Assembly: GCA_035621215.1 (NCBI GenBank)
Contig: CP141729.1
Span: forward strand, 62,001-126,000
DNA: 64,000 nt
Source: Oscillospiraceae bacterium MB08-C2-2
GTDB lineage: Bacteria > Bacillota > Clostridia > Oscillospirales > Ruminococcaceae
Direction of reading: 5' to 3'
Part shown: piece after piece, positions 1-64,000 of the stretch
Layout of the letters: each line of letters opens with the position of its first letter
Numbering within the stretch: the first letter of the stretch is position 1
Position numbers and translations under genes: made by a program
The notes under the pieces: generated by a model
What the model saw: only the letters and a program-made list of their open reading frames with translations
Told to the model about the DNA's origin: nothing
Databases searched by the model: none

Positions 1-2
1 GC

Positions 3-95
3 TACTATGTCTGTGCCGCTATACTAACGGTGATCTTTGCGGTTTCCGCAATGAGAACCCTGCGCCAGAAAAGCCAAGAAGAACTTCCTGCATAG
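3..95 (+). CDS. C-terminal end of a membrane protein (partial)
   Basis: Only the last 30 residues are inside the window, reading in frame 3 to a TAG stop. They form one hydrophobic helix (YVCAAILTVIFAVSAM) followed by a short basic and polar tail. This is what the end of a multi-pass transporter looks like, for example a major-facilitator protein, but the fragment is too short to assign a family. A strong terminator follows 25 bases downstream, which supports this being a real gene end. Confidence 0.5.
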   Translation, partial: YYVCAAILTVIFAVSAMRTLRQKSQEELPA

Positions 96-120
96 TTAAC
101 AATTGCCAAAGTTACAATCA

Positions 121-158
121 ATAAGCCTCATACTCTTCGGAGTATGAGGCTTATTTTT
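121..158 (+). terminator. Rho-independent terminator
   Basis: A perfect 15-bp stem (121-135 with 140-154) has a TTCG loop and runs into a T tract. It ends the membrane-protein transcript entering from the left. It also lies about 195 bases downstream of the nif operon end on the other strand, where its T tract is weaker. Confidence 0.9.
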
Positions 159-351
159 GATGATTTGGATATTTCTTTTTTGGCAGACAAAGCAGCAATA
201 CTTTAATACACTTTGGTGGGAGCATGAGAAAAGATTGACTGCTAGGCGGTACTGAAATTATTAAGTTAATCCTCATAATTATATACTACTATCATGGGGT
301 TAACAGTATATAAGCGCATATTCCAACAGTTCCGCAAAACCTTGAATCATC

Positions 352-1170
352 TCAGCATATGGGGATCTTTTCTGTTCCTACAATGGTTTGCATTTTGTGT
401 TCCAACGCAAATGCCTGCTGTGCATTCAGGCTTAGCTGAAAAAGTCTTTCCGCTGCAAAAACGAATTCCCCGAAGCGGCAGTTCCCGGCCCGTTCACCAA
501 TTCCACCCAAAGTGGTGTTGATATATTCTGCACCGGATTTAGCAGCTGCTACCGAGGTTGCCACAGCCATTCCCAAATCATTGTGGGAGTGAATCTCAAT
601 GGGCAATCCACAGCCCACTTTTAATTGGTGCACCATTTCTGCAATGGGTCCGGGAGCGGATACACCCACTGTGTCCGCAACACGAATGCGGGAAACTCCC
701 ACTTCGTGTAACCTGTGGGATAGCGAAATCAAGAAAGACATATCAGCCCGGGTAGCATCTTCAAACCCAACGGTTACCTCGTAGCCTTCCTGGCGCACCA
801 GATCCACTAGATACAGTAACTTTTTAAGAAGCCACGCTTTATTCTTATTCAGCTTGGTGTATATCTGGGCGTACGATACCGGTGCGCTGATGTGGATAAT
901 ATCCGGCTTGCAAGAAAAGGATTTGGCGATGTCATCTTCCCGCATGCGGTTCCAAGTAGAAACCTTGATGCGGCTGCGTTTATTCATAATGGCACGAATG
1001 GTTTCTATTTCGTATTCGCCCATAGCCGGTGTGCCGGCCTCCAACTGATAAACACCTGCATGTTCCAGCAGCGAAGCAATCTCCACCTTCTGCTCCATGC
1101 TCATGGCTACCGAGGGAGACTGTTCCCCGTCCCGCAGCGTTGTATCCACAATATAGCACACCGGATTCAT
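352..1170 (-). CDS. nifV-alpha: Homocitrate synthase, alpha (catalytic) subunit NifV-alpha
   Basis: This subunit would condense acetyl-CoA with 2-oxoglutarate to make homocitrate, the organic ligand of FeMo-cofactor. The 272-residue protein has the DRE-TIM barrel signature DTTLRDGEQ at residues 9-17 (catalytic R13, D14) and the metal-binding HSHND motif near residue 195. It stops at the end of the barrel and lacks the C-terminal domain of one-piece NifV proteins, as in Clostridium pasteurianum, where NifV is split into omega and alpha. Its ATG overlaps the stop of nifV-omega in an ATGA, so translation is probably coupled. It is the last gene of the nif operon. Assignment as homocitrate synthase rather than another DRE-TIM enzyme rests mainly on context and the split architecture. 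Confidence 0.9.
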   Translation of the reverse strand: MNPVCYIVDTTLRDGEQSPSVAMSMEQKVEIASLLEHAGVYQLEAGTPAMGEYEIETIRAIMNKRSRIKVSTWNRMREDDIAKSFSCKPDIIHISAPVSYAQIYTKLNKNKAWLLKKLLYLVDLVRQEGYEVTVGFEDATRADMSFLISLSHRLHEVGVSRIRVADTVGVSAPGPIAEMVHQLKVGCGLPIEIHSHNDLGMAVATSVAAAKSGAEYINTTLGGIGERAGNCRFGEFVFAAERLFQLSLNAQQAFALEHKMQTIVGTEKIPIC

Positions 1171-2138
1171 ATTGCCTCCTCCTTTCGGTAACCCTGAGCC
1201 AGATGAAGAAAGAGATCATCTGGCACACACCCCTGCTGGTCAATGCTCTGGCCTCTCACTGCATCCAACAGTTCTGCCAACTGGAAGGCTTCCGGATTTA
1301 ATCCGTTTTGTTGGAGTTTGAGCCGAATTGACTGCAAACCGGAGTGCTTGCCCAACACAAAACGGCGCTCACTGCCAACCAATTCGGGAAAATACGGTTC
1401 GTATAGCTGCTGCCGTTTCAGGATACCATCCACGTGAATACCCGATTCCACATGAAAGATATTACTGCCGATAACCGGTTTGTTATGGGGAAAGGTCTGA
1501 CCTGTGATTTCCTCAATTAACGCCTTCATAGCTGGAAAACACGAAAATTGATTGCCGGGCTTGTGGTGAGCCTGCAAGCGCAGCGCAAGGAGCACCTCCT
1601 CCAAGGGGGCTTTGTGGCCCAGCCCGCCAAAACTGGTTACAATATCCGTTCCACCGCCCAGAACCCACTCCACCGCCAAGGCTGTTGCACAAAAGTACTG
1701 GTTTTCCGGGCAAAACTCTACCCTTCCTGCCATACGGGCCCGCAAATCCACAAAAGCCTCCTGCCAATCATGGAGCAAAAGATCATCCAAGCCGGTGATA
1801 CGAACACTGGGCAATTCCCGCACGGAACGTAATAAATAGGCTTCCCTCAGATCATTGACCTGTACTTCCGTGGTTACGCCATTGGGCACCGACATACCCC
1901 GGGCCGGGCATACAAAGCGAGAGAATTCCGGAAACTGCAAGGCTTCTCCCGGCATAGAAAGCCGCAGAATATATTTGCCTTTGGGATTCAGCGTTCCCAA
2001 TTTGCGGTAAATAGAAGGAGTCAGCTCAATGTAATCCACCTTGATTGCAATTAGCGCCTCCAGCAGCATGGCCAGTTGCTGGGAACTGACAGTATAGCGT
2101 TCCAAACAGGCAAGGGTCGTGTCAATCACGCAAATCAC
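1167..2138 (-). CDS. nifV-omega: Homocitrate synthase, omega subunit NifV-omega
   Basis: Partner subunit of NifV-alpha. The first half is a degenerate DRE-TIM barrel: it starts IDTTLACLERY instead of DTTLRDGEQ, so the catalytic Arg-Asp is gone. The second half has the communication and C-terminal region of isopropylmalate/homocitrate synthases (KPVIGSNIFHVESGIHVDGI, then VLGKHSG). By analogy with C. pasteurianum it completes the active enzyme. I place the start at a GTG (323 residues) because an AAAGGGGG site sits 7 bases upstream; a longer reading would begin at 2171 but bypasses this site. Its end overlaps nifV-alpha by 4 bases. Confidence 0.88.
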   Translation of the reverse strand: MICVIDTTLACLERYTVSSQQLAMLLEALIAIKVDYIELTPSIYRKLGTLNPKGKYILRLSMPGEALQFPEFSRFVCPARGMSVPNGVTTEVQVNDLREAYLLRSVRELPSVRITGLDDLLLHDWQEAFVDLRARMAGRVEFCPENQYFCATALAVEWVLGGGTDIVTSFGGLGHKAPLEEVLLALRLQAHHKPGNQFSCFPAMKALIEEITGQTFPHNKPVIGSNIFHVESGIHVDGILKRQQLYEPYFPELVGSERRFVLGKHSGLQSIRLKLQQNGLNPEAFQLAELLDAVRGQSIDQQGCVPDDLFLHLAQGYRKEEAI

Positions 2139-2198
2139 AAATGAACCCCCTTTTATCCCAGGCTCTGGCAAAACACGATATTTTACCAGAGTCCCGGC

Positions 2199-2507
2199 TC
2201 AAATTTGATATTGTAAAACCACCGTTCCACCCTCAATATGCTGCTCTACAATTTCTTCCACGGCTTCTTCGGTCAGCCCGCCGTACCAAACCCCTTGTGG
2301 ATATACCACGGCTATGGGCCCTTTGTCGCAGATGCCAAAACAGCCTGTATTGGTGACCATGCAATTGCCCGAAAGATCCCGGTCTTCTATTTCTTCCATA
2401 AACTTTTCTACCAGCTCAGGGCTGCCCTTTGTGCTGCAAAAACCTTTTTGCACCCCGTTAATGCGGCAGCTGGTACATACAAAAATATGATATTGGGGAG
2501 AAACCAT
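2199..2507 (-). CDS. Thioredoxin-like 2Fe-2S ferredoxin of the nif operon
   Basis: A 102-residue ferredoxin of the C. pasteurianum 2Fe-2S type. It begins MVSPQYHIFVCTSCRINGVQ, has further cysteines in GFCSTK and in the NTGCFGICDKGP segment, and continues VVYPQGVWYG. From memory this closely matches the C. pasteurianum protein in length and sequence, and that protein has been linked to nitrogenase. An in-frame ATG at 2516 forms an ATGA overlap with the nifN-B stop, but the internal ATG used here has better spacing to AGGAAAGG (9 bases) and matches the family N-terminus. A role as electron carrier or as a regulatory partner of the MoFe protein is inferred. Confidence 0.92.
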   Translation of the reverse strand: MVSPQYHIFVCTSCRINGVQKGFCSTKGSPELVEKFMEEIEDRDLSGNCMVTNTGCFGICDKGPIAVVYPQGVWYGGLTEEAVEEIVEQHIEGGTVVLQYQI

Positions 2508-2512
2508 TTCAC

Positions 2513-5188
2513 TCATCCTTTCCTAACAGCACAACTTGTTTGAGACAGTTTCTTTGCGCAGGCTCCCACAGCCTCTTCAATTCGCTCATACATGGGGAAG
2601 AATATAATCCCTGCCGCCTCCAACCTGCGGGAAGGCGCTTCGCCTATACGCAAAGCGGTTACAGCCTGACAGTCTGCAACCACATCAAGAACGCTTTCCT
2701 TCTGCTCTTGGGTTTGATCACAATCGGCTTTGCCGCCGCAATAACGGTTCACATCCCGCCGTTCTATAAAGCAGACTGTTTTTCCATCGCTTTCATAAAT
2801 ATAAAAGGTGTTAGCATGGCCGAAATGAACATCCACCAACATCCCGCTTTTGGACGCAACAGCCACTCTCCACACCGGAAGTTCCGGTTCGTCTGGCTGG
2901 TATAAGGATATATTTTCTTCCTTTTTTCCCCGAAAGGCAATGGACAAGTCGTTATCCAGTGTTCCAATGGCGTCTGCCCTGCACTGGCGGCAATGAAGCA
3001 TTTGAGGCAGATATTTTCCACAGTTCTTCCGCAGGGTGTGGATTTCTGCCATACTAACCTGTGGCATATCAGCGAAGGCGCTGCCTTCCACCGGAATGAG
3101 CTGCATGATATTGGTTATGCAGGCACCAAGTTCTTTTACAGTCTGAACAATTTGTGGCACATGCTCGTGGTTACAGCCTTTAAGCACCACAATATTTACC
3201 TTGCACTGCACACCCCGCCGGGATAAATACTGCAAACCTGCAAGTTGATTGGCCATTAGAATAGAAGCTGCCTCCACTCCGGTGTAGCGTGTGCCAAGAT
3301 AATTAACATGGTGATAGATATCCGCACCAATTTGGGGATTCACCGCATTGATCGTAATGGTTACATGAGAAACCCCCAGATCAATCAGCTCCTGGGCGTA
3401 AAGTGGCAGCAGCAGGCCGTTGGTGGAAAGGCAAAAGGTTACTTCCTGATCCTGCTCCCGAATCAGCCGCAGGGTTTCCCGGGTTTCCTCAAAATTGGCC
3501 AATGCATCGCCGGGGCCTGCAATGCCGACTACGGTAAGATTCGGAACCTTTTCCCGAACCGCAAAATACTTATCCGCCGCTTGCTGGGGTGAAAGAATCT
3601 CTGTGGTAACGCCGGGGCGGCTCTCGTTGGGGCAATCAAATTTGCGCACACAATAGTTGCATTGAATGTTGCACTTGGGTGCCACAGGCAAATGAATGCG
3701 GGCATTTTTAGTTCCCGAGCAGGTATAGCAGGGGTGGGTCAGGGTGCGTTCTTCAATGGTTTTGGGCATAGCAATCGCCTCCAAAGTAATGGGGGATTCT
3801 GCTGCACGGTGCAGCTTCTGCTGGTAATAGCGTTGGTACAGTTCCTGGCGAAAGCCCTCTTCCTTTCGTGCAAGCATCGTGTTCGCAATTTGTTCCACTA
3901 ATTGCTGTGAAGCGGTGTATCCCAGCATGCGCACATGCTGCCCGCCCACACGATCGTGAATGGGAAAGCCAAGGCGAATCAGGGGGATATGCTGGCGGTG
4001 GGAGATACGGCGGCCATCGGAATTCCCAATCATTAAGTTCACCTTTTGTGAAAGGCACAGGGCTTCTATCTGTTCAAAATCGCAGTCACTGCAAACGATT
4101 GGGTCCTGTTCAAACCAAAGAGCGGCTCCACGGCTCATGGGCTCCAATAAAGCTTGGGATAAAGAAGGGCATACACTGCCTGCTGCCGCTACCAGTGGTA
4201 TGGTGCCATTTTCCAGACACAGCCCCACGCAGGCCGCTACAAGATCGGGCTCACCAAACACAGCGGTGCGGGCATCGGCACAGTATTTGTGGGCATCAAT
4301 CATAGTATCTGCCAGCCGTCCCCGCTCTTGCTCCAGAGCCGGTGGAAAAGTAGCACCCAAATCTTCCAAAACGTTAATAAATGTGTCGGTTGCCTCAATT
4401 CCCACCGGCAATCCCAATCGAACAAACGGCACCTGATGGATATCGTAAAGGTATTGAGCGGGAGAAAGCTCAGGCTCCACAAACTGTGAGAGCTCAATGG
4501 TCATTTGTGCCCCTGCCATTGCAGAAATTTGCTCCAATGAAGTCCCCTGATTGGGCAGCCGATCGTATACAGGGGCATGAACACCGTCTAAATTTTCAGA
4601 CAGGTCCGGCAGTAACACATAGGAAAGCCCAGAGAAATTCAGCAGGTCTTTCAGCCACCGGGTATCCGCAGGAGAAATATGAGGAGTAATAATGTTAATA
4701 CCGCTATGGGAACTTCGCTCCATTTCTACCTGCTCTAGCACGGAACGCAGTGCCCGGAAATAGCCCTCGTTCTGGGTTCCGCCATAACCGGGAGAGGCCA
4801 CTGAAAGCAGTTTAACTTTAGAATTGGGGTGGCTGCTCCGGTATTTATGCAGAATTGCACCCACATCCTCTCCGATGGTTTCGGCCAGGCAGGTGGTGGC
4901 AACCCCCACCACCTCCGGGTGATATTGCGCAATCAGGTTGTCAATGCCCCGCAGTAAATTTTCTTCTCCGCCAAACACGGTACCCTGCTCAGTGAGTGAA
5001 GACGAAGCCACATCCACCGGCTCGTTGTAATGGGTAGCCATATGGCGGCGTATGTAAGTGGCACAGCCCTGTGAGCCGTGAAGAATGGACATACACCCCC
5101 GAATGCCATACAATGCTGTAACTGCTCCCATTGGCATACACATTTTGCAGGGATTCACATTCAGGTTAACCAGCGGCTTTTCCTTCAC
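2513..5188 (-). CDS. nifN-B: NifN-NifB fusion, FeMo-cofactor biosynthesis, with C-terminal NifX-like domain
   Basis: An 891-residue three-part protein. Residues about 5-470 are NifN, the scaffold subunit that pairs with NifE; the cysteine segments NPCKMC, GSQGC and TTCLAET are visible. Residues about 480-765 are NifB, a radical-SAM enzyme that makes the 8Fe-9S-C core; its CX3CX2C motif (CNIQCNYC) is at 506-513, with extra cluster cysteines HPCYTC before it and HCRQC near 733. Residues about 773-880 are a NifX/dinitrogenase-cofactor domain (WRVAVAS...HFGHANTFYIYE). The nifN-nifB fusion is known from C. pasteurianum. The GTG start has AGGAGG 7 bases upstream; an ATG at 5251 is upstream of that site and less likely. 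It overlaps nifE by 23 bases and the next gene begins at or next to its stop. Confidence 0.95.
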   Translation of the reverse strand: MKEKPLVNLNVNPCKMCMPMGAVTALYGIRGCMSILHGSQGCATYIRRHMATHYNEPVDVASSSLTEQGTVFGGEENLLRGIDNLIAQYHPEVVGVATTCLAETIGEDVGAILHKYRSSHPNSKVKLLSVASPGYGGTQNEGYFRALRSVLEQVEMERSSHSGINIITPHISPADTRWLKDLLNFSGLSYVLLPDLSENLDGVHAPVYDRLPNQGTSLEQISAMAGAQMTIELSQFVEPELSPAQYLYDIHQVPFVRLGLPVGIEATDTFINVLEDLGATFPPALEQERGRLADTMIDAHKYCADARTAVFGEPDLVAACVGLCLENGTIPLVAAAGSVCPSLSQALLEPMSRGAALWFEQDPIVCSDCDFEQIEALCLSQKVNLMIGNSDGRRISHRQHIPLIRLGFPIHDRVGGQHVRMLGYTASQQLVEQIANTMLARKEEGFRQELYQRYYQQKLHRAAESPITLEAIAMPKTIEERTLTHPCYTCSGTKNARIHLPVAPKCNIQCNYCVRKFDCPNESRPGVTTEILSPQQAADKYFAVREKVPNLTVVGIAGPGDALANFEETRETLRLIREQDQEVTFCLSTNGLLLPLYAQELIDLGVSHVTITINAVNPQIGADIYHHVNYLGTRYTGVEAASILMANQLAGLQYLSRRGVQCKVNIVVLKGCNHEHVPQIVQTVKELGACITNIMQLIPVEGSAFADMPQVSMAEIHTLRKNCGKYLPQMLHCRQCRADAIGTLDNDLSIAFRGKKEENISLYQPDEPELPVWRVAVASKSGMLVDVHFGHANTFYIYESDGKTVCFIERRDVNRYCGGKADCDQTQEQKESVLDVVADCQAVTALRIGEAPSRRLEAAGIIFFPMYERIEEAVGACAKKLSQTSCAVRKG

Positions 5189-6548
5189 GGTGTTTCCTCC
5201 TTTCTCCAATGTGCTTCCAGACCGGGCTGTTAATGGATAGATTAACCTCATTTACAAAGTTCTCAATGCCTTCAAAACCGGCAAGAGCATGCTTGCGCTC
5301 ATGGTTGTGGTCACAAAAAGCAATTCCCAGCTTGTAGGCGAGGGGGCGCTCTTTGACACCGCCCACCAGAATATCCACTTGCTTTTCCAACATAAATTTT
5401 TCGAGTTCAGCCGGGTTGGCATCATCCAAAATAACAGCATCATCCTTTAGCAGACAGCCGATGATGTCATAGTCTTCTTTTTGGCCTGTCTGCGTGCCTA
5501 CAACCACACTTTCAATGCCCATTTCGTTAAACTGGCGAATGAGAGAAATGGCTTTGAAGCCACCACCTACAAAAATAGCGGCTTTTCGCCCAGCCAAGAA
5601 GGGGCGGTAGCGTTCTAAAAAGCCTTTCATTTCCTCAGATTTAGTTTTGCAGAAGGCACGTGCCTTCTGTTCAGCCTCCCGGTTCTCCAATGCCTGCGTC
5701 ACCCGGATGAGGGAGTTGGTGGTATCCTCTATACCAAAAAAGCTCACTTTGATGTAGGGAATTCCAAACTCCTCCTCCATCTGGTTGGCCAGATAGGTGG
5801 AAGAACCGGCACACTGAACAATATTTAAAGAAGCAGAGGGTGATTTCATCAAGCTATCCATAGAGGCGTCCCCCGTAATGGTAGAAACCACCGGAACACC
5901 AATCTTTTGCAGATAGTTTCGAATAATCCACATTTCTCCGGCCAAATTGTAGTCTCCCAGAATATTGACTCCCTGCTGCCGGGGCAACGGCACAGCAGGA
6001 CGCACAAGCCGCATAATAGCATCGCAGGCCAGCTTATAGCCCTGAGACTTGGTGCCGGAAAATCCGGGGGCCTTCACCGGAATAACCCGGATGCCATGCT
6101 GCTGCTCGGCTTCCCGGCAGACTGCCTCCACATCATCTCCTATTACCCCTACAATGCAGGTGGCATACACAAAAATCAGCCGAGGCCTGCGCTCGTGCAT
6201 TAACTCATCAATGGCTCGGCGGAGCTTATCTGCCCCTCCGAAAATTATATCCCGTTCCCGTAGGTCGGTGGAAAAGCTATGGCGAAAAGTTTCACTTCCA
6301 CTGGTGAGGCTGCCCCGAATATCCCATGTATAGCTGGCGCATCCAATGGGGCCGTGAACAATGTGGTAGGCATCGGTAATGGGGTTCAGCACCACTCGGG
6401 CCCCGCAATAAACGCATGCCCGCTGGCTAACGGCACCGGAGACGCTTTCTTTTTCGCAGGACAGGCCTTTTCCGTTTCCCGAACAGAATCCTTTTTCCCA
6501 AATGGAGCCGGCTCGTTCCTGCAAAACCGATGTCTTTGAAGCTGTCAC
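5166..6548 (-). CDS. nifE: NifE, FeMo-cofactor scaffold subunit
   Basis: A 460-residue NifD-like protein that together with the NifN domain forms the scaffold on which the NifB product is matured by molybdenum and homocitrate insertion. Diagnostic cysteines are in ACVYCGARVV (C45, C48), GPIGCASYTW (C70) and ATCIVGVIGDD. Unlike NifD it has no FeMo-cofactor His motif of the HSYDY type near its end. The GTG start has AGGAGG 8 bases upstream. It lies 39 bases after nifK and overlaps nifN-B. Confidence 0.95.
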   Translation of the reverse strand: MTASKTSVLQERAGSIWEKGFCSGNGKGLSCEKESVSGAVSQRACVYCGARVVLNPITDAYHIVHGPIGCASYTWDIRGSLTSGSETFRHSFSTDLRERDIIFGGADKLRRAIDELMHERRPRLIFVYATCIVGVIGDDVEAVCREAEQQHGIRVIPVKAPGFSGTKSQGYKLACDAIMRLVRPAVPLPRQQGVNILGDYNLAGEMWIIRNYLQKIGVPVVSTITGDASMDSLMKSPSASLNIVQCAGSSTYLANQMEEEFGIPYIKVSFFGIEDTTNSLIRVTQALENREAEQKARAFCKTKSEEMKGFLERYRPFLAGRKAAIFVGGGFKAISLIRQFNEMGIESVVVGTQTGQKEDYDIIGCLLKDDAVILDDANPAELEKFMLEKQVDILVGGVKERPLAYKLGIAFCDHNHERKHALAGFEGIENFVNEVNLSINSPVWKHIGERRKHREGKAAG

Positions 6549-6587
6549 AGCGTATTCCTCCTATCCCCGCAGCGGGTAATTTATTGG

Positions 6588-7952
6588 TTACATAATAACG
6601 TCGAGATCTTCGTCGGCGCAGTCACGGTCGTATCGATCCATCAGGGCACCAATAATTCTTTCTACAAACAGCATGGCTCCCCGGTAACCCATCATAGGCA
6701 GATAACTGTGAACATACCGATCCAAAATAGGAAAGCCTGCCCGAACAAAGGGAATATCTTCCGCCTTGGCAATTTGTTTGCCGTAGCTGGTGCCCAGCAG
6801 GAGATCCACCGGCTCGTTTTTAATCCACTGGTGCAGCTCAAAGAGATCGGCAGATGCTTTCACAGTGGAACCTTCCACATCATACCGGCCCAGCAGTTCG
6901 TTCACCAAACGAACAAAATCCTCCTTGGGTGTGCCGGTGATAACGTATTTGGGAATCATGCCCATCTCCAAGCACAAGGCACACAGGCCGATTACTGTAT
7001 CCGGGTCTCCAAAGATAGCCACCTTTTTTTGGCTGCTGTATTGGTTGCTATCCAGTAAAATATCCACCAGCTGGCCACGCTCCTCTTCCAGCTCTGGGGG
7101 AACCTCTGTTTTGGAAAGGCGGGAGAGCGCCATGACATATTCATCGGTGGCTTCAATGCCAATGGGCAGCGGCAGTTCTGTAAAAGGAACAGCGTGCCTC
7201 TTTTTCAGCAGTTCAGCAGGCTCTGTGCTGGTGAGCCGCCCCAAAGCCAGAGTATGGGCACAGTCTCCTAACCCGGCTATTTCGGCAAGAGTGGTTCCGC
7301 CTTGGGGATACATTTCGTATTCCCCGCTCATAGGGGCATCCATTACTCCGCTGGTGTCGGGAAATAGGGTAAAGGGCACCTGCATCAGAGAAGCAATGCG
7401 CTTAATCTCTCGCATATCGCCGGGATTCACAAACCCGGGGAAAATAGCGGTTTTGCCGTTGCAGCTTCCTGTTGACTTGGTAAGGTAGGTAATAAAGCCC
7501 TTCATCATATTAAAAAATCCGTTTATGTGGGAACCCGAATAACTGGGTGTGTTGCAGTGCACGACCAGTTTTCCTTCGGGAATCTCCATATCGGTGATGT
7601 AAGAGTTCAGATCATCGCCGATGGTTTCGGAAAGGCAGGTAGTGTGTACAGCAATAATGTCGGGATTGTAAATATCAAACACATTGCGTACAGCGGTTTT
7701 CAGGTTGCTCCCTCCGCCAAACACCGAGGCGCCTTCAGTAAAGGAACTGGAAGAAGCAATGGCCGGGTCCTTAAAATGGCGGGTGAGAAAGGTTCGGTGA
7801 TAGGATACACACCCTTGGGAACCATGGCTATGGGGCATGCATTTGTGTACACCCAGCGCCGCATAGAGAGCCCCCACCGGCTGGCAGGTTTTACAGGGAT
7901 TGATGCGCAGGGCAGTGCGCTGACTAATGGTTTTGGGCGTTAAATCCAGCAT
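6588..7952 (-). CDS. nifK: Nitrogenase MoFe protein beta chain NifK
   Basis: A 454-residue beta chain of the MoFe protein that carries half of the P-cluster. P-cluster ligands are seen in NPCKTCQPVG (C23), GSQGCVSY (C48) and HTTCLSETIGDD (C106), with a serine near 137. The length and the start MLDLTPKTI match the short clostridial NifK, which lacks about 50 N-terminal residues of the Azotobacter protein. The ATG shares one base with the nifD stop (TAATG), and a GGAGGTGAT site lies just upstream inside nifD, so D and K are probably made in equal amounts. Confidence 0.98.
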   Translation of the reverse strand: MLDLTPKTISQRTALRINPCKTCQPVGALYAALGVHKCMPHSHGSQGCVSYHRTFLTRHFKDPAIASSSSFTEGASVFGGGSNLKTAVRNVFDIYNPDIIAVHTTCLSETIGDDLNSYITDMEIPEGKLVVHCNTPSYSGSHINGFFNMMKGFITYLTKSTGSCNGKTAIFPGFVNPGDMREIKRIASLMQVPFTLFPDTSGVMDAPMSGEYEMYPQGGTTLAEIAGLGDCAHTLALGRLTSTEPAELLKKRHAVPFTELPLPIGIEATDEYVMALSRLSKTEVPPELEEERGQLVDILLDSNQYSSQKKVAIFGDPDTVIGLCALCLEMGMIPKYVITGTPKEDFVRLVNELLGRYDVEGSTVKASADLFELHQWIKNEPVDLLLGTSYGKQIAKAEDIPFVRAGFPILDRYVHSYLPMMGYRGAMLFVERIIGALMDRYDRDCADEDLDVIM

Positions 7953-9547
7953 TATAGATCACCTCCACTCAGGGTTCCGGTTAGCATGGGCACGGTTTTC
8001 CAAGGAGGCGTCACAAAGTTCCACGCATTGGTATACAGCGCCATGACAACATCTTGGGCAAAATTCACCGCCCCTTTAAACCCGGCATAGGGCCCCTTGT
8101 AATCATAAGAATGCATCTGGCGGGAGGGCGTTCCCGCCTTTTGGATGACATACTTATCTTTGATGCCGGAGAAGAAGATATCCGGCTTAAGCAGTTTGAT
8201 GAGCATCTCGGTTTCAAAGTGGTTGTAATCATCCACCACAATATGTCCGGATTGCATATCCTGAATCATGCCTTCATATTGATCCAAAGGAATTTGGTCT
8301 TTGAGCCGTGCAAGGGTCTCTTCATCCAAGAAGGTATGGAATTTTTCCGGGTCTGGCTCCACGGTCATATTCTCGATGTTCTTGCTGTCAGCATCCAGCT
8401 TAATGGTGGGGATTACTTTTCGGCCCTCGTAGTCGTCCCGGTGGGCAAACTCGTAACCGGCGATAATCGTCTCCATGCCGAAATCCTCCAGCAGCTTCTG
8501 ATAGTGGTGGGTACGGGAACCGCCTACAAAAATTCCGGCATTTTTGCCTTTCAGCTTTCCCTTGTAATACTCCATATCATCAAATATATCTGCCAATTCA
8601 TCGGCAATGACTTCTTCGGTCCGCTGTTTGATCTCCTCATCACCAAAAAAGGTGGCGATGTCTCGCAGGGATTGAATGGTGGCCTCTACACCGATGAAAT
8701 TCACCTTAAGCCAGCTGATGCCGTATTTGGCCTGCATCATTTCGGCGATGTAGTTGATAGAACGGTGGCACATGACCAGATTCAGGTTTGCCAGATGCGC
8801 ATTCTGCATGGTCTCCACAGAACCATCCCCTGTAAAGATGGATACCACCTCATAGCCGATGCGTTTCAGAACCCGTTCCTGCTCCCAGCCGTCACCGCCG
8901 ATGTTATATTCGCCTAGAATATTCAGGCTGTATTTGCTTTTGGGTATCTTGTCACCGGTGCCGATTACCCGTTTCATCAAGCCATTGTTGGCAATATGGT
9001 GGCCCGCAGATTGAGAAACCCCTTTATAGCCCTCGCAGGAAAATGCGATGCACCGGATATTAAACTCTGATTCTGCCCATGCAGCCACAGCATGCACATC
9101 GTCTCCAATCAGACCGATGGGGCAGGTGGAGCAAATCATGATGCTCTTAGGATTAAAGATTTCCATTGCTTCCACAATGGCTTGCTTTAGCTTTTTTTCT
9201 CCGCCGAAGACAATATCGGGCTCTTGCATATCGGTGGAAAAGCAGTAGGGGATAAAGTTTTGGCCGCCCTCCTGTGCAACGGCCTTGTTTCGGCGGGTGC
9301 CCCAGCTGTAAAAGCCGCACCCAATAGGACCATGGGTGATTACACAAACATCCTTAAGAGGGCCCACTACCACGCCTTTACAGCCTGCATAGCAACAGCC
9401 CCGATTGGTCATAATGCCCGGAACGGCCCGGGTGTTGGCGGCGATTTGGGGAACCCCCGGGGCTTCTTCCAGTTCCAGCACGTGCTCCTTGCGGTTTTTA
9501 TACACCCGCGAAGAATATTTTTCCAATAATCTAGCTCTGTTATCCAA
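7952..9547 (-). CDS. nifD: Nitrogenase MoFe protein alpha chain NifD
   Basis: A 531-residue alpha chain that holds FeMo-cofactor and half of the P-cluster. P-cluster cysteines lie in CYAGCKG (C56), GPIGC (C77) and STCPIGLIGDD (C142). FeMo-cofactor ligands are the Cys of VMCHRSINY (C260) and the His of MHSYDYKGPYAG (H479). Residues about 377-445 contain the roughly 50-residue insertion typical of clostridial NifD. I chose a TTG start because GAGG sits 8 bases upstream; a GTG three codons earlier (9556) has no usable spacing. It is Mo-type: no vnf/anf delta-subunit gene is in the operon. Confidence 0.97.
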   Translation of the reverse strand: MDNRARLLEKYSSRVYKNRKEHVLELEEAPGVPQIAANTRAVPGIMTNRGCCYAGCKGVVVGPLKDVCVITHGPIGCGFYSWGTRRNKAVAQEGGQNFIPYCFSTDMQEPDIVFGGEKKLKQAIVEAMEIFNPKSIMICSTCPIGLIGDDVHAVAAWAESEFNIRCIAFSCEGYKGVSQSAGHHIANNGLMKRVIGTGDKIPKSKYSLNILGEYNIGGDGWEQERVLKRIGYEVVSIFTGDGSVETMQNAHLANLNLVMCHRSINYIAEMMQAKYGISWLKVNFIGVEATIQSLRDIATFFGDEEIKQRTEEVIADELADIFDDMEYYKGKLKGKNAGIFVGGSRTHHYQKLLEDFGMETIIAGYEFAHRDDYEGRKVIPTIKLDADSKNIENMTVEPDPEKFHTFLDEETLARLKDQIPLDQYEGMIQDMQSGHIVVDDYNHFETEMLIKLLKPDIFFSGIKDKYVIQKAGTPSRQMHSYDYKGPYAGFKGAVNFAQDVVMALYTNAWNFVTPPWKTVPMLTGTLSGGDL

Positions 9548-9560
9548 GTTTTTCACCTCA

Positions 9561-9944
9561 CTAATAGGCTTCTACAGTGGTCTCAAAGGTGCGAATTGTA
9601 TATGCTTCTTCAATGGGACTTATAAAGATTCTTCCATCACCCGGGTTGCCGGTCTGGTTGGTATCGATAATCGTTCGCACCACATGCTCCACCTGATCAT
9701 CCTCAACAACCAGGGTAAAGTAGCGTTTTGCAATCAGCCGATGGGATTCGGTCAAATGTTCCCCCACCGCATTAGTGGGAAGCTCCCCATGCTCAATAAT
9801 TGCATTCAGGGCCATTGCGTCAATGCTCTTTTTACCTCGTCCAAGACATTTGCGGCAGGTAAATGCGGGATACCCGGCCTTAGCCAGCGCATTTTTGGTT
9901 TGGTTGACCATATTGACACGTATAAAAGCCATAATCTCTTTCAT
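9561..9944 (-). CDS. nifI2: NifI2, PII-family nitrogenase regulator
   Basis: A 127-residue PII-like protein. It begins MKEIMAFIRVNMVNQTKNAL and has the PII core VEDDQVEHVVRTIIDTNQTG followed by GDGRIFISPIEEAYTIR. The central T-loop region is longer than in GlnB/GlnK, as in the NifI2 subfamily. In methanogens and clostridia NifI1 and NifI2 form a complex that inhibits dinitrogenase when ammonium is present, an effect relieved by 2-oxoglutarate. The internal ATG is chosen because AAGGGGG lies 7 bases upstream; the open frame extends further up with no such site. It lies directly before nifD. Confidence 0.93.
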   Translation of the reverse strand: MKEIMAFIRVNMVNQTKNALAKAGYPAFTCRKCLGRGKKSIDAMALNAIIEHGELPTNAVGEHLTESHRLIAKRYFTLVVEDDQVEHVVRTIIDTNQTGNPGDGRIFISPIEEAYTIRTFETTVEAY

Positions 9945-9957
9945 GATGCGGCCCCCT

Positions 9958-10281
9958 TCACAATCCCGATTTACCGGAACTGATGGTATATGCCTCTTGA
10001 ATTTGTGAAACAAAGATGCGCCCATCACCATAAGTACCACTGCCCGTGCGGGCATTTTTTATAATAATGCGAATCAAATCTTCTTTGTCCTCATCCCGGC
10101 ACACAATGATCAGCATTTCTTTTGGGATTTCGTCGTAGTGCACCTCACCCACTGTAATGCCTTTTTGTTTGCCTCGGCCGTATACATCCATTTTCGTAAT
10201 GGCGGGAAATCCTGCGGCGGCCAGTTCGGACATAACAGTTCCGCTTTTCTCCGGTCGGATAATCGCTCGAATCATCTGCAT
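9958..10281 (-). CDS. nifI1: NifI1, PII-family nitrogenase regulator
   Basis: A 107-residue PII-like protein starting MQMIRAIIRPEKSGTVMSEL. It contains the MDVYGRGKQKGITVG T-loop stretch and the C-terminal GDGRIFVSQIQEAYTI block. It pairs with NifI2, encoded immediately downstream, for post-translational switch-off of nitrogenase. The start used has AAAGGGG about 10 bases upstream; the frame stays open to 10302. Placement between nifH and nifD is the standard location for nifI genes in clostridia and archaea. Confidence 0.93.
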   Translation of the reverse strand: MQMIRAIIRPEKSGTVMSELAAAGFPAITKMDVYGRGKQKGITVGEVHYDEIPKEMLIIVCRDEDKEDLIRIIIKNARTGSGTYGDGRIFVSQIQEAYTISSGKSGL

Positions 10282-10305
10282 AGTAATTTTTCCCCTTTCC
10301 ATTAT

Positions 10306-11202
<897 letters not shown>

Positions 11203-11234
11203 TCAGTTTTCTGCCTCTCGATTAGCTTAAATCC

Positions 11235-11263
11235 ATTATGAGGCATCCAAGCCAAAACCACAA
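11235..11263 (-). promoter_or_regulatory. Candidate sigma-A promoter of the nif operon
   Basis: On the minus strand TTGTGG (11258-11263) is followed after 17 bases by CATAAT (11235-11240), about 110 bases before the nifH start. I found no -24/-12 sigma-54 pattern (TGGCAC...TTGC) in the region. A vegetative promoter fits clostridial nif operons but is not proven here. Confidence 0.4.
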
Positions 11264-11446
11264 TACACTATATTTTAAACAATTGCAGGAAGGACAAGTT
11301 GGAAATTGTGCAAGTTCACTAGATGTATTCCTGCAAAAAATATTTTCAGGAAACCGGCTTGCAATTGTAGAAAAACTGCGACATACTTAATAGCGAATCA
11401 CTGAATTTTTTACATAGGATAAATAACCAAGTATAGGGGGAATCCG

Positions 11447-12067
11447 ATGGAACAGCAAAAAATCGCAGTATACACCGATGAAAGCAACCAACTCTGCCTG
11501 TTTGAAGATGCCAAGAAGTGCATATTATTCGACAATATTCTACATTGGCAGACCGTGCAGGAATACTATGTTCCATCCTATCAAAAGCACTCGATGAGGG
11601 ATATTCGCTCGGCTATCGCCCAGCTTATTACACGGCTGAATGATTGCAGAATTATTGCGGGCCGTTCCATGGGAGGGCTGCCTTATCAAATGTTCAATTC
11701 GGCCGGCTACAGCATTTTTGAAATTTCAGAGATCAGCAGCGTCATATTTGACCAAATTCTTTCTGATATTGCAGAAAGCGCCACCGCCCAAAAGCTTGCA
11801 TCGAAAGCACCGGTAGGCCCCGAAAAAGCCGAGATTCCTGGAGTTTACAAGCTGGATTTGCTCCGCTTGCAGCAAGAGCACCCGCATCTTTCTTCAAAAC
11901 AGGCTTTGACCCATTTTTTATCCGACACATCTTTTACCCAGCTGCACCTCTATTGCGATCATCTCCCGCCGTGGATTGCCAGAGCCGGTTTTCGCATTGA
12001 AATGCAGCAGCGGAGTGAGGGTGGCATATGTGCAGTGCTCTTTAGTGAAAGCGACCACGGACAATAG
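11447..12067 (+). CDS. AnfO-like nitrogenase accessory protein
   Basis: A 206-residue protein that resembles the AnfO family (iron-only nitrogenase accessory protein). The N-terminal half begins KIAVYTDESNQLCLFEDAK, then has an 'IRSAIAQLITRLNDCRIIAG' helix and the glycine-rich RSMGGLPYQMFNSAGYSIFE segment typical of that family. The second half is less conserved and has no motif I know. The biochemical role of AnfO is not established. It starts 323 bases from nifH in the opposite direction (GGGGG upstream of the ATG) and is followed 18 bases later by the next gene. No iron-only or vanadium nitrogenase genes are in the window, so it is associated here with a Mo system. Family assignment is from recall of sequence pattern. 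Confidence 0.65.
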   Translation: MEQQKIAVYTDESNQLCLFEDAKKCILFDNILHWQTVQEYYVPSYQKHSMRDIRSAIAQLITRLNDCRIIAGRSMGGLPYQMFNSAGYSIFEISEISSVIFDQILSDIAESATAQKLASKAPVGPEKAEIPGVYKLDLLRLQQEHPHLSSKQALTHFLSDTSFTQLHLYCDHLPPWIARAGFRIEMQQRSEGGICAVLFSESDHGQ

Positions 12068-12085
12068 GAAAGAGAGGTATTTGCC

Positions 12086-13057
12086 ATGACAGAAACAACT
12101 TTGGTGCTCCCCTTTGGTGTCCTTAACGGAGTGGCTACGGTTTCGCATTATCCCAACGGTACACCTCAGGATGTAACCTTACGAGAGAAAAACGTGATTC
12201 TTACCCATGTGGGAGAGCTGATTCCTCTGTATAAAACAGATTCTGCCCGCCGTAAATATAAGAGCGCTATAAGCTTTCACCCCAGCGGTACAATCAAAAG
12301 TGTTTCATTGCAGCAACAGCAGGATATTCAAACTCCAATCGGTGAATTTCCCGCAGAGCTGGTCACTTTTTACGAAACAGGCGAGCTTAAACGTTTTTTT
12401 GTGCTGGATGGCCAACTCAGCGGATTTTGGAGCATAGAAGATGAACGTGCCCTCAATATTGCCTTTTCATTTGAGTTTCCATTTGCAGCGTTTCAGGCTA
12501 TGCTGGTGGGAATCTGTTTATACAAAAGCGGCTCTATCCGCAGCCTGACCCTATTCCCCGGTGAGCAAATTTCCCTCACGCTGGATGGCTTGGGCACGAT
12601 TTCTGTTCGTACCGGGTTCTCTTTGTATGAGGATGGGCAGGTTCGTTCGCTGGAACCGGCTGTACCCTCAGCCGTGAAAACACCCATTGGCACACTGTGG
12701 GCTTACGATGCCCAAGCACTGGGAATCAGCGCAGACAGCAGCTCTCTTATGCTGGATCAAGAAGGCCGCATTATCGCTTTATCAACCATGACCAACCGGA
12801 TTGTGGCCACTGTTCCCGGGTATCCAGTTACCACCTTTACACAGCAAAGCGTAACCGACCCCATTAACCCTTTGGTTCAGATGAAAATGCCTCTGCGCAT
12901 CGTGTTCGATTATCAAAAAAATCTTGTCATCATCGGTGATTCCGAGCCTTTGCCTATGAGCAAAGAGTGGTTCATTGTTTTTCAGGAAGAGGGTGCACCG
13001 ACATGTTCACCCGATGCGTGCGCCAGCTGCCGCCTATGCCAAGATAAAACCAAATAA
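12086..13057 (+). CDS. Uncharacterised repeat protein with cysteine tail
   Basis: A 323-residue protein, function unknown. It has about six copies of a short motif of the form aromatic-x-x-x-Gly-x-[IV]-[RK]-S-[LV]: YPNGTPQDVTL, FHPSGTIKSVSL, FYETGELKRFFVL, LYKSGSIRSLTL, LYEDGQVRSLEP and LDQEGRIIALST. These resemble MORN/YwqK-type beta hairpins. Two of them are followed or preceded by TPIG. The last 20 residues carry four cysteines spaced CX5CX2CX2C, a possible metal or Fe-S site. No signal peptide or membrane segment is seen, so it is probably cytoplasmic. It lies 18 bases after the AnfO-like gene, and both face away from nifH, which suggests a job linked to nitrogenase or molybdenum use, but that is inference. 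Confidence 0.75.
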   Translation: MTETTLVLPFGVLNGVATVSHYPNGTPQDVTLREKNVILTHVGELIPLYKTDSARRKYKSAISFHPSGTIKSVSLQQQQDIQTPIGEFPAELVTFYETGELKRFFVLDGQLSGFWSIEDERALNIAFSFEFPFAAFQAMLVGICLYKSGSIRSLTLFPGEQISLTLDGLGTISVRTGFSLYEDGQVRSLEPAVPSAVKTPIGTLWAYDAQALGISADSSSLMLDQEGRIIALSTMTNRIVATVPGYPVTTFTQQSVTDPINPLVQMKMPLRIVFDYQKNLVIIGDSEPLPMSKEWFIVFQEEGAPTCSPDACASCRLCQDKTK

Positions 13058-13080
13058 GAACTAACAAAGCAGAACAAACA

Positions 13081-13131
13081 TCAAAAAAGCAGACCGTGCG
13101 CCTGAAAAGGCATGCGGTCTGCTTTTTTGAT
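13081..13131. terminator. Bidirectional terminator
   Basis: Arms AAAAAAGCAGACCG and CGGTCTGCTTTTTT flank a smaller GCC...GGC hairpin. A and T tracts on both sides let it stop the repeat-protein transcript (plus) and the regulator transcript (minus), which converge here. Confidence 0.85.
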
Positions 13132-13137
13132 GTTGTA

Positions 13138-14082
13138 TCATACCCGAAAAATACGTCCGGTTTCCGAAAAGTCGTAATCGCCTAGAGGAGACAGCTCCAG
13201 CATAAACCGCTCAGAAGAAATAAAATCCAGCATCACCCGGAAAGGCATTTCATCTTGCTGACGAGCCAAAAACACCAAATCATACCATTCCCGTTGCAGG
13301 GGCACAAATTCCACCCCACGAACCTGCTGTGCAGTACGCCCGATGCCCAACCCCACATGAGCTTCTCCCGAAGCCACTGCCCCGGCCACCGAAAGATGCG
13401 AACTTCTAGGCGTATAGTATCCATCAAGGGAATCGGACGATAGGTGCAGTGTGCGAAGTTTTTCATCCAGCAAAACCCGCATTCCACCTCCCGGTTCCCG
13501 GTTAGCCAATACCAAACCGGGTTGCCGCAAATCTTCCCATCTGCGCAGATTCCGTGGGTTCCCTTCGGCGGTATAAAATCCGACAGTGCGGCCAAACAAG
13601 CGCACAACAACAGCATCGGTGGCGGGCAACAGCTTTTGAATATAGGGCAGGTTATAGGTTCCTGTTTGTTCGTCCCATAAATGGGCGGTAGCGGCTTGGG
13701 CATGCCCACGGTACAAATCCACCAACCCGTTATAGCTTCCCTTTTGGGAACGAAGCGCTTGTGGCATGCCGGGTTGAATGGAGAGTTCACCGGCGATTAA
13801 ATCCAGTGCCACATCCTGCCCGCAGAGAACAAAGGTCTCTAGCTGAGTAGTCGGGCGAGAGGCCAGTGGTGAAGCGGGGCGCATGAAAACAGGCTCCTGC
13901 GGCAAGGTGGAAGAGAGTGGGGGAGTAGGCGCAAACAGGTTCTGCACATCCTCCTGCCGAATACGCAGCTGTTTGCCTATTTTGTGGGATGGCAAATCCC
14001 CACGCTTAATCATCTCATAAACTGTACTTTTCTTTACCTTCAGGATCTCAGCCGTTTCTTGTGCGGTTAACAAGTCTTCCAT
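13138..14082 (-). CDS. HTH plus substrate-binding-domain regulator, probably molybdate-responsive
   Basis: A 314-residue one-component regulator. Residues about 1-50 are an excisionase/MerR-like helix-turn-helix (LLTAQETAEILKVKKSTVYEMIKRGDLPSHKIGKQLRI). A proline-rich linker follows. Residues about 80-310 are a periplasmic-binding-protein-like domain lacking any signal peptide (the PBP_like family found fused to such HTH domains), including NREPGGGMRVLLDEKL and SSHLSVAGAVASGEAHVGLGI. Because it is divergent from modA, sensing molybdate or tungstate and controlling modABC (and perhaps nif) is the likely role. The ATG used has AAAGGG 7 bases upstream; a GTG at 14100 is possible. Confidence 0.82.
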   Translation of the reverse strand: MEDLLTAQETAEILKVKKSTVYEMIKRGDLPSHKIGKQLRIRQEDVQNLFAPTPPLSSTLPQEPVFMRPASPLASRPTTQLETFVLCGQDVALDLIAGELSIQPGMPQALRSQKGSYNGLVDLYRGHAQAATAHLWDEQTGTYNLPYIQKLLPATDAVVVRLFGRTVGFYTAEGNPRNLRRWEDLRQPGLVLANREPGGGMRVLLDEKLRTLHLSSDSLDGYYTPRSSHLSVAGAVASGEAHVGLGIGRTAQQVRGVEFVPLQREWYDLVFLARQQDEMPFRVMLDFISSERFMLELSPLGDYDFSETGRIFRV

Positions 14083-14220
14083 AGGCCTTCCCTTTTTCAC
14101 ATTATTTTCTTTATTGTAACCAAACGAAGCAACGCTGTAAAGTCTTTCTGGCTGTTTGCAAAATGCCTACAAAAATCCCCTTTGTTATTTTGATGATTTT
14201 TACAAATAGATGTATTGTTT

Positions 14221-14249
14221 TTGTCGGTTTGATTCGATAAGATTATTAA
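14221..14249 (+). promoter_or_regulatory. Candidate modA promoter
   Basis: TTGTCG (14221-14226), 17-base spacer, TATTAA (14244-14249), 57 bases before the modA start. The surrounding 220-base divergent region is AT-rich and is where the regulator at 13138-14082 would bind; I see no clear palindrome to name as its operator. Confidence 0.35.
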
Positions 14250-14305
14250 AATAAACAGATCAAAACACAACAAAACCGATTTATTTATTAAAGGGAGGGT
14301 TCGTT

Positions 14306-15145
14306 ATGAAACAAGCTCGTGTATATCTGAGTATAATTCTTATGTTCGCCATGCTGCTGGTGCAGGGATGCTCCAACAACACGCCCACTCCATCCTCAGC
14401 CCCAGAAAGCGCCATCTCTGCCGAGCCATTTTCATCGGAAGATTCCCCTGAACCGGTAGAGATACAGGTTTTTGCAGCAGCCAGCCTGACCGAATCGCTA
14501 ACTGCCATTCAAAAACTATATCAGGCAAAGGCACCAGAGGTTACACTTGTATTCAATTTTGATTCCAGCGGTACATTGAAAACGCAGATCGAATCAGGTG
14601 CACAGGCTGATCTATTTATTTCAGCCGCACAAAAACAAATGGCCGGATTGGAGGAAGGCGACTATCTGCTGACAGAAACCCGCAAGGATTTGTTGGTAAA
14701 CAAAGTGGTTATGATTGTGCCGGAAGGTTCCGACAAAGGCATTACCGGCTTTGAGGATGCTTCTACCGATAAAGTAGAGCTGATTGCACTGGGCAACTCG
14801 GATGTTCCGGTGGGGCAATACGCACAGGAAATCTACACTTCATTAGGCTCATGGGATCAAATTTACGCCAAAGCCTCTTTGGGTACCAATGTAAAAGAGG
14901 TTCTCTCACAGGTAGAAAGCGCCTCAGTAGATTGTGGTGTTGTTTATGCCACAGACGCCACTACTGCCAGCGGCATTACAGTTGTGGCAGAAGCACCGGC
15001 CGGGAGCCATTCCCCGGTAGTCTACCCAGCCGCCGTGCTTAAGACAACCGCTTCCCGTGAGGCCGCACAGGCATTTTTGGAATATCTGACAAGTCCGGAA
15101 GCTATGGCAGAATTTGAAGCGGTGGGCTTTACCGCAGCCTCCTGA
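14306..15145 (+). CDS. modA: Molybdate ABC transporter, binding lipoprotein ModA
   Basis: A 279-residue molybdate/tungstate-binding lipoprotein. The signal peptide ends in the lipobox LLVQGC with lipidated C22, then comes a Ser/Pro-rich linker to about residue 50. The binding domain begins IQVFAAASLTESLTAI and shows the usual FDSSGTLKTQIESGAQADLFISAA oxyanion-binding loops. It is anchored on the outer face of the membrane and delivers molybdate to ModBC. GGGAGGG precedes the ATG. It is the first gene of modABC, with an approximately 100-base gap to modB. Confidence 0.95.
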   Translation: MKQARVYLSIILMFAMLLVQGCSNNTPTPSSAPESAISAEPFSSEDSPEPVEIQVFAAASLTESLTAIQKLYQAKAPEVTLVFNFDSSGTLKTQIESGAQADLFISAAQKQMAGLEEGDYLLTETRKDLLVNKVVMIVPEGSDKGITGFEDASTDKVELIALGNSDVPVGQYAQEIYTSLGSWDQIYAKASLGTNVKEVLSQVESASVDCGVVYATDATTASGITVVAEAPAGSHSPVVYPAAVLKTTASREAAQAFLEYLTSPEAMAEFEAVGFTAAS

Positions 15146-15248
15146 CAAAGATATCCAGCAAGTGAAGGCAAGCTTTGTCAATGGTAAAAAAGCGATCCGA
15201 TTTCTGATCCAAATTGTCTGATTAAGACTGGAAAGGGGGCTCTTGGGT

Positions 15249-15938
15249 ATGGATTGGTTTCCACTCTGGAATTCTCTGCGGATTTCCGCGATTTCCACTA
15301 TTATTACATTTTTTCTAGGGCTATTCTGCGCCCACTGGATTGCCAAAGCCCCCCGTATTGCGAAAAGCATTCTGGATACGGTGCTCACGCTTCCCTTGAT
15401 ATTGCCGCCTACTGTCATCGGCTTCTTTATTTTGGTTACCGTAGGCCCCAAAGGGCCGATTGGGTTGCTGCTCCGCTCTTGGGTTGACTACACAGTGACC
15501 ATGAAATGGCAAGCCTCTGTCATTGCCGTGGTGATCGTGACCTTTCCTCTGATGTACCGCACTGCACGGGGCGCTTTTGAACACTTTGACCAGAGATTGT
15601 TCCATGCGGGGCAAACACTGGGGTTAACGAATTTTTACATATTTTGGCGCATTGTGATGCCCAACTGCCGGCAGGGAATTTTGGCCGGAACTGTCTTGGC
15701 CTTTGCACGAGGGCTGGGTGAATACGGTGCCACAAGCATGGTATCGGGCTACATTGCCAATCGCACAGCCACCATTTCCACAACAGTAGCCTATTATTGG
15801 CAGACCAATCAGGAGGGAGAAGCCTATCGCTGGGTGCTGCTAAACCTATTGATTTCTTTTTCCGTAATGGTGAGCATCAATTTTTTAGAAAAGCGGCAGA
15901 AAAATCCGCTCAGGTCATACACACAAGAAACTGTTTGA
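15249..15938 (+). CDS. modB: Molybdate ABC transporter, permease ModB
   Basis: A 229-residue inner-membrane permease with about five hydrophobic helices. It contains the ModB-type block TLPLILPPTVIGFFIL and the ABC-contact loop LAFARGLGEYGATSMVSGYI (the EAA-type GEYGA motif). The ATG used is 9 bases from AAAGGGGG; a TTG two codons earlier is too close to it. Works with ModA and ModC to import molybdate. Confidence 0.95.
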   Translation: MDWFPLWNSLRISAISTIITFFLGLFCAHWIAKAPRIAKSILDTVLTLPLILPPTVIGFFILVTVGPKGPIGLLLRSWVDYTVTMKWQASVIAVVIVTFPLMYRTARGAFEHFDQRLFHAGQTLGLTNFYIFWRIVMPNCRQGILAGTVLAFARGLGEYGATSMVSGYIANRTATISTTVAYYWQTNQEGEAYRWVLLNLLISFSVMVSINFLEKRQKNPLRSYTQETV

Positions 15939-15978
15939 GGCTGCGAGGGCTATTCTGCTTGCCGAGGGAGGTAAAAGC

Positions 15979-17028
15979 ATGTCACTGATCGTCGACATTA
16001 AAAAGAGTTTCGGGCAGTTTGTATTGTGCATTGCCTTTGAGGCGAACAACGGTATTCATGCTTTTTTGGGGGCATCCGGCTGTGGAAAGAGCCTCACACT
16101 GCAATGCATTGCGGGAATCATAACACCCGATGAAGGCCATATTATTCTCGACGGGATTACACTGTTTGACTCCAAAAAAAAGATCAATCTTTCCCCGCAG
16201 CAGCGCAGAGCGGGCCTTCTGTTCCAGAGCTATGCCCTTTTCCCCAATATGACAGTGGAACAGAACATTAAGCTGGGTATGAGAAACAGGCGAAAAACAA
16301 TCCGTGATGGGAGCACTGTGGAACTCATTAAAATGCTGTGTTTAGAAGGGCTGGAAAACCACTATCCCTCTCAGCTTTCCGGTGGACAGCAGCAGAGGGT
16401 GGCACTGGCCCGCATGCTGGCACCAGAACCCCGCATCTTAATGCTGGATGAACCGTTTTCTGCTTTGGATAGCTATCTGCGCTGGCAGCTGGAACAGGAT
16501 GTGGGAGCGGTGCTGCGGAGCTTTTCCGGAACTACACTGTTTGTTTCCCATAATCGGGATGAGGTCTATCGTATGTGCGATTATATCACTGTTGTATCAA
16601 AGGGCAAAGTCAGCATCAGTGATGAAAAATGGGCTTTGTTTGGCCATCCCCGTACCCATGCAGCGGCATTGCTTACCGGCTGCAAAAACATTTCACCAGC
16701 GGAAAGAATTGATGAATATACTGTATTGGCCAAGGATTGGGGCATAACGCTTCGTTCAGCCGCCCCTGTCTCCAAGGAAACATGTTTTGTTGGAATAAGG
16801 GCCAAGCAAATCCAACTTTGTGGCGATCAGGAAGTGGACAATATATTCCAATGCCAAGTTGGCTCTTTTATTGAGGATACTTTTAGTTATATTCGTATGC
16901 TGCGGCCCACTTTTGATGCTTGCCGGCAGATCCGCTGGGAGTGCAGTAAAGAGCAGCCTTTAGGGCAGGATGCACATTCGGTAAAGATTTACATTGAGCC
17001 GGAACACGTGCTGCTGTTGACAGACTGA
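15979..17028 (+). CDS. modC: Molybdate ABC transporter, ATPase ModC
   Basis: A 349-residue ATP-binding subunit. Walker A GASGCGKS is at residues 31-38, the Q-loop is LLFQSYALFP, the signature is LSGGQQQR, Walker B is RILMLDEPFSALD and the switch His is in FVSHNRDE. The last 120 residues are a C-terminal regulatory extension that may include a TOBE/molybdate-binding-type domain, though it is poorly conserved to my eye. GGGAGG lies upstream of the ATG. It closes the modABC operon; hairpins and a terminator follow. Confidence 0.93.
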   Translation: MSLIVDIKKSFGQFVLCIAFEANNGIHAFLGASGCGKSLTLQCIAGIITPDEGHIILDGITLFDSKKKINLSPQQRRAGLLFQSYALFPNMTVEQNIKLGMRNRRKTIRDGSTVELIKMLCLEGLENHYPSQLSGGQQQRVALARMLAPEPRILMLDEPFSALDSYLRWQLEQDVGAVLRSFSGTTLFVSHNRDEVYRMCDYITVVSKGKVSISDEKWALFGHPRTHAAALLTGCKNISPAERIDEYTVLAKDWGITLRSAAPVSKETCFVGIRAKQIQLCGDQEVDNIFQCQVGSFIEDTFSYIRMLRPTFDACRQIRWECSKEQPLGQDAHSVKIYIEPEHVLLLTD

Positions 17029-17065
17029 ACATCTATATTAAAGCAGGCGTGTTCTCAATGTTGGA

Positions 17066-17105
17066 AGCGGTGGATATGCTGCCAAATTCAGTAAAAGACG
17101 AGTAA
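17066..17105 (+). other. Short in-frame fragment after modC
   Basis: A 15-codon reading frame (MLEAVDMLPNSVKDE) sits in the 358-base gap between modC and the next gene. It looks like a chopped end or start of a larger protein, but is too short to identify. The rest of the gap is taken up by hairpins and a terminator. Confidence 0.2.
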
Positions 17106-17134
17106 TATTGTTAAGAATACAACTGTTTTCAAAA

Positions 17135-17170
17135 GGGTAGTGTCAACAGGCCCAACGATGGACACTACCC
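17135..17170. repeat. 10-bp inverted repeat
   Basis: GGGTAGTGTC (17135-17144) and GACACTACCC (17161-17170) form a perfect hairpin with a 16-base loop, followed by a second small one (AGAAAACC/GGTTTTCT, about 17172-17192). No T tract follows directly. Its role is unknown. Confidence 0.6.
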
Positions 17171-17220
17171 AAGAAAACCTCTTTGGTTTTCTATGTGTTT
17201 GAGCATACAACAAGATAAAA

Positions 17221-17267
17221 CACGGTTCAAATGGAGGCAATGCCAATCCCTTGAACCGTGCTTTTTA
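17221..17267 (+). terminator. Terminator after modABC
   Basis: CACGGTTCAA (17221-17230) pairs with TTGAACCGTG (17251-17260) and is followed by CTTTTTATTT. A preceding A-rich stretch may let it work in the other direction as well. Confidence 0.8.
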
Positions 17268-17386
17268 TTTATCCTGTATTATGCAGGCTGAATCTGTTTT
17301 TGAGCTGTTAGTGGCGGCCCCCTGTACAAGAAGGGCATCAATTTTGAATCAAAACATTGTTGCCGCAAGGAGTTAAAGCCATGGCT

Positions 17387-20300
17387 TCAGTTAGCACCCT
17401 CTGGGGCTCTGCCGGTTTTCAGTATGCCATTGGTATCAAACGAGTAAGTTATCCCCTCAATGGCGTGCGTTCCCACAAGTGCCTTACCTTGCTGATAATA
17501 CAGCCACTGTCCCGCATCATTTTTTGCCCAGCTCTGCATGGTGTTGCTGTGAATCGTTAGCTTGACATAGCGGTGCAGCATGGAGGAAATCTCTGCTCGG
17601 GTGGCACTGGCAGTCGGATCAAACTTGTTTCCGGTTTTTCCCATTGCAACGCCTGCCTTCTGCAGGGTTGTTACAGCAGTTTTATAGGAAGCGGCGATAC
17701 TGGAAGAATCGGTGAACACAGCCTGACGAATATCCGGCAAAGTATAGCCCGTGGCCTTGGCATAGTTGGCAAAAATCAGTGCCGCTTCTTGGCGGGTAAC
17801 CACCTTATCCGGCGCAAACTGCTTGTTGCCAATATCCTGAAGGATGCCTTTGCTATATGCCCATTCAATATAAGGGCGGAGTGCGCTGTCGGCCTTTACA
17901 TCTGTGAAGGTATTGGTTTGATAGCTCTTTTCGTTGATACCCGCCAGTTTGCCTAGAGCGGTCACCAGTGCGCCTCGGGTTATAGCGGCATCAGGCGAGA
18001 AGGCAGCTTCCGAGGTGCGGGACAGCAACCCGCGTCCCACGACATAATCAATGCTGTCCTTCGCCCAATGGGAAGAAATATCGGTCAGCTTAGCGGTGGG
18101 ATCGGTGTAGCTGACACCATATACAGAAAAGTGATTTGTGGCAAAAATAATACTATTAGTATTAGCATCATAGGCCGAATCGGGAACACGTCTGACAATT
18201 CCCTTGTCGTCTACATACACCACATGCAGGTACCCTACCTTTTCACCGGCGGCTGGAGTATAGGGAATGCTTACATAAACAGTTCCCTTGCCGAAGTTTG
18301 TCACGCTGCCATTGCCGCTCTGATAGCTTGCCTTGAAATTATAGACAGGGCGGCTGCCAATAGCCGTTTTTGCTGCGGCGCTCAACATGGTGCTGCTGGT
18401 TCTGGTGGCACTGAGCTGCACATCCATTTTGGCTTGTCTGTTGATTTCAGTAATGGCTGCATTGTTCAGCCCCATTACAATATCCGGACGATCAATGGTC
18501 AGCTCCACAGCGGCAATTTGATTGTTGATCACCTTCTGCTGAACCGTTTGGGGCAGGTTTACCGATACAGTGTTTGCATCCTTGCCACCCATGGAAACGT
18601 TGATAACAACCGTAATTTCGCCTGCGTTTTTCCCTAGCTTGGCGGCGTTTGCCTTTGCGTTGGAAATGGCGTCGGCAATGTTTTTATCGGTTACAGTGGC
18701 TTTGGTGTTGCCATTGCTGTCCACACTGGCTTTGTTCTCTGAGCCGCCGGTTACCGGAACGCTGGAAATGTTTCCTGAGTCGCCTGAACCGCTGCCGCTG
18801 GAATTGCCTTTGCCAGTGTCACGGTCATCGTCGTCCTTATCGGAGTTTACGATGGCGGGATTGTTTTGGCGGGTGATGGTGAGGGTATAAATCTTGGTGG
18901 AGCCGTTTTCTGCCGTGACCTTGATGTATGCTGTATTGGCCCCTGTGTTGAGCGCTATAGTTTTATTTGTAATCTCTTGTGTGCAGGCCGCATCGCCGTA
19001 GAGCTTCCAGCCTGCACCCCCGCTCACTGTCACATCAATGGTTTGGCTGGTGACACTGCCGGCTACTGTGGCGGTGACGGTGCTTGCTGTGATGGCTGCG
19101 TTTGCGGGAACCACTGAGGAGAGCACAGAGTTCTCACCGCTGCTAGCCTCAATCGCTCGAATGGTTACGGTTGTAACCGGGCTGGCATTGAACAGTTCGG
19201 TGGCAGGATAGCGCACCGCGTAAGTGCCTGCGGAAAGACCAGAAATTTCTCCGCTAAAACCGGCATAGAAGGGGGTATAGCTTTCACCTGTATCGGGAGT
19301 GAGCACATTCCTGTATTCATACCGGGCACTGGGTGTCAAACCGGTAATTTGGCCGCTGACAGGGCTGGGCGGCGTTACATTCACTGCTGTGAGACCAGCT
19401 GGTGCATCCTGATCCCCTTTTTCCACAAGCAGGGTGGCCGTTACCGGCAAGCTTTCAGTATAGTTTGCGGTTTCCGCCGTTACAAGCTGGATTCTGAAGG
19501 TTCCCAAATCGGTAACGGTGAGTATGCTGCCCGAAATGGTTCCACTGCCGGTGGTTCCGGTGGAATCAATGGTGTAGGTTGGTGCGCCTCCGTTGGGATC
19601 CGCCGTAAACAGCCCGGGCACTGCGGAAAGGTTGATACCCGCCGCTTTGTATTTTGTATTGGTGCTGCCCCCCGTGTTCACAATGGTTCCCCGATTCACC
19701 GTAAAGGTCAACGATACCGTTTGGGAAATACCGTTGTCTCCTGTAACGGAAAGAGTATCGGAATATGTTCCGGTGGGAAGCCCGAGGCTCGGTTGTACAC
19801 GGACAGTGGCTGTTGCATTGGGTGCAAGCTGAGTTGCAGACAGCGGTGTGCTAATGGTAAAATTCTCTCCGTTGCTCAGAGAAGCAGCCAGATTGGTAAT
19901 GGTGCTGGTGCCGGTGTTCTGAATGGTGAACTCCTGCTCCTGCTGCTGTCCGTAACCGTATGCCGCCTCTGGAAAGGTGCGGCTTGCGGGGGTCACTGTA
20001 GCCGAATAGGCAACAGCATCCTCTCCGATGGTCACTATATTCGAATCGTCACTTACAGCATGCAGAGCGTTTTCGGGATAGCGTACCACATAGGATCCTG
20101 GGGGAAGCCCGGTAATCTGGCCGTATTGATCGGTGGTGGCAGTGGTGTAGCTGCTTGCGCCGACAATTTTGTATTCCACCTCTTTGTAAGCAATCAGCCA
20201 CCTGATTGCGCCGTTGCTGCTGCCAACGGTTGCATTCACGGCTCCAATGGTTGGGGCAGGGATTACTCCCTTTACTATGTCCAGGATAACCGATACCTTG

Positions 20301-22981
20301 GGGGTTTGGGCATAAACCTCTGTTTCTTCTGTTACAAGGCCGACTATATAGCTGCCCGGGCTGGTAAAGCAGAGATGGCTGCCATTAAATGTTCCCTGGC
20401 CGGTGCTCCCTTCCTCAATGGTATAGACCCGCCTGCCATTGCTTGTACCATACGAAAAGGAAGTCATCATGTTAAAAGCGAGAACATTACCGTAGGTATA
20501 GCTGCTGTTCATGGTATAAGTATAGGAGCCGAATGCAGGGTAGTTGAGGGTTTGTATCTTATTGACCTCAAAGGACAGAGCCACCGAAACCGAAACGCCG
20601 TCACTTCCTCTGACGGTCAGCGTTCCGGTGTGAATTCCAGCCGCCAGACCGCTCTGCGGCCGGACACGGACAGTTGCCGATCCATTCGGTGCAAGATGCG
20701 TCACAAACACCATAGAAGTAATGGCAAAGCTTGCATTATCCAGGGAAACCGACATACCGGAAATCGTGGCGGTTCCTGTATTGGTAATCGTGAATTCCTG
20801 TTCCACCTGCTCTGTATAGTTGACCGTTGCTGCGGCAAAGGTATAGCTGGGTGTATTGAATGCAGCGGAGTAGGATAAGGAGGCTTCATTGCCCACTGTG
20901 ATCGGGGCTGAATCGGTGCTTGGGCTGTAGAGAGGTGTTTCGGGATAGCGCACCACATAGGCTCCTGCCGGCAGATTCATTATTCTGCCGGATGCATCAG
21001 CGCTTACCTTGCTGTAGGCGGATGCGCCTGTAAGCTTGTATTCATATTCGATACCGCTTGTCAGCCCGGTGATTTTGCCATCGCTTGCACTGGAGGAAGA
21101 GGCATTTCCTGCGCCAAGACCACTTGGAGCAGCCTGTATTCCCTTTTCCACTGTCAGAGTGGCAACTGTCTTGGAGCCTGCCATATGGGTGGATGATTCC
21201 GCTGTCTCAAGACCAATTTTAAAGATACCGGCCTTGGTGACGGTGAGGGAAGTATCGTCGCTCATTTGCCCTTCGCCATCGCTTTCACTTGCGGAATCCG
21301 GGGCTTCAATGGAATAGGTTCGATCTCCTGCTCCGGCATCCAGTGTGAATAGGCCGTCTATATCAGAAAGAGAAATATCTGCACCCGCATAGGTAACAGA
21401 AGCAGAGCCGGCAGAAATGGCAACCGGCACCTTGGGCTCTGCTGCGTATTTCATCACCTTGACGCTGGAATTGGTGGAATAGGAAACATAGGGGGTGCTG
21501 TCATCCACAAACAGGGAGATGCCCTTAACGCTGCTGCTCCCGATAATTTTAGACCCGCCCAAGGCGGTCCAGCCGGAAGCATCGTCAAACATCTTCACTG
21601 TAACGCCACTGCTTGAAGAGGATTCACCATCCTTGTACGCCACATAGGGTGTTTCGTTATCTATATATAGGGAGACGTATGACACGGCTCCGTCTGTCAG
21701 GTAGCTGCCTACGGATACCCACTGATTCCCGCTCAGTTTTTTCACCATAAGGCGATCGCTGGTGCCCGGGTCCGCATAGGCTACATAGGGAATACCGCTG
21801 TCAGAAACCTTCATAGAAACGCATCCGCTGGTTACATAGGACGATTTAAGGGTTGAAATTTGTTGGGGTCCTACTGCGGACCACTGACTGCCATCAAATG
21901 TGCGCATGGTTACATAAGATCCCCTGTAAGCATTGCTATCGTCAGGGTAAACGTAGGCTATATAGAGGGTGTTCTGATCGATATCCATAGAGGCAGAAAA
22001 AGCCTGCCCTCCTGCGGCAGAGGGACTGCCCACATACTCCCATGCGGAGCCATTGTATTTTGTTACGGATACACGGCCGGACATGTTGTTTTGATTGCCT
22101 GCCACATAGAGTGTTTTGTTTTCATCCATCATCAAAGTGGGGGATGACACCCGGAGGACTGATTGATTGTTGACCAAATCAGGGGCACCCAGAGAAGTCC
22201 AAGGCGTACCAAACTTCAGCACCTTTGTGTTGGCTGCGGTTGTTGGATTGCTGTAGGCCACACAGGGGCGTCCGGTATAATCTATATACAAGGAGGTATA
22301 GGTTGCGGTGGTAGACTGGGTCAAAAGCTGCTCCCAGCTAGAGCCGTTTACCATCCATACCTTAACCTGACTGCCAGTGGCAGCCGATACATAGGGTGCG
22401 CCGTTTACCACAAATAGAGAGGTAGACTGGGCCGAGCCACTCATAACATCGCTTGCCACCTGCTGCCAGCTGGAGTTGCTGACCGACCGGTATGTAGCCA
22501 TAACCGGCACAGGCAAATCGCTTTTCACCGTTACGGTAATAGAAGGAAGCTCCACATCTTCCGCCAGCGCATATGCAGTCGCAAGCTGGGGTGTAAAAAC
22601 AAAAACTCCCTCTGCCTCTGTATTAAATTCCGTATTGGATTCCCAAGTTACCGGAATGGAAACAGATGGAGAATCAGGCTCTGCTTCTTCCAGAGAAGTC
22701 AGGGATGCATCCGCCACAGCCTCGGAAGTCTCCTCGTTCTGAGCTGAAGAGCTTGTTTGGAAGGTAGCTTTCAGCACTTCCGGCAGGGTGATATCCAAAA
22801 GAGTGGCTCCAATGGACACCTCCTGCACCGCAACAGCCTCCGGCAGATTTTCAAATGCTGATATTTCCCCGCTTATTCCGATGGGGACCTCTGCCATCGT
22901 TGTGATAGGAGCGATACCCAACGTCATAGCGGCGGATAATGCCATTGCGACTATGCGCCGGTAAAAAGTGTGCTTTCTGAT
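17387..22981 (-). CDS. Very large SLH-domain surface protein
   Basis: About 1,864 residues. The N-terminus (RKHTFYRRIVAMALSAAMTLGI...TTMA) is a signal peptide. Next come an Ala/Glu-rich region, then about 350 residues of propeller-like repeats (YVAYADPGTSD, YVAYKDGESS, YVSYSTNSS style). After these are alternating Ig-like domains, including two 'choice-of-anchor' type copies (QEFTITNTGTATISG and QEFTIQNTGTSTITN) and a cadherin-like one. A Ser/Gly linker leads to three S-layer homology domains near residues 1630-1810 and a final WLYYQQGKALVGTHAIEGI wall-binding-like repeat. It is probably held on the cell wall as an adhesin or surface-layer component. No usual start codon lies at the right place: GGAGG (22989-22993) is 7 bases from an ATC codon. 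The frame stays open to a TTG at 23098. Confidence 0.85.
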   Translation of the reverse strand: MRKHTFYRRIVAMALSAAMTLGIAPITTMAEVPIGISGEISAFENLPEAVAVQEVSIGATLLDITLPEVLKATFQTSSSAQNEETSEAVADASLTSLEEAEPDSPSVSIPVTWESNTEFNTEAEGVFVFTPQLATAYALAEDVELPSITVTVKSDLPVPVMATYRSVSNSSWQQVASDVMSGSAQSTSLFVVNGAPYVSAATGSQVKVWMVNGSSWEQLLTQSTTATYTSLYIDYTGRPCVAYSNPTTAANTKVLKFGTPWTSLGAPDLVNNQSVLRVSSPTLMMDENKTLYVAGNQNNMSGRVSVTKYNGSAWEYVGSPSAAGGQAFSASMDIDQNTLYIAYVYPDDSNAYRGSYVTMRTFDGSQWSAVGPQQISTLKSSYVTSGCVSMKVSDSGIPYVAYADPGTSDRLMVKKLSGNQWVSVGSYLTDGAVSYVSLYIDNETPYVAYKDGESSSSSGVTVKMFDDASGWTALGGSKIIGSSSVKGISLFVDDSTPYVSYSTNSSVKVMKYAAEPKVPVAISAGSASVTYAGADISLSDIDGLFTLDAGAGDRTYSIEAPDSASESDGEGQMSDDTSLTVTKAGIFKIGLETAESSTHMAGSKTVATLTVEKGIQAAPSGLGAGNASSSSASDGKITGLTSGIEYEYKLTGASAYSKVSADASGRIMNLPAGAYVVRYPETPLYSPSTDSAPITVGNEASLSYSAAFNTPSYTFAAATVNYTEQVEQEFTITNTGTATISGMSVSLDNASFAITSMVFVTHLAPNGSATVRVRPQSGLAAGIHTGTLTVRGSDGVSVSVALSFEVNKIQTLNYPAFGSYTYTMNSSYTYGNVLAFNMMTSFSYGTSNGRRVYTIEEGSTGQGTFNGSHLCFTSPGSYIVGLVTEETEVYAQTPKVSVILDIVKGVIPAPTIGAVNATVGSSNGAIRWLIAYKEVEYKIVGASSYTTATTDQYGQITGLPPGSYVVRYPENALHAVSDDSNIVTIGEDAVAYSATVTPASRTFPEAAYGYGQQQEQEFTIQNTGTSTITNLAASLSNGENFTISTPLSATQLAPNATATVRVQPSLGLPTGTYSDTLSVTGDNGISQTVSLTFTVNRGTIVNTGGSTNTKYKAAGINLSAVPGLFTADPNGGAPTYTIDSTGTTGSGTISGSILTVTDLGTFRIQLVTAETANYTESLPVTATLLVEKGDQDAPAGLTAVNVTPPSPVSGQITGLTPSARYEYRNVLTPDTGESYTPFYAGFSGEISGLSAGTYAVRYPATELFNASPVTTVTIRAIEASSGENSVLSSVVPANAAITASTVTATVAGSVTSQTIDVTVSGGAGWKLYGDAACTQEITNKTIALNTGANTAYIKVTAENGSTKIYTLTITRQNNPAIVNSDKDDDDRDTGKGNSSGSGSGDSGNISSVPVTGGSENKASVDSNGNTKATVTDKNIADAISNAKANAAKLGKNAGEITVVINVSMGGKDANTVSVNLPQTVQQKVINNQIAAVELTIDRPDIVMGLNNAAITEINRQAKMDVQLSATRTSSTMLSAAAKTAIGSRPVYNFKASYQSGNGSVTNFGKGTVYVSIPYTPAAGEKVGYLHVVYVDDKGIVRRVPDSAYDANTNSIIFATNHFSVYGVSYTDPTAKLTDISSHWAKDSIDYVVGRGLLSRTSEAAFSPDAAITRGALVTALGKLAGINEKSYQTNTFTDVKADSALRPYIEWAYSKGILQDIGNKQFAPDKVVTRQEAALIFANYAKATGYTLPDIRQAVFTDSSSIAASYKTAVTTLQKAGVAMGKTGNKFDPTASATRAEISSMLHRYVKLTIHSNTMQSWAKNDAGQWLYYQQGKALVGTHAIEGITYSFDTNGILKTGRAPEGAN

Positions 22982-22988
22982 ATGAATT

Positions 22989-22995
22989 CCTCCTC
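22989..22995 (-). promoter_or_regulatory. Strong ribosome binding site before an ATC codon
   Basis: GAGGAGG on the minus strand is spaced 7 bases from ATC (22981-22979), exactly where a start codon is expected, just before the signal peptide. This is why I begin the SLH protein at that ATC. Confidence 0.6.
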
Positions 22996-23145
22996 TTTTT
23001 TGCTGTTTAGAGAATACTCCAGAGCGCCTCGATTCGCCCTTTTTCGACAATATTCCTATGGTGATTGTAACATTTGCCCCTCTACGGATTCTCAACAAGC
23101 TGCATCAAAAAAAGGCTGGGTAAAATTATTTATTCATATAGAAAT

Positions 23146-23279
23146 AAATCGTTTAACAGGTTAGACAGCCACCCCAACAATAAGGGGGATATTAATTGCC
23201 TGAAAACGGCTGAATCTGACAACCTGGTATGGTGCCGCAGGGATAACTGTGGGGTTGAACCCCAAGTTTTTTTAAGCTA
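23146..23279 (+). ncRNA. Unidentified structured RNA-like element
   Basis: On the plus strand CAGGTT...CAGCC pairs with GGCTG...AACCTG as an interrupted long stem enclosing a CCCC/GGGGG hairpin. A further G-rich part follows, ending with the hairpin GGGGT-TGA-ACCCC and a run of seven T. The T tract indicates transcription on the plus strand, yet no plus-strand gene lies downstream for 3 kb, so a free small RNA fits better than a leader. It does not match any riboswitch or housekeeping RNA consensus I can recall. Transcription itself is unproven. Confidence 0.4.
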
Positions 23280-23294
23280 AAGAATTATCCAAAT

Positions 23295-23346
23295 AAAAAA
23301 TCCGGGGAAAAACAGCGCGGCCCGCTGGTTTTCCCCGGATTTTTGC
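23295..23346. terminator. Bidirectional terminator after the two-component operon
   Basis: Arms AAAAATCCGGGGAAAA and TTTTCCCCGGATTTTT enclose a second small stem (CAGCG/CGCTG). It stops the response-regulator transcript on the minus strand and may also back up the small-RNA terminator on the plus strand. Confidence 0.85.
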
Positions 23347-23354
23347 TTATAGGT

Positions 23355-24233
23355 TCAGAGCTGAATTTTATCCTCCGATAATCGCAGCAGAAGCTTGCGC
23401 TGCTTTATAGTATAATTTGCCCGCCTCTGAAAGGCCCATCGCCAATCCTCATATGCCAGATAATCTTCCCCATAGAGCATGGCTGCCTCCTGACCGGTGC
23501 AGGCATCATCACTCTGCATATATGCCGCATACGCTTGATCATACTGCTGCAAATCCCACTGCACACCACCAAGCTCAAGAAGATAACTATCGCTGGAATA
23601 GCTGATGCCTATAGCCGAAACACCGTATTCCCGCAGGCATTTTCGGATGGCCCATACCGCCGTCTGCAAATTGCGCAGTGCCTGATTTGGGGGGCTTTCC
23701 GGCCAGAGGTCATCGCAAATCTTAAATTTATCCAGCCAAGCCCCCTCATTTGCAAGAAAATAGGCCAGCAACTCTCTTGGTTTGCCCCGGCTCCATTTGA
23801 TTGCTTCACCGCCTTGATACAAAGCAAACTTACCAAAAAATTGTATCCGCAAAGTTTTGGACGTATTTTTCAGTCCACGCTCTCGCCGTATCCGTTCCAC
23901 TGCCTTTTCCAGCCGCTCCGGGCGCACCGGCTTCAGGATATAATCAATGGCGTTTATCTCGAAGGCCTCCACAGCATACTGGTTGTAGGCTGTCACAAAA
24001 ACCACATCCATTTGCGGATTCTTTGCCAGCAGCAGCTCGGCCAGTTCAATTCCGCTGAGGGTGCGCATTTCAATATCCAAAAAGGCAAGCTCGGGTTTGA
24101 CCGTTTCGATTTTTTCCAGTGCCTGCAAGGGATCGGTGTAGCTGCCGACCAGCTCCAAATCTGGGTAACAGGAAAGCAATTCCGCCAATTCCCGCAGCAG
24201 AGGCGCTTCATCATCTACCAAAATAATTCGCAT
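23355..24233 (-). CDS. Response regulator, REC plus winged-helix and BTAD-like output
   Basis: A 292-residue regulator. Residues 1-120 are a receiver domain: acidic pocket DDE at 7-9, phospho-acceptor D53 in FLDIEM, then VTAY and the lysine in YILKPVRPERL. Residues about 130-225 resemble an OmpR/SARP-type winged helix (IQFFGKFALYQGGEAIKWSRGKPRELLAYFL). The remainder resembles a bacterial transcriptional activator (tetratricopeptide) domain. This is unusual, because most LytS-like kinases pair with LytTR regulators. The ATG used has GAGGAGG 6 bases upstream; an ATG five codons earlier overlaps that site. It overlaps the kinase gene by 23 bases. Confidence 0.88.
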   Translation of the reverse strand: MRIILVDDEAPLLRELAELLSCYPDLELVGSYTDPLQALEKIETVKPELAFLDIEMRTLSGIELAELLLAKNPQMDVVFVTAYNQYAVEAFEINAIDYILKPVRPERLEKAVERIRRERGLKNTSKTLRIQFFGKFALYQGGEAIKWSRGKPRELLAYFLANEGAWLDKFKICDDLWPESPPNQALRNLQTAVWAIRKCLREYGVSAIGISYSSDSYLLELGGVQWDLQQYDQAYAAYMQSDDACTGQEAAMLYGEDYLAYEDWRWAFQRRANYTIKQRKLLLRLSEDKIQL

Positions 24234-26112
24234 CACATACCTCCTCATAGGGTATTTTAAGAATTACCGTTGTACCTTCGCCTTTTATGCTTTCTATTTC
24301 AAGGGCTGCGCCCTGGTATGCCTTCAGCCTGCGCTGGATGTTTTTCAATCCCACACCGTCGCCTTCACCACGGCGTATGCTCTCCAACCGGGCTTGTGGA
24401 ATGCCTATGCCATTATCCTCCACCTGAATCACAACAAAACTGCCTCTTCGATGAACGCCCAAAGACACAAGCCCGCCCTCTGTACGTTTTAAAATGCCGT
24501 GGCGGACAGCATTCTCCACCACCGGCTGAAGGCACAGAAGGGGAACCATAGCATCAAGATTTTTCTCAATAGCATATTCGATCTGCAACAAGTTCTCAAA
24601 CCGTGCCCGCTCAATGGCAAGGTATGCCTTAACCGTGTTGATTTCCTCAGAAAGTGGGATTTGGCCATCCTGTGTTTTAAAATGAAAGCTGCCCCGCAGA
24701 TAATCGGTCAGGTTATAAAGAAGATTTTTCGCTTCCTGGGGCTTCTGCATTATTTGCGCAGCAATTACGCTGAGAGAATTATAGAGGAAGTGAGGGTTAA
24801 TCTGTGCCCGCAGAAAGGCAATCTCAGCATCCTGCGCTTGTTGCATGGAGATACGCAGGTGCGCTACCGTGCTGCGGTATTCAACAGACAAATAAACGGT
24901 CATCACAACCGTAAAAAGCAGGATATATATTTGTAGAAAGCCAGAGCTTTCCTTGCGGCCCACCGCAAATAGGATAGCATCTATAGAATACAGATTGATT
25001 GGCAGCAATGCGGCGAACAGTAAAAACCCACTGGATTCCCTGATACAAAAATAAGCGGATCGTATGAGCAGCCCCAGCAGAACAACTGTATTCAAGAGCA
25101 TCATGGCTCCGGAAAGCTTATGATACATATAGAGGGGGAGCACAAGAATTGCCACCAGATAACAAGCGTATATCAGCGAAACGATGATTGCCAGCCGCAG
25201 GGGGAGAAACCCGGCTTTGCATTTATAAAAAATCCACAGCAGCACAATAAAGCATGCGAACAGCAGGATATCTTTGAGCTTAAAGGCTAAGGTGAAGGGG
25301 ATATCCGGCAAAAGCATGAGCACGGAGCGCTGATCTGCCAGCCCATTTCCCAGAGCAAACGAAACGCAAAATAGAGAAAAAAGAAGAAGCTGGGAATTCC
25401 TTAGAACACCATCCCAGGTAACGAAAAAGAAAATCAGGTATAGCAGGGCAAGGGTGCACAACACCGCAAAAATTAAAAGCGCTGTTAAATGCTTTCGCTG
25501 GTGTTCCAGCATTAGGAATCTATCCAGTCCCAGCTCCAAGGAAGCAGGAATGCCTGAATTTATGTATTCATAATTGGCCGCCTGCACAATGATTTCAACA
25601 GTTCCGCCATTATGCTCAAAAAAGCCAACCTTCGGTGTGTTGCCAGAGCGATATTCCGCAGCTGTCTTTGCGGGGATACCATCGGACAGCAGCTCCTGAC
25701 CGTTGACATACACCCGGCTGGAAAAGCGGACATTAACCTTTTTCAGTGCCAGCATGCCCTGATACGGTATATCTTCCAGTATAAGCCGATAGGTGGCACA
25801 GCCAAAGATGGGCAATTTTTCACCCTGTATCTTTTTTTCGTTCCACAGGGAGGGTACCTGCATATATGCATCGGGAACTGGGGCGTTCCTCTCAAAATCC
25901 TCCGGTGTCAGCAGCTGATTCCAGTAGAACTCCCACTCGCCGTCCAGGCGGATAATTGGGCTGCGGGAAATATCCCATGGGGCGGCACTCAATTTTCCTT
26001 GACGGGCCACAAAGTCCGGCTGCGGTGTTCCCCCCTTATTCCAAATAAAAGGCAGCAGGAGGAACAGCAGCCCGATTAACATAAAAAGAAAAATGAAAGT
26101 GCGTTTTCTCAT
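24211..26112 (-). CDS. Sensor histidine kinase, 7TMR-DISM with LytS-like kinase core
   Basis: A 633-residue membrane kinase. After one N-terminal membrane helix there is an extracellular sugar-binding-like domain (about 40-200; IRLDGEWEFYWNQLL, VNVRFSSRVYVNGQELL). Seven membrane helices follow (about 205-405). The kinase core has the LytS-type phospho-His motif AQINPHFLYNSLSV and an ATPase domain with VENAVRHGI and VEDNGIGIP. The extracellular part suggests sensing of a small molecule or wall fragment. It is translated just ahead of its regulator. The neighbouring SLH gene may be a target, but that is only by position. Confidence 0.92.
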   Translation of the reverse strand: MRKRTFIFLFMLIGLLFLLLPFIWNKGGTPQPDFVARQGKLSAAPWDISRSPIIRLDGEWEFYWNQLLTPEDFERNAPVPDAYMQVPSLWNEKKIQGEKLPIFGCATYRLILEDIPYQGMLALKKVNVRFSSRVYVNGQELLSDGIPAKTAAEYRSGNTPKVGFFEHNGGTVEIIVQAANYEYINSGIPASLELGLDRFLMLEHQRKHLTALLIFAVLCTLALLYLIFFFVTWDGVLRNSQLLLFSLFCVSFALGNGLADQRSVLMLLPDIPFTLAFKLKDILLFACFIVLLWIFYKCKAGFLPLRLAIIVSLIYACYLVAILVLPLYMYHKLSGAMMLLNTVVLLGLLIRSAYFCIRESSGFLLFAALLPINLYSIDAILFAVGRKESSGFLQIYILLFTVVMTVYLSVEYRSTVAHLRISMQQAQDAEIAFLRAQINPHFLYNSLSVIAAQIMQKPQEAKNLLYNLTDYLRGSFHFKTQDGQIPLSEEINTVKAYLAIERARFENLLQIEYAIEKNLDAMVPLLCLQPVVENAVRHGILKRTEGGLVSLGVHRRGSFVVIQVEDNGIGIPQARLESIRRGEGDGVGLKNIQRRLKAYQGAALEIESIKGEGTTVILKIPYEEVCDANYFGR

Positions 26113-26397
26113 ATTGAATTCCTCAACGAAAGGCTTCTGGGTTTATTGCCTGTTTTCTATAGCGGCACATCGTTTGCATCCACAGTCAAAAGCACTTCTC
26201 TGGTATAATCACCGCAAAGAGCAGAAAAAGGATGATCCCGAATGGAATAGGATAAAGCCAAGTATAGCATAAATAGCAGCAGCCTGAAACACCTCGCCGG
26301 AGGAATCAAAAAGATAAAGGATAAAAAAGAGACACGGTTTGCAGCCTTTGATAGAATGAAGTCACAACACACCATTCTGAAAGGAGACAGCAAAACC
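26113..26397. other. Gap before the transposase remnant
   Basis: AT-rich spacer upstream of the histidine kinase. A fair -10-like TATAAT (about 26200) is visible on the plus strand. Its right part probably belongs to the degraded insertion sequence that follows. I see no gene here. Confidence 0.3.
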
Positions 26398-26516
26398 ATG
26401 TTTGAGAAAATTGTACAGTTAAATGAGAAAGCAATCAAGGGGCTAATTAAAGAATTGGTTCGGGGAGTGTGGAGGAAACTCTCAACGGCCTGCTGGAAGC
26501 AGAGGCACAGAATGAT
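26398..26516 (+). pseudogene. Remnant of an IS256-family transposase
   Basis: An ATG after GAAAGGAGA opens a frame MFEKIVQLNEKAIKGLIKEL-VRG; a shift of one base then gives GSVEETLNGLLEAEAQ. Joined across the frameshift near 26466 this is the N-terminal helical region typical of IS256/Mutator-type transposases (…RELVRGSVEETLNALLEAEA…). The rest of the transposase, including the DDE domain, is missing. So this is a dead fragment of a mobile element between the two-component genes and the tRNAs. Confidence 0.6.
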
Positions 26517-26816
26517 TCGCTCGTCTTGCTAACCCTGAATGGGTACTGCAAAATTAACAACGCTCCATTCTATAAATGGAGGTCACCGTCACAACAATTG
26601 CCAAGTTACTCAGTATTGATTTAAGACCCTATAAACTCAACGTCTGGTTTTATCATTTTGTTGTGCACTTACTTTGCAGCAATCTTAGAGAAGACAAGGC
26701 CGGGTGGAATTTCACAATTGGGAGAAACAGACCAGGCCCAAACGGCATATTGGATATTTGCGGAGAAATTCGCAGAATAGAAAAAAGTCATAAAAAGCGA
26801 GTATTATTTTGCCAAA
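26517..26816. other. Gap after the transposase remnant
   Basis: About 300 bases with no convincing gene. A short open frame at 26576-26833 on the plus strand has no ribosome binding site or recognisable motif and runs into the tRNA terminator. It may be the remaining end of the insertion sequence. Confidence 0.3.
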
Positions 26817-26855
26817 ATAAAAAATCCTTTTAACCGTATGGTTAAAAGGATTTTA
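26817..26855 (-). terminator. Terminator of the tRNA transcript
   Basis: A perfect 15-bp stem (26821-26835 with 26840-26854) with a four-base loop; on the minus strand it is followed by a T-rich run. It lies 5 bases after the tRNA-Gly 3' end. Confidence 0.85.
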
Positions 26856-26859
26856 AATG

Positions 26860-26935
26860 TGGAGCGGGTTACGAGGCTCGAACTCGCTACCTCCACCTTG
26901 GCAAGGTGGCGCTCTACCAGATGAGCTAAACCCGC
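26860..26935 (-). tRNA. tRNA-Gly (GCC)
   Basis: A 76-base cloverleaf on the minus strand. Acceptor GCGGGTT pairs with AACCCGC, the anticodon loop is CTTGCCAAG (GCC), the T-arm is GAGTTCGAGCCTC, and CCA is encoded. Confidence 0.97.
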
Positions 26936-26940
26936 ATATT

Positions 26941-27017
26941 TGGCGACCCGGAAGGGGCTCGAACCCTCGACCTCTAGCGTGACAGGCTAGCGTTCTAACC
27001 AACTGAACTACCGGGCC
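26941..27017 (-). tRNA. tRNA-Asp (GTC)
   Basis: A 77-base cloverleaf on the minus strand. Acceptor GGCCCGG pairs with CCGGGTC, the anticodon loop is CCTGTCACG (GTC), the T-arm is GAGGGTTCGAGCCCC, and CCA is encoded. It is five bases upstream of tRNA-Gly in the same transcript. Confidence 0.97.
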
Positions 27018-27058
27018 AAATATAGCTGCCCGCATAGCGCTGCGAAGACAGTAAATGC

Positions 27059-27088
27059 ATTATACACCATTTTCCCCGCCTGTGTCAA
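27059..27088 (-). promoter_or_regulatory. tRNA operon promoter
   Basis: On the minus strand TTGACA (27083-27088), an 18-base spacer and TATAAT (27059-27064), both consensus, 42 bases before tRNA-Asp. Confidence 0.8.
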
Positions 27089-27131
27089 CCTAATTTTGAC
27101 AAAAAATTTATTACCCGAATAAATGGCATGG

Positions 27132-27160
27132 TTGTGCTGAAAAGTGCTTTGTGGTAGTAT
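27132..27160 (+). promoter_or_regulatory. Candidate malQ promoter
   Basis: TTGTGC (27132-27137), 17 bases, TAGTAT (27155-27160); about 93 bases before the malQ start. It is back to back with the tRNA promoter. Confidence 0.5.
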
Positions 27161-27252
27161 GTTTTTATAAGAAAAAGGTGCTGCGGTTCCAAAAAAATGT
27201 ATTTAAAATTATAGTAAAATTGAATGCGTATCTTCGAGCAGGAGGGGATCAG

Positions 27253-28776
27253 GTGAAAAATGGCGGAGTACTGCTTCCGGTATTTTCGCTGCCGGGAAAG
27301 GGCGGAATTGGTACCATGGGCAGTGAGGCCCGAAGGTTCATTGATTTTCTTGTGAAGGCCGGGCAATCCTGCTGGCAGATTCTGCCCTTAGGGCCCACCG
27401 GCTACGGTGATTCTCCTTATCAGCCGCTTTCTGCCTTTGGAGGGAACCCTTTGCTGATTGATCTGGAGGATTTGTATCAGCAGGGATTGCTTTCGCGGGA
27501 GGAATTGGAAAAAACCGCACTTGACGGCGATTCTCGAGAAGTTTTATATGACAGCCTTCTTGGAAGCCGATACCGGCTTTTGTATACGGCTTTTGGCCGA
27601 AGCAGGTGGGAAAGCGCTGGTCTGGCCGCATTTCAGGAACAGCAGAAGCATTGGCTGCAGGATTATGCGTTGTTCATGGCCATTAAAAACGTTTCCGGGA
27701 TGCGCCCGTGGTGGGAGTGGCCCACCGAGCTTGCCCAGCGGGAGCCGCAGGCTCTAAGACGCTTTGCCGATCAGCATACAGCAGATATACACTTCTGGAT
27801 TTGGCTTCAATACATATTTTATACCCAGTGGGGGGCTGTCCGAAGTTATGCCAACGGCCGGGGAATTGAAATCATGGGGGATATCCCCATCTATGTGGCA
27901 CGGGATAGCGCCGAACTGTGGGCCTCGCCTCAACTGTTTCTGATGGATAAGGATGGAATTCCTACAGGGCAGGCCGGGGTTCCACCGGATTATTTCAGTG
28001 CCGATGGCCAGCTTTGGGGCAATCCTCTCTACAACTGGCCGGTTCATGCCAAACAGCAATACAGCTGGTGGATTGACCGTCTGCGTAACGCTTTTGAATT
28101 GGTCGACTCCGTTCGCATTGATCATTTCCGGGGCTTTGAGGCTTATTACAGCGTCCCCTTTGGAGCGGAAAATGCCCGTAACGGCCATTGGGAGCCGGGG
28201 CCGGGTCTGAAGCTTTTTAAAGCGGCCCAAAACGCTTTAGGGGATAATCTTCCCATTATAGCGGAGGATTTAGGCACACTGACCCCTTCTGCCAGAGCCA
28301 TGCTGGCGGCCAGTGGTTTTCCCGGTATGAAGGTGATGCAGTTCGGATTCGACCCCAAAGGGGATTCGGAGCATTTGCCCCACAATATGCCGGAGCACTG
28401 CGTGGCCTATATCGGCACTCACGATAATTCAACTGTGAAAGGATGGCTCGGCACTGCCCCAGCGGAGGAGGCGGCCTTTGCACGAAAGTATCTGGGGCTT
28501 GAACCCTCACGAGACCCGGCGTGGGGGTTTATTAAAGGGCTGTATGACAGCCCGGCCCAGCTGGTGGTGGTGCAGATGCAGGATTTTCTTTCACTGGATG
28601 ACCGGGCCCGTATGAACATTCCATCAACCTTGGGCGGTAACTGGTGCTGGCGTATGTTGGAGGGAGAAGCTTCCCCTCAGCTGGCACAAAAAATCAGGGG
28701 GCTGGCTGAATCCTATGGCCGAGCCAATACAAAAGCCCCTTATCGCTCGATTAGTATGGAGGTACCCGCTGAATGA
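27253..28776 (+). CDS. malQ: 4-alpha-glucanotransferase (amylomaltase)
   Basis: A 507-residue glycoside hydrolase family 77 enzyme, the usual length, which transfers maltooligosaccharide segments in glycogen/maltodextrin metabolism. Landmarks are LPVFSLPGKGGIGTMG at the start, PLGPTGYGDSPYQ, the nucleophile Asp in SVRIDHFRGFEAYY, the acid/base Glu in IIAEDLG, and the third Asp in GTHDNSTVKGW. It starts at a GTG behind AGGAGGGG; the frame is open further upstream but without a site. It stands alone with no other glycogen genes in view. Its 3' end overlaps the convergent GNAT gene by 37 bases. Confidence 0.96.
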   Translation: MKNGGVLLPVFSLPGKGGIGTMGSEARRFIDFLVKAGQSCWQILPLGPTGYGDSPYQPLSAFGGNPLLIDLEDLYQQGLLSREELEKTALDGDSREVLYDSLLGSRYRLLYTAFGRSRWESAGLAAFQEQQKHWLQDYALFMAIKNVSGMRPWWEWPTELAQREPQALRRFADQHTADIHFWIWLQYIFYTQWGAVRSYANGRGIEIMGDIPIYVARDSAELWASPQLFLMDKDGIPTGQAGVPPDYFSADGQLWGNPLYNWPVHAKQQYSWWIDRLRNAFELVDSVRIDHFRGFEAYYSVPFGAENARNGHWEPGPGLKLFKAAQNALGDNLPIIAEDLGTLTPSARAMLAASGFPGMKVMQFGFDPKGDSEHLPHNMPEHCVAYIGTHDNSTVKGWLGTAPAEEAAFARKYLGLEPSRDPAWGFIKGLYDSPAQLVVVQMQDFLSLDDRARMNIPSTLGGNWCWRMLEGEASPQLAQKIRGLAESYGRANTKAPYRSISMEVPAE

Positions 28777-29546
28777 TCGCCGCTTAACCACTGCCATATT
28801 TCTGAAAGCTCGATTTTCCCGTTCTCCAACAGGCGAGGGACGCTGTGGCATTTGCCAATTTTCATGTCAGAGCTTTGATTCATGTGCTGATAGTAGAAAT
28901 CCAGCGATCCATCCTTCGAAACTTGGCCTATCAAATGGCCTTTCATTATTTCGCCCCCTGCATAATCGGCCCAAAGCAAGCTTCCGGTTTGATGATAGGC
29001 GAATATGGTCTGATCACTGACCTCGCCATTCTCAGAGTTTTCTTTTGCCACAAAGAATCTGCCGTTGTAGTTAATGGAGCTTGAGCCGGAGGATAGCGCC
29101 TTTTCCATAACCTCATAGACCAGCACCGCCCCATTTTCCAAAGTCAGGCTTTCGTGGCGGAGAGTTCTGTAGCCTAGTCTTTCATACAGAGCGCTTGCGG
29201 GAAGGGAAGCATCCAATCGAACAGTGCCATGCTTTAAGCCTATTTCTTCTTCCAGCTTTTGAATGATGTATCGGCCATATCCCCGGCCCTGATAAGCAGG
29301 GGCGACATATACCCGAGTTATGTGGTTGCCATCGCGGCTGCCTGTTCCCACCAATATGGAATTTTCCCATAAGAGGTTAACCTTGCCGTTTTCTATATCC
29401 CGGCGAATATTTTCTTCATTGTGGTAGGCAATAAAAAAGTCGACTACTTCCTTGGGATAATATTTTGGATAAACGGCTGCAATGGTTTGTTGCACAAGCT
29501 CCGAAACCCGTTTGACATCAATTTCTGTCGCTGTTGTGTATTCCAA
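28740..29546 (-). CDS. GNAT acetyltransferase with C-terminal extra domain
   Basis: A 268-residue protein. Residues 1-150 are a GNAT acetyltransferase with the acetyl-CoA loop VAPAYQGRGYGRYII and LYERLGYRTL. Residues about 160-245 form a second domain (NYNGRFFVAKENSENGEVSDQTIFAYHQTG…DFYYQHMN) like small stand-alone proteins often labelled 'n-acetylglutamate synthase'. The function of that domain is uncertain and the label is not evidence of arginine synthesis. It is probably a cytoplasmic enzyme; the substrate is unknown. Confidence 0.82.
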   Translation of the reverse strand: MEYTTATEIDVKRVSELVQQTIAAVYPKYYPKEVVDFFIAYHNEENIRRDIENGKVNLLWENSILVGTGSRDGNHITRVYVAPAYQGRGYGRYIIQKLEEEIGLKHGTVRLDASLPASALYERLGYRTLRHESLTLENGAVLVYEVMEKALSSGSSSINYNGRFFVAKENSENGEVSDQTIFAYHQTGSLLWADYAGGEIMKGHLIGQVSKDGSLDFYYQHMNQSSDMKIGKCHSVPRLLENGKIELSEIWQWLSGDHSAGTSILIER

Positions 29547-29609
29547 TGGTTTGTCACCTCTATGCTTTAAGATTTCTTTTTCAGCATTGTATCACATTCA
29601 CTCTGCAAT

Positions 29610-29653
29610 AAAAAGGATACCCCACCGAAAAGTTCCGGTGGGGTATCCTTTTT
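29610..29653. terminator. Bidirectional terminator
   Basis: Arms AAAAAGGATACCCCACCG and CGGTGGGGTATCCTTTTT with a short loop. It ends the mazF transcript (minus) and lies ahead of the GNAT gene start. The remaining bases up to 29777 show no gene. Confidence 0.85.
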
Positions 29654-29777
29654 CATATAGAGAGCAAGCTCTAAGTGCCGATTTTCTTCCGTGTTAAACG
29701 CAGGAAAGCTGCGCCAAAAGCACAAACACCGATCACGCTATGTATGTGGCGTGATTCAGGTCAGCGCCTTTGGGGGA

Positions 29778-30128
29778 TTACTCTGCGCCTAACCCGAAGC
29801 TGATGGACAACGCCTTGTTGATATTATCCATAGAGTGATCGTCGATGCTTCCCATCTTTTCTTTGAGCCTCCGCTTATCAATGGTGCGGATTTGCTCCAG
29901 GAGCACCACCGAATCACGGGAGAGTCCGCAATTGCTTGAAGGAAGCTCAATGTGCGTTGGGAGCTTGGACTTCTCTTTCTGGCTGGTTATAGCCGCCGCA
30001 ATGACAGTTGGGCTGAATTTATTCCCTATATCATTCTGAACGATTAATACCGGCCGCACCCCGCCTTGCTCCGAGCCTACCACAGGGCTGAGATCGGCAT
30101 AATAGATTTCTCCTCGTTTGACAGTCAC
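29778..30128 (-). CDS. mazF: MazF/NdoA-type mRNA endoribonuclease toxin
   Basis: A 116-residue toxin, the same length as Bacillus EndoA. It has the N-terminal [29 protein letters not shown] block and later [20 protein letters not shown], both diagnostic of MazF/PemK. It would cut mRNA at short sites when free. The start is a GTG with GGAG 9 bases upstream, giving the family's normal length; the frame continues up to 30209 without support. No mazE-like antitoxin gene precedes it, and the neighbours are lipoprotein, nnr and acpS, the usual clostridial context but without alr and mazE. Confidence 0.92.
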
Positions 30129-30328
30129 GTTATCACGCTCCGCCCAAAATATATTTTCATCTTTATTGTTGCCAAGGCTTTTGCTGATTAAACACAGCCG
30201 GCAAAACATCGGAGTGATTTTTTTACAGGAAAATTTAAACTGCGCCGGGGCGGGAAGGAGACGCAGGCTTCGTTTTCAGTGGAGGCTCTTATTCATTTTA
30301 TACCGGGATGAGCTCCCTTGACAGCAGG

Positions 30329-30365
30329 CAGAAAAAAAGCACCCCTTTTACAAAGGATGCTTTTG
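30329..30365 (-). terminator. Terminator after the lipoprotein gene
   Basis: On the minus strand AAAGCATCC pairs with GGGTGCTTT and runs into TTTTT, 6 bases after the lipoprotein stop. mazF is therefore probably transcribed mainly from its own promoter. Confidence 0.75.
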
Positions 30366-30370
30366 CCGTT

Positions 30371-30904
30371 CTAGGCTAAAAATTCAAAGCTGACGAACTC
30401 GATTTCCAATTCTTCGGAAGGAACCGAAAGTTTCAGCAAACTGCCGTTTTCCCGATCCAGCTTGAGAGTGAAGGCGCCGCTTTCCATCACACCGGAAAAA
30501 GCCAGTGCCGTGTCGGTGTAATCCACAGTCAGCCCCTGGTCCGAGGTGACTTTGTTGATGGCGGCTACGGCGATTCGGGCAGCGTTGCTGGTGGGGATAT
30601 CCGCCGGGTCCACATCAAAGCTCAGCCCCTTGTAACGGATGGTAACCAGATCCTGTGTAAACATAAAGGACATATCCTTCAAAGAGGCGGGGGAGGAAAA
30701 GGTTACCGTGCAGGCCTGCGGTGTTTCCCGGGAGAGCACCGCCGTGGCGGCCAGCTCCTTATAGGAAATGTTGGCGCTGGTGGAAAAAGGAGCGTTGAGT
30801 GCGGCTGAAACATCGGGGGAAGGCTTTTGAGTGTCCTGTTTTTTTGCACATCCTGTGCCGGTCAGCAAAACCAGCAGAGCCAGCAGAAGCAGGCGAATGC
30901 GCAT
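30371..30904 (-). CDS. Lipoprotein of unknown function
   Basis: A 177-residue secreted lipoprotein. A basic start, MRIRLLLLALLVLLTGTGC, ends in a lipobox with C19. The mature part is a mixed beta-sheet domain (SYKELAATAVLSRETPQACTVTFSSPASLKDMSFMFTQDLVTIRYKGLSFDVDP) recalling outer-surface lipoproteins of the DUF/LolA-like type in clostridia, but I cannot name the family securely. It follows nnr, with its start 71 bases past the nnr end, and is probably co-transcribed. The chosen ATG is the one at the signal peptide; the frame upstream is open but overlaps nnr. Confidence 0.8.
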   Translation of the reverse strand: MRIRLLLLALLVLLTGTGCAKKQDTQKPSPDVSAALNAPFSTSANISYKELAATAVLSRETPQACTVTFSSPASLKDMSFMFTQDLVTIRYKGLSFDVDPADIPTSNAARIAVAAINKVTSDQGLTVDYTDTALAFSGVMESGAFTLKLDRENGSLLKLSVPSEELEIEFVSFEFLA

Positions 30905-30974
30905 GGGGCATACAGTCCTCTCTATTGAGTTGTAGAAAACAGGCTTCGGGCTTTTGTTGCCGGGAAAGGGGCGG

Positions 30975-32513
30975 CTAGCGGCCGTTTTCCAGAAAGATGC
31001 CGCACAGGTCGGTGAGAATGTCGCTGGGAAGCATAGCATACTGGGAAAGCCGCTCTGCCGCCCGGTCGGCCGCCAGACCATGCAGAAATACCCCGCACAC
31101 CGCCGCACGGTAGGGGGGAACCCCCTGGGCGGCCAATGCGCCGATCATACCGGCCAGCACATCGCCGCTGCCTGCCTTGGCAAGGCCGGGATTGCCGGTG
31201 GTGTTGACCGTGGCCAGCCCATCGGCGTTGGCGGTGACCGTTTCATGACCCTTGAGCACCACCGTAACCTTGTGGGCGGCGGCGAAATCCAGAGCCGCCT
31301 TATTGCGGTCAGCCTGAATATCCTCCACAGGCAGTCCGGTCAGGCGGGACATTTCCCCGGGGTGGGGTGTCAGGATCACCGGGCAGGTTATCCCTTCCAG
31401 TATATTTATATTGCCAGCCAGCGCATTTATTCCATCTGCATCCACAATAACCGGACAGGAAGCGTTTTTCAGCACAAGCTCCAAAAGCTGGGCGGTATCC
31501 TCGGTGTTGCCCATGCCACAGCCAAACAGCACAGCGGTTGCCTTGCCCAGGGCAGGCAGCAGCTTTTCGATGGAACCAGCCGCACTGATCCCCCCGGAGG
31601 CGCTCACCGGCAAAGGCAGCATAATGGCCTCAAGGGCCCGCTGTGTCACACCGGCGCAGACAGCGGGCACACCGGCCACAACGGTATAGCCTACCCCACA
31701 GCGCTGAGCCGCCATGGTGGAAAGCACCGGCGCACCCTGATAAGCAAGGGAACCGGTAATGTTGAGCAGCCTGCCATGAGAACCCTTGTGAGATTCCAGC
31801 TCTCTGGGCGGCAGGCTGGCCATCACTCCCTCAAGATCAGCGTGCATGACCATGGTACTCAAGCCATAGCGGGCCTCCTCGGGGATGCCGATATCCACCA
31901 CCTGAATCTGGCCGAAAAAGGGCTGGCAGGCAGGCTGGATGTGAGCGGGCTTGAGGCTGTCAAACACAATGGTGAAATCTGCCTGAACGCTGCCCGGATC
32001 AACCCGCCCGGCATCGCAGGAAACACCGGTGGGCAAATCCAGTGAAAACACGGCCGCAATGGCTTCGTTAATCAGGTCACAGGCCCGGCGGTGCATGGTA
32101 TCCAGCTCACCGGAAAAGCCGGTTCCAAAAATGGCGTCCACAATCACATCGGTGTTATCCAGATAGCGCACAATATCGTCGTATTTTTCCGTAAAGCTGA
32201 GAATCGGCAGGCTCATCAGCTCCACCATGCTGTACATAGAGGCGGCCTCGCCGCTTTTAGGCTGGCCATCCACCATGACAATCAGAACATTGGCTCCATT
32301 TTCAAAAAGGCGGCGGGCCACCACAAGGCCATCTCCGCCGTTGTTGCCCTTGGAGCAGAAAATCATGCAGTTGATTCCCTCCACCGGGATGGTTCGGCGG
32401 ATAAAGGCCGCTGCGGCGCTGCCCGCATTCTCCATCAGCCGGTAAAAGGTAATATCGTATTGCCCGGCGTTTTCTTCAATCTCCCGCATTTGCTTGCTGG
32501 TTACAACCCGCAC
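30975..32513 (-). CDS. nnr: Bifunctional NAD(P)H-hydrate epimerase/dehydratase
   Basis: A 512-residue metabolite-repair enzyme for hydrated NADH/NADPH. The N-terminal half (1-215) is the YjeF epimerase domain with GNNGGDGLVVARRL. The C-terminal half (about 225-505) is the ribokinase-like dehydratase domain with PHPGEMSRL, VLKGHETV and the catalytic AGSGDVLAGMIGAL. The GTG start has AGGAGGG 7 bases upstream. It lies 31 bases after acpS. Confidence 0.95.
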   Translation of the reverse strand: MRVVTSKQMREIEENAGQYDITFYRLMENAGSAAAAFIRRTIPVEGINCMIFCSKGNNGGDGLVVARRLFENGANVLIVMVDGQPKSGEAASMYSMVELMSLPILSFTEKYDDIVRYLDNTDVIVDAIFGTGFSGELDTMHRRACDLINEAIAAVFSLDLPTGVSCDAGRVDPGSVQADFTIVFDSLKPAHIQPACQPFFGQIQVVDIGIPEEARYGLSTMVMHADLEGVMASLPPRELESHKGSHGRLLNITGSLAYQGAPVLSTMAAQRCGVGYTVVAGVPAVCAGVTQRALEAIMLPLPVSASGGISAAGSIEKLLPALGKATAVLFGCGMGNTEDTAQLLELVLKNASCPVIVDADGINALAGNINILEGITCPVILTPHPGEMSRLTGLPVEDIQADRNKAALDFAAAHKVTVVLKGHETVTANADGLATVNTTGNPGLAKAGSGDVLAGMIGALAAQGVPPYRAAVCGVFLHGLAADRAAERLSQYAMLPSDILTDLCGIFLENGR

Positions 32514-32544
32514 AGCGAATCCCTCCTGCTATGAATTTGTATGT

Positions 32545-32928
32545 TTAAAGCGAATTGGGGGCAAAATCAGTGGGAAAGGCAATGACCATAGCCCCGGCAT
32601 ATTCCATGGTATGGGTCAGACTCACATCAAAGGAAAGGCCGGATTTTTCCACCAGCTGGGCCGCATTGCCTGAAAAGACAAAATAGGGCTTGCCAAGGCT
32701 ATCCCGCAGAACCTCCACCTCGCAAAGGGCAAAGCCGCGGATGCCGGTGCCCAAGGCTTTGGAAAAGGCCTCCTTGGCGCAGAAATTGGCAGCAGCCCGG
32801 GCAGCCATGTTCTTGTGGCCCTCAAAAAGCTGCCGCTCCCGCTCACCGAAAACCCGGCTGATAAAATGGGCGCTTTGGAGACTTTTTTCCATGCGGGAAA
32901 TTTCCAGCATGTCCATTCCGCAGGTCAT
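32545..32928 (-). CDS. acpS: Holo-[acyl-carrier-protein] synthase
   Basis: A 127-residue phosphopantetheinyl transferase that activates acyl carrier protein. It shows GMDMLEISRMEK with the Mg-binding Asp, FCAKEAFSKALGTGIRGFA with the catalytic Glu/Lys, and SLTHTMEYAGAMVIA near the end. Length is normal. GAAAGGGTG precedes the ATG. It heads the acpS-nnr-lipoprotein operon. Confidence 0.95.
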   Translation of the reverse strand: MTCGMDMLEISRMEKSLQSAHFISRVFGERERQLFEGHKNMAARAAANFCAKEAFSKALGTGIRGFALCEVEVLRDSLGKPYFVFSGNAAQLVEKSGLSFDVSLTHTMEYAGAMVIAFPTDFAPNSL

Positions 32929-33003
32929 AAGGGCACACCCTTTCTTGCCACAGACAGAAATTCACAAGGCGTTGCCCGCTGTGGACCGTCACAATACTCA
33001 CAC

Positions 33004-33148
33004 GCATAATTCTTCCGGCGTTGAATTCATTTCAATGCAGGAACACCGCATTTTGCGCCGCTGCGGCGCAACCCGGGGGGCCTATGGGGGGCATTGGATG
33101 CCCCCCATAGAGTTTGCAGACTTCTCTTGCAAACTCATTTTAGCATAC
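33004..33148 (+). repeat. Dispersed structured repeat, copy A
   Basis: One of three related elements. It holds a GAATTCATTTCAATG core, then stem 1 (TTGCGCC/GGCGCAA), stem 2 (CTATGGGGGGCAT with ATGCCCCCCATAG, 13 bp, loop TGG; 33082-33110) and stem 3 (GAGTTTGCAGA/TCTTGCAAACTC, 33111-33137). It lies in the 426-base divergent gap between acpS and the next gene, otherwise without features except likely promoters. Copies B (55535-55670) and C (44367-44490, opposite strand) match it. Confidence 0.85.
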
Positions 33149-33354
33149 CCGAAAAGGCTCGTCAAACGAAGAATGACGAGGAGAACAGCGACTTTTTAGC
33201 TCGTTTTTGCTGGGAAAAGAGCAGAAACTGTCGAATCCGCACCAAAAAAGGATATTTACATTTTATTAACGAAATCTATGGTTGTTTGCTGTACAATATA
33301 AAGTATTCATCAAAACAGGGGCGCTTGCACCCAACAACTTAAGGAGAGCAGGGT

Positions 33355-34227
33355 TTGTTTGGATATCTGCGGCCTTTTAAGCCGGAGCTGAAAATCCGGG
33401 AATACGAGAGCTACAAAGCTGTTTACTGCGGCCTTTGCCGGGAAATGGGCAGCAGCTTTGGCCCTCTTTGCCGTATGACCCTCAGCTATGATTTTACCCT
33501 CATGGCGATGCTCCATATGAGTGTGACCGGCAAGGTCCCTTCTTTTGAGCGGCAGCGCTGCTGCTGCAACCCGCTGAAAACCGTTCCCATGTGTGCGCCG
33601 GGGGAGAGCTTGGCCCTGAGTGCCCGGGTTGCGGTAATTATGCTGTATTATAAGCTGGTGGATAATGTGGCGGATAGCGGCCCGATTAAAAGCCTGTTGT
33701 GGCGGGCGCTGTATCCGTTGGTAAAGCCGGCTTATAAAAAGGCCGCCTCTTTGGCTCCCCGGGAGGACAGGCTTGTTGCCGCCTGTATGGAAAACCAGCG
33801 TGAGCTGGAAGCCCGTTTGTGTTCCAGTGTGGATGAGGCCAGCGAGCCCACCGCCAAAGCCATGGCTGCCATTTTTCAGGAATTTTCGGAGCAGCCGGGC
33901 CAGCGCCGTGTTTTGGAGCGCATGGGCTATTTTATGGGTCGTTATGTGTATCTTTGCGATGCGCTGGACGATATTGAGCAGGATCAAAAAAGCGGAGGCT
34001 ATAATCCCTTTGTGCTTCGAGCGAAGGCTCAAAGCCAGTCGGTGGAGATTCCCTCCATTTGCGAGGAGGCACAGGGCTCCCTGTATATGACCATTGCTGA
34101 AATTGGCCGTGCTTTTGAGCTGTTGGAATCTTCGGCCTTTGCACCCATCATAGAGAACGTGGTCACTCTGGGGCTGAAAGCCAGTGTAGACGCCATTGTT
34201 TTAAAAAAGGAGAATCCCAATCCATGA
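33355..34227 (+). CDS. DUF5685-like protein
   Basis: A 290-residue protein of unknown function. It begins LFGYLRPFKPELKIREYESYKAVYCGLCREMG, with a CxxC pair, a CCCN cluster around residue 65 and CAPG near 80, then a mostly helical all-alpha region with YLCDALDDIEQD. The Asp-rich LCDALDDIEQD looks like a metal-binding helix recalling prenyl-synthase or ferritin-like folds, but no enzyme activity can be assigned. I believe it belongs to the clostridial DUF5685 family. It starts at TTG after AAGGAG and overlaps the J-domain gene by 4 bases (ATGA). Confidence 0.75.
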   Translation: MFGYLRPFKPELKIREYESYKAVYCGLCREMGSSFGPLCRMTLSYDFTLMAMLHMSVTGKVPSFERQRCCCNPLKTVPMCAPGESLALSARVAVIMLYYKLVDNVADSGPIKSLLWRALYPLVKPAYKKAASLAPREDRLVAACMENQRELEARLCSSVDEASEPTAKAMAAIFQEFSEQPGQRRVLERMGYFMGRYVYLCDALDDIEQDQKSGGYNPFVLRAKAQSQSVEIPSICEEAQGSLYMTIAEIGRAFELLESSAFAPIIENVVTLGLKASVDAIVLKKENPNP

Positions 34228-34859
34228 GCGACCCCTATCAGATTCTGGGCATATCCCCCGAGGCTACCGATGAGCAGGTGAAGGATGCTTATCGAGAAAT
34301 GGCCCGGAAATATCATCCGGATAAGTACCATGGAAATCCCTTAGCCGATTTGGCACTGGAGCGTATGCAAGATATCAATCAGGCCTACGACCAAATCATG
34401 GCTCAGCGCAAAAGCAGAGCCTCCGGAAGCTCGGGTCAGAGCTATGGGGGCAGTTCTGCCCGCCAAAATTACAGTGGAGCTTCCCAGTATTCCGATATTC
34501 GACGTATGATCAATGCCCGGCGCATTACCGAGGCCGAGGAGCTTTTGGATGGCGTTCCCGCTTCCTCACGGGATGCGGAGTGGTATTTCCTCAAGGGGAG
34601 CATCCAGTATATGAGAGGCTGGCTGGATGAGGCTTATCAAAGCTATTCCCAAGCCTGCGCTATGGACCCCTCCAACGGGGAATACCGGAATGCGCTCAAC
34701 AACCTTTTGTGGCAGCGCCAGCATGCCCGCCCAGCGGGTGGCTTTAATACCATGGGCGGCAATACCGGCGGATGCAGTATGTGCGACATTTGCAGTGCCC
34801 TGTGGTGCGCCGATTGCTGCTGCGAATGTATGGGCGGCGACCTGATTCGCTGCTTCTGA
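34224..34859 (+). CDS. J-domain (DnaJ-like) protein with cysteine-rich tail
   Basis: A 211-residue co-chaperone-like protein. Residues 1-65 are a J domain with the essential HPD in KYHPDKYHGN. A Ser/Gly-rich linker follows, then helical repeats with TPR character (ITEAEELLDGVPASSRDAEWYFLKGSIQYMRG; about 90-165). The tail has nine cysteines in about 25 residues (CSMCDICSALWCADCCCEC). It lacks the DnaJ zinc-finger and C-terminal peptide-binding domains, so it is a specialised J protein. Translational coupling with the DUF5685-like gene suggests they act together. Confidence 0.88.
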   Translation: MSDPYQILGISPEATDEQVKDAYREMARKYHPDKYHGNPLADLALERMQDINQAYDQIMAQRKSRASGSSGQSYGGSSARQNYSGASQYSDIRRMINARRITEAEELLDGVPASSRDAEWYFLKGSIQYMRGWLDEAYQSYSQACAMDPSNGEYRNALNNLLWQRQHARPAGGFNTMGGNTGGCSMCDICSALWCADCCCECMGGDLIRCF

Positions 34860-34978
34860 GGTGGTATAAATTTTTGTGGGCTGCACCTTGAAGTTTTCAG
34901 CGGCTTTTGACTGAATACTCCGCCGAGAGTGGGCGGGGATCTTTGTGACTCAACCGATGTGGAGGGAATGGACTTTTT

Positions 34979-35512
34979 ATGACAAGAAAAAGCACACAGA
35001 TCGCTTTGGGTGGTCTGGCGGCGGCTATGTGCCTGATCCTCATGTTTATGACCGGCCTCATTCCTTTTGCAACCTATCTCATGCCGGTTATGGCCGGAGC
35101 GATGCTGATTCCCATCGTGCATGAAAACGGCCGCAGGGCCGCTTTGATGGTTTATGCGGCGGTGGGGCTGCTTTCTCTTTTGGTGGTGCCGGATAAAGAA
35201 GCCGCCGCTATGTTTGTGGCTTTTTTTGGTTATTATCCTGTGATCAAGGGCAAAATAGAAAATGCATTCGCCAAGGCATCGGCTCTGCTGGTTAAGCTGG
35301 TTATTTTTAATGTAGCGGTAGTGGGCGCTTATGCTCTGATTATTTTGGTATTGGGTATGCCCGATCTGATTAGTGATTTTGGGGATTTCGGCCGGTATAC
35401 TGCTGTTGTTTTCATTGCAGCGGGCAATGTGATCTTTTTTGGCTATGATGTGGCTTTGGAACGCTATACCCGGTTGTATGTCCGATGGTTTAAGCCCACC
35501 TTTCTTAAATGA
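34979..35512 (+). CDS. Small integral membrane protein
   Basis: A 177-residue protein with about five membrane helices (for example LGGLAAAMCLILMFMTGLIP, AALMVYAAVGLLSLLVV, LLVKLVIFNVAVVGAYALII, YTAVVFIAAGNVIFF). The layout recalls S-components of ECF vitamin transporters, but without their ligand motifs; substrate and family are not recognised. GGAGGG lies 12 bases before the ATG, slightly far. Confidence 0.7.
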   Translation: MTRKSTQIALGGLAAAMCLILMFMTGLIPFATYLMPVMAGAMLIPIVHENGRRAALMVYAAVGLLSLLVVPDKEAAAMFVAFFGYYPVIKGKIENAFAKASALLVKLVIFNVAVVGAYALIILVLGMPDLISDFGDFGRYTAVVFIAAGNVIFFGYDVALERYTRLYVRWFKPTFLK

Positions 35513-35567
35513 TCTGGTTTTAAAATTGTTTTACAGTGGAATTTATATATAGAGGAGGCAAATGCAA

Positions 35568-35819
35568 ATGCTTGAACTTGCTGTTTCGGCCGTCACGGGT
35601 TTTGTGGCCAATTCGGTCAGTTTGGTAGCGGGTATTTTTTCGGTGATTTCTCAGGGAGCCCGCAATATGTGGAACAAAAGAAAGGGTTATCTTCCCTCCA
35701 ATCGGGAAACTACGTCATCAGTCACCGATATTTTCACCATCCTGACAATATTCTGCAGCGCCGTGTCGATATTGCTGATGCTTTTAACTATTTGTAACCA
35801 AAGCAAAAAACAGGGGTAA
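35568..35819 (+). CDS. Small protein with C-terminal membrane helix
   Basis: An 83-residue protein of unknown function. A hydrophobic N-terminal stretch (MLELAVSAVTGFVANSVSLVAGIFSVIS) and a C-terminal helix (IFTILTIFCSAVSILLMLLTI) flank a basic middle (NMWNKRKGYL). AGGAGG is 9 bases upstream of this ATG; another ATG two codons earlier is only 3 bases away. Confidence 0.6.
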   Translation: MLELAVSAVTGFVANSVSLVAGIFSVISQGARNMWNKRKGYLPSNRETTSSVTDIFTILTIFCSAVSILLMLLTICNQSKKQG

Positions 35820-35876
35820 ACCGCTAGATTTGGTGTCTCGCCTTCGGGTCGACAACAAAATATAGAACCGAACACA

Positions 35877-35909
35877 AAACCGGCTGATGGATAGCCGGTT
35901 TTTTTGTTT
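35877..35909 (+). terminator. Terminator before mraZ
   Basis: AAACCGGCT and AGCCGGTTT flank a 7-base loop and are followed by TTTTTG. It separates the small-protein transcript from the dcw cluster. Confidence 0.88.
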
Positions 35910-35927
35910 TCGTGATGCGGCGAGGGG

Positions 35928-35956
35928 TTGCATTTTAGAAAAGTGGCATGTATAAT
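35928..35956 (+). promoter_or_regulatory. mraZ (dcw cluster) promoter
   Basis: TTGCAT (35928-35933), 17 bases, consensus TATAAT (35951-35956), 71 bases before the mraZ GTG. Confidence 0.8.
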
Positions 35957-35963
35957 AACCTCA

Positions 35964-35988
35964 GTGGTTAAAAGTGGGGAAAAGTGGG
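35964..35988 (+). promoter_or_regulatory. MraZ operator, three direct repeats
   Basis: GTGGT, GTGGG and GTGGG at 35964, 35974 and 35984, each separated by five bases (TAAAA, GAAAA). MraZ proteins bind direct GTGGG/TGGGN repeats with this spacing. The repeats begin right at the expected transcription start, a position suited to autorepression by the first gene product. Confidence 0.85.
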
Positions 35989-36027
35989 GGACATGCCCAC
36001 TCAAATAGCAGGAAAGGGTGAGGATGC

Positions 36028-36447
36028 GTGCTCATTGGTGAATTCCAGCATAGCCTGGACAGCAAAGGCCGTGTCAATTTTCCTGCTAAAATGCGTGATG
36101 ATCTCGGTTCCCGCTTTATTGTAACCAAAGGTATGGATTCATGCCTTGCGGTGTATCCTATGGAAGAGTGGGCTGTGCTGGAAAGCAAAATCCGGGCGCT
36201 TCCCATGTCTAAATCCAGAGATTTGCAGCGTTTTCTTTTTGCGGGTGCGGCTGATTTGGAGCCGGACAAGCAGGGGCGTGTGCTGATCCCCCAGAATTTG
36301 CGGGATTATGCCGGCCTGAGCAAGGATGTTATGATCATCGGCGCTTCTGTTCGTGCCGAGATTTGGGATAAGGCCCGTTGGGAGGCAAGCTGCAGTGAGC
36401 TGACTGCCGAGCATGTGGCCATGGCTATGGAAGAGTTGGGCTTTTAA
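36028..36447 (+). CDS. mraZ: MraZ, transcriptional regulator of the dcw cluster
   Basis: A 139-residue AbrB-fold DNA-binding protein with two tandem MraZ domains: GEFQHSLDSKGRVNFPAKMRD with the DxxGR signature, and DLEPDKQGRVLIPQNLRDYAG with the second. It starts at GTG behind GGAAAGGG. It controls its own operon in other bacteria; the matching operator is present upstream. Its stop and the rsmH start share a base (TAATG). Confidence 0.97.
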   Translation: MLIGEFQHSLDSKGRVNFPAKMRDDLGSRFIVTKGMDSCLAVYPMEEWAVLESKIRALPMSKSRDLQRFLFAGAADLEPDKQGRVLIPQNLRDYAGLSKDVMIIGASVRAEIWDKARWEASCSELTAEHVAMAMEELGF

Positions 36448-37403
36448 TGGAAAAGAATCAGGAGGGGTTCCCCCTCGAATTTGAGCATATCTCGGTGCTG
36501 CTCCACGAGTGTGTGGAGGGCCTGAATATACGCCCCGGCAAAATTTATATGGATCTCACCGCCGGCGGAGGCGGTCACAGCTCTGCTATTGCCCGGGAAC
36601 TGACCGGGGGAGGCAGACTGATCGCCGTGGATAAAGATCCCGATGCCATCCGGGCAGCCGGTGAAAAGTTGGCACCCTATCCCGCCGCACAGGTTGTGCA
36701 GGGGGATTTCGGCGACTTTGACCGGATTCTGGATCAGCTGGAAATTACCGCTGTGGATGGAGTGCTCATGGATTTGGGCGTTTCTTCCCATCAGCTGGAT
36801 GTGGCGGAGCGGGGATTTTCCTATCATCAGGATGCACCGTTGGATATGCGCATGAGCCAACAGGGGCCGGGTGCCCGGGAACTGGTGAACACCGCCGATG
36901 TTTTGGAGCTGGAACGCATTTTGCGGGAATACGGCGAGGAAAAATTTGCTCGCCGAATTGCCCAGCGGATTGTACAGCATCGGGGAGAACAGCCAATCGA
37001 GACCACCGGGGAACTGGTGGAAATTATAAAGGAAGCGATTCCTGCGCCGGCCCGCCGTCAGGGAGGGCACCCCGCCAAGCGGAGCTTTCAGGCCATTCGT
37101 ATTGCCGTCAACGGCGAGCTGGAAAGCCTTTCCTGCTGTTTGGAGCAGGCCTTTGAGCGGTTGGCTCCGGGGGGAAGGCTGGCCGTGATCACCTTCCACT
37201 CTTTAGAGGATAGAATGGTCAAGCAGCGCTTTGCAGAGTATTGCAGGGGCTGTATCTGCCCGCCGGATTTCCCGATTTGCACCTGCGGGAAGACACCTCG
37301 GGCAAAACTTGTGCAGCGTAAGCCGATCTTGCCGAACGAGCAGGAGCTGGAACAGAACAACCGCAGTCGGAGCGCCAAGCTCCGTATTCTTGAAAAACTC
37401 TAG
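36447..37403 (+). CDS. rsmH: 16S rRNA (cytosine-1402-N4) methyltransferase
   Basis: A 318-residue SAM-dependent enzyme methylating 16S rRNA. It shows YMDLTAGGGGHSSAIAREL (SAM site), LMDLGVSSHQLD, ERGFSYHQDAPLDMRM and HPAKRSFQAIRIAVNGEL, and a C-terminal cysteine cluster CRGCICPPDFPICTCG as usual. Length is typical. It is directly coupled to mraZ, as in most bacteria. Confidence 0.97.
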   Translation: MEKNQEGFPLEFEHISVLLHECVEGLNIRPGKIYMDLTAGGGGHSSAIARELTGGGRLIAVDKDPDAIRAAGEKLAPYPAAQVVQGDFGDFDRILDQLEITAVDGVLMDLGVSSHQLDVAERGFSYHQDAPLDMRMSQQGPGARELVNTADVLELERILREYGEEKFARRIAQRIVQHRGEQPIETTGELVEIIKEAIPAPARRQGGHPAKRSFQAIRIAVNGELESLSCCLEQAFERLAPGGRLAVITFHSLEDRMVKQRFAEYCRGCICPPDFPICTCGKTPRAKLVQRKPILPNEQELEQNNRSRSAKLRILEKL

Positions 37404-37430
37404 TATACTTTGAAAAGGGGAGAACAAACC

Positions 37431-37931
37431 ATGTCGGCAGCCAACACCAATTTAGCTTATGATTTTTCAGCCTTTCAGTCCCGTACGCTTACCCTGCCCC
37501 GCAAACGGCTGGAAGTTGTGGAAAACAAATCAGATAATCGGCGGGCTTCGGCATTCTTTTCGATCAAGGCAGTCGCTTCTTTCGCTATTGTGGTTACTCT
37601 TCTCTCCCTTATTATTTACAATCAGGCTACCCTTCATGAAATGACAGGCGAAATCAACCAGATTAACCAGCAGCTGACTGAGCTTAAAAGCGACAATGTT
37701 AAGCTGACCAGTGATCTGGAATCCATTGTATCTTTGCGCAATGTCGAAACCCGTGCCCATGAGGAGCTGGGTTTGCAGCGCATGGATAAGTATCAAACCG
37801 AATACATCAACCTGTTCGGTGAGGATAAAGTTGTGCTGCCCGAGGGGGCAGAACAGGCCGGGACTGCTCAAAAGGTCAAGGATACAGTTAATGATGCAAT
37901 TAACGGAATCAAGGAATATATTGGGGATTAA
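37431..37931 (+). CDS. ftsL: FtsL-like cell division protein
   Basis: A 166-residue bitopic protein. About 45 polar residues precede one membrane helix (AVASFAIVVTLLSLIIYN). A coiled-coil stretch (LHEMTGEINQINQQLTELKSDNVKLTSDLESIVSL) follows, with NVETRAHEELGLQRMDKYQ, the usual FtsL end motif. FtsL proteins bridge FtsQ/DivIB and the septal synthase. Sequence is weakly conserved, so the name rests on topology and position between rsmH and the PBP. The ATG has AAAAGGGGAG upstream. Confidence 0.85.
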   Translation: MSAANTNLAYDFSAFQSRTLTLPRKRLEVVENKSDNRRASAFFSIKAVASFAIVVTLLSLIIYNQATLHEMTGEINQINQQLTELKSDNVKLTSDLESIVSLRNVETRAHEELGLQRMDKYQTEYINLFGEDKVVLPEGAEQAGTAQKVKDTVNDAINGIKEYIGD

Positions 37932-38103
37932 AGCAATATGCTTTTACAGGGTCAGGATGACATAAAAAGAGAAGACAACGCCCTCCTTTTTGGGTGAAAA
38001 TGTGAATTTTATACGAGAGTTAAGCGGAAAATCGTCTTAGCTCTCCATTTGTTATATGGAGCAATGGCAAACAAGGAAAAATGCTCCAAAGGGAGGATCT
38101 TGC

Positions 38104-40365
38104 ATGCAAAAATCAGCCTCGGCCAGCATGCGCCGACGCATGGGGGTTATTCTGGCTCTGTTTATGGTTGGCGGCTTCTGCCTTTTGATCTGGCAGCTGT
38201 TCAAAATCCAGATTATAGACGGCGAATGGTATCAGGCACAGGCTTTTCGCCAGCAAACCCGCTCACAGAATCTGGGAGCCAAGCGGGGAACCATCTATGA
38301 CCGGAACAACAATGAACTGGCCCGAAGCGCATCGGTTTGGAATGTATGCATTTCGCCAGCAGAGATCAATCAGGAGACCATCGGTCAGGTAGCCAAAGAT
38401 TTGGGCGAAATCCTGAATGTAACCCCTGAAAGTATTATTGAGCAGGCTAAGGATATCAAGTCCTTCTATAAGGTGATCGGCCGCCGGGTGGAGCGTGCCA
38501 CCATGGAAGCCGTTACCCAGTACATAACCGAGAACAAGGTAAGCGGTGTCAACTTTGAGCAGGATGCCAAGCGGTATTATACCTATGGCTCCTTGGCCTC
38601 TTCGCTGCTGGGCTTTACCAATTACGATGGCAATGGGGCTTATGGACTGGAAGCCTATTACGATAAAACCCTCAGCGGCACACCCGGTATGGTGGTTTCC
38701 ACCAAAAATGCCCGGGGCGCGGATATGCACTTTAAATACCAGCAGATGTATGAAGCCCAGGATGGCAACAGCGTGGTGCTCACCATAGACGAAGCCATTC
38801 AGCACTTTCTGGAAAAGAATCTGGAGACTGCGGTTATTGAGCACAGCATCCAAAACCGTGCGGCTGGGATTGTGTTGAATGTAAAAACAGGTGAGATTCT
38901 GGCTATGGCCACCAAGCCGGATTTTGACCCCAATGACCCGTATACTTTGCAGGACCCTGCTGCAGTGGAACAACTGGCCAAAATGGTTGTAGGTTCTCAG
39001 GAATACAAGGATGCCCAGCGGCAGTTTCAATACGATCAGTGGCGAAACAAGGCCATTTCCGATCCATATGAGCCGGGCTCGGTCTTTAAAATTGTCACAG
39101 CGGCCACAGCTTTGGAAAATAAAAAGGTCACCATCAACGATCATTTTTATTGCAGCGGCTCCATTAAAATTGCCTCTGAAACTATCCATTGCTGGCAGGC
39201 GGGTGGCCATGGAGACGTTAACTTTATTGAAGGCATGCAGAAATCCTGCAACCCTGTTTTCATTACCATTGGTCAAAGAACCGGCGCCCGCCTTTTCTAT
39301 GACTCTATGCAGAGCTTTGGATTCGGCGAGCAGACCGGGGTTGATTTGCCCGGTGAGGCACCCGGCATTCTCCACGGCTTTGATACACTGAATAAGGAAG
39401 GCGGCGTGGAGCTGGCCAGTACCTCCTTTGGCCAGACTTTCAAGGTAACCACTATCCAGTTGGCAAGTGCTGCTGCCGCCGCTGTCAATGGCGGCAACCT
39501 GATGCAGCCTTACATTGTCAAGCAGGTTTTAGACCCGGATGGCAACGTGATCAGCACCACACAGCCTACCGTTCGCCGGCAGGTTATCTCTGAGGAAACC
39601 TCTGCCACCATGCGTATGCTGGTTGAGGCGGTTGTAAATGGCGGCTCCGGCCGTTTCTCTGCCATTCCCGGCTATCAGATCGGCGGCAAGACCGGTACAT
39701 CTGAAAAGCTGGATCCCGGTGCAGGAGATGTTCATATTCTTTCCTTTGTGGGTATTGCCCCTATGGATGACCCGGAGATTGCGGTTTTGGTTATGCTGGA
39801 TGAACCAAATCTGGGAGGCAACGCTTACGGTTCCACCATTGCCGCACCTGTAGTCGGTGCTATTTTGCAGGAGACTCTGCCCTACCTGGGCTTTGAGCCA
39901 CAGTATACTGCCGAACAGCTGGAGGAACGAGAAGTTAATGTTCCCAACGTGATGTATAAAAAGCCTCACGATGCACAGGCTGAGTTGACAGTGGCGGGCC
40001 TCAACACCCGCATCATTGGCAACGGCCCCATGGTGCTTCAGCAGATTCCTCTGCCCAACCAGAAAATGCCCAAGGGAAGTCAGGTGATCCTTTATACCGA
40101 GGAAGCCAATATGGAACAAGAAATCACCGTGCCGGATGTGGTGGGAATGCTTTCTGCCGAAGCCAACAAGCTGGTGGTCAATTCCGGGCTGAATGTGCAG
40201 ATTCGGGGCGTGATCAAGGATGGGGTTTCCACAGTGGTGGGTGAGCAGTGGCCGCTGCCCGGTACCGTTCAGCACCCGGGTGATGTGGTTATTTTAACCC
40301 TTGTGGAGGGTGCTTCCGCCGAAGAACGTGCGGCCGATGCACAAGCCAATATACCAATGCCGTGA
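38104..40365 (+). CDS. Class B penicillin-binding protein with two PASTA domains
   Basis: A 753-residue transpeptidase of the FtsI/SpoVD type. One N-terminal membrane helix (VILALFMVGGFCLLIWQLF) precedes the dimerisation domain (GTIYDRNNNELARS). The catalytic domain has SVFKI (SxxK), SCN (SxN) and GGKTGTSE (KTG) motifs, followed by two PASTA repeats (NVPNVMYKKPHDAQAELTVAG and VPDVVGMLSAEANKLV). It cross-links septal or spore-cortex peptidoglycan together with FtsW. Whether it is the vegetative PBP or a SpoVD cannot be told from sequence; only one is present in the cluster. The ATG has AAGGGAGG upstream. Confidence 0.93.
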   Translation: MQKSASASMRRRMGVILALFMVGGFCLLIWQLFKIQIIDGEWYQAQAFRQQTRSQNLGAKRGTIYDRNNNELARSASVWNVCISPAEINQETIGQVAKDLGEILNVTPESIIEQAKDIKSFYKVIGRRVERATMEAVTQYITENKVSGVNFEQDAKRYYTYGSLASSLLGFTNYDGNGAYGLEAYYDKTLSGTPGMVVSTKNARGADMHFKYQQMYEAQDGNSVVLTIDEAIQHFLEKNLETAVIEHSIQNRAAGIVLNVKTGEILAMATKPDFDPNDPYTLQDPAAVEQLAKMVVGSQEYKDAQRQFQYDQWRNKAISDPYEPGSVFKIVTAATALENKKVTINDHFYCSGSIKIASETIHCWQAGGHGDVNFIEGMQKSCNPVFITIGQRTGARLFYDSMQSFGFGEQTGVDLPGEAPGILHGFDTLNKEGGVELASTSFGQTFKVTTIQLASAAAAAVNGGNLMQPYIVKQVLDPDGNVISTTQPTVRRQVISEETSATMRMLVEAVVNGGSGRFSAIPGYQIGGKTGTSEKLDPGAGDVHILSFVGIAPMDDPEIAVLVMLDEPNLGGNAYGSTIAAPVVGAILQETLPYLGFEPQYTAEQLEEREVNVPNVMYKKPHDAQAELTVAGLNTRIIGNGPMVLQQIPLPNQKMPKGSQVILYTEEANMEQEITVPDVVGMLSAEANKLVVNSGLNVQIRGVIKDGVSTVVGEQWPLPGTVQHPGDVVILTLVEGASAEERAADAQANIPMP

Positions 40366-40470
40366 GAAGTTAAATTTTCTTTTAATGTGATATACTTACT
40401 TGAAAATGGCGCACACTGTAAATATTGGGGCGGGGCCTTTTAGGAGGCCCCGAAAGGGAGATGGTAATGG

Positions 40471-41922
40471 ATGACACTACAGCAGCTTGCCAAGGATCTG
40501 ACCTATACCGGTACGCTGACCGATGCACAGGTTACGGGGATTACAGCCGATAGCCGGCAGGTGGAGCCGGGCAGTGTTTTTGTCTGCATCGCAGGCGGGA
40601 AGTTTGATGGCCATGATCATGCTGCCTCCGCACTGGAAAAAGGGGCCGTGCTGGTGGTTGCCCAGCGGGATTTGGGGCTTTCACCACAGATTCTGGTGGA
40701 GGATACTCGGGAGGCCTATGGCCTTCTTTGCGGTGCCTTTTTCGATTACCCTGCCAAAAAGCTCAAGCTGATCGGCGTAACCGGTACCAACGGAAAAACC
40801 ACCATCACCTATCTTGTTAAACAGATTCTGGAAGCGGCAGGCAAAAAGGTTGGCCTGCTGGGCACCATTCACAATGAGATTGCCGATATGGTCATCCCCT
40901 CCAAGCACACCACCCCCGATCCCCTGCAGCTGCACGCCATGTTTGCACGGATGGCGGAGGCAGGCTGTGAATATGCGGTTATGGAGGTTTCCTCTCATGC
41001 GCTGGATCAGAGAAGAGTGGCGGGCTGCCGGTTTGACTGCGGCATCTTCACCAATCTCACACAGGATCATCTGGATTACCACGGCAGTATGGAGAGCTAC
41101 TATCTGGCTAAGAAGAAACTGTTTGAGCTTTCGGATCGTGCGGTCATCAACTTGGATGATCCCACAGGCCAAAAGCTGATTTCAGAACTTTCCTGCCCTG
41201 TAACCAGCTTTTCCTGCCAGCGGGACGATGCGGATTACACCGCCCGGGATATTCGCTTTTCTGCCAAGGGCAGCCAGTTTTCTCTGTTGGCAAACAGCCA
41301 GCTGGCCCGGGTCTCCTTTGCTATGCCGGGGGAATTTTCAGTTTCCAATGCACTGGCGGCAGCCGTAGGCTGTATTTCGGTGGGGCTCACCTTTGAGCAA
41401 GCTGTGGCGGGGCTGAACCAATGTAAAGGTGTTCCCGGCCGAATTGAGATTCTCCCCACCGATACCCCCTTCACCATCATCCGGGATTATGCCCATTCCC
41501 CAGATGGGCTGGAAAAGATTATCACAGCGGTGAGGGTCTTCGCACCCGGCCGGGTGGTCACCCTCTTTGGCTGTGCTGGCAACCGGGACCGCACCAAGCG
41601 GCCCATTATGGGCGAGATCGTTTCCCGTCTTTCGGATTTTTGCATTCTGACCTCCGATAACCCCCGGGATGAAAATCCCCAGCGGGTGGTGGATGATGTT
41701 TTGCCCGGGCTTTTGGAGCACGATACCCCTCATGAGGTGATTGTGGATCGTTACAGTGCCATTGAGTGGGCGTTGGATAATTGCCATGAGGGGGATATCC
41801 TCATTCTGGCGGGCAAGGGCCATGAGGACTATCAGGTGCTGGATTATGGAACCATCTTTTTCGATGAAAAAGTGATTGTAGATGAACTTTTGGCGAAGAA
41901 AAAAGGGGAAGCCAAGCGTTAA
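40471..41922 (+). CDS. murE: UDP-MurNAc-tripeptide synthetase MurE
   Basis: A 483-residue Mur ligase that adds the third amino acid to the peptidoglycan stem. The ATP site is GVTGTNGKTTITYL, and the substrate motifs HTTPDPLQLH and EVSSHALDQRRV are present. The DNPRDENP motif indicates meso-diaminopimelate as the amino acid, in line with clostridial A1-gamma peptidoglycan. A GC-rich hairpin (40431-40452) and an AAGGGAG site precede the ATG. Confidence 0.96.
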   Translation: MTLQQLAKDLTYTGTLTDAQVTGITADSRQVEPGSVFVCIAGGKFDGHDHAASALEKGAVLVVAQRDLGLSPQILVEDTREAYGLLCGAFFDYPAKKLKLIGVTGTNGKTTITYLVKQILEAAGKKVGLLGTIHNEIADMVIPSKHTTPDPLQLHAMFARMAEAGCEYAVMEVSSHALDQRRVAGCRFDCGIFTNLTQDHLDYHGSMESYYLAKKKLFELSDRAVINLDDPTGQKLISELSCPVTSFSCQRDDADYTARDIRFSAKGSQFSLLANSQLARVSFAMPGEFSVSNALAAAVGCISVGLTFEQAVAGLNQCKGVPGRIEILPTDTPFTIIRDYAHSPDGLEKIITAVRVFAPGRVVTLFGCAGNRDRTKRPIMGEIVSRLSDFCILTSDNPRDENPQRVVDDVLPGLLEHDTPHEVIVDRYSAIEWALDNCHEGDILILAGKGHEDYQVLDYGTIFFDEKVIVDELLAKKKGEAKR

Positions 41923-41946
41923 AGCGGGGGAAGGAGAAACACAGAT

Positions 41947-43302
41947 ATGGAAAAAATCAGCATGGCAGAGCTTGCCGGTGCTTTGAGTCTCGATTATACC
42001 GGTGATGCATGGATTGGTGCGGTTTCCACCGATTCCCGGAGCATTCCCCCGGGTTGTCTCTTTATTGCGCTGGAGGGCGAAAACTTTGATGGCCACCAGT
42101 ATATAGCACAGGCTCTGGAGCAGGGGGCAGCCTTTGCTCTTGCCCATAAACCGGGGGATTACCCCGCCGGGCGGGTGTTTATAGTGAAGGATACCCGGCA
42201 GGCGCTTTTGGATGTGGCGGGGTTTTACCGCCGCCAGCTTGGCATTCCTGTTGTGGGTGTTACCGGCAGTGTAGGCAAAACCACCACCAAGGAAATGATC
42301 GCCTGCGTGATGGCTCAAAAATACAAAACCCTGAAAAACGAGGCGAACCTCAACAACGAGATCGGCCTTTCCCAAACGGTGCTGGGCCTGACTGGGGAGC
42401 ATGAGGCGGCGGTGCTGGAAATGGGTATGGATGGCCCCGGCCAGATTCACCAGCTTACCCTATGCGCCCGGCCGGACGTTGCGGTGGTCACAAATATCGG
42501 TGTTTCTCATCTGGAGCGGCTGGGCAGCCGGGAAAACATCCTGCAGGAGAAGCTTTCCATTACCGATGGCATGGTTCCCGGCTCCACGGTGATCCTCTGC
42601 GGGGATAATGACCTGCTGAGTCAAACGGAACTGCCCAACTTCAAGGTTTTGCGTTATGGGCTGGAAAACAAGGATTGTCAGGTAATTGCCCGGCAAATAC
42701 TGTCTTTTTCCACTCATACGAATTTCGTCATCTCCTTTGACGGCAATGCCTATGATGCCCAAATTCCCACCATGGGGCGGCACAATGTCCTCAACAGTCT
42801 GGCCGCCTTCTGTGTGGCAATCGCTTTGGAGATTCCCCCTCAAAAGGCTATAGCGGCACTGCGGGGCTACCGGCCGGCTGGGATGCGGCAGAATATTGTG
42901 CAGCATGCGGCTTATACAGTGGTGGAGGATTGCTACAACGCCAGCCCCGATTCCATGCGCTCTGCGCTGGAAACGCTGGGGCAGCTCAAATGCACCGGCC
43001 GCAAGATTGCTGTGCTTTCGGATATGCTGGAGCTTGGACCCATTGAAAAGGAAGCGCATTTTCAGGCGGGCAGGGAAGCGGCAGAAAACGGTGTGGAAGT
43101 TTTGCTCAGTGTTGGTGAGCTGGCTCGGGAATACCACCGGGGTGCGCTGGAGGCCGGTATTGGCAAGGCAGTGCATTATGAGGATAAGGAAGCCCTCTTT
43201 CAAGAGCTGGCCCAGCTGGTGGCTCCGGGCGATATTGTGTGGTTTAAGGCCAGCCGGGGTATGCGGCTGGAGGAAGTGATTCACCGGCTGTATGCGCAAT
43301 AA
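41947..43302 (+). CDS. murF: UDP-MurNAc-tripeptide:D-Ala-D-Ala ligase MurF
   Basis: A 451-residue Mur ligase completing the UDP-MurNAc-pentapeptide. It has TDSRSIPPGCLFIALEGENFDGH, the ATP site GVTGSVGKTTTKEMI, NLNNEIGLSQTVL, and VVEDCYNASPDSMRSAL near the C-terminal domain. It is 24 bases after murE. Confidence 0.96.
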   Translation: MEKISMAELAGALSLDYTGDAWIGAVSTDSRSIPPGCLFIALEGENFDGHQYIAQALEQGAAFALAHKPGDYPAGRVFIVKDTRQALLDVAGFYRRQLGIPVVGVTGSVGKTTTKEMIACVMAQKYKTLKNEANLNNEIGLSQTVLGLTGEHEAAVLEMGMDGPGQIHQLTLCARPDVAVVTNIGVSHLERLGSRENILQEKLSITDGMVPGSTVILCGDNDLLSQTELPNFKVLRYGLENKDCQVIARQILSFSTHTNFVISFDGNAYDAQIPTMGRHNVLNSLAAFCVAIALEIPPQKAIAALRGYRPAGMRQNIVQHAAYTVVEDCYNASPDSMRSALETLGQLKCTGRKIAVLSDMLELGPIEKEAHFQAGREAAENGVEVLLSVGELAREYHRGALEAGIGKAVHYEDKEALFQELAQLVAPGDIVWFKASRGMRLEEVIHRLYAQ

Positions 43303-43346
43303 CACGGCGGGACAGCCGATTCGGTGAAATGAGGAGTGTTGGAGAA

Positions 43347-44360
43347 ATGAAGGAAATGCCGGTGCTTTCGGCGGTTTTGGTAGCCTTTGTGGTGACCGCT
43401 GTATTGGGGCTTTGGCTGGTGCCGCTGATGCGCCGCCTGAAATACGGCCAGACTATCTTGGATATAGGCCCTGCGTGGCATAAAAAAAGCAAGCAGGGAA
43501 CCCCCACCATGGGTGGGCTGATGTTTATTGTGGGAACAGTGGCGGCGATTATCGCCGGGTATATGACCTCGGCGGCCGGTGGGCAGAGCGGGGCTCTTCT
43601 CTGGGCGGCCGCTGATAAGGCCAAGCTGCTTTTGGGTGCTCTCATGGCTCTTGCATTTGGTATGGTGGGCTTTGCCGATGATTTTATCAAGGTGGTCAAA
43701 AAACGGAATCTGGGTCTGAATGCTCGCCAGAAGCTGGTGATGCAGTTTTTGATTGCGCTGGTCTATCTGGGAGGGCTTTATCTGGTGGGCGAGCGCTCCT
43801 CCATGGTCTTTGTTCCCTTTTTCGGATGGCTGCAATTGGGCCCTCTCTATTGGCCTCTGGCTATGGTGGGCATTGTGTATCTGGTCAACTGTGTTAACCT
43901 CACCGATGGGTTGGATGGCCTTTGCGCTTCGGTAACCTTGGTGAGTGCCTTGGGCTTTATCATTCTCTGCACCCTTTTGCCGGTTCCCGGTGTGGGAATT
44001 ATGGCTGGGGCTTTGGCCGGGGGATGCCTTGGCTTTTTAATCTGGAATTTTCACCCGGCTAAAATCTTTATGGGCGATACCGGTTCCATGTTTTTAGGCG
44101 GAATGGTTGTTGCCTTGGCATTTAGTTTGGGAATTCCCATAATTTTACTGTTTATGGGCATACTATATATTTGCGAGGGGCTTTCGGTGGTGTTGCAGGT
44201 GATCAGCTTTAAAACCACCGGAAAGCGCATCTTTAAAATGAGCCCCATTCACCACCACTTTGAAATGTCCGGGTGGTCTGAAGTGAAAATTGTGGTGGTG
44301 TTTTCTCTCATTCAGCTTATTGGATGCATTGTGGCGGCTGTAGCTGTCCGAGGCATGTAA
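43347..44360 (+). CDS. mraY: Phospho-MurNAc-pentapeptide translocase MraY
   Basis: About 337 residues with ten membrane helices. It makes lipid I from UDP-MurNAc-pentapeptide and undecaprenyl phosphate. Active-site motifs are GTPTMGGLMFI, GFADDFIKVVKKRNLGL (double Asp), NLTDGLDGL and the HHHFE loop. Start is uncertain: ATGs at 43329, 43347 and 43356 are all in frame, and 43347 is 10 bases from GAGGAG. The next gene in most bacteria would be murD; here a 222-base gap with a repeat element follows. Confidence 0.95.
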   Translation: MKEMPVLSAVLVAFVVTAVLGLWLVPLMRRLKYGQTILDIGPAWHKKSKQGTPTMGGLMFIVGTVAAIIAGYMTSAAGGQSGALLWAAADKAKLLLGALMALAFGMVGFADDFIKVVKKRNLGLNARQKLVMQFLIALVYLGGLYLVGERSSMVFVPFFGWLQLGPLYWPLAMVGIVYLVNCVNLTDGLDGLCASVTLVSALGFIILCTLLPVPGVGIMAGALAGGCLGFLIWNFHPAKIFMGDTGSMFLGGMVVALAFSLGIPIILLFMGILYICEGLSVVLQVISFKTTGKRIFKMSPIHHHFEMSGWSEVKIVVVFSLIQLIGCIVAAVAVRGM

Positions 44361-44366
44361 ATCCCC

Positions 44367-44490
44367 AGCAAACGCAAGATACGTTTGCTTTCGGTATCCA
44401 ATGCCCCCCATGTGCCCCCGGTTTCGCCCCACGGTCGTGTGGCGAGGGTAGAAACTTTTGGGCGAAATCAATTCGCCTGCGAGATATTAC
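44367..44490 (-). repeat. Dispersed structured repeat, copy C
   Basis: Diverged third copy, on the minus strand. It shares the CGAATTGATTTCG core (44464-44476), a GCGAAA...CCGGGGG region, and CATGGGGGGCATTGGAT with copies A and B. Its stem 1 is TCGCC/GGCGA, stem 2 is damaged on one side, and stem 3 is replaced by AGCAAACG/CGTTTGCT (44367-44389) of different sequence but the same shape. It sits between mraY and ftsW inside the division operon. Confidence 0.75.
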
Positions 44491-44582
44491 AAAACAGAGC
44501 GGATTTTAGGGCACATTATTCTGTAAGTTAACCATAAGATGTAAATCGTTCTTTCAATTAAAATCCCTGCGAGGTGAAGCCT

Positions 44583-45725
44583 TTGGAAAAGACCGGAAAA
44601 CGCAGATTTTCCTTTTTTAACACCAAAACCGGCAGTGTGGATCTAACCTTTTTGATCCTGCTTCTTTTGCTGCTGACCATCGGGCTGATTATGCTGTTTT
44701 CGGCCAGCTTCGCCAATGCCTATTATAATCGCGGCAACTCCTATGCTTTTATTTCCAGCCAGCTGGTCAACGGTATTCTGGGGTTGGTTTTGATGGCGAT
44801 TATTTCTACAGTGGATTATCGAGTGCTGAGCAAGCTGTCTTGGCCGATTTTCTTTGCCACGATCCCTATGCTCATTGCGGTGTATTTTTTCGAGCCGGTC
44901 AATGGAGCCAGAAGGTGGATCAAGCTGGGGGCTTTTCAGTTCCAGCCTTCTGAGATTGCTAAATTTGCTGTAGTCATTCTGTTTGCCCATATGATCTGCC
45001 TCAACTATGATCGCATGAAAACCTTCCGATATGGCATTGTACCGTTCCTTTCTGTATTGGCTGTATTGGCGGGGCTGATTGTATTTGAAACTCACCTTTC
45101 CGGTACCATTCTGATTCTATCCATTGGGGCTATTTTGATGATTGTAGGCGGAACCAACCTGAAATGGTTTGGTATGGCGGGGCTAATTGCAGTTGCAGGC
45201 ATTGCCATTATCATCATGATTCCCGGTGTTATCGAATACGCCTCCAGCCGAATTCAGCACTGGATCGATCCTTTTTCCGATCCCCGGGGCAAGGGCTTTC
45301 AGACCATTCAATCCCTGTATGCCATTGGCTCCGGCGGGCTTATGGGAGTGGGAATCGGAAACTCCCGGCAAAAGTATCTGTATCTGCCTGAGCCCCAGAA
45401 TGACTTTATCTTTTCTATTGTCTGCGAGGAGCTGGGTTTTGTGGGCGCTACCTTTATCTTGATTCTCTTTGCCCTTTTGGTTTGGCGTGGTTTTGTTATC
45501 GGCATGCGCTGCAAGGATCGCTTCGGGGCGCTGGTGGCCGTTGGCTTGACCTCACAGGTGGGGCTGCAAACGGTGCTGAACATTATGGTGGTAACCAACA
45601 CCATCCCCAACACGGGTATCGGGCTTCCATTCTTTTCCTATGGCGGTACTGCGCTGATCATGCTACTCTGTCAAATGGGAGTGGTTCTTTCCATATCCCG
45701 TTCCGCAAATCTGGAAAAACAGTAG
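44583..45725 (+). CDS. ftsW: FtsW, septal peptidoglycan polymerase (SEDS family)
   Basis: About 380 residues and ten membrane helices. SEDS glycosyltransferase that polymerises lipid II at the septum with the cognate class B PBP. Motifs are PVNGARRWIKLGAFQFQPSEIAKF, SDPRGKGFQTIQSLYAIGSGGLMG and TGIGLPFFSYGGTAL. The best start is a TTG 6 bases after GAGGTG; a GTG at 44574 overlaps that site. Confidence 0.94.
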   Translation: MEKTGKRRFSFFNTKTGSVDLTFLILLLLLLTIGLIMLFSASFANAYYNRGNSYAFISSQLVNGILGLVLMAIISTVDYRVLSKLSWPIFFATIPMLIAVYFFEPVNGARRWIKLGAFQFQPSEIAKFAVVILFAHMICLNYDRMKTFRYGIVPFLSVLAVLAGLIVFETHLSGTILILSIGAILMIVGGTNLKWFGMAGLIAVAGIAIIIMIPGVIEYASSRIQHWIDPFSDPRGKGFQTIQSLYAIGSGGLMGVGIGNSRQKYLYLPEPQNDFIFSIVCEELGFVGATFILILFALLVWRGFVIGMRCKDRFGALVAVGLTSQVGLQTVLNIMVVTNTIPNTGIGLPFFSYGGTALIMLLCQMGVVLSISRSANLEKQ

Positions 45726-45833
45726 CCACGTTCCATGAGAAAAGAGCCGATCTGGCTTATGAACTGTATTGTTATTCCAACTATATACAAACTGTATAAA
45801 ATATGATGCGTTTTATGTTTTGGAGGCTTTAGA

Positions 45834-46958
45834 ATGTCTGTTAAAATCTTATTTGCCTGCGGTGGTACAGCGGGTCATATCAATCCCGCCATTGCGGTTG
45901 CCTCCCACATCCGCCGTAAGCAGCCGGGTGCGTCCATTTTATTTGCGGGAAATCCAAACGGTATGGAAGCAAATCTGGTTCCTAAGGCTGGCTTTGATTT
46001 TGTACCCATTGAAATTCAGGGTTTCCGCCGCCAGATCAATGCCGAGAATATCCGGCACAATGTTAAATCCGCTTGCCTGCTGCTCACCAGCGGCGCCAAG
46101 GCCAGAAAGATTCTCGCCGATTTTGCTCCCAATGTAGTGATGGGAACCGGCGGTTACGTCAGCGGGCCGGTGCTCCGGACCGCTTCGCAAATGGGCATCA
46201 AAACCCTGACTCACGAGCAGAACGCTTATCCCGGTGTCACCACCAAGCTGCTGACCCGGTATGTGGATACAGTTCTGTTGGCCGTGGGCAAGGCTAAGGA
46301 GCATTTGCCTGAGGGGAAAAATTATGTTGTAACCGGCAACCCCATCCGGGAGGAAATCCTTTTGGCCGATCGGGCCAAAACTCGTTCGGAAATGAAAATT
46401 GGGGACAGGCTCTGTATTCTGAGCTTTGGCGGCAGTCTGGGTGCCCAGCGCATCAATGAGGCCATTGCCGATGTGACCGCTTGGCACTGGAAAACTGGCC
46501 GTGTACATCATATTCATGCAACCGGGCAGTATGGTACCGAGCTTTTTCCGGCACTGCTGCGGGAGCGCAAGGTGGGCTTTGAGGGCAATCCCCATCTGGA
46601 TATCCGGGAGTATATCGATAACATGCCAGATTGTCTGGCGGCGGCTGATTTGGTGATCTGCCGGGCTGGGGCTATTTCTATCAGCGAGCTGGAGGCGGCA
46701 GGCAAAGCGTCTATCCTGATTCCCTCTCCCAATGTGGCCGAGAACCACCAATACCACAACGCCATGGTTCTGGGCAGCCAGAATGCCGCTGTTGTGCTGG
46801 AAGAAAAAGACCTGACTGGGCAGGTTCTCTGTGGCATTGTGCAGGAGTTGGAGCATGACCGGCAAGAACTGGAAAATCTTGGGAAAAACGCGTCTAGGCT
46901 TGCGATTGTGGATGCCTGTGACCGCATTTGGGCGGAAATCAAAGCACTGGTTGAATAA
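45834..46958 (+). CDS. murG: UDP-GlcNAc:lipid I N-acetylglucosaminyltransferase MurG
   Basis: A 374-residue GT-B enzyme at the inner membrane face that makes lipid II. N-terminal glycine loop is CGGTAGHINPAIAV; others are VVMGTGGYVSGPVL, HEQNAYPGVTTKLL, SFGGSLGAQRINEA and ICRAGAISISELEAAG. GGAGG precedes the ATG. It is 108 bases after ftsW. Confidence 0.96.
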   Translation: MSVKILFACGGTAGHINPAIAVASHIRRKQPGASILFAGNPNGMEANLVPKAGFDFVPIEIQGFRRQINAENIRHNVKSACLLLTSGAKARKILADFAPNVVMGTGGYVSGPVLRTASQMGIKTLTHEQNAYPGVTTKLLTRYVDTVLLAVGKAKEHLPEGKNYVVTGNPIREEILLADRAKTRSEMKIGDRLCILSFGGSLGAQRINEAIADVTAWHWKTGRVHHIHATGQYGTELFPALLRERKVGFEGNPHLDIREYIDNMPDCLAAADLVICRAGAISISELEAAGKASILIPSPNVAENHQYHNAMVLGSQNAAVVLEEKDLTGQVLCGIVQELEHDRQELENLGKNASRLAIVDACDRIWAEIKALVE

Positions 46959-47246
46959 AATCCCTGCCGGGCGGCAGTACAGGCTTTTTAATGAAACTCT
47001 GCGGAGGAACTCTCAAAAATGTCTTATAGATTTATGTTAAAAAAGGTTTTAAATGCAAAACCCGTGGTTAATGGGGTATATTTGACACAAAAAAGAAAAA
47101 ACAGGCCAATTATCACCACTTTCTTTTACTTTGCATAGTATGTTTTGCAGGGAAAATTTTAAGGAGAGACTGCACTGTCCTCTGCGTTCCGACACCGGGA
47201 GCCGGTGGGCTCGTTTCCTTGCAATGTTATGAAAGGGTGGGAATCC

Positions 47247-48497
47247 ATGGCTAAATACTACATACAGGGCGGCAACAGGCTGGATGGCCAGCTGTCTGTA
47301 CATGGTGCAAAAAATGCGGTGCTTCCTATATTGGCGGCAGCGCTGCTGACAGATGAATGCGTCCTGCACAACTGTCCTCATCTGACCGATGTCACGGCGG
47401 CCTGCAATATTATGAACTACCTGGGCAGCACAACGATACGCCAGGGGGATACTGTGGTCATCCGGTCGGGTGAAATGACCAGCCACGATATTCCCGATGA
47501 CCTGATGCGTGAAATGCGCTCCTCTGTTATTTTTTTGGGGGCGATTATTGCCCGCTGCAAAAGGGCGAGAATCTCACTGCCCGGCGGCTGTGAACTGGGG
47601 CCCCGCCCCATTGATATGCATTTGGCAGCGCTGGAAAAGCTGGGCGTTACCATCACCGAGGATCATGGCTACCTTGACTGCACAGTAAAAGGGAAACTCC
47701 GTGGAACCAGCATATCCCTTCCTTTCCCCAGTGTGGGTGCAACCGAGAACATTATGCTGGTTGCCTGCACCGCTGAGGGAGATACCGTTATCCATAATCC
47801 GGCCCGGGAGCCGGAAATTGAAGACTTGGCAAACTTCCTGAACAAAGCCGGAGCCAATATTTCCCTGCGGGAAAACGGCACCATCCACATTCAAGGTGTG
47901 CCCAAACTGGGCAAGCTGGAATACCGTGTCATCCCCGACCGTATTGCGGCGGCTACCTATCTTTGCTGTGCTGCCATTACCGGCGGCAGTGTTCTGCTGC
48001 GGGATGTAGTCCCTCAGCATTTAATGGCCATTTTCCCGATTTTGGAGGAAATGGGCTGCACCCTAGGCTGGAATGGCGATACCATTTCCCTGACCGCTCC
48101 CAAGAGGCTGAGACCGGTTCGCAGTGTGCGCACCATGCCGTATCCCGGCTTCCCCACCGATGCACAGTCACCGGTGATGTCTTTGGCTACCTTGGCGGAG
48201 GGGACCTCTGTTTTTGTTGAGAATATTTTTGAAAACCGTTATAAGCAAGCTGGCGAGCTGGCTCGTATGGGCGCCAACATCAAGGTGGAGGGCCGTGTGG
48301 CCATCATTCAGGGTGTTGAACAGCTGCACGCTGCAACCGTGGTATGCACCGATCTGCGGGGAGGGGCTTCTCTCTGCGTGGCGGCGCTGGCTGCCGAGGG
48401 AACCAGCGAGATCACCCATATCCACCATATTGAGCGTGGATATCAGGATTTTGAAAGAAATCTCACTTTGCTGGGAGCAAGCATCCGCAAAGCGTGA
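47247..48497 (+). CDS. murA: UDP-GlcNAc 1-carboxyvinyltransferase MurA
   Basis: A 416-residue enzyme for the first committed step of peptidoglycan synthesis. KNAVLPILAAALLTDE holds the catalytic Lys-Asn, and LPGGCELGPRPIDMHL carries the fosfomycin-target cysteine. GAAAGGGTGG precedes the ATG; the open frame starts 14 codons earlier without such a site. A 288-base gap after murG has a TTGACA-like box but no clear full promoter. Confidence 0.95.
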   Translation: MAKYYIQGGNRLDGQLSVHGAKNAVLPILAAALLTDECVLHNCPHLTDVTAACNIMNYLGSTTIRQGDTVVIRSGEMTSHDIPDDLMREMRSSVIFLGAIIARCKRARISLPGGCELGPRPIDMHLAALEKLGVTITEDHGYLDCTVKGKLRGTSISLPFPSVGATENIMLVACTAEGDTVIHNPAREPEIEDLANFLNKAGANISLRENGTIHIQGVPKLGKLEYRVIPDRIAAATYLCCAAITGGSVLLRDVVPQHLMAIFPILEEMGCTLGWNGDTISLTAPKRLRPVRSVRTMPYPGFPTDAQSPVMSLATLAEGTSVFVENIFENRYKQAGELARMGANIKVEGRVAIIQGVEQLHAATVVCTDLRGGASLCVAALAAEGTSEITHIHHIERGYQDFERNLTLLGASIRKA

Positions 48498-48535
48498 TTC
48501 GACATAAAAACGACTTCGGGGAAGGTAAACTGGAT

Positions 48536-49441
48536 ATGGCACAGCCTAAGCGTTCCAATCGAATATCCGCTCAGTCTGCCAACAGGACACGTCGCGTCCG
48601 AAAGCGGCGGGGAAGAATGACGCTGCATTACATACTGATTGCGTTGTTTCTGTTGGCGGGGGGGGCTGTGCTGTCTCTGACTGTGTTTTTTAAAGTGGCG
48701 GAAATTTCTGTTGTGGGAACGGACAAGTATTCCAGCCAGGAGATCATCGCCGCCAGCGGGCTTAAACTGGAAGAAAATCTTTTCCGGGTTGATACCAAAG
48801 CAGTCCGTGAAATTCTCATGGAGCGGTTCCCTTATATTGAGCAGGTTTATGTCCGCCGGCGTCTGCCTCCCAAGGTGGAAATTGAAATTGTTCAGAGCAC
48901 ACCGGTGGGAGCGGTTGCAGATGGCGAAAACTATGTTTTGATCAGCAAAAACGGCAAGCTTTTGGAAAGAGGAATCCTGTTTATACCGGTGGATATTCCC
49001 CTCATAACCGGGGTGGATGTGGGTCAGGTAGCCGTGGGACAGCCTCTGGGAGAAGAAGCGGCCGAGCAGATGAAAATGCTGGAATATCTTTTTGCAGCTA
49101 TGGAAGAAAGCGGGTTCAAAAACATCACCAACGTGGATCTCAGCGATCGGCTGAACATGCGGGTGGTCTATCAGGATCGGATTCTTTTGGAGCTGGGCAG
49201 TGAGGCGGATTTGGCCTATAAGCTGACCTTTGTGGAGGCAGTTCTCCGGGATAAGCTGGGGCCGGACGAGCAGGGTGTGCTGGATGTTACAGCCGCATCC
49301 AAGAAAAAGGCGGTTTTCCGCGCAGGAAATATTCACCAGACTGGAGAGATTACAGGCGGCAGTCAAGGGTTGGAGGAACCTGTTGAGATCCAGCTGGATG
49401 GGCAGTCAGAAGGGGAATCCCAGCCTTCGGCGGCAAGCTGA
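48536..49441 (+). CDS. ftsQ: FtsQ/DivIB cell division protein
   Basis: About 301 residues: a basic cytoplasmic N-terminus (RTRRVRKRRGRM), one membrane helix (LHYILIALFLLAGGAVLSLTVFF), then the POTRA domain (VAEISVVGTDKYSSQEIIAASGL) and a beta domain (RFPYIEQVYVRRRLPPKVEIEIVQ). It links FtsL and the septal synthase in the divisome. I use the ATG after GGGGAAGG; a GTG at 48494 overlapping the murA stop is an alternative. Confidence 0.92.
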   Translation: MAQPKRSNRISAQSANRTRRVRKRRGRMTLHYILIALFLLAGGAVLSLTVFFKVAEISVVGTDKYSSQEIIAASGLKLEENLFRVDTKAVREILMERFPYIEQVYVRRRLPPKVEIEIVQSTPVGAVADGENYVLISKNGKLLERGILFIPVDIPLITGVDVGQVAVGQPLGEEAAEQMKMLEYLFAAMEESGFKNITNVDLSDRLNMRVVYQDRILLELGSEADLAYKLTFVEAVLRDKLGPDEQGVLDVTAASKKKAVFRAGNIHQTGEITGGSQGLEEPVEIQLDGQSEGESQPSAAS

Positions 49442-49490
49442 GGGGATGCTTAATGCTGTGCCGTTTTTCAAATAAATACCTGTATAGAAC

Positions 49491-49519
49491 TTGAAATTTC
49501 TTGTGAAATTTGGTACAGT
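49491..49519 (+). promoter_or_regulatory. Candidate ftsZ promoter
   Basis: TTGAAA (49491-49496), 17 bases, TACAGT (49514-49519); 73 bases before ftsZ. It would give ftsZ extra transcription beyond read-through from the cluster. Confidence 0.6.
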
Positions 49520-49591
49520 ATTGAGAGTATAGGTTTTATGCCCAAACCACATTGTGGGAATAGAAGGAAATGCATTCTAGGAGGGGCTTTG

Positions 49592-50740
49592 ATGCTGATG
49601 AATTTTGACATGGATAACGATACCGAAAAGGTTGTATCGATAAAGGTTATAGGAGTTGGCGGCGGCGGCGGAAACGCCGTAAACCGCATGATTGAATCGG
49701 GGCTGAAAAGCGTCGAGTTTATTTCAGTCAACACCGATAATCAGGCACTTCAGTTTTCCCGGGCCAATCACAGGCTGAATATCGGGGAGAAGCTCACCAA
49801 AGGTAAAGGGGCCGGCGGTCTTCCGGAACGGGGCCAAAAGGCCGCTGAGGAAAACCGTGAAGAGATTGCAGCCGCTCTCAAAGATGCCGATATGGTGTTT
49901 ATCACCGCCGGTATGGGCGGTGGCACAGGAACTGGTGCCGCTCCCATTGTGGCTGAAATTGCGCACGAAATGGGAATACTTACTGTGGGCATTGTGACCA
50001 AGCCCTTTGTTTTTGAAGGCAAACGGCGCATGGAACAGGCCGAAGCGGGTGTATTCGCTCTTAAAGAGAGTGTGGATGCGCTTTTGGTCATACCCAATGA
50101 AAGGCTTAAGCTGATTTCAGATCAGAAGATTACCCTGAAAAACGCCTTTTCTGCGGCAGATGATGTACTTAAGCAGGGTGTTCAGAGCATCAGTGACCTG
50201 ATCAACATTCCCGGCGTGGTCAATCTGGACTTTGCCGACGTCACCTCGGTCATGAAAGATGCGGGCTACGCACACATGGGAGTGGGACGAGCTCAGGGCA
50301 AGGATAAGGCACAAGTTGCCGCCAGTCAGGCAATTTCTTCTCCGCTGCTGGAAACCTCCATTCAGGGGGCCAGAGGTGTTATCATCAACATTACAGCATC
50401 CCCGGATATTGATCTGGAAGATATCGATATGGCCAGCTCCATGATTCACAGTCAGGCACATCCGGATGTCAACCTGATCTGGGGTGCCGCCTTTGATGAA
50501 AAGATGCAGGATGAGATGGTGGTTACCGTGATTGCTACCGGCTTTGATGAGGTTAATACCAAGACCGTGGCTTATTCGGCACCCGGCAAGGGGGCTGCCG
50601 CTGCCAGCACATCGGCGCCTTCCTTCTCACATGCAGGTGCAAAGGCCGTTGCCGCCAGTGTTGAGGCTGAGCCTGAGGCGGATGAAGATGACGACCAGGG
50701 CTTCTTTGATATTATGACCATCTTCAACAATAAGCGTTGA
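49592..50740 (+). CDS. ftsZ: Tubulin-like division GTPase FtsZ
   Basis: A 382-residue GTPase that forms the Z-ring. It begins with [21 protein letters not shown], has the GTP signature [16 protein letters not shown], the catalytic loop [15 protein letters not shown], a variable Ala/Glu-rich linker and an end segment [18 protein letters not shown], the conserved interaction peptide. The ATG is 7 bases after AGGAGG. No ftsA or sepF is adjacent; a terminator follows. Confidence 0.97.
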
Positions 50741-50746
50741 ATTTCA

Positions 50747-50778
50747 GCTCCTGAATCTTCTGGATTTGGGAGCTTTTA
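50747..50778 (+). terminator. Terminator after ftsZ
   Basis: AGCTCC pairs with GGGAGCT around a 15-base loop and runs into TTTTAAA. It closes the cell-division cluster. Confidence 0.65.
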
Positions 50779-50878
50779 AATTGGCCTTTAAAATGACTAT
50801 CAAGGCCTTTATTTAGCCTAAATTATCCTGTTGGTTATTGTTGCTCAACTTAATTGGAGACGTTTTGGTAAAGTTGTG

Positions 50879-50907
50879 TTGACTTTTGAACGATTCTTTA
50901 TTAAAAT
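50879..50907 (+). promoter_or_regulatory. Promoter for the aldolase-iolB pair
   Basis: TTGACT (50879-50884), 17 bases, TAAAAT (50902-50907); 88 bases before the aldolase start. Confidence 0.65.
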
Positions 50908-50994
50908 GGGAATGCAAGGCAGTGCATGTGCAGAAAGCTCTTTGCCGACACTGCCGCTTACAAACACAAACCTTTATAACAGGGAGAGATTACT

Positions 50995-51825
50995 ATGCCG
51001 ATCGTCAATATGAAGCAAATGCTGGCAGATGCAGCCGCTGGTGGATATGGAGTAGGTTGCTACAGCACTCTGAATCTGGAAATGACTATGGGAGCCATCA
51101 AAGCTGCTGAAGAGACCAATACCCCTATCATGATTCAGGTTCCGGAGATGCGCGCTGCCCATTCGCCTTTGCATATGATTGTGCCGCTGTGTGTTTCGGC
51201 TGCAAAAGCTTCTAAGGTGGATATCTGCGTCCATTTTGATCACGGCGCAACTGTCGAAAATATTCAGAAGGTTCTGGATATGGGTATGACTTCGGTTATG
51301 ATCGATAAATCCCACTCTCCTCTGGACGAAAATATTGCCATCACCAAGGATGTCATTGCCCGCGCCCATAAGGTAGGCGCCACTGTTGAAGCCGAGATCG
51401 GCTGCATTGGCCGCACTGAGGAAGGTATGGATTCTCCCGTTGTTTATTCCGATGTTGATCAGTGTATCCGCATGGTTGAAGAAACCGGCATTGATGCTCT
51501 GGCTGTCGGTATCGGCAATATTCATGGTGTATATATGTCCGAGCCTAAGCTGAACTTTGAAGTTCTCCAGAACATCGCCAAAAGCGTTAATGTTCCTCTG
51601 GTTCTTCATGGCGGCAGCGGTATTTCTCCTGAGGATTTCCGTGAGTGCATCAAGTATGGCATTCGCAAAATTAACATTGCCACCGCCAGCTGGCAGGCAA
51701 TGATCCACCATGCCCGGGAATATCTTGCTGATCCCAAAGCCAACTTCTTTGGCCTGAACGAGGCGCTGGTTGCCGGAACCTACGAGCAGGTTATGATCCA
51801 CAATAAGGTTTTCAGCATGAAATAA
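50995..51825 (+). CDS. Class II aldolase (fructose-bisphosphate aldolase/IolJ family)
   Basis: A 276-residue zinc-dependent aldolase. Zinc and substrate motifs are HFDHGAT, TVEAEIGCIGR, GIGNIHGVYM and LHGGSGISPEDF, with INIATASW near the end. Family members cleave fructose-1,6-bisphosphate, tagatose-bisphosphate or, as IolJ, 2-deoxy-5-keto-gluconate-6-phosphate. Because iolB lies 55 bases downstream, an inositol-type role is likely, but glycolytic aldolase cannot be excluded. GGGAGAG precedes the ATG. Confidence 0.9.
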   Translation: MPIVNMKQMLADAAAGGYGVGCYSTLNLEMTMGAIKAAEETNTPIMIQVPEMRAAHSPLHMIVPLCVSAAKASKVDICVHFDHGATVENIQKVLDMGMTSVMIDKSHSPLDENIAITKDVIARAHKVGATVEAEIGCIGRTEEGMDSPVVYSDVDQCIRMVEETGIDALAVGIGNIHGVYMSEPKLNFEVLQNIAKSVNVPLVLHGGSGISPEDFRECIKYGIRKINIATASWQAMIHHAREYLADPKANFFGLNEALVAGTYEQVMIHNKVFSMK

Positions 51826-51880
51826 GGGCTGACCGCCTTTGTTCTTTGCTGGGAAATACTTCTGAAGGGAAGAATCGCCA

Positions 51881-52657
51881 ATGCCCAGAGATTTTGATAA
51901 AACTCCAATGGAAAACGGCATGCAGATTGTCTGCCGTGAGGATGGAATCCACGAGAATATGCTGATGGATATTACTGTTTATCAGCTTGAAAAAGGGAGC
52001 AGCAAGGAGTTCCTGCTGCCCACTAAGGAAACGGCTGTCCATCTTTTTGCGGGCGATGTGACCTTTCAGTGGGAGGGGCAGTCCGCAGAGGCTACCCGTA
52101 CATGGATTTTTGATCTGAAATCCTATACGCTGCATGTTTGCAAGGGCGTTCAGGTGGTTGTAACTGCCAACACCGACAGCGAGATTATGGTGATCTCCAC
52201 AACCAATGACCGTACCTTTGCTTCTAAGCTCTATACGCCCGATGATCTGATCACCGGCACCACCTTCCCCGATAAGTGGGATGGCGCTGCCCGCCGGGAT
52301 GTCAGCACCGTGTTTGATTATGACAACGCCCCCTATTCCAATCTGGTTGTGGGTGAGGTTATCAACGCACGGGGACGCTGGGCCGGGTATATTCCGCATA
52401 TCCACCCCCAGCCGGAGCTTTACTATTACCGCATGGATCATCCCAATGGCTTTGGTGCCGCTTTTATCGGGGATGATGTCTACAAGATCACCGACCGGAG
52501 CTTTTCGGCCATTCCTACCAACAAGAGTCATCCCACAGTAGCCGCTCCCGGCTACCGTTTAGGCTATATTTGGGTTATCCGCCATCTGGATGGCAATCCT
52601 TGGCTAAAAACCCGCAACGATGAGCCTGCCCATGAATGGCTTCTGGATGTGGAATAA
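51881..52657 (+). CDS. iolB: 5-deoxy-glucuronate isomerase IolB-like
   Basis: A 258-residue double-cupin protein. The metal-binding cupin motif is in GYIPHIHPQPELYYYRMDHPNGFG, with further cupin strands VHLFAGDVTFQWEGQ and a C-terminal SHPTVAAPGYRLGYIWVIRH. IolB converts 5-deoxy-glucuronate to 2-deoxy-5-keto-gluconate in myo-inositol breakdown. The match of the HIHPQPE region to IolB is good by recall. It is paired with the class II aldolase; iolC, iolD, iolE and iolG are not in the window. Confidence 0.85.
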   Translation: MPRDFDKTPMENGMQIVCREDGIHENMLMDITVYQLEKGSSKEFLLPTKETAVHLFAGDVTFQWEGQSAEATRTWIFDLKSYTLHVCKGVQVVVTANTDSEIMVISTTNDRTFASKLYTPDDLITGTTFPDKWDGAARRDVSTVFDYDNAPYSNLVVGEVINARGRWAGYIPHIHPQPELYYYRMDHPNGFGAAFIGDDVYKITDRSFSAIPTNKSHPTVAAPGYRLGYIWVIRHLDGNPWLKTRNDEPAHEWLLDVE

Positions 52658-52720
52658 GCTTTCTGCCTCCCGGCTGTTCAGTTGAATTGCCTGCATACAC
52701 AGGAAATTACCTGCTTAAAT

Positions 52721-52758
52721 AAAAACTCCCTGTCAGATTTCTCTGACAGGGAGTTTTT
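52721..52758. terminator. Bidirectional terminator between iolB and htpG
   Basis: Arms AAAAACTCCCTGTCAG and CTGACAGGGAGTTTTT with a small loop; serves both convergent transcripts. Confidence 0.9.
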
Positions 52759-52776
52759 ATTGGGATAAACAAAGCT

Positions 52777-54675
52777 TTATTTCAGCAGACCGAATACAAT
52801 GTCGGAATAAGCGGCGGGGTCTTCCAAGGGAAGCCCTGCCATCAAAACAGCCTGATGATAAAGAACTTCCACATATTTTTTGGCTTGCTCGGGGTTCCCA
52901 GTGTAAAGCGTTTGCAGAGCGGCAAAGACCTCATGACCCGGATTCAGCTCCAGAACCCGCTGTGCCTTGGTATCGCTGTCAGGCTGAACTGTGTTGAGGT
53001 ATTTCTCCATTTCAAAAGAAAGAGGGCCTTCAGCGGTGAGGCAGACAGGGTGGCTGCGCAGCTTGTGGGAAATTTTCACATCCTGCACCCGATCGCCCAA
53101 CGCTTCCTTGGCGAATTCCAGTAGGCTCTTGTTATCCTCGGATTGCTTTTCAGCCTGCTTCTTTTCTTCTTCGGTTACCAGCTCGGGATCTTCGCTGTTG
53201 CCGGAGCGGAAAGGTTTTTCTTTGTAATCCCGCATAGCCTGTACAGCAAATTCATCCACCTCATCGGTGAAGTAGAGGATTTCATAGCCCTTTTCACGGA
53301 TAGGCTCAAGCTGGGGCAGACCAGCGATTTTCTGGATGGTCTCGCCTGTGGCGTAGTAGATGTTTTTCTGATCTTCCTTCATGCGGGAAATGTATTCCCC
53401 AAGGGTGACCAGCTTCTGCTCGGTGGAGGAATAGAACAACAGTAAATCGGCCAGCATATCTTTGTTCATGCCAAAGCCTGCGGTGATGCCATATTTAAGC
53501 TGCAAGCCGAAGCTCTTATAAAAAGTCTCGTATTTTTCCCGGTCGTCGCTGAGCAGCTTGAGCAGCTCGTTTTTGACCTTCTTTTCCAAGCTGGTGGCAA
53601 TGGTTTTAAGCTGACGGGTATGCTGGAGCATCTCACGGGAAAGATTAAGGGAAAGATCGGGAGAATCCACGACACCACGGATAAAGCGGAAATGCTCTGG
53701 AACCAGCTCTTCACATTTATCGGTAATCAGAACGCCGCTGGAATAAAGCTGAAGCCCCTTCTTATACTCTTTCGTGTAATAATCATAAGAGGCTTTGGCA
53801 GGGATAAACAGCAGTGCCTTGTAGGAAACAAGCCCTTCCGCATCCATGTGGATGGCTTTCAAAGGCTCCTCAAAATCGAAGAATTTTTCCCGATAGAAGG
53901 TGTTGTAATCCTCTTGGGTTACCTCCGAACGGCTGCGCTGCCAAATAGGAATCATGCTGTTAAGGGTTTCCACCTCGCTATAGGTTTCGCTTTCGCCCTC
54001 TTCGCCGCCTTCCTTGGGGCGGTGTTTTTCACGCTCCATTTTGATGGGATAGCGGATGTAATCGGAATATTTCTTCACCAAGTCCACAAGGGTGTATTCC
54101 TCAAGGTATTGGCTGTAGTTCTCGTCATCCGTGTCTTCCTTGATCTTCATGATAATCTGGGTGCCCACTGTATCTTTTTCACAGGGGGAAATGGTGTAGC
54201 CATCCACACCGGAGGATTCCCACTTAAAGGCTTCCTCAGAGCCATAGGCACGGCTGATAACCGTTACCTGATCGCTGACCATAAAGGCGGAATAAAAGCC
54301 CACGCCGAACTGGCCAATGATATCCACATCCGCACCGGTTTGGGTTTCGCCTTCCTTCATATCCTTTTTAAACTGGAGAGAGCCGCTCTTGGCAATGGTT
54401 CCCAGATTGGTTTCCAGCTCTTCACGGGTCATGCCAACGCCATTATCTGAAATCACCAGCTGACGGTTTTCCTTATCCGGCGCAAGGGTAATGGCGAAAT
54501 CACCGCGGGAAAGCCCAACCTTATCATCGGTGAGGGAAAGATAGCAAAGCTTATCCACAGCATCGCTGGCATTGGAGATGATTTCCCTCAGGAAAATCTC
54601 TTTGTGAGTATAGATGGAATTAATCATAAGATCCAGCAGACGCTGGGATTCTGCTTTAAACTGTTTTTTAGCCAT
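52777..54675 (-). CDS. htpG: Chaperone HtpG (Hsp90)
   Basis: A 632-residue Hsp90 chaperone of normal length. The N-terminal ATPase has EIFLREIISNASDAVDKL, DNGVGMTREEL and GQFGVGFYSAFMV. The middle domain has PIWQRSRSEVTQEDYNTFY and GVVDSPDLSLNLSREMLQ (with the catalytic Arg region), and the C-terminal dimer domain has LNPGHEVF. Cytoplasmic. Its promoter is overlapped downstream by a perfect CIRCE element, so HrcA control is expected. AAGGAAAGG precedes the ATG. Confidence 0.97.
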   Translation of the reverse strand: MAKKQFKAESQRLLDLMINSIYTHKEIFLREIISNASDAVDKLCYLSLTDDKVGLSRGDFAITLAPDKENRQLVISDNGVGMTREELETNLGTIAKSGSLQFKKDMKEGETQTGADVDIIGQFGVGFYSAFMVSDQVTVISRAYGSEEAFKWESSGVDGYTISPCEKDTVGTQIIMKIKEDTDDENYSQYLEEYTLVDLVKKYSDYIRYPIKMEREKHRPKEGGEEGESETYSEVETLNSMIPIWQRSRSEVTQEDYNTFYREKFFDFEEPLKAIHMDAEGLVSYKALLFIPAKASYDYYTKEYKKGLQLYSSGVLITDKCEELVPEHFRFIRGVVDSPDLSLNLSREMLQHTRQLKTIATSLEKKVKNELLKLLSDDREKYETFYKSFGLQLKYGITAGFGMNKDMLADLLLFYSSTEQKLVTLGEYISRMKEDQKNIYYATGETIQKIAGLPQLEPIREKGYEILYFTDEVDEFAVQAMRDYKEKPFRSGNSEDPELVTEEEKKQAEKQSEDNKSLLEFAKEALGDRVQDVKISHKLRSHPVCLTAEGPLSFEMEKYLNTVQPDSDTKAQRVLELNPGHEVFAALQTLYTGNPEQAKKYVEVLYHQAVLMAGLPLEDPAAYSDIVFGLLK

Positions 54676-54702
54676 ACAATCCGGACCTTTCCTTATATAT
54701 TT

Positions 54703-54729
54703 TTAGCACTCATTCATGCAGAGTGCTAA
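54703..54729 (-). promoter_or_regulatory. CIRCE element (HrcA operator)
   Basis: TTAGCACTC (54703-54711), nine bases, GAGTGCTAA (54721-54729): a full match to the CIRCE consensus. It lies between the htpG transcription start and its ribosome binding site. Confidence 0.97.
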
Positions 54730-54740
54730 TCCCAAGTTCT

Positions 54741-54769
54741 ATTTTAGCTGGAAAGGCAGTTTTTGTCAA
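54741..54769 (-). promoter_or_regulatory. htpG promoter
   Basis: On the minus strand TTGACA (54764-54769), a 17-base spacer and TAAAAT (54741-54746), immediately upstream of the CIRCE element. Confidence 0.85.
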
Positions 54770-54919
54770 GGGACTGGCCGGGTTTTAACAAAGAGTTCAT
54801 AGAAAAAGTCATTTTTCTGTGCTATTCTAAAGAAGTTCGGATACCCTATGCATAGTGCATGCCAGAGGTGCCTTTAGGCAGCGGCCAAATGGCTATAATC
54901 CTGGAACGGATGTGATTGT

Positions 54920-55480
54920 ATGCTCAACAAGCTTTTGGTAAAATACCGGAGTTTTTCGCTGGAAGTAGGCAGAGACTTTGAAGCTATCATAGCTCCTCTG
55001 ATGGCAGAAAAAGCGCTTCAAGAGCTGGATCACTGCCTTCATCATTTCAATTATACCCGCCTGCTTCACAGCTATCAGGTGGCCCGGTGGAGCTATTTTG
55101 CGGCCCGGCTGCTGGGGTGGAATGCCCTTGCTGTAGCCAGAGCGGGTCTGCTTCATGACCTCTTTCTGCGGCATCCGGGAGAAAGTGGTTTTCGGCTGAT
55201 TTTTTCCCATCCCAAAGTGGCACTGCACAATGCCCGCAAGCTTTGTGATCTCACTCCCTTGGAGGAAGATATTATCCTCAAGCATATGTGGCTCATGACC
55301 TTTTCGCTGCCCCGGTATAAAGAAAGCTATTTGGTCACGTTTATGGATAAATGCTGTGCTGCTTATGAGTTCGGTTTGTGTATCTTTTATCCCACACGGA
55401 TATTCGGCTATTATATAAGAGGGACCCGCAAGGCTCTGGAGCGTCCCCCGATTCGGGGCTATTACAGCCCTCTGTTATAG
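54920..55480 (+). CDS. HD-domain protein
   Basis: A 186-residue protein with an HD metal-phosphohydrolase pattern: TRLLHSYQVARWSYFAARLL (first His), then ARAGLLHDLFLRHP (His-Asp) and FMDKCC (distal Asp). The family usually cleaves nucleotides or acts as a phosphodiesterase; the substrate is not known here. A conserved C-terminal GYYIRGTRKAL follows. It stands alone between htpG and repeat copy B. Confidence 0.82.
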   Translation: MLNKLLVKYRSFSLEVGRDFEAIIAPLMAEKALQELDHCLHHFNYTRLLHSYQVARWSYFAARLLGWNALAVARAGLLHDLFLRHPGESGFRLIFSHPKVALHNARKLCDLTPLEEDIILKHMWLMTFSLPRYKESYLVTFMDKCCAAYEFGLCIFYPTRIFGYYIRGTRKALERPPIRGYYSPLL

Positions 55481-55534
55481 GGCTCAGACTGTAGGCAAAA
55501 CTGTTTGGTATGTAAAGATGGTATGGTTTTGATT

Positions 55535-55670
55535 CGTAATTTTTCCGCAGTCGAATTGATTTCGACGCAGGAATACCACTTTTTGCGCCAAAGCGGCGCA
55601 ATCCGGGGGGGCTATGGGAGGCATTGGATGCCCCCCATAGAGGGTGTAGACTTCTGTCTACGCCCTTAGC
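55535..55670 (+). repeat. Dispersed structured repeat, copy B
   Basis: About 110 bases align with copy A. The core is CGAATTGATTTCG; stem 1 TTGCGCC/GGCGCAA; stem 2 CTATGGGAGGCAT/ATGCCCCCCATAG (55612-55640, one mismatch); stem 3 GGGTGTAGA/TCTACGCCC (55643-55666). Stem 3 has a different sequence from copy A but still pairs. It lies after the HD gene stop, in a 451-base gap. Confidence 0.85.
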
Positions 55671-55711
55671 CCTCTGTTGTAGGGTGTATTGCCTTAAAAT
55701 CGCTATATACC

Positions 55712-55766
55712 GTTAGCAGCCGCAGTCTGGCCGGAGAGCTTTTCCTGCCTGACTGCGGCTGCTAAC
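55712..55766. repeat. 16-bp perfect inverted repeat
   Basis: GTTAGCAGCCGCAGTC (55712-55727) and GACTGCGGCTGCTAAC (55751-55766) form a strong hairpin with a 23-base loop. The T-rich stretch after it is interrupted, so it may be a weak terminator for the HD gene or a site for a DNA-binding protein. Confidence 0.7.
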
Positions 55767-55818
55767 TCGTTGTATTTGTTTTATTAATATAAATTTTAGT
55801 GAATGGTTATTAAAAATA

Positions 55819-55892
55819 TTGAATATATACATAAAATATGTTACTGTATATTCAACAAATATTCAGAAACTGATAAAAATACGATCAGTTTC
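55819..55892. promoter_or_regulatory. Two palindromes upstream of the DeoR-type gene (candidate operators)
   Basis: TTGAATATATAC (55819-55830) faces GTATATTCAA (55846-55855). A second, perfect pair GAAACTGAT (55866-55874) and ATCAGTTTC (55884-55892) is spaced by nine bases. Both lie in the AT-rich leader of the regulator gene, as expected for autoregulation; the binding protein is unproven. Confidence 0.5.
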
Positions 55893-55931
55893 TTCGAGAT
55901 TCAACATCAACATATTTTAGGGATGGTTGCT

Positions 55932-56690
55932 ATGCGTGAAGAAAGACTGAAAAGGATCGAACAATATCTCCTTCAGCATGAGGTTTGCCGGTTGGATACC
56001 CTGAGTGAGCTGATGGGCGTTTCTAAAATGACTGTGCGCCGGGATGTGGATGCCCTCTGCGAGATGGGTGTGGTGCACAAGGTTTATGGCGGGGTGCGCC
56101 ATAACCGCCGGCAGGGAGTGGCCCCGCTGCTTTCCTATTTTCAGCGCGAGGTTGCTCATGTGAAGGAAAAAGATTACATAGGCTCCATTGCAGGCGGGCT
56201 GACCCATGAAAAAGAAGTGGTGTTTTTGGATTCCGGAACCACCATACCTCTCCTTGTAAAGTATTTAAGCGGAAAGCAGGTTAACATCGTCACACACAAT
56301 CTCAGTGCGCTGGGGGAGTGCTCCAAGCAAGCAGGTTTGAACCTGTTTGGGCTGGGCGGTGAATACAACCGGATGGGAAGCAGCTTCGCCGGGGAGCTCA
56401 CACAGGAAGAGGTTGGCCGCTATAATATCACCACCGCTTTTATAGCGGCTACCGGCGTTTCTCTGGAGGTGGGCTATACCTGTTCCATTCCGCTGGAGGC
56501 GGCAATTAAGCGTTTGGTAATTCAAAAAGCCACCCGAGTTTATGCACTGGTGGATCATACCAAATGGAATGTTTCTGCTATGATGACCTTTGCGAAATTA
56601 ACCGACATTCAGGGGGTTATCACCGATCGGCGGCCCCCTGCGGAGTTTATGAATCTGTTCCAGCAAAACGGAATAGAGGTTCATTATTGA
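55932..56690 (+). CDS. DeoR-family transcriptional repressor
   Basis: A 252-residue regulator. The N-terminal DeoR helix-turn-helix is MREERLKRIEQYLLQHEVCRLDTLSELMGVSKMTVRRDVDAL followed by YGGVRH. The effector domain holds VVFLDSGTTIPLLVKYL, THNLSALGE and ALVDHTKW. Such repressors respond to sugar phosphates. The downstream FGGY kinase and upstream aldolase/iolB are plausible targets. The ATG chosen matches the family start and follows AGGGATGG; the frame is open to 55803. Confidence 0.9.
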   Translation: MREERLKRIEQYLLQHEVCRLDTLSELMGVSKMTVRRDVDALCEMGVVHKVYGGVRHNRRQGVAPLLSYFQREVAHVKEKDYIGSIAGGLTHEKEVVFLDSGTTIPLLVKYLSGKQVNIVTHNLSALGECSKQAGLNLFGLGGEYNRMGSSFAGELTQEEVGRYNITTAFIAATGVSLEVGYTCSIPLEAAIKRLVIQKATRVYALVDHTKWNVSAMMTFAKLTDIQGVITDRRPPAEFMNLFQQNGIEVHY

Positions 56691-56965
56691 TGGCATCCGG
56701 CGAAGAAGCAAAAGGAAAGCATACGGTTTATATCCTGCGCTGTGGGGATGGCAGCCTTTATACCGGCTGGACAACCAGGCTGGAGGCTCGAATCAAAACC
56801 CACAACCAAGGCAAAGGGGCCAAATACACCCGCACCAGACTGCCGGTGGAATTGGTCTATGCAGAGTGCTGGCCGGAGAAATCACAGGCTCTGCGCCGGG
56901 AGCATGCCATCAAGGCCTTATCCCGGGCACAGAAACTGTCCTTGATCAGCGGGCAGCAAAAATGA
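56690..56965 (+). CDS. GIY-YIG domain protein (UPF0213 family)
   Basis: A 91-residue single-domain GIY-YIG protein. HTVYILRCGDGSLYTGWTTRLEARIKTHNQGKGAKYTRTRLPVELVYAE shows the YIL…YTG signature and the catalytic Arg; the Glu follows in AECWPEKSQALRREHAIKAL. Relatives such as YhbQ are nucleases of unclear role. The start shares a base with the DeoR stop (TGATG), so the two are co-translated. Confidence 0.92.
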   Translation: MASGEEAKGKHTVYILRCGDGSLYTGWTTRLEARIKTHNQGKGAKYTRTRLPVELVYAECWPEKSQALRREHAIKALSRAQKLSLISGQQK

Positions 56966-57155
56966 AGCATGTGCTGATGAATTAACGCATCCATTGATAT
57001 CTTTTCTTCGAAACCCTGCAGCGATCCAAGAGGTAAAACCTCTATACTTTTTGGCCGGTACATGCTATACTTTAAAAGCAAATGCCTCCTTTTCCGATCA
57101 TGTGGGAAAGAGTTGAGCTGAGGCTGAAATCAGGATAATACGGAGGATACCTGCC

Positions 57156-58649
57156 ATGCATTATTACATTGGTATTGACTTTGGAAGCACAAATATCAAA
57201 GTGGCCGCCTATACACTTGCGGGGGAGACCGCGCACATTGAAAGCCGTCCCAACCGGGTGACGCATCCCCGGCCGGATTGGAGTGACTTTGATATTGATG
57301 GAATTTGGGCGGGTATTCAGGAAAGCCTCCAGATCATCACCGCCAAGCTGGGAGCCGCTAACATTCGTGCGGTGAGCTTTTCCTCCATGGGTGAGCCGGC
57401 TGTACCCATTGATAAAGAGGGCACCCCGCTTTATCCCACCATGGCTTGGTACGACATGCGTTCCTTGCCACAGCTGGAATACATCAACAACAAAATTGGG
57501 CGCCGCCGCCTTTATGAGATTACCGGGCAGGTTCCGGACCCCAAATTTGCCATCAGCAAGATTGTCTTTTTGCAGCAGAACCATCCCGAGATATTTGAGA
57601 AGATTCACAAATGGCTTCCTCTGCCGGACTATGTTGCCTATCTGCTGACCGGTGAGCAGTTCACCGATTATTCCATCGCATCCCGCACCATGTGCTTTGA
57701 TGTAACCAACCTGTGCTGGTCCCGTGAGATTCTGGAGCCCTTGGGCATCAGCCCGGATATCTTCCCGCCCACCATACCGGGCGCTACCCGCCGGGGTGAA
57801 ATCACAACCGCCGCTCAGGAGCTGACCGGCCTGCTTAAAGGAACCCCTGTGGTTGCAGGCGGACATGACCATTCCTGCGCCGCCATTACCGTAAACATCT
57901 GGGAGGATGGTGTTGTGCTGGATTCTATGGGCACCGCCGAATCCTGCATGGTGGCCATTGATAAAATGAATTTCAGTGATCATGGCTATGAAAATGCCAT
58001 TTGCATGTATCCTCACTGCACCGATAAGCTTTACCGGGCTATTTCCGGTTTTAATGCTTGTGGAGCTTCCGTTGAATGGTATCTCAAGACCATCGGCCGG
58101 GCCATTGTCTTAGAGGCCGAGGCCCAGGGCCGTAACCGCTTTGAACTCATGAACGAGAAAGCTGCTAAAGAGGTTACTGATATCCCCAGCATGGTGTATC
58201 TGCCTTTCCTGCGGGGCTCTCGGCATAATTCCAACGTGCGGGGCGGTTTTGTAGGTATTTCCGATGGCCATTTAGATGGGGACTATGTCAACGCTCTGTT
58301 GGAAGGCCTTTGCTGTGAATTTCGCTCCATTGCTCAAGAGTATGAAACTCTGTTTGGAATCAGCTGCAACCGCATTCAGGCAGTAGGCGGCGGCTCTCGT
58401 GACCCTTACTGGATGCAGATCAAGGCAAACGTCATGAAGAACACCGTTTATGTACCCGCCAACCGGGAGGGCGCCAGCATGGGTGCGGCTTTCCTTGGGG
58501 CTGTGGGTATGGGCGACATTGACTTTGCAGGTCTTGCCGCAATGAAGCGCCCGGGGGATACCTATAAGCCTGCCGCTGACGCTCAGGGTGAGAAGATATT
58601 TGAAAAATACTGCAAAGCAAAGGCGCATCTGATTTCTTACTATGAATAA
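57156..58649 (+). CDS. FGGY-family carbohydrate kinase
   Basis: A 497-residue sugar kinase. The N-terminal domain begins IGIDFGSTNIKVAAY (ATPase phosphate loop), with AWYDMRSLP and a PDYVAYLLTGEQFTDYSIASRTM stretch. The C-terminal domain has GGHDHSCAAI (catalytic Asp), GTAESCMV and the FGGY-type VGGGSRDPYWMQIKANVM. Substrate cannot be told: xylulose, gluconate or another sugar or polyol. GGAGG precedes the ATG. It lies 190 bases after the GIY-YIG gene and may be governed by the DeoR regulator. Confidence 0.92.
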   Translation: MHYYIGIDFGSTNIKVAAYTLAGETAHIESRPNRVTHPRPDWSDFDIDGIWAGIQESLQIITAKLGAANIRAVSFSSMGEPAVPIDKEGTPLYPTMAWYDMRSLPQLEYINNKIGRRRLYEITGQVPDPKFAISKIVFLQQNHPEIFEKIHKWLPLPDYVAYLLTGEQFTDYSIASRTMCFDVTNLCWSREILEPLGISPDIFPPTIPGATRRGEITTAAQELTGLLKGTPVVAGGHDHSCAAITVNIWEDGVVLDSMGTAESCMVAIDKMNFSDHGYENAICMYPHCTDKLYRAISGFNACGASVEWYLKTIGRAIVLEAEAQGRNRFELMNEKAAKEVTDIPSMVYLPFLRGSRHNSNVRGGFVGISDGHLDGDYVNALLEGLCCEFRSIAQEYETLFGISCNRIQAVGGGSRDPYWMQIKANVMKNTVYVPANREGASMGAAFLGAVGMGDIDFAGLAAMKRPGDTYKPAADAQGEKIFEKYCKAKAHLISYYE

Positions 58650-58684
58650 GCCATCTATAACGCTAGTGTTGTAGGAGATAAGAC

Positions 58685-59122
58685 ATGAAGATCAGAGAAG
58701 CACAAGCGCATGATTTAAAGTCCTTGTTGCAACTCTACACACAGCTTCACGATAATATTTTGCCAAATATTGATTTAGGTATTGAAAAACTATGGGCATC
58801 TATTCTACAGGACGAAAAGTATCATGTCTTGGTTGGTGCTATTGATGATAAGCTGGTCTGCTCCTGCACTATTTTGATTGTTCCTAATCTTACTAATAAT
58901 CAGCGTCCATATGCCTTAATTGAGAATGTCATCACACATCCAGGTTATAGGTGCCAAGGCTATGCCACATCTATTTTAGATTTTGCGAAAGAATTAGCTC
59001 GCAAAGAAAATTGCTATAAAATCATGCTCATGACTGGCTCCAAGCTGGAAAGCACGTGGCGATTTTATGAGAGGGCCGGATACAACTCTCAGGATAAAAA
59101 AGCGTTTGTTCAGTGGCTGTAA
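58685..59122 (+). CDS. GNAT acetyltransferase
   Basis: A 145-residue single-domain GNAT protein. IENVITHPGYRCQGYATSILDFAKELA is the acetyl-CoA loop and WRFYERAGYNS the C-terminal motif. The substrate is unknown. It is clearly more AT-rich than its neighbours, with codons such as TTA, ATA and AAT more frequent, which hints at later acquisition. AGGAG lies upstream of the ATG. Confidence 0.9.
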   Translation: MKIREAQAHDLKSLLQLYTQLHDNILPNIDLGIEKLWASILQDEKYHVLVGAIDDKLVCSCTILIVPNLTNNQRPYALIENVITHPGYRCQGYATSILDFAKELARKENCYKIMLMTGSKLESTWRFYERAGYNSQDKKAFVQWL

Positions 59123-59153
59123 GATAATACCTAAGAATAGAATTTTCTATACA

Positions 59154-59205
59154 AAAAAGGGACCCGTTTCTGCAATCAAAATCGTAGAAACGGGTCTCTT
59201 TTTCA
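59154..59205. terminator. Bidirectional terminator
   Basis: GACCCGTTTCT pairs with AGAAACGGGTC between AAAAAAG and CTCTTTTTC tracts; ends the GNAT transcript and may serve the minus-strand genes. Confidence 0.88.
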
Positions 59206-59288
59206 TTTTTTATTAATACTTAAAGTATATATTTAACAAAATATTGCTAATTGTGCGTTGAAAATACTGTAAAAGGGGCTGGTTTGGT

Positions 59289-59648
59289 TTATTCGTGATG
59301 GTGATGTTCATGACCATGGTCATGGGTACAGCTTACGGGAATCGATACCAGCTCGCCCTTTAAATATTGCCTGACCGCTTGCAGAGCATCACCGGATGCA
59401 CCGGTAAGCACCTCTATATTTCTTTGCTTAAGAGCCTTTTGAGCGCCTTCCCCCATACCCCCGGAAATGACCAGAGAAGCTCCTTTTTCCTGCAAAAAAT
59501 TGGGGAGAGAGCCGGAATCATGCCCCGGGCTGGCAAAGCTTTCACAGCGGAGCAAATTGCCGTTTTCCACTTCACAAATGAGGAAGCTTTCACAGTGTCC
59601 GAAATGTCCGCTCACCTGAGAACCATCACACGCTACAGCCAATTTCAT
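59289..59648 (-). CDS. NifX/NafY-type dinitrogenase-cofactor family protein with His-rich tail
   Basis: A 119-residue protein. MKLAVACDGSQVSGHFGHCESFLICEVENG is the standard start of the NifB/NifX cofactor-binding family, followed by LQEKGASLVISGGMGEGAQKAL. The end carries seven histidines (HDHGHEHHHHE). Such stand-alone proteins occur widely in anaerobes next to Mrp-like ATPases, usually without nitrogenase, and are thought to bind Fe-S or metal clusters. A role in FeMo-cofactor handling is possible here because the genome has nif, but unproven. It lies 22 bases after the Mrp-like gene. Confidence 0.9.
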   Translation of the reverse strand: MKLAVACDGSQVSGHFGHCESFLICEVENGNLLRCESFASPGHDSGSLPNFLQEKGASLVISGGMGEGAQKALKQRNIEVLTGASGDALQAVRQYLKGELVSIPVSCTHDHGHEHHHHE

Positions 59649-59670
59649 TTTCTGTTCCTCCTATTTTAAT

Positions 59671-60501
59671 TTAATCCAGCATTTCCAGTGAATCTGCCAA
59701 CGACTCCAGCCAGTCACCCTCAAAAAGCTCCACAACGCCTTGATCACAGGCCGAAGCAATGGAAGGATTAATTGGAATCCGGGCATATTGGCCGATCCCG
59801 AACTGGCAGGCCAGCTCTTTGGCTTTGGTTTCGCCGAAGATCGAGAATTCCTTCCCGCAGTCTGGGCAGGTAACATAGCTCATATTTTCCACCAAAGCCA
59901 GAATGGGGATATTCATAAGGCGAGCCATGTTGACCGCCTTCTCCACAATCATACCCACCAGAGACTGGGGTGTTGTTACAATTACAATGCCATCCAAGGG
60001 CAGGGACTGAAAAACGGTGAGGGGAACATCGCCGGTTCCCGGGGGGAGATCCACAAACATATAGTCCACATCGCCCCAGATTACGTCGGTCCAGAACTGC
60101 TTGACCGTACCTGCAATAATTGGCCCACGCCATACCACAGGGTCGGTTTCGTTTTCCACCAGCAGGTTCAGGGACATAATCTCGATGCCTGTCTTGCTTT
60201 TGACCGGGAAAAGGCCCATGTCACTGCCCTGTGCCTTTTCGGAGAGGCCAAAGGCTTTGGGAATCGAAGGGCCGGTAATATCCGCATCCAGTATAGCGGC
60301 TCTGTGCCCACGGCGATTCATAATCACAGAAAGCATGGAGGTAACCAGTGATTTACCCACGCCGCCCTTTCCGCTGACTACGCCAATCACCTTTTTGATA
60401 TGACTGAGCTCGTGAGGTTTTTCCAAAAAATCCGCAGGCTCTGTGCGCTGAGCACAATCCTGCTGGCAGCTACCACATTGATTGTTGCAGCTCTCGCTCA
60501 T
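59671..60501 (-). CDS. Mrp/NBP35-family Fe-S cluster carrier ATPase
   Basis: A 276-residue P-loop ATPase. The N-terminal cysteine cluster CX3CX2CX3C (C5, C9, C12, C16) is followed by the deviant Walker A VVSGKGGVGKS (41-51), LDADITGPSIPKAFG, FVDLPPGTGDVPLTV and the CxxC in YVTCPDCGKEF that binds a bridging 4Fe-4S cluster in the dimer. It would build or carry Fe-S clusters. Co-transcribed with the NifX-like protein. GAGG precedes the ATG. Confidence 0.93.
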   Translation of the reverse strand: MSESCNNQCGSCQQDCAQRTEPADFLEKPHELSHIKKVIGVVSGKGGVGKSLVTSMLSVIMNRRGHRAAILDADITGPSIPKAFGLSEKAQGSDMGLFPVKSKTGIEIMSLNLLVENETDPVVWRGPIIAGTVKQFWTDVIWGDVDYMFVDLPPGTGDVPLTVFQSLPLDGIVIVTTPQSLVGMIVEKAVNMARLMNIPILALVENMSYVTCPDCGKEFSIFGETKAKELACQFGIGQYARIPINPSIASACDQGVVELFEGDWLESLADSLEMLD

Positions 60502-60804
60502 TTTATGATGCCTCTTTTCACTTTAATCGGCGTTGAGAAGTCATCCTCCTTTTGCTTCGGTGATGCTGCTCTCACTGCCTTTGAAAAACAGTATATCACT
60601 TATTGAAACAAATGTTAACACTCGTATGACCAGCAGACCCAGAATATTCCATTCTGTGATCGTTTTTATATCCCTTCTTCTGGGTAAGCAGCATAGTTTT
60701 AAAGGCGGGATGCTATACAATGCGGTGCCGTTGTTGTATACTGTATTTAAAATAGGTTGGCAAGAATTGTTAATAATATGCATTTTTAAAAGGAGGTCTT
60801 AGCG
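60502..60804. other. Intergenic region between the Mrp-like and small-protein genes
   Basis: 303 bases between divergent genes. It is AT-rich on its right side. A TGTATACTG palindrome-like stretch (about 60735-60745) may be part of a promoter, but no full pair of boxes is clear. I see no gene in it. Confidence 0.3.
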
Positions 60805-60957
60805 GTGGAGAAAAAACGCCCCGATCAAAATAAAAACGCCCATCCCACTGCCGATGAAAGAACAAAAGAGGCCTATATGCGCAAGCTGGCCCAGGAAAAC
60901 CCGGAGGCCATGGCCAATTTGCTCAGGGAATTTCTTAAAAAGCTGGAAGATAAGTAG
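60805..60957 (+). CDS. Small 50-residue protein
   Basis: Starts at GTG behind AAAAGGAGG. The sequence MEKKRPDQNKNAHPTADERT continues into an amphipathic helix (EAYMRKLAQENPEAMANLLREFLKKLEDK). No family is recognised. The strong ribosome binding site, clean stop and terminator nine bases later argue that it is a real gene. It is highly charged and probably cytoplasmic. Confidence 0.65.
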   Translation: MEKKRPDQNKNAHPTADERTKEAYMRKLAQENPEAMANLLREFLKKLEDK

Positions 60958-60965
60958 TTGAAGAT

Positions 60966-61007
60966 GAAAATCCCGGAGGAAGGCTTGCATGCCTGCTTCC
61001 GGGATTT
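60966..61007. terminator. Bidirectional terminator
   Basis: AAAATCCCGGAGGAAGG and the complementary CTTCCGGGATTTT flank a GCATGC-containing loop; it lies between the small protein and the convergent lipase-like gene. Confidence 0.85.
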
Positions 61008-61025
61008 TGCAGTTTTGTTGGCGCT

Positions 61026-62267
61026 TTAGACCAGCTGAGTTCCTCTGAGTGAAACCTCTATGGGCTTTTTGTGGGTAAATTCGACAGCTTCTACCAGCAA
61101 AAGCAAAGCACGGGAAAGGGCGGGGAAGGGGGAGACCTCTTCCTTTTCCAGAATATCATGGTAGAGCTGGCCGCTTGTGGCATCCTGTTCCATGAGTTGG
61201 GCGGCATAAATCATAGCGCCCAGCCCGGCATGTGTGGCTTTGGTGAACAAATCCTGATGGGCCACGTATTTTGTGGCGGCCTCCAGCATGTAGCGACGAG
61301 CCTTCTTGGGGTCAGGTACCGCATAAAGGGCATCCAAGACCGTTTCTGCAATACCCTTGCGCAAGGTTCGGGGAAGGAGCAACAGCAGGCTGGTGAGGGT
61401 ATGTGAGAGACGGCAGAAACGGCATTTCTTATCCGAGACGGCCGGAACAAACTGCCCGGATTCGCTGATCTTAAACATAAAGTTGGAGTGGGGATACATA
61501 ATCTGCCCGATGGTGGGGTTTTCTTCTTCCGAAGGAATATACAGGGATTCCACCACCAGAGGAGCCTTGACATTATGAAGCAGGGAGGAGACAATATCCA
61601 GTTCGTTCTGGACCAAAAAGATTCGTGGGCGCACAGCTTCGATGGCATCCTTATACTGTTCGATATATTCATCACTGAAGCCGGGAGCATTGAAGGCATA
61701 AGTGCTTACAATCCTATTTTGCAGGTGAGCGGGTGCGGCAATGGCACCGTGGAGGGCGAGATTACCACCCAAAGAATGGCCGGTGAGATAAATCTGCTCG
61801 TTCCGCCCGATGGGAAAGCGCCGCCAATATTCATCCACCATAGCTTGCTGGGGAGTGGGCACTACATAAGCCAGCGATACATCCGCCATATAGTCGTTGC
61901 GGTAGAGGGGGTTCCCCAGCAGCTCGCTGCCTCGAAAGGCAATAACCCGCTGCCCCCCCGGAGAAATAAAGCTGCTGCCATAAAAACCCGATTGTCTGGG
62001 AGCGTTGTCATTCAAAATATCGGTGACAATCCAATCCCGAAAGGGGATTAGATCCATGCTCAGAAACTGTTTCCAAAGCTCAAATTCCTGAGGAATGTCA
62101 CCAAAGCGTGCGGCCAGATAAGCCCGGCCCAAAGGGTGCCGCAAATAATAGCGGGCCATCGAGCCCACAGTTACAACTCCATTTTCCTCCATAGCCGGGA
62201 CAACGTCCAAATAGGCCAATTGGGATAGTGTATGAAGCTGAAGCGGCGATAAAGCGGGAGGATTCAT
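61026..62267 (-). CDS. Alpha/beta-hydrolase (Mbeg1/DUF2974-like lipase fold)
   Basis: A 413-residue protein. The nucleophile elbow is LTGHSLGGNLAL (Ser in GHSLG), preceded by VIAFRGSE and DWIVTDILND as in DUF2974/Mbeg1 proteins, with NAPGF and an Asp in LVQNELDIVSSLLH, and a His in YPHSNFMF. A cysteine pair CRFCRL follows, then a helical C-terminal region. No signal peptide is seen, so it is probably cytoplasmic. Substrate unknown; lipase-like activity is inferred from the fold. Confidence 0.85.
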   Translation of the reverse strand: MNPPALSPLQLHTLSQLAYLDVVPAMEENGVVTVGSMARYYLRHPLGRAYLAARFGDIPQEFELWKQFLSMDLIPFRDWIVTDILNDNAPRQSGFYGSSFISPGGQRVIAFRGSELLGNPLYRNDYMADVSLAYVVPTPQQAMVDEYWRRFPIGRNEQIYLTGHSLGGNLALHGAIAAPAHLQNRIVSTYAFNAPGFSDEYIEQYKDAIEAVRPRIFLVQNELDIVSSLLHNVKAPLVVESLYIPSEEENPTIGQIMYPHSNFMFKISESGQFVPAVSDKKCRFCRLSHTLTSLLLLLPRTLRKGIAETVLDALYAVPDPKKARRYMLEAATKYVAHQDLFTKATHAGLGAMIYAAQLMEQDATSGQLYHDILEKEEVSPFPALSRALLLLVEAVEFTHKKPIEVSLRGTQLV

Positions 62268-62357
62268 GAAATCGCCTACCTTTCATATCATGTTTCACTA
62301 TATGAAGGGAAGGGCCGGATGTTGAAAAGGAGAGAAAGGTTTCCGTCTTGCGGCAAT

Positions 62358-62393
62358 AAAAAAGAGAGGCCCGTCATCCGGGTCTCTCTTTTT
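62358..62393. terminator. Bidirectional terminator
   Basis: Arms AAAAAGAGAGGCCCG and CGGGTCTCTCTTTTT (with a G-T pair) and a TCAT loop; ends the amidase transcript on the minus strand. Confidence 0.85.
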
Positions 62394-62409
62394 GCTCAAG
62401 TGGGTTTGT

Positions 62410-63999
62410 TCAATACACCGTGATCTTGCAGGTATCGGAATAATAGCCCTCGCTATCCTTAGTGGAAACAGTGATGGTAGCAGTCCCCTTTTTCAGAGCG
62501 GTAATTTTTCCCTTTGAATCCACCTTTACAATGGAGGCGTTGCTGGATTTCCACTCCACATTGGGGTTAGTGGCATTGGCGGGATAAACGGTGTAAATTA
62601 GCTCATGGGTTTCGTTGACCGACATTTCCAGCGTGTGATCGTCAAAAATGACCTCATCGGTATAAACCGTTTTGCTGCTGACCTCCACAGTGCACTGAGC
62701 CCGCAGGCTGCTGTTCTCTTTGCTGCGAACAATAATGGTGGTTTTTCCGGCGTTAACACCGGTCACTTTGCCAGTGGAACTGACAGTGGCAATGTTCTTG
62801 TTGGTGCTGGACCACACCAGATCGGAATTGGTAGAGTTGGAGGGGGTCAAGGTAACCTTAAGCGTTTCACTCTTGCTTTTGGAAAGGTATAGCTCATCCT
62901 TGTTCAGGGAAAGCCCGGTCAGCTTAACCTTATCCTTGGTGACAGTAACGGAGCATTCCAGAATTTGAAGGCCTTCTTTATTTTTGCCCCGAGCCTTGAT
63001 GGTGGTGCTGCCGGCCTTTCGGGCTTTGATATTGCCGTATTTATCCACCGTGGCAATGGAATCATTGTCGGAATACCACGTGATATCGGTGCTGCGGATA
63101 GCACCTTCATCGGCATAAACCGTTAGCTGAGAGGTGGCAGTCAAGTAGAGGGTAATATTATTCTCATCCAGATACAAATCCCCAGTAGAACGGCTCAGGG
63201 CGTATCCGGAGGAATCGCTGTCATCCTCGCTGGATTCTTCCTCCGAGCTTTCGCCGGAGCTTGAATTGGTGACCGTTACCACGCAGGTGATGGAAATCTT
63301 GCTTTGGGGGTCTGTGGCTGTAATGGTAGCAGTGCCCGCCGCTACAGCCGTTACCTTGCCGGAATCGCTTACTGTGGCAACAGAGGTCTTGGAGGATTTC
63401 CAAGTCAAATCGGAGTTGCTGTCGCTTTTCTCAGGATAGAAATCCACCGAGAGCGTTTTGGTCTTACCCTTAGTCAGGGAGATATCCGATTCATCAAAGG
63501 CCATATCTTCAATTTTCCCGCTGTTCGAAGAACTGGAACTGCTGGAGGAACTTGAAGAACTGGAAGAAGAGCTTCCCGCATTGGTATTCGGCTTAACCGA
63601 GGAGCCTGCCGATTCGGTGCCGGAGGCGCTGGAGCCGCTGTAAGCCAGCTTGACATAGCCAGAAGCGGCATCTGCAAGGCCTTTGGCAATGCTGCTTTGG
63701 AAGTCCTCGGAAATCAGCTTTTCGTATTCATTTTTATTGCTCATAAAGCCGCATTCTGCCAATATAGAAGGCACTTGAGCCGAAAGAGTAACATGATAGT
63801 AGCTATACCGGGCGCCTCGATTTGCTGTGCCAAGCCCGCTGGATACATTTTTGCTGGCATTAATTGCCAGATTGTAGACATACGGATAGAAATAATAAAT
63901 CTCAGTACCGGTAGTACCGTTATTTTGAGTCGTGTTATTGTGCACGCTGATCATAAAGTGAGCATTGTATTCCTCTGCCAAGCGCACACGAGTTTCCAA
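62410..63999 (-). CDS. N-acetylmuramoyl-L-alanine amidase with Ig-like (BIG2) repeats, partial
   Basis: The N-terminus lies beyond the window end; 529 residues are visible. Residues 1-120 are the second half of an Amidase_3 domain: HFMISVHNNT has the zinc His, and ILAECGFMSNKNEY the catalytic Glu. A Ser-rich linker (about 20 serines in a row-like run) leads to BIG2-type Ig-like domains: about five units ending in patterns such as WKSSKTSVATVSDSGKVTAV, WYSDNDSIATVDKYGNIKAR, WSSTNKNIATVSSTGKVTGV and WKSSNASIVKVDSKGKITAL. It would cleave peptidoglycan stem peptides at the cell surface. Confidence 0.9.
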   Translation of the reverse strand: METRVRLAEEYNAHFMISVHNNTTQNNGTTGTEIYYFYPYVYNLAINASKNVSSGLGTANRGARYSYYHVTLSAQVPSILAECGFMSNKNEYEKLISEDFQSSIAKGLADAASGYVKLAYSGSSASGTESAGSSVKPNTNAGSSSSSSSSSSSSSSSSNSGKIEDMAFDESDISLTKGKTKTLSVDFYPEKSDSNSDLTWKSSKTSVATVSDSGKVTAVAAGTATITATDPQSKISITCVVTVTNSSSGESSEEESSEDDSDSSGYALSRSTGDLYLDENNITLYLTATSQLTVYADEGAIRSTDITWYSDNDSIATVDKYGNIKARKAGSTTIKARGKNKEGLQILECSVTVTKDKVKLTGLSLNKDELYLSKSKSETLKVTLTPSNSTNSDLVWSSTNKNIATVSSTGKVTGVNAGKTTIIVRSKENSSLRAQCTVEVSSKTVYTDEVIFDDHTLEMSVNETHELIYTVYPANATNPNVEWKSSNASIVKVDSKGKITALKKGTATITVSTKDSEGYYSDTCKITVY

Positions 64000-64000
64000 A

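Follow-up and report, generated by a model that had tools for sequence, protein, structure and literature searches.

An AnfO-family gene and a repeat-protein gene beside the Mo nitrogenase operon of Oscillospiraceae bacterium MB08-C2-2

AnfO is named and annotated as a protein of the Fe-only nitrogenase, and the single role tested for it requires several nitrogenases in one cell. In Azotobacter vinelandii, the N-terminal domain of AnfO binds the apo-FeFe protein and the C-terminal domain binds FeMo-co, the full-length protein also binds FeV-co, the conserved His203 is required whereas Cys201 is dispensable, and the protein was likened to NafY by its authors (PMC11938142). An AnfO-like gene followed by a gene for a repeat protein (RP) was noticed beside a Mo-type nif operon in the window, i.e. 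the whole stretch of 64,000 nucleotides analysed here. The question raised by this locus is what an AnfO-like protein does at a Mo nitrogenase and whether RP belongs with it.

AnfO is listed among the nif cluster genes of Desulfotomaculum gibsoniae (PMC4148979), and a paper on Desulfofundulus (PMC11206085) shows it in its figure of the nif cluster, in both cases with no function or RP given. No paper describing RP, the AnfO-RP pair or a nif-linked MORN_2 protein was found in the literature searched, to which most subscription journals do not belong, and the main text of a Clostridium nif transcription paper holds no gene-level data on the pair. The term undescribed, used of this module in the preliminary description, thus holds, within that literature, for RP and for the pair and not for AnfO in Mo-nif clusters.

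The locus and its two proteins

The two genes are flanked on one side by a divergent nif operon, with the order nifH-I1-I2-D-K-E-NB, 2Fe-2S ferredoxin and nifV omega/alpha, and on the other by a regulator and modABC. The features, in window coordinates, are as follows.

352-1170 and 1167-2171, - strand: split homocitrate synthase, nifV alpha and nifV omega, respectively (ORFs; order as in relatives)
2199-2516, - strand: 2Fe-2S thioredoxin-like ferredoxin (Pfam match; order as in relatives)
2513-5251, - strand: fused nifN-B (profile matches; C-terminal NifX-like domain)
5166-6548, - strand: nifE (profile matches)
6588-7952, - strand: nifK, Mo type (best model TIGR01286, 419 against a cutoff of 427)
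7952-9556, - strand: nifD, Mo type (658 bits, above the TIGR01282 cutoff of 653.55)
9561-10302, - strand: nifI1 and nifI2, two PII-like genes (position between nifH and nifD; homologues likewise placed in related Mo loci)
10306-11124, - strand: nifH, divergent from the AnfO gene (ORF list; the start is placed at a Met inside the longer ORF 10306-11166)
11447-12067, + strand: AnfO-family gene (gene 1), 206 aa (PF09582 match)
11954-11974, + strand: codons of the CxHxPxW motif, C170-D-H172-L-P-P-W176 (conservation among relatives)
12086-13057, + strand: RP gene (gene 2), 323 aa (six MORN_2-like units)
13004-13039, + strand: Cys tail of RP, C307-X4-C312-X2-C315-X2-C318 (conserved in the RP alignment, A1)
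13081-13130, no strand assigned: strong hairpin with A/T flanks (-35.2 kcal/mol, z -8.4)
13138-14100, - strand: regulator with HTH_17 and PBP_like domains, between RP and modA (PF12727 194 bits, PF12728 58 bits)
14306-17028, + strand: modABC molybdate transporter (ModA by Pfam; modB and modC from ORF translations)

The coordinates, the strand and the spacing of 18 bases from the AnfO end to the RP start had been given exactly in the preliminary description; its two-gene unit between nif and mod also stood, with the regulator preceding modA left out. The hairpin is likely a bidirectional terminator closing the AnfO-RP unit, and because so stable a hairpin closes it, the unit is probably bicistronic. 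A consensus scan of the gap between nifH and the AnfO gene, which says little, gave no promoter-like site. The leader of nifH carries a 20-pair hairpin (11148-11193, - strand, -32.7 kcal/mol, z -6.6) just 5' of the probable ribosome-binding site. The regulator is possibly oxyanion-responsive; relatives of it lie near mod, AnfO-RP or alternative nitrogenase genes at eight loci (L052, L058, L068, L106, L112, L120, L134 and L138), and it is possibly the molybdate sensor of these clusters. Beside the mod operon lies a gene for a large repetitive protein of about 1,900 aa (17387-23098, - strand), with apparent S-layer-homology repeats near its C-terminus as read from the ORF list.

By its profile match, the gene 1 product is an AnfO-family protein, as had been proposed: it scores 144 bits against PF09582 (AnfO_nitrog; cutoff 30.3) over profile positions 1-184 of 190. 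Its score of 83 bits against the equivalog TIGR02940 (Fe-only nitrogenase accessory protein) lies under the cutoff of 129, which is exceeded by relatives from genomes without AnfG (L106, 159 bits; L019, 153 bits). The AlphaFold2 model (pLDDT 89, pTM 0.57), examined with Foldseek, comprises an N-terminal NifX-like domain (residues ~1-118), a linker (~119-131) and a C-terminal domain (~132-200). The top PDB matches include NifX in NifEN-NifX (9ian), the NafY core (1p90; E 4.9e-4, probability 1.00, TM 0.56 by target length) and other NifX-fold proteins, and the protein is accordingly predicted to have a NifX/NafY-type fold. It matches no NafY-type family of Pfam or NCBIfam; the only match is to PF02579 (E 0.024), under the cutoff. 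H172, P174 and W176 are invariant in 16/16 alignment rows, and among 67 AnfO relatives, some of whose rows are the same gene occurring in two loci, HxPxW is present in all 67 and CxHxPxW in 62. The shared motif suggests that H172 corresponds to His203 of A. vinelandii AnfO.

The likeness to AnfO of A. vinelandii and Rhodobacter capsulatus thus covers the PF09582 family, the two domains, the NifX-like N-domain and the C-x-H of the C-domain. However, known AnfO is encoded with anfHDGK and protects the FeFe protein, whereas the window AnfO lies beside Mo-nif genes, has no AnfG in its genome, falls below the equivalog cutoff and is paired with RP. With NafY (also NifY, VnfY and NifX) it would share a NifX-fold domain and a two-domain logic, with docking on apo-nitrogenase and cofactor binding by a histidine; in the model the likeness appears limited to the NifX-like core fold, the sequence family and the second domain being different.

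RP has six repeat cores, with core glycines at residues 25, 68, 99, 149, 184 and 227, each unit built around G-x-[ILV]-[KR]-[ST]-[IL]. In profile searches the RP of the window matches no curated named family, MORN_2 (PF07661) included, and 14 of 16 RP homologues do match MORN_2 (best E 1.8e-9), which bears out the earlier reading of MORN/YwqK-like repeats. The structure prediction that had been proposed for RP gave a model (pLDDT 86) that is nearly all beta, with a disordered Cys tail; compared with the PDB it showed no fold match at E<=0.001, the best being noise (E 8.7e-3, TM 0.12). A match to endospore appendages (Enas, E 0.064) was below the cutoff, and the link was therefore rejected. The Cys tail noticed earlier is present, with the spacing CX4CX2CX2C rather than CX5CX2CX2C. 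In A1, C307, C312 and C315 are invariant and C318 nearly so, and most rows have the spacing CX2CX2CX2C. As the tail is missing from 22 of 81 RP loci (e.g. Chlorobaculum, termite-gut 'Deltaproteobacteria' MAGs and two Clostridium), it is, as judged from the sequences, a lineage feature, and the core function shared by RP proteins is not metal binding. Although RP resembles MORN_2/YwqK-type proteins in its repeat units and all-beta prediction, it appears to be a family of its own, with members of about 320 aa that mostly carry a Cys-rich tail and that were found only in nifD+ genomes of the class sample described below.

A family-by-family search of this genome detected no AnfG or VnfG, and a genome-wide search found a single NifD, of the Mo type; hence anfHDGK is absent from the genome that carries gene 1, neither an Fe-only nor a V nitrogenase was found by these searches, and the earlier statement that only Mo-type NifDK is encoded in the window extends to the genome. 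Neither NafY nor NifY is seen in this nif operon, and a PF02579 search of the genome returned no nif-linked NifX-type protein beyond the NifN-B domain; NifN and NifB form a single fusion protein of 912 aa with this NifX-like domain at its C-terminus. The genome has a single further PF02579 protein (window 59361-59627, - strand); it is His-rich, stand-alone and of the ORP type, and its relation to nif is improbable. The count of stand-alone NifX-type proteins (PF02579) was rejected as a discriminator between genomes with and without AnfO, since most genomes carry several copies.

Occurrence of the pair across genomes

Co-occurrence was examined in an even sample of 391 genomes of the class. Of these, 26 have NifD, 14 have AnfO (over the cutoff) and 14 have RP; all the genomes with AnfO or RP are nifD+, and 13 carry both. 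The RP count leaves out one weak partial match (G104, E 5.7e-4 over 62 residues), which was set aside as an unrelated repeat protein. The association with nifD is equally strong for RP and AnfO (Fisher p = 5e-19 in the 391 genomes, uncorrected for kinship) and, for RP, is spread over 8 families; inside the nif+ genomes AnfO and RP are associated with each other (p = 1.7e-5, uncorrected for kinship; 2.5e-4 at the genus level). AnfO is missing from 12 of the 26 nifD+ genomes and is thus not essential to every clostridial Mo nitrogenase. Plasmid searches gave no match to AnfO or RP.

The gene-neighbourhood survey proposed in the preliminary description drew on 208 RP relatives from one genome per species (84,980 species), the best 80 of which were retrieved, a set biased to close relatives of the query. 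In 52 of these best 80 named loci AnfO is adjacent to RP on the same strand, nearly always in the order AnfO-RP, with a median gap of 6 bp (<=100 bp in 48/52 pairs). Among the 52 pairs, 24 lie directly behind nifV, 10 show the divergent arrangement with nifH seen in the window, 6 are just upstream of nifH and 5 adjoin mod genes. The gene orders include nifV-AnfO-RP-modABC (L070, L073, L086), modABC-AnfO-RP (L067) and modBCA-RP-AnfO in Clostridium homopropionicum (L106). RP also occurs beside modABC without AnfO (L057, genome G336) and adjoins Mo-nif at four loci with AnfO not nearby (L074, L098, L129, L142); since AnfO in turn occurs without RP (G025), the two can part. No nif gene lies within 10 kb of 27 RP loci, and for 23 of these a NifD- or NifE-type gene is found elsewhere in the genome. 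The RP of Chlorobiota (L111, L119, L122, L124-L127; Chlorobaculum and relatives) lacks the Cys tail and is located away from AnfO and nif, with nif elsewhere in the genomes.

AnfG is absent in 12 of the 14 AnfO+ genomes of the class sample and present in two. Of 50 RP+ genomes checked for AnfG, which were picked mainly for their Mo-nif loci, 47 lack it. Intact pairs beside nifV, nifH or modABC are found across 7-8 families of the class and also in Bacillota, Actinomycetota and Myxococcota. AnfO and RP are a conserved pair that accompanies Mo nitrogenase in many anaerobes without the Fe-only enzyme.

Genomes with two nitrogenases can hold two pairs, one per system: in G090 the pairs lie at L052 (ANFD type) and L055 (nif), in G294 they lie at L058 (VNFD type) and L045 (nif), and G446 has an AnfG-linked and a nif-linked pair. 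In the AnfO tree, the copies from such two-system genomes are placed apart from each other. The part holding the window AnfO has 40/48 rows at Mo loci; of the 9 rows linked to alternative nitrogenases, 8 lie in the other part, together with 8 Mo-linked rows. The deep split has an SH-aLRT value of 95 on a very short branch, and because this branch is short, the split by nitrogenase type appears to be a tendency rather than two clean clades. A locus of Sporolactobacillus shoreicorticis LMG 29111 (L076, 2643-18671; genome G418) carries anfHDGK, nifB, a split nifV, RP and AnfO. Apart from the apparent AnfD itself, no NifD-type match reached E<=1e-100 in this genome, which may belong to a diazotroph with the Fe-only nitrogenase alone, an unusual case if so.

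Proposed function of the pair

Guarding the FeFe protein cannot be the task of AnfO here, since the genome encodes none, and the known role of keeping FeMo-co and FeV-co out of that protein is inapplicable in a Mo-only genome. As AnfO in the class occurs mostly where Mo nitrogenase alone is encoded, the single tested role is not general; as the pair goes with Mo nitrogenases in many anaerobes without the Fe-only enzyme, AnfO probably has a broader role in nitrogenase cofactor handling. The earlier proposal of an accessory module for cofactor or Mo handling is supported: the AnfO profile match is strong, the genome has neither AnfG nor a second NifD, and RP is conserved with nif. The cofactor side is favoured over the Mo side because AnfO binds apo-nitrogenase and FeMo-co (PMC11938142) and because of the operons shared with nifV and modABC.

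As to the exact function of the pair, we infer, with about as much confidence as doubt, that the best explanation is a chaperone resembling NafY, which would bind apo-NifDK and capture FeMo-co or pass it on, RP being its partner. AnfO and RP would be made from one transcription unit that helps the Mo nitrogenase to mature. The NifX-fold N-terminal domain of AnfO would dock on apo-NifDK, and its C-terminal domain, via H172, would hold the FeMo-cofactor or a precursor during or before insertion. RP would be the co-expressed partner, most simply a beta-repeat scaffold binding AnfO and/or apo-NifDK, and in most lineages its Cys tail may serve to bind a metal or an Fe-S species. With neither NafY nor NifY seen in this nif operon, such a pair could account for FeMo-co delivery to NifDK in anaerobes of this kind, and nif gene sets for engineering would gain RP as a new candidate. 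By the simplest extension of the known role, each AnfO would dock on its own apo-nitrogenase and handle the cofactor there, either as a NafY-like carrier or as a guard against incomplete cofactor. A wider reading, put forward tentatively, is that AnfO-RP serves cofactor insertion in anaerobic nitrogenases generally, each nitrogenase type having a single cognate copy; the Azotobacter 'guard' of the Fe-only enzyme would then be a specialised offshoot and RP a new class of maturation factor.

It is rather unlikely, though worth weighing, that AnfO is instead a fidelity guard of the MoFe protein, which captures cofactor that is still premature, either NifB-co or a form lacking Mo, and keeps the incomplete cluster from apo-NifDK, most usefully at scarce Mo, with RP assisting or sensing Mo. 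The capture chemistry would be that of known AnfO (PMC11938142), operons are shared with modABC, and AnfO is also present in G418, where, with seemingly an Fe-only nitrogenase alone, isozyme sorting would be moot; but known AnfO leaves the NifB-co route to a filled FeFe protein unblocked, and sequence cannot tell a guard from a carrier. A role upstream of the cofactor, as a carrier of Mo or Mo-S from ModABC to NifEN similar to NifQ of proteobacteria, in which RP would supply the ligand through its Cys tail and AnfO would serve as adaptor, would accord with the adjacency to modABC in several lineages (L057 and L106 included). This role is improbable in view of the homologous pairs at Mo-free anf systems (L052, L110) and the loss of the Cys tail in many RP members. 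That the pair is a relic of a lost anf operon with no role in Mo nitrogenase, as its first description with anf and several changes of nitrogenase type on the AnfO tree might suggest, is highly improbable given the intact conserved pairs at nifV, nifH or modABC across families and phyla, the prevalence of Mo loci in the window's part of the tree, and the retention of both copies in two-system genomes.
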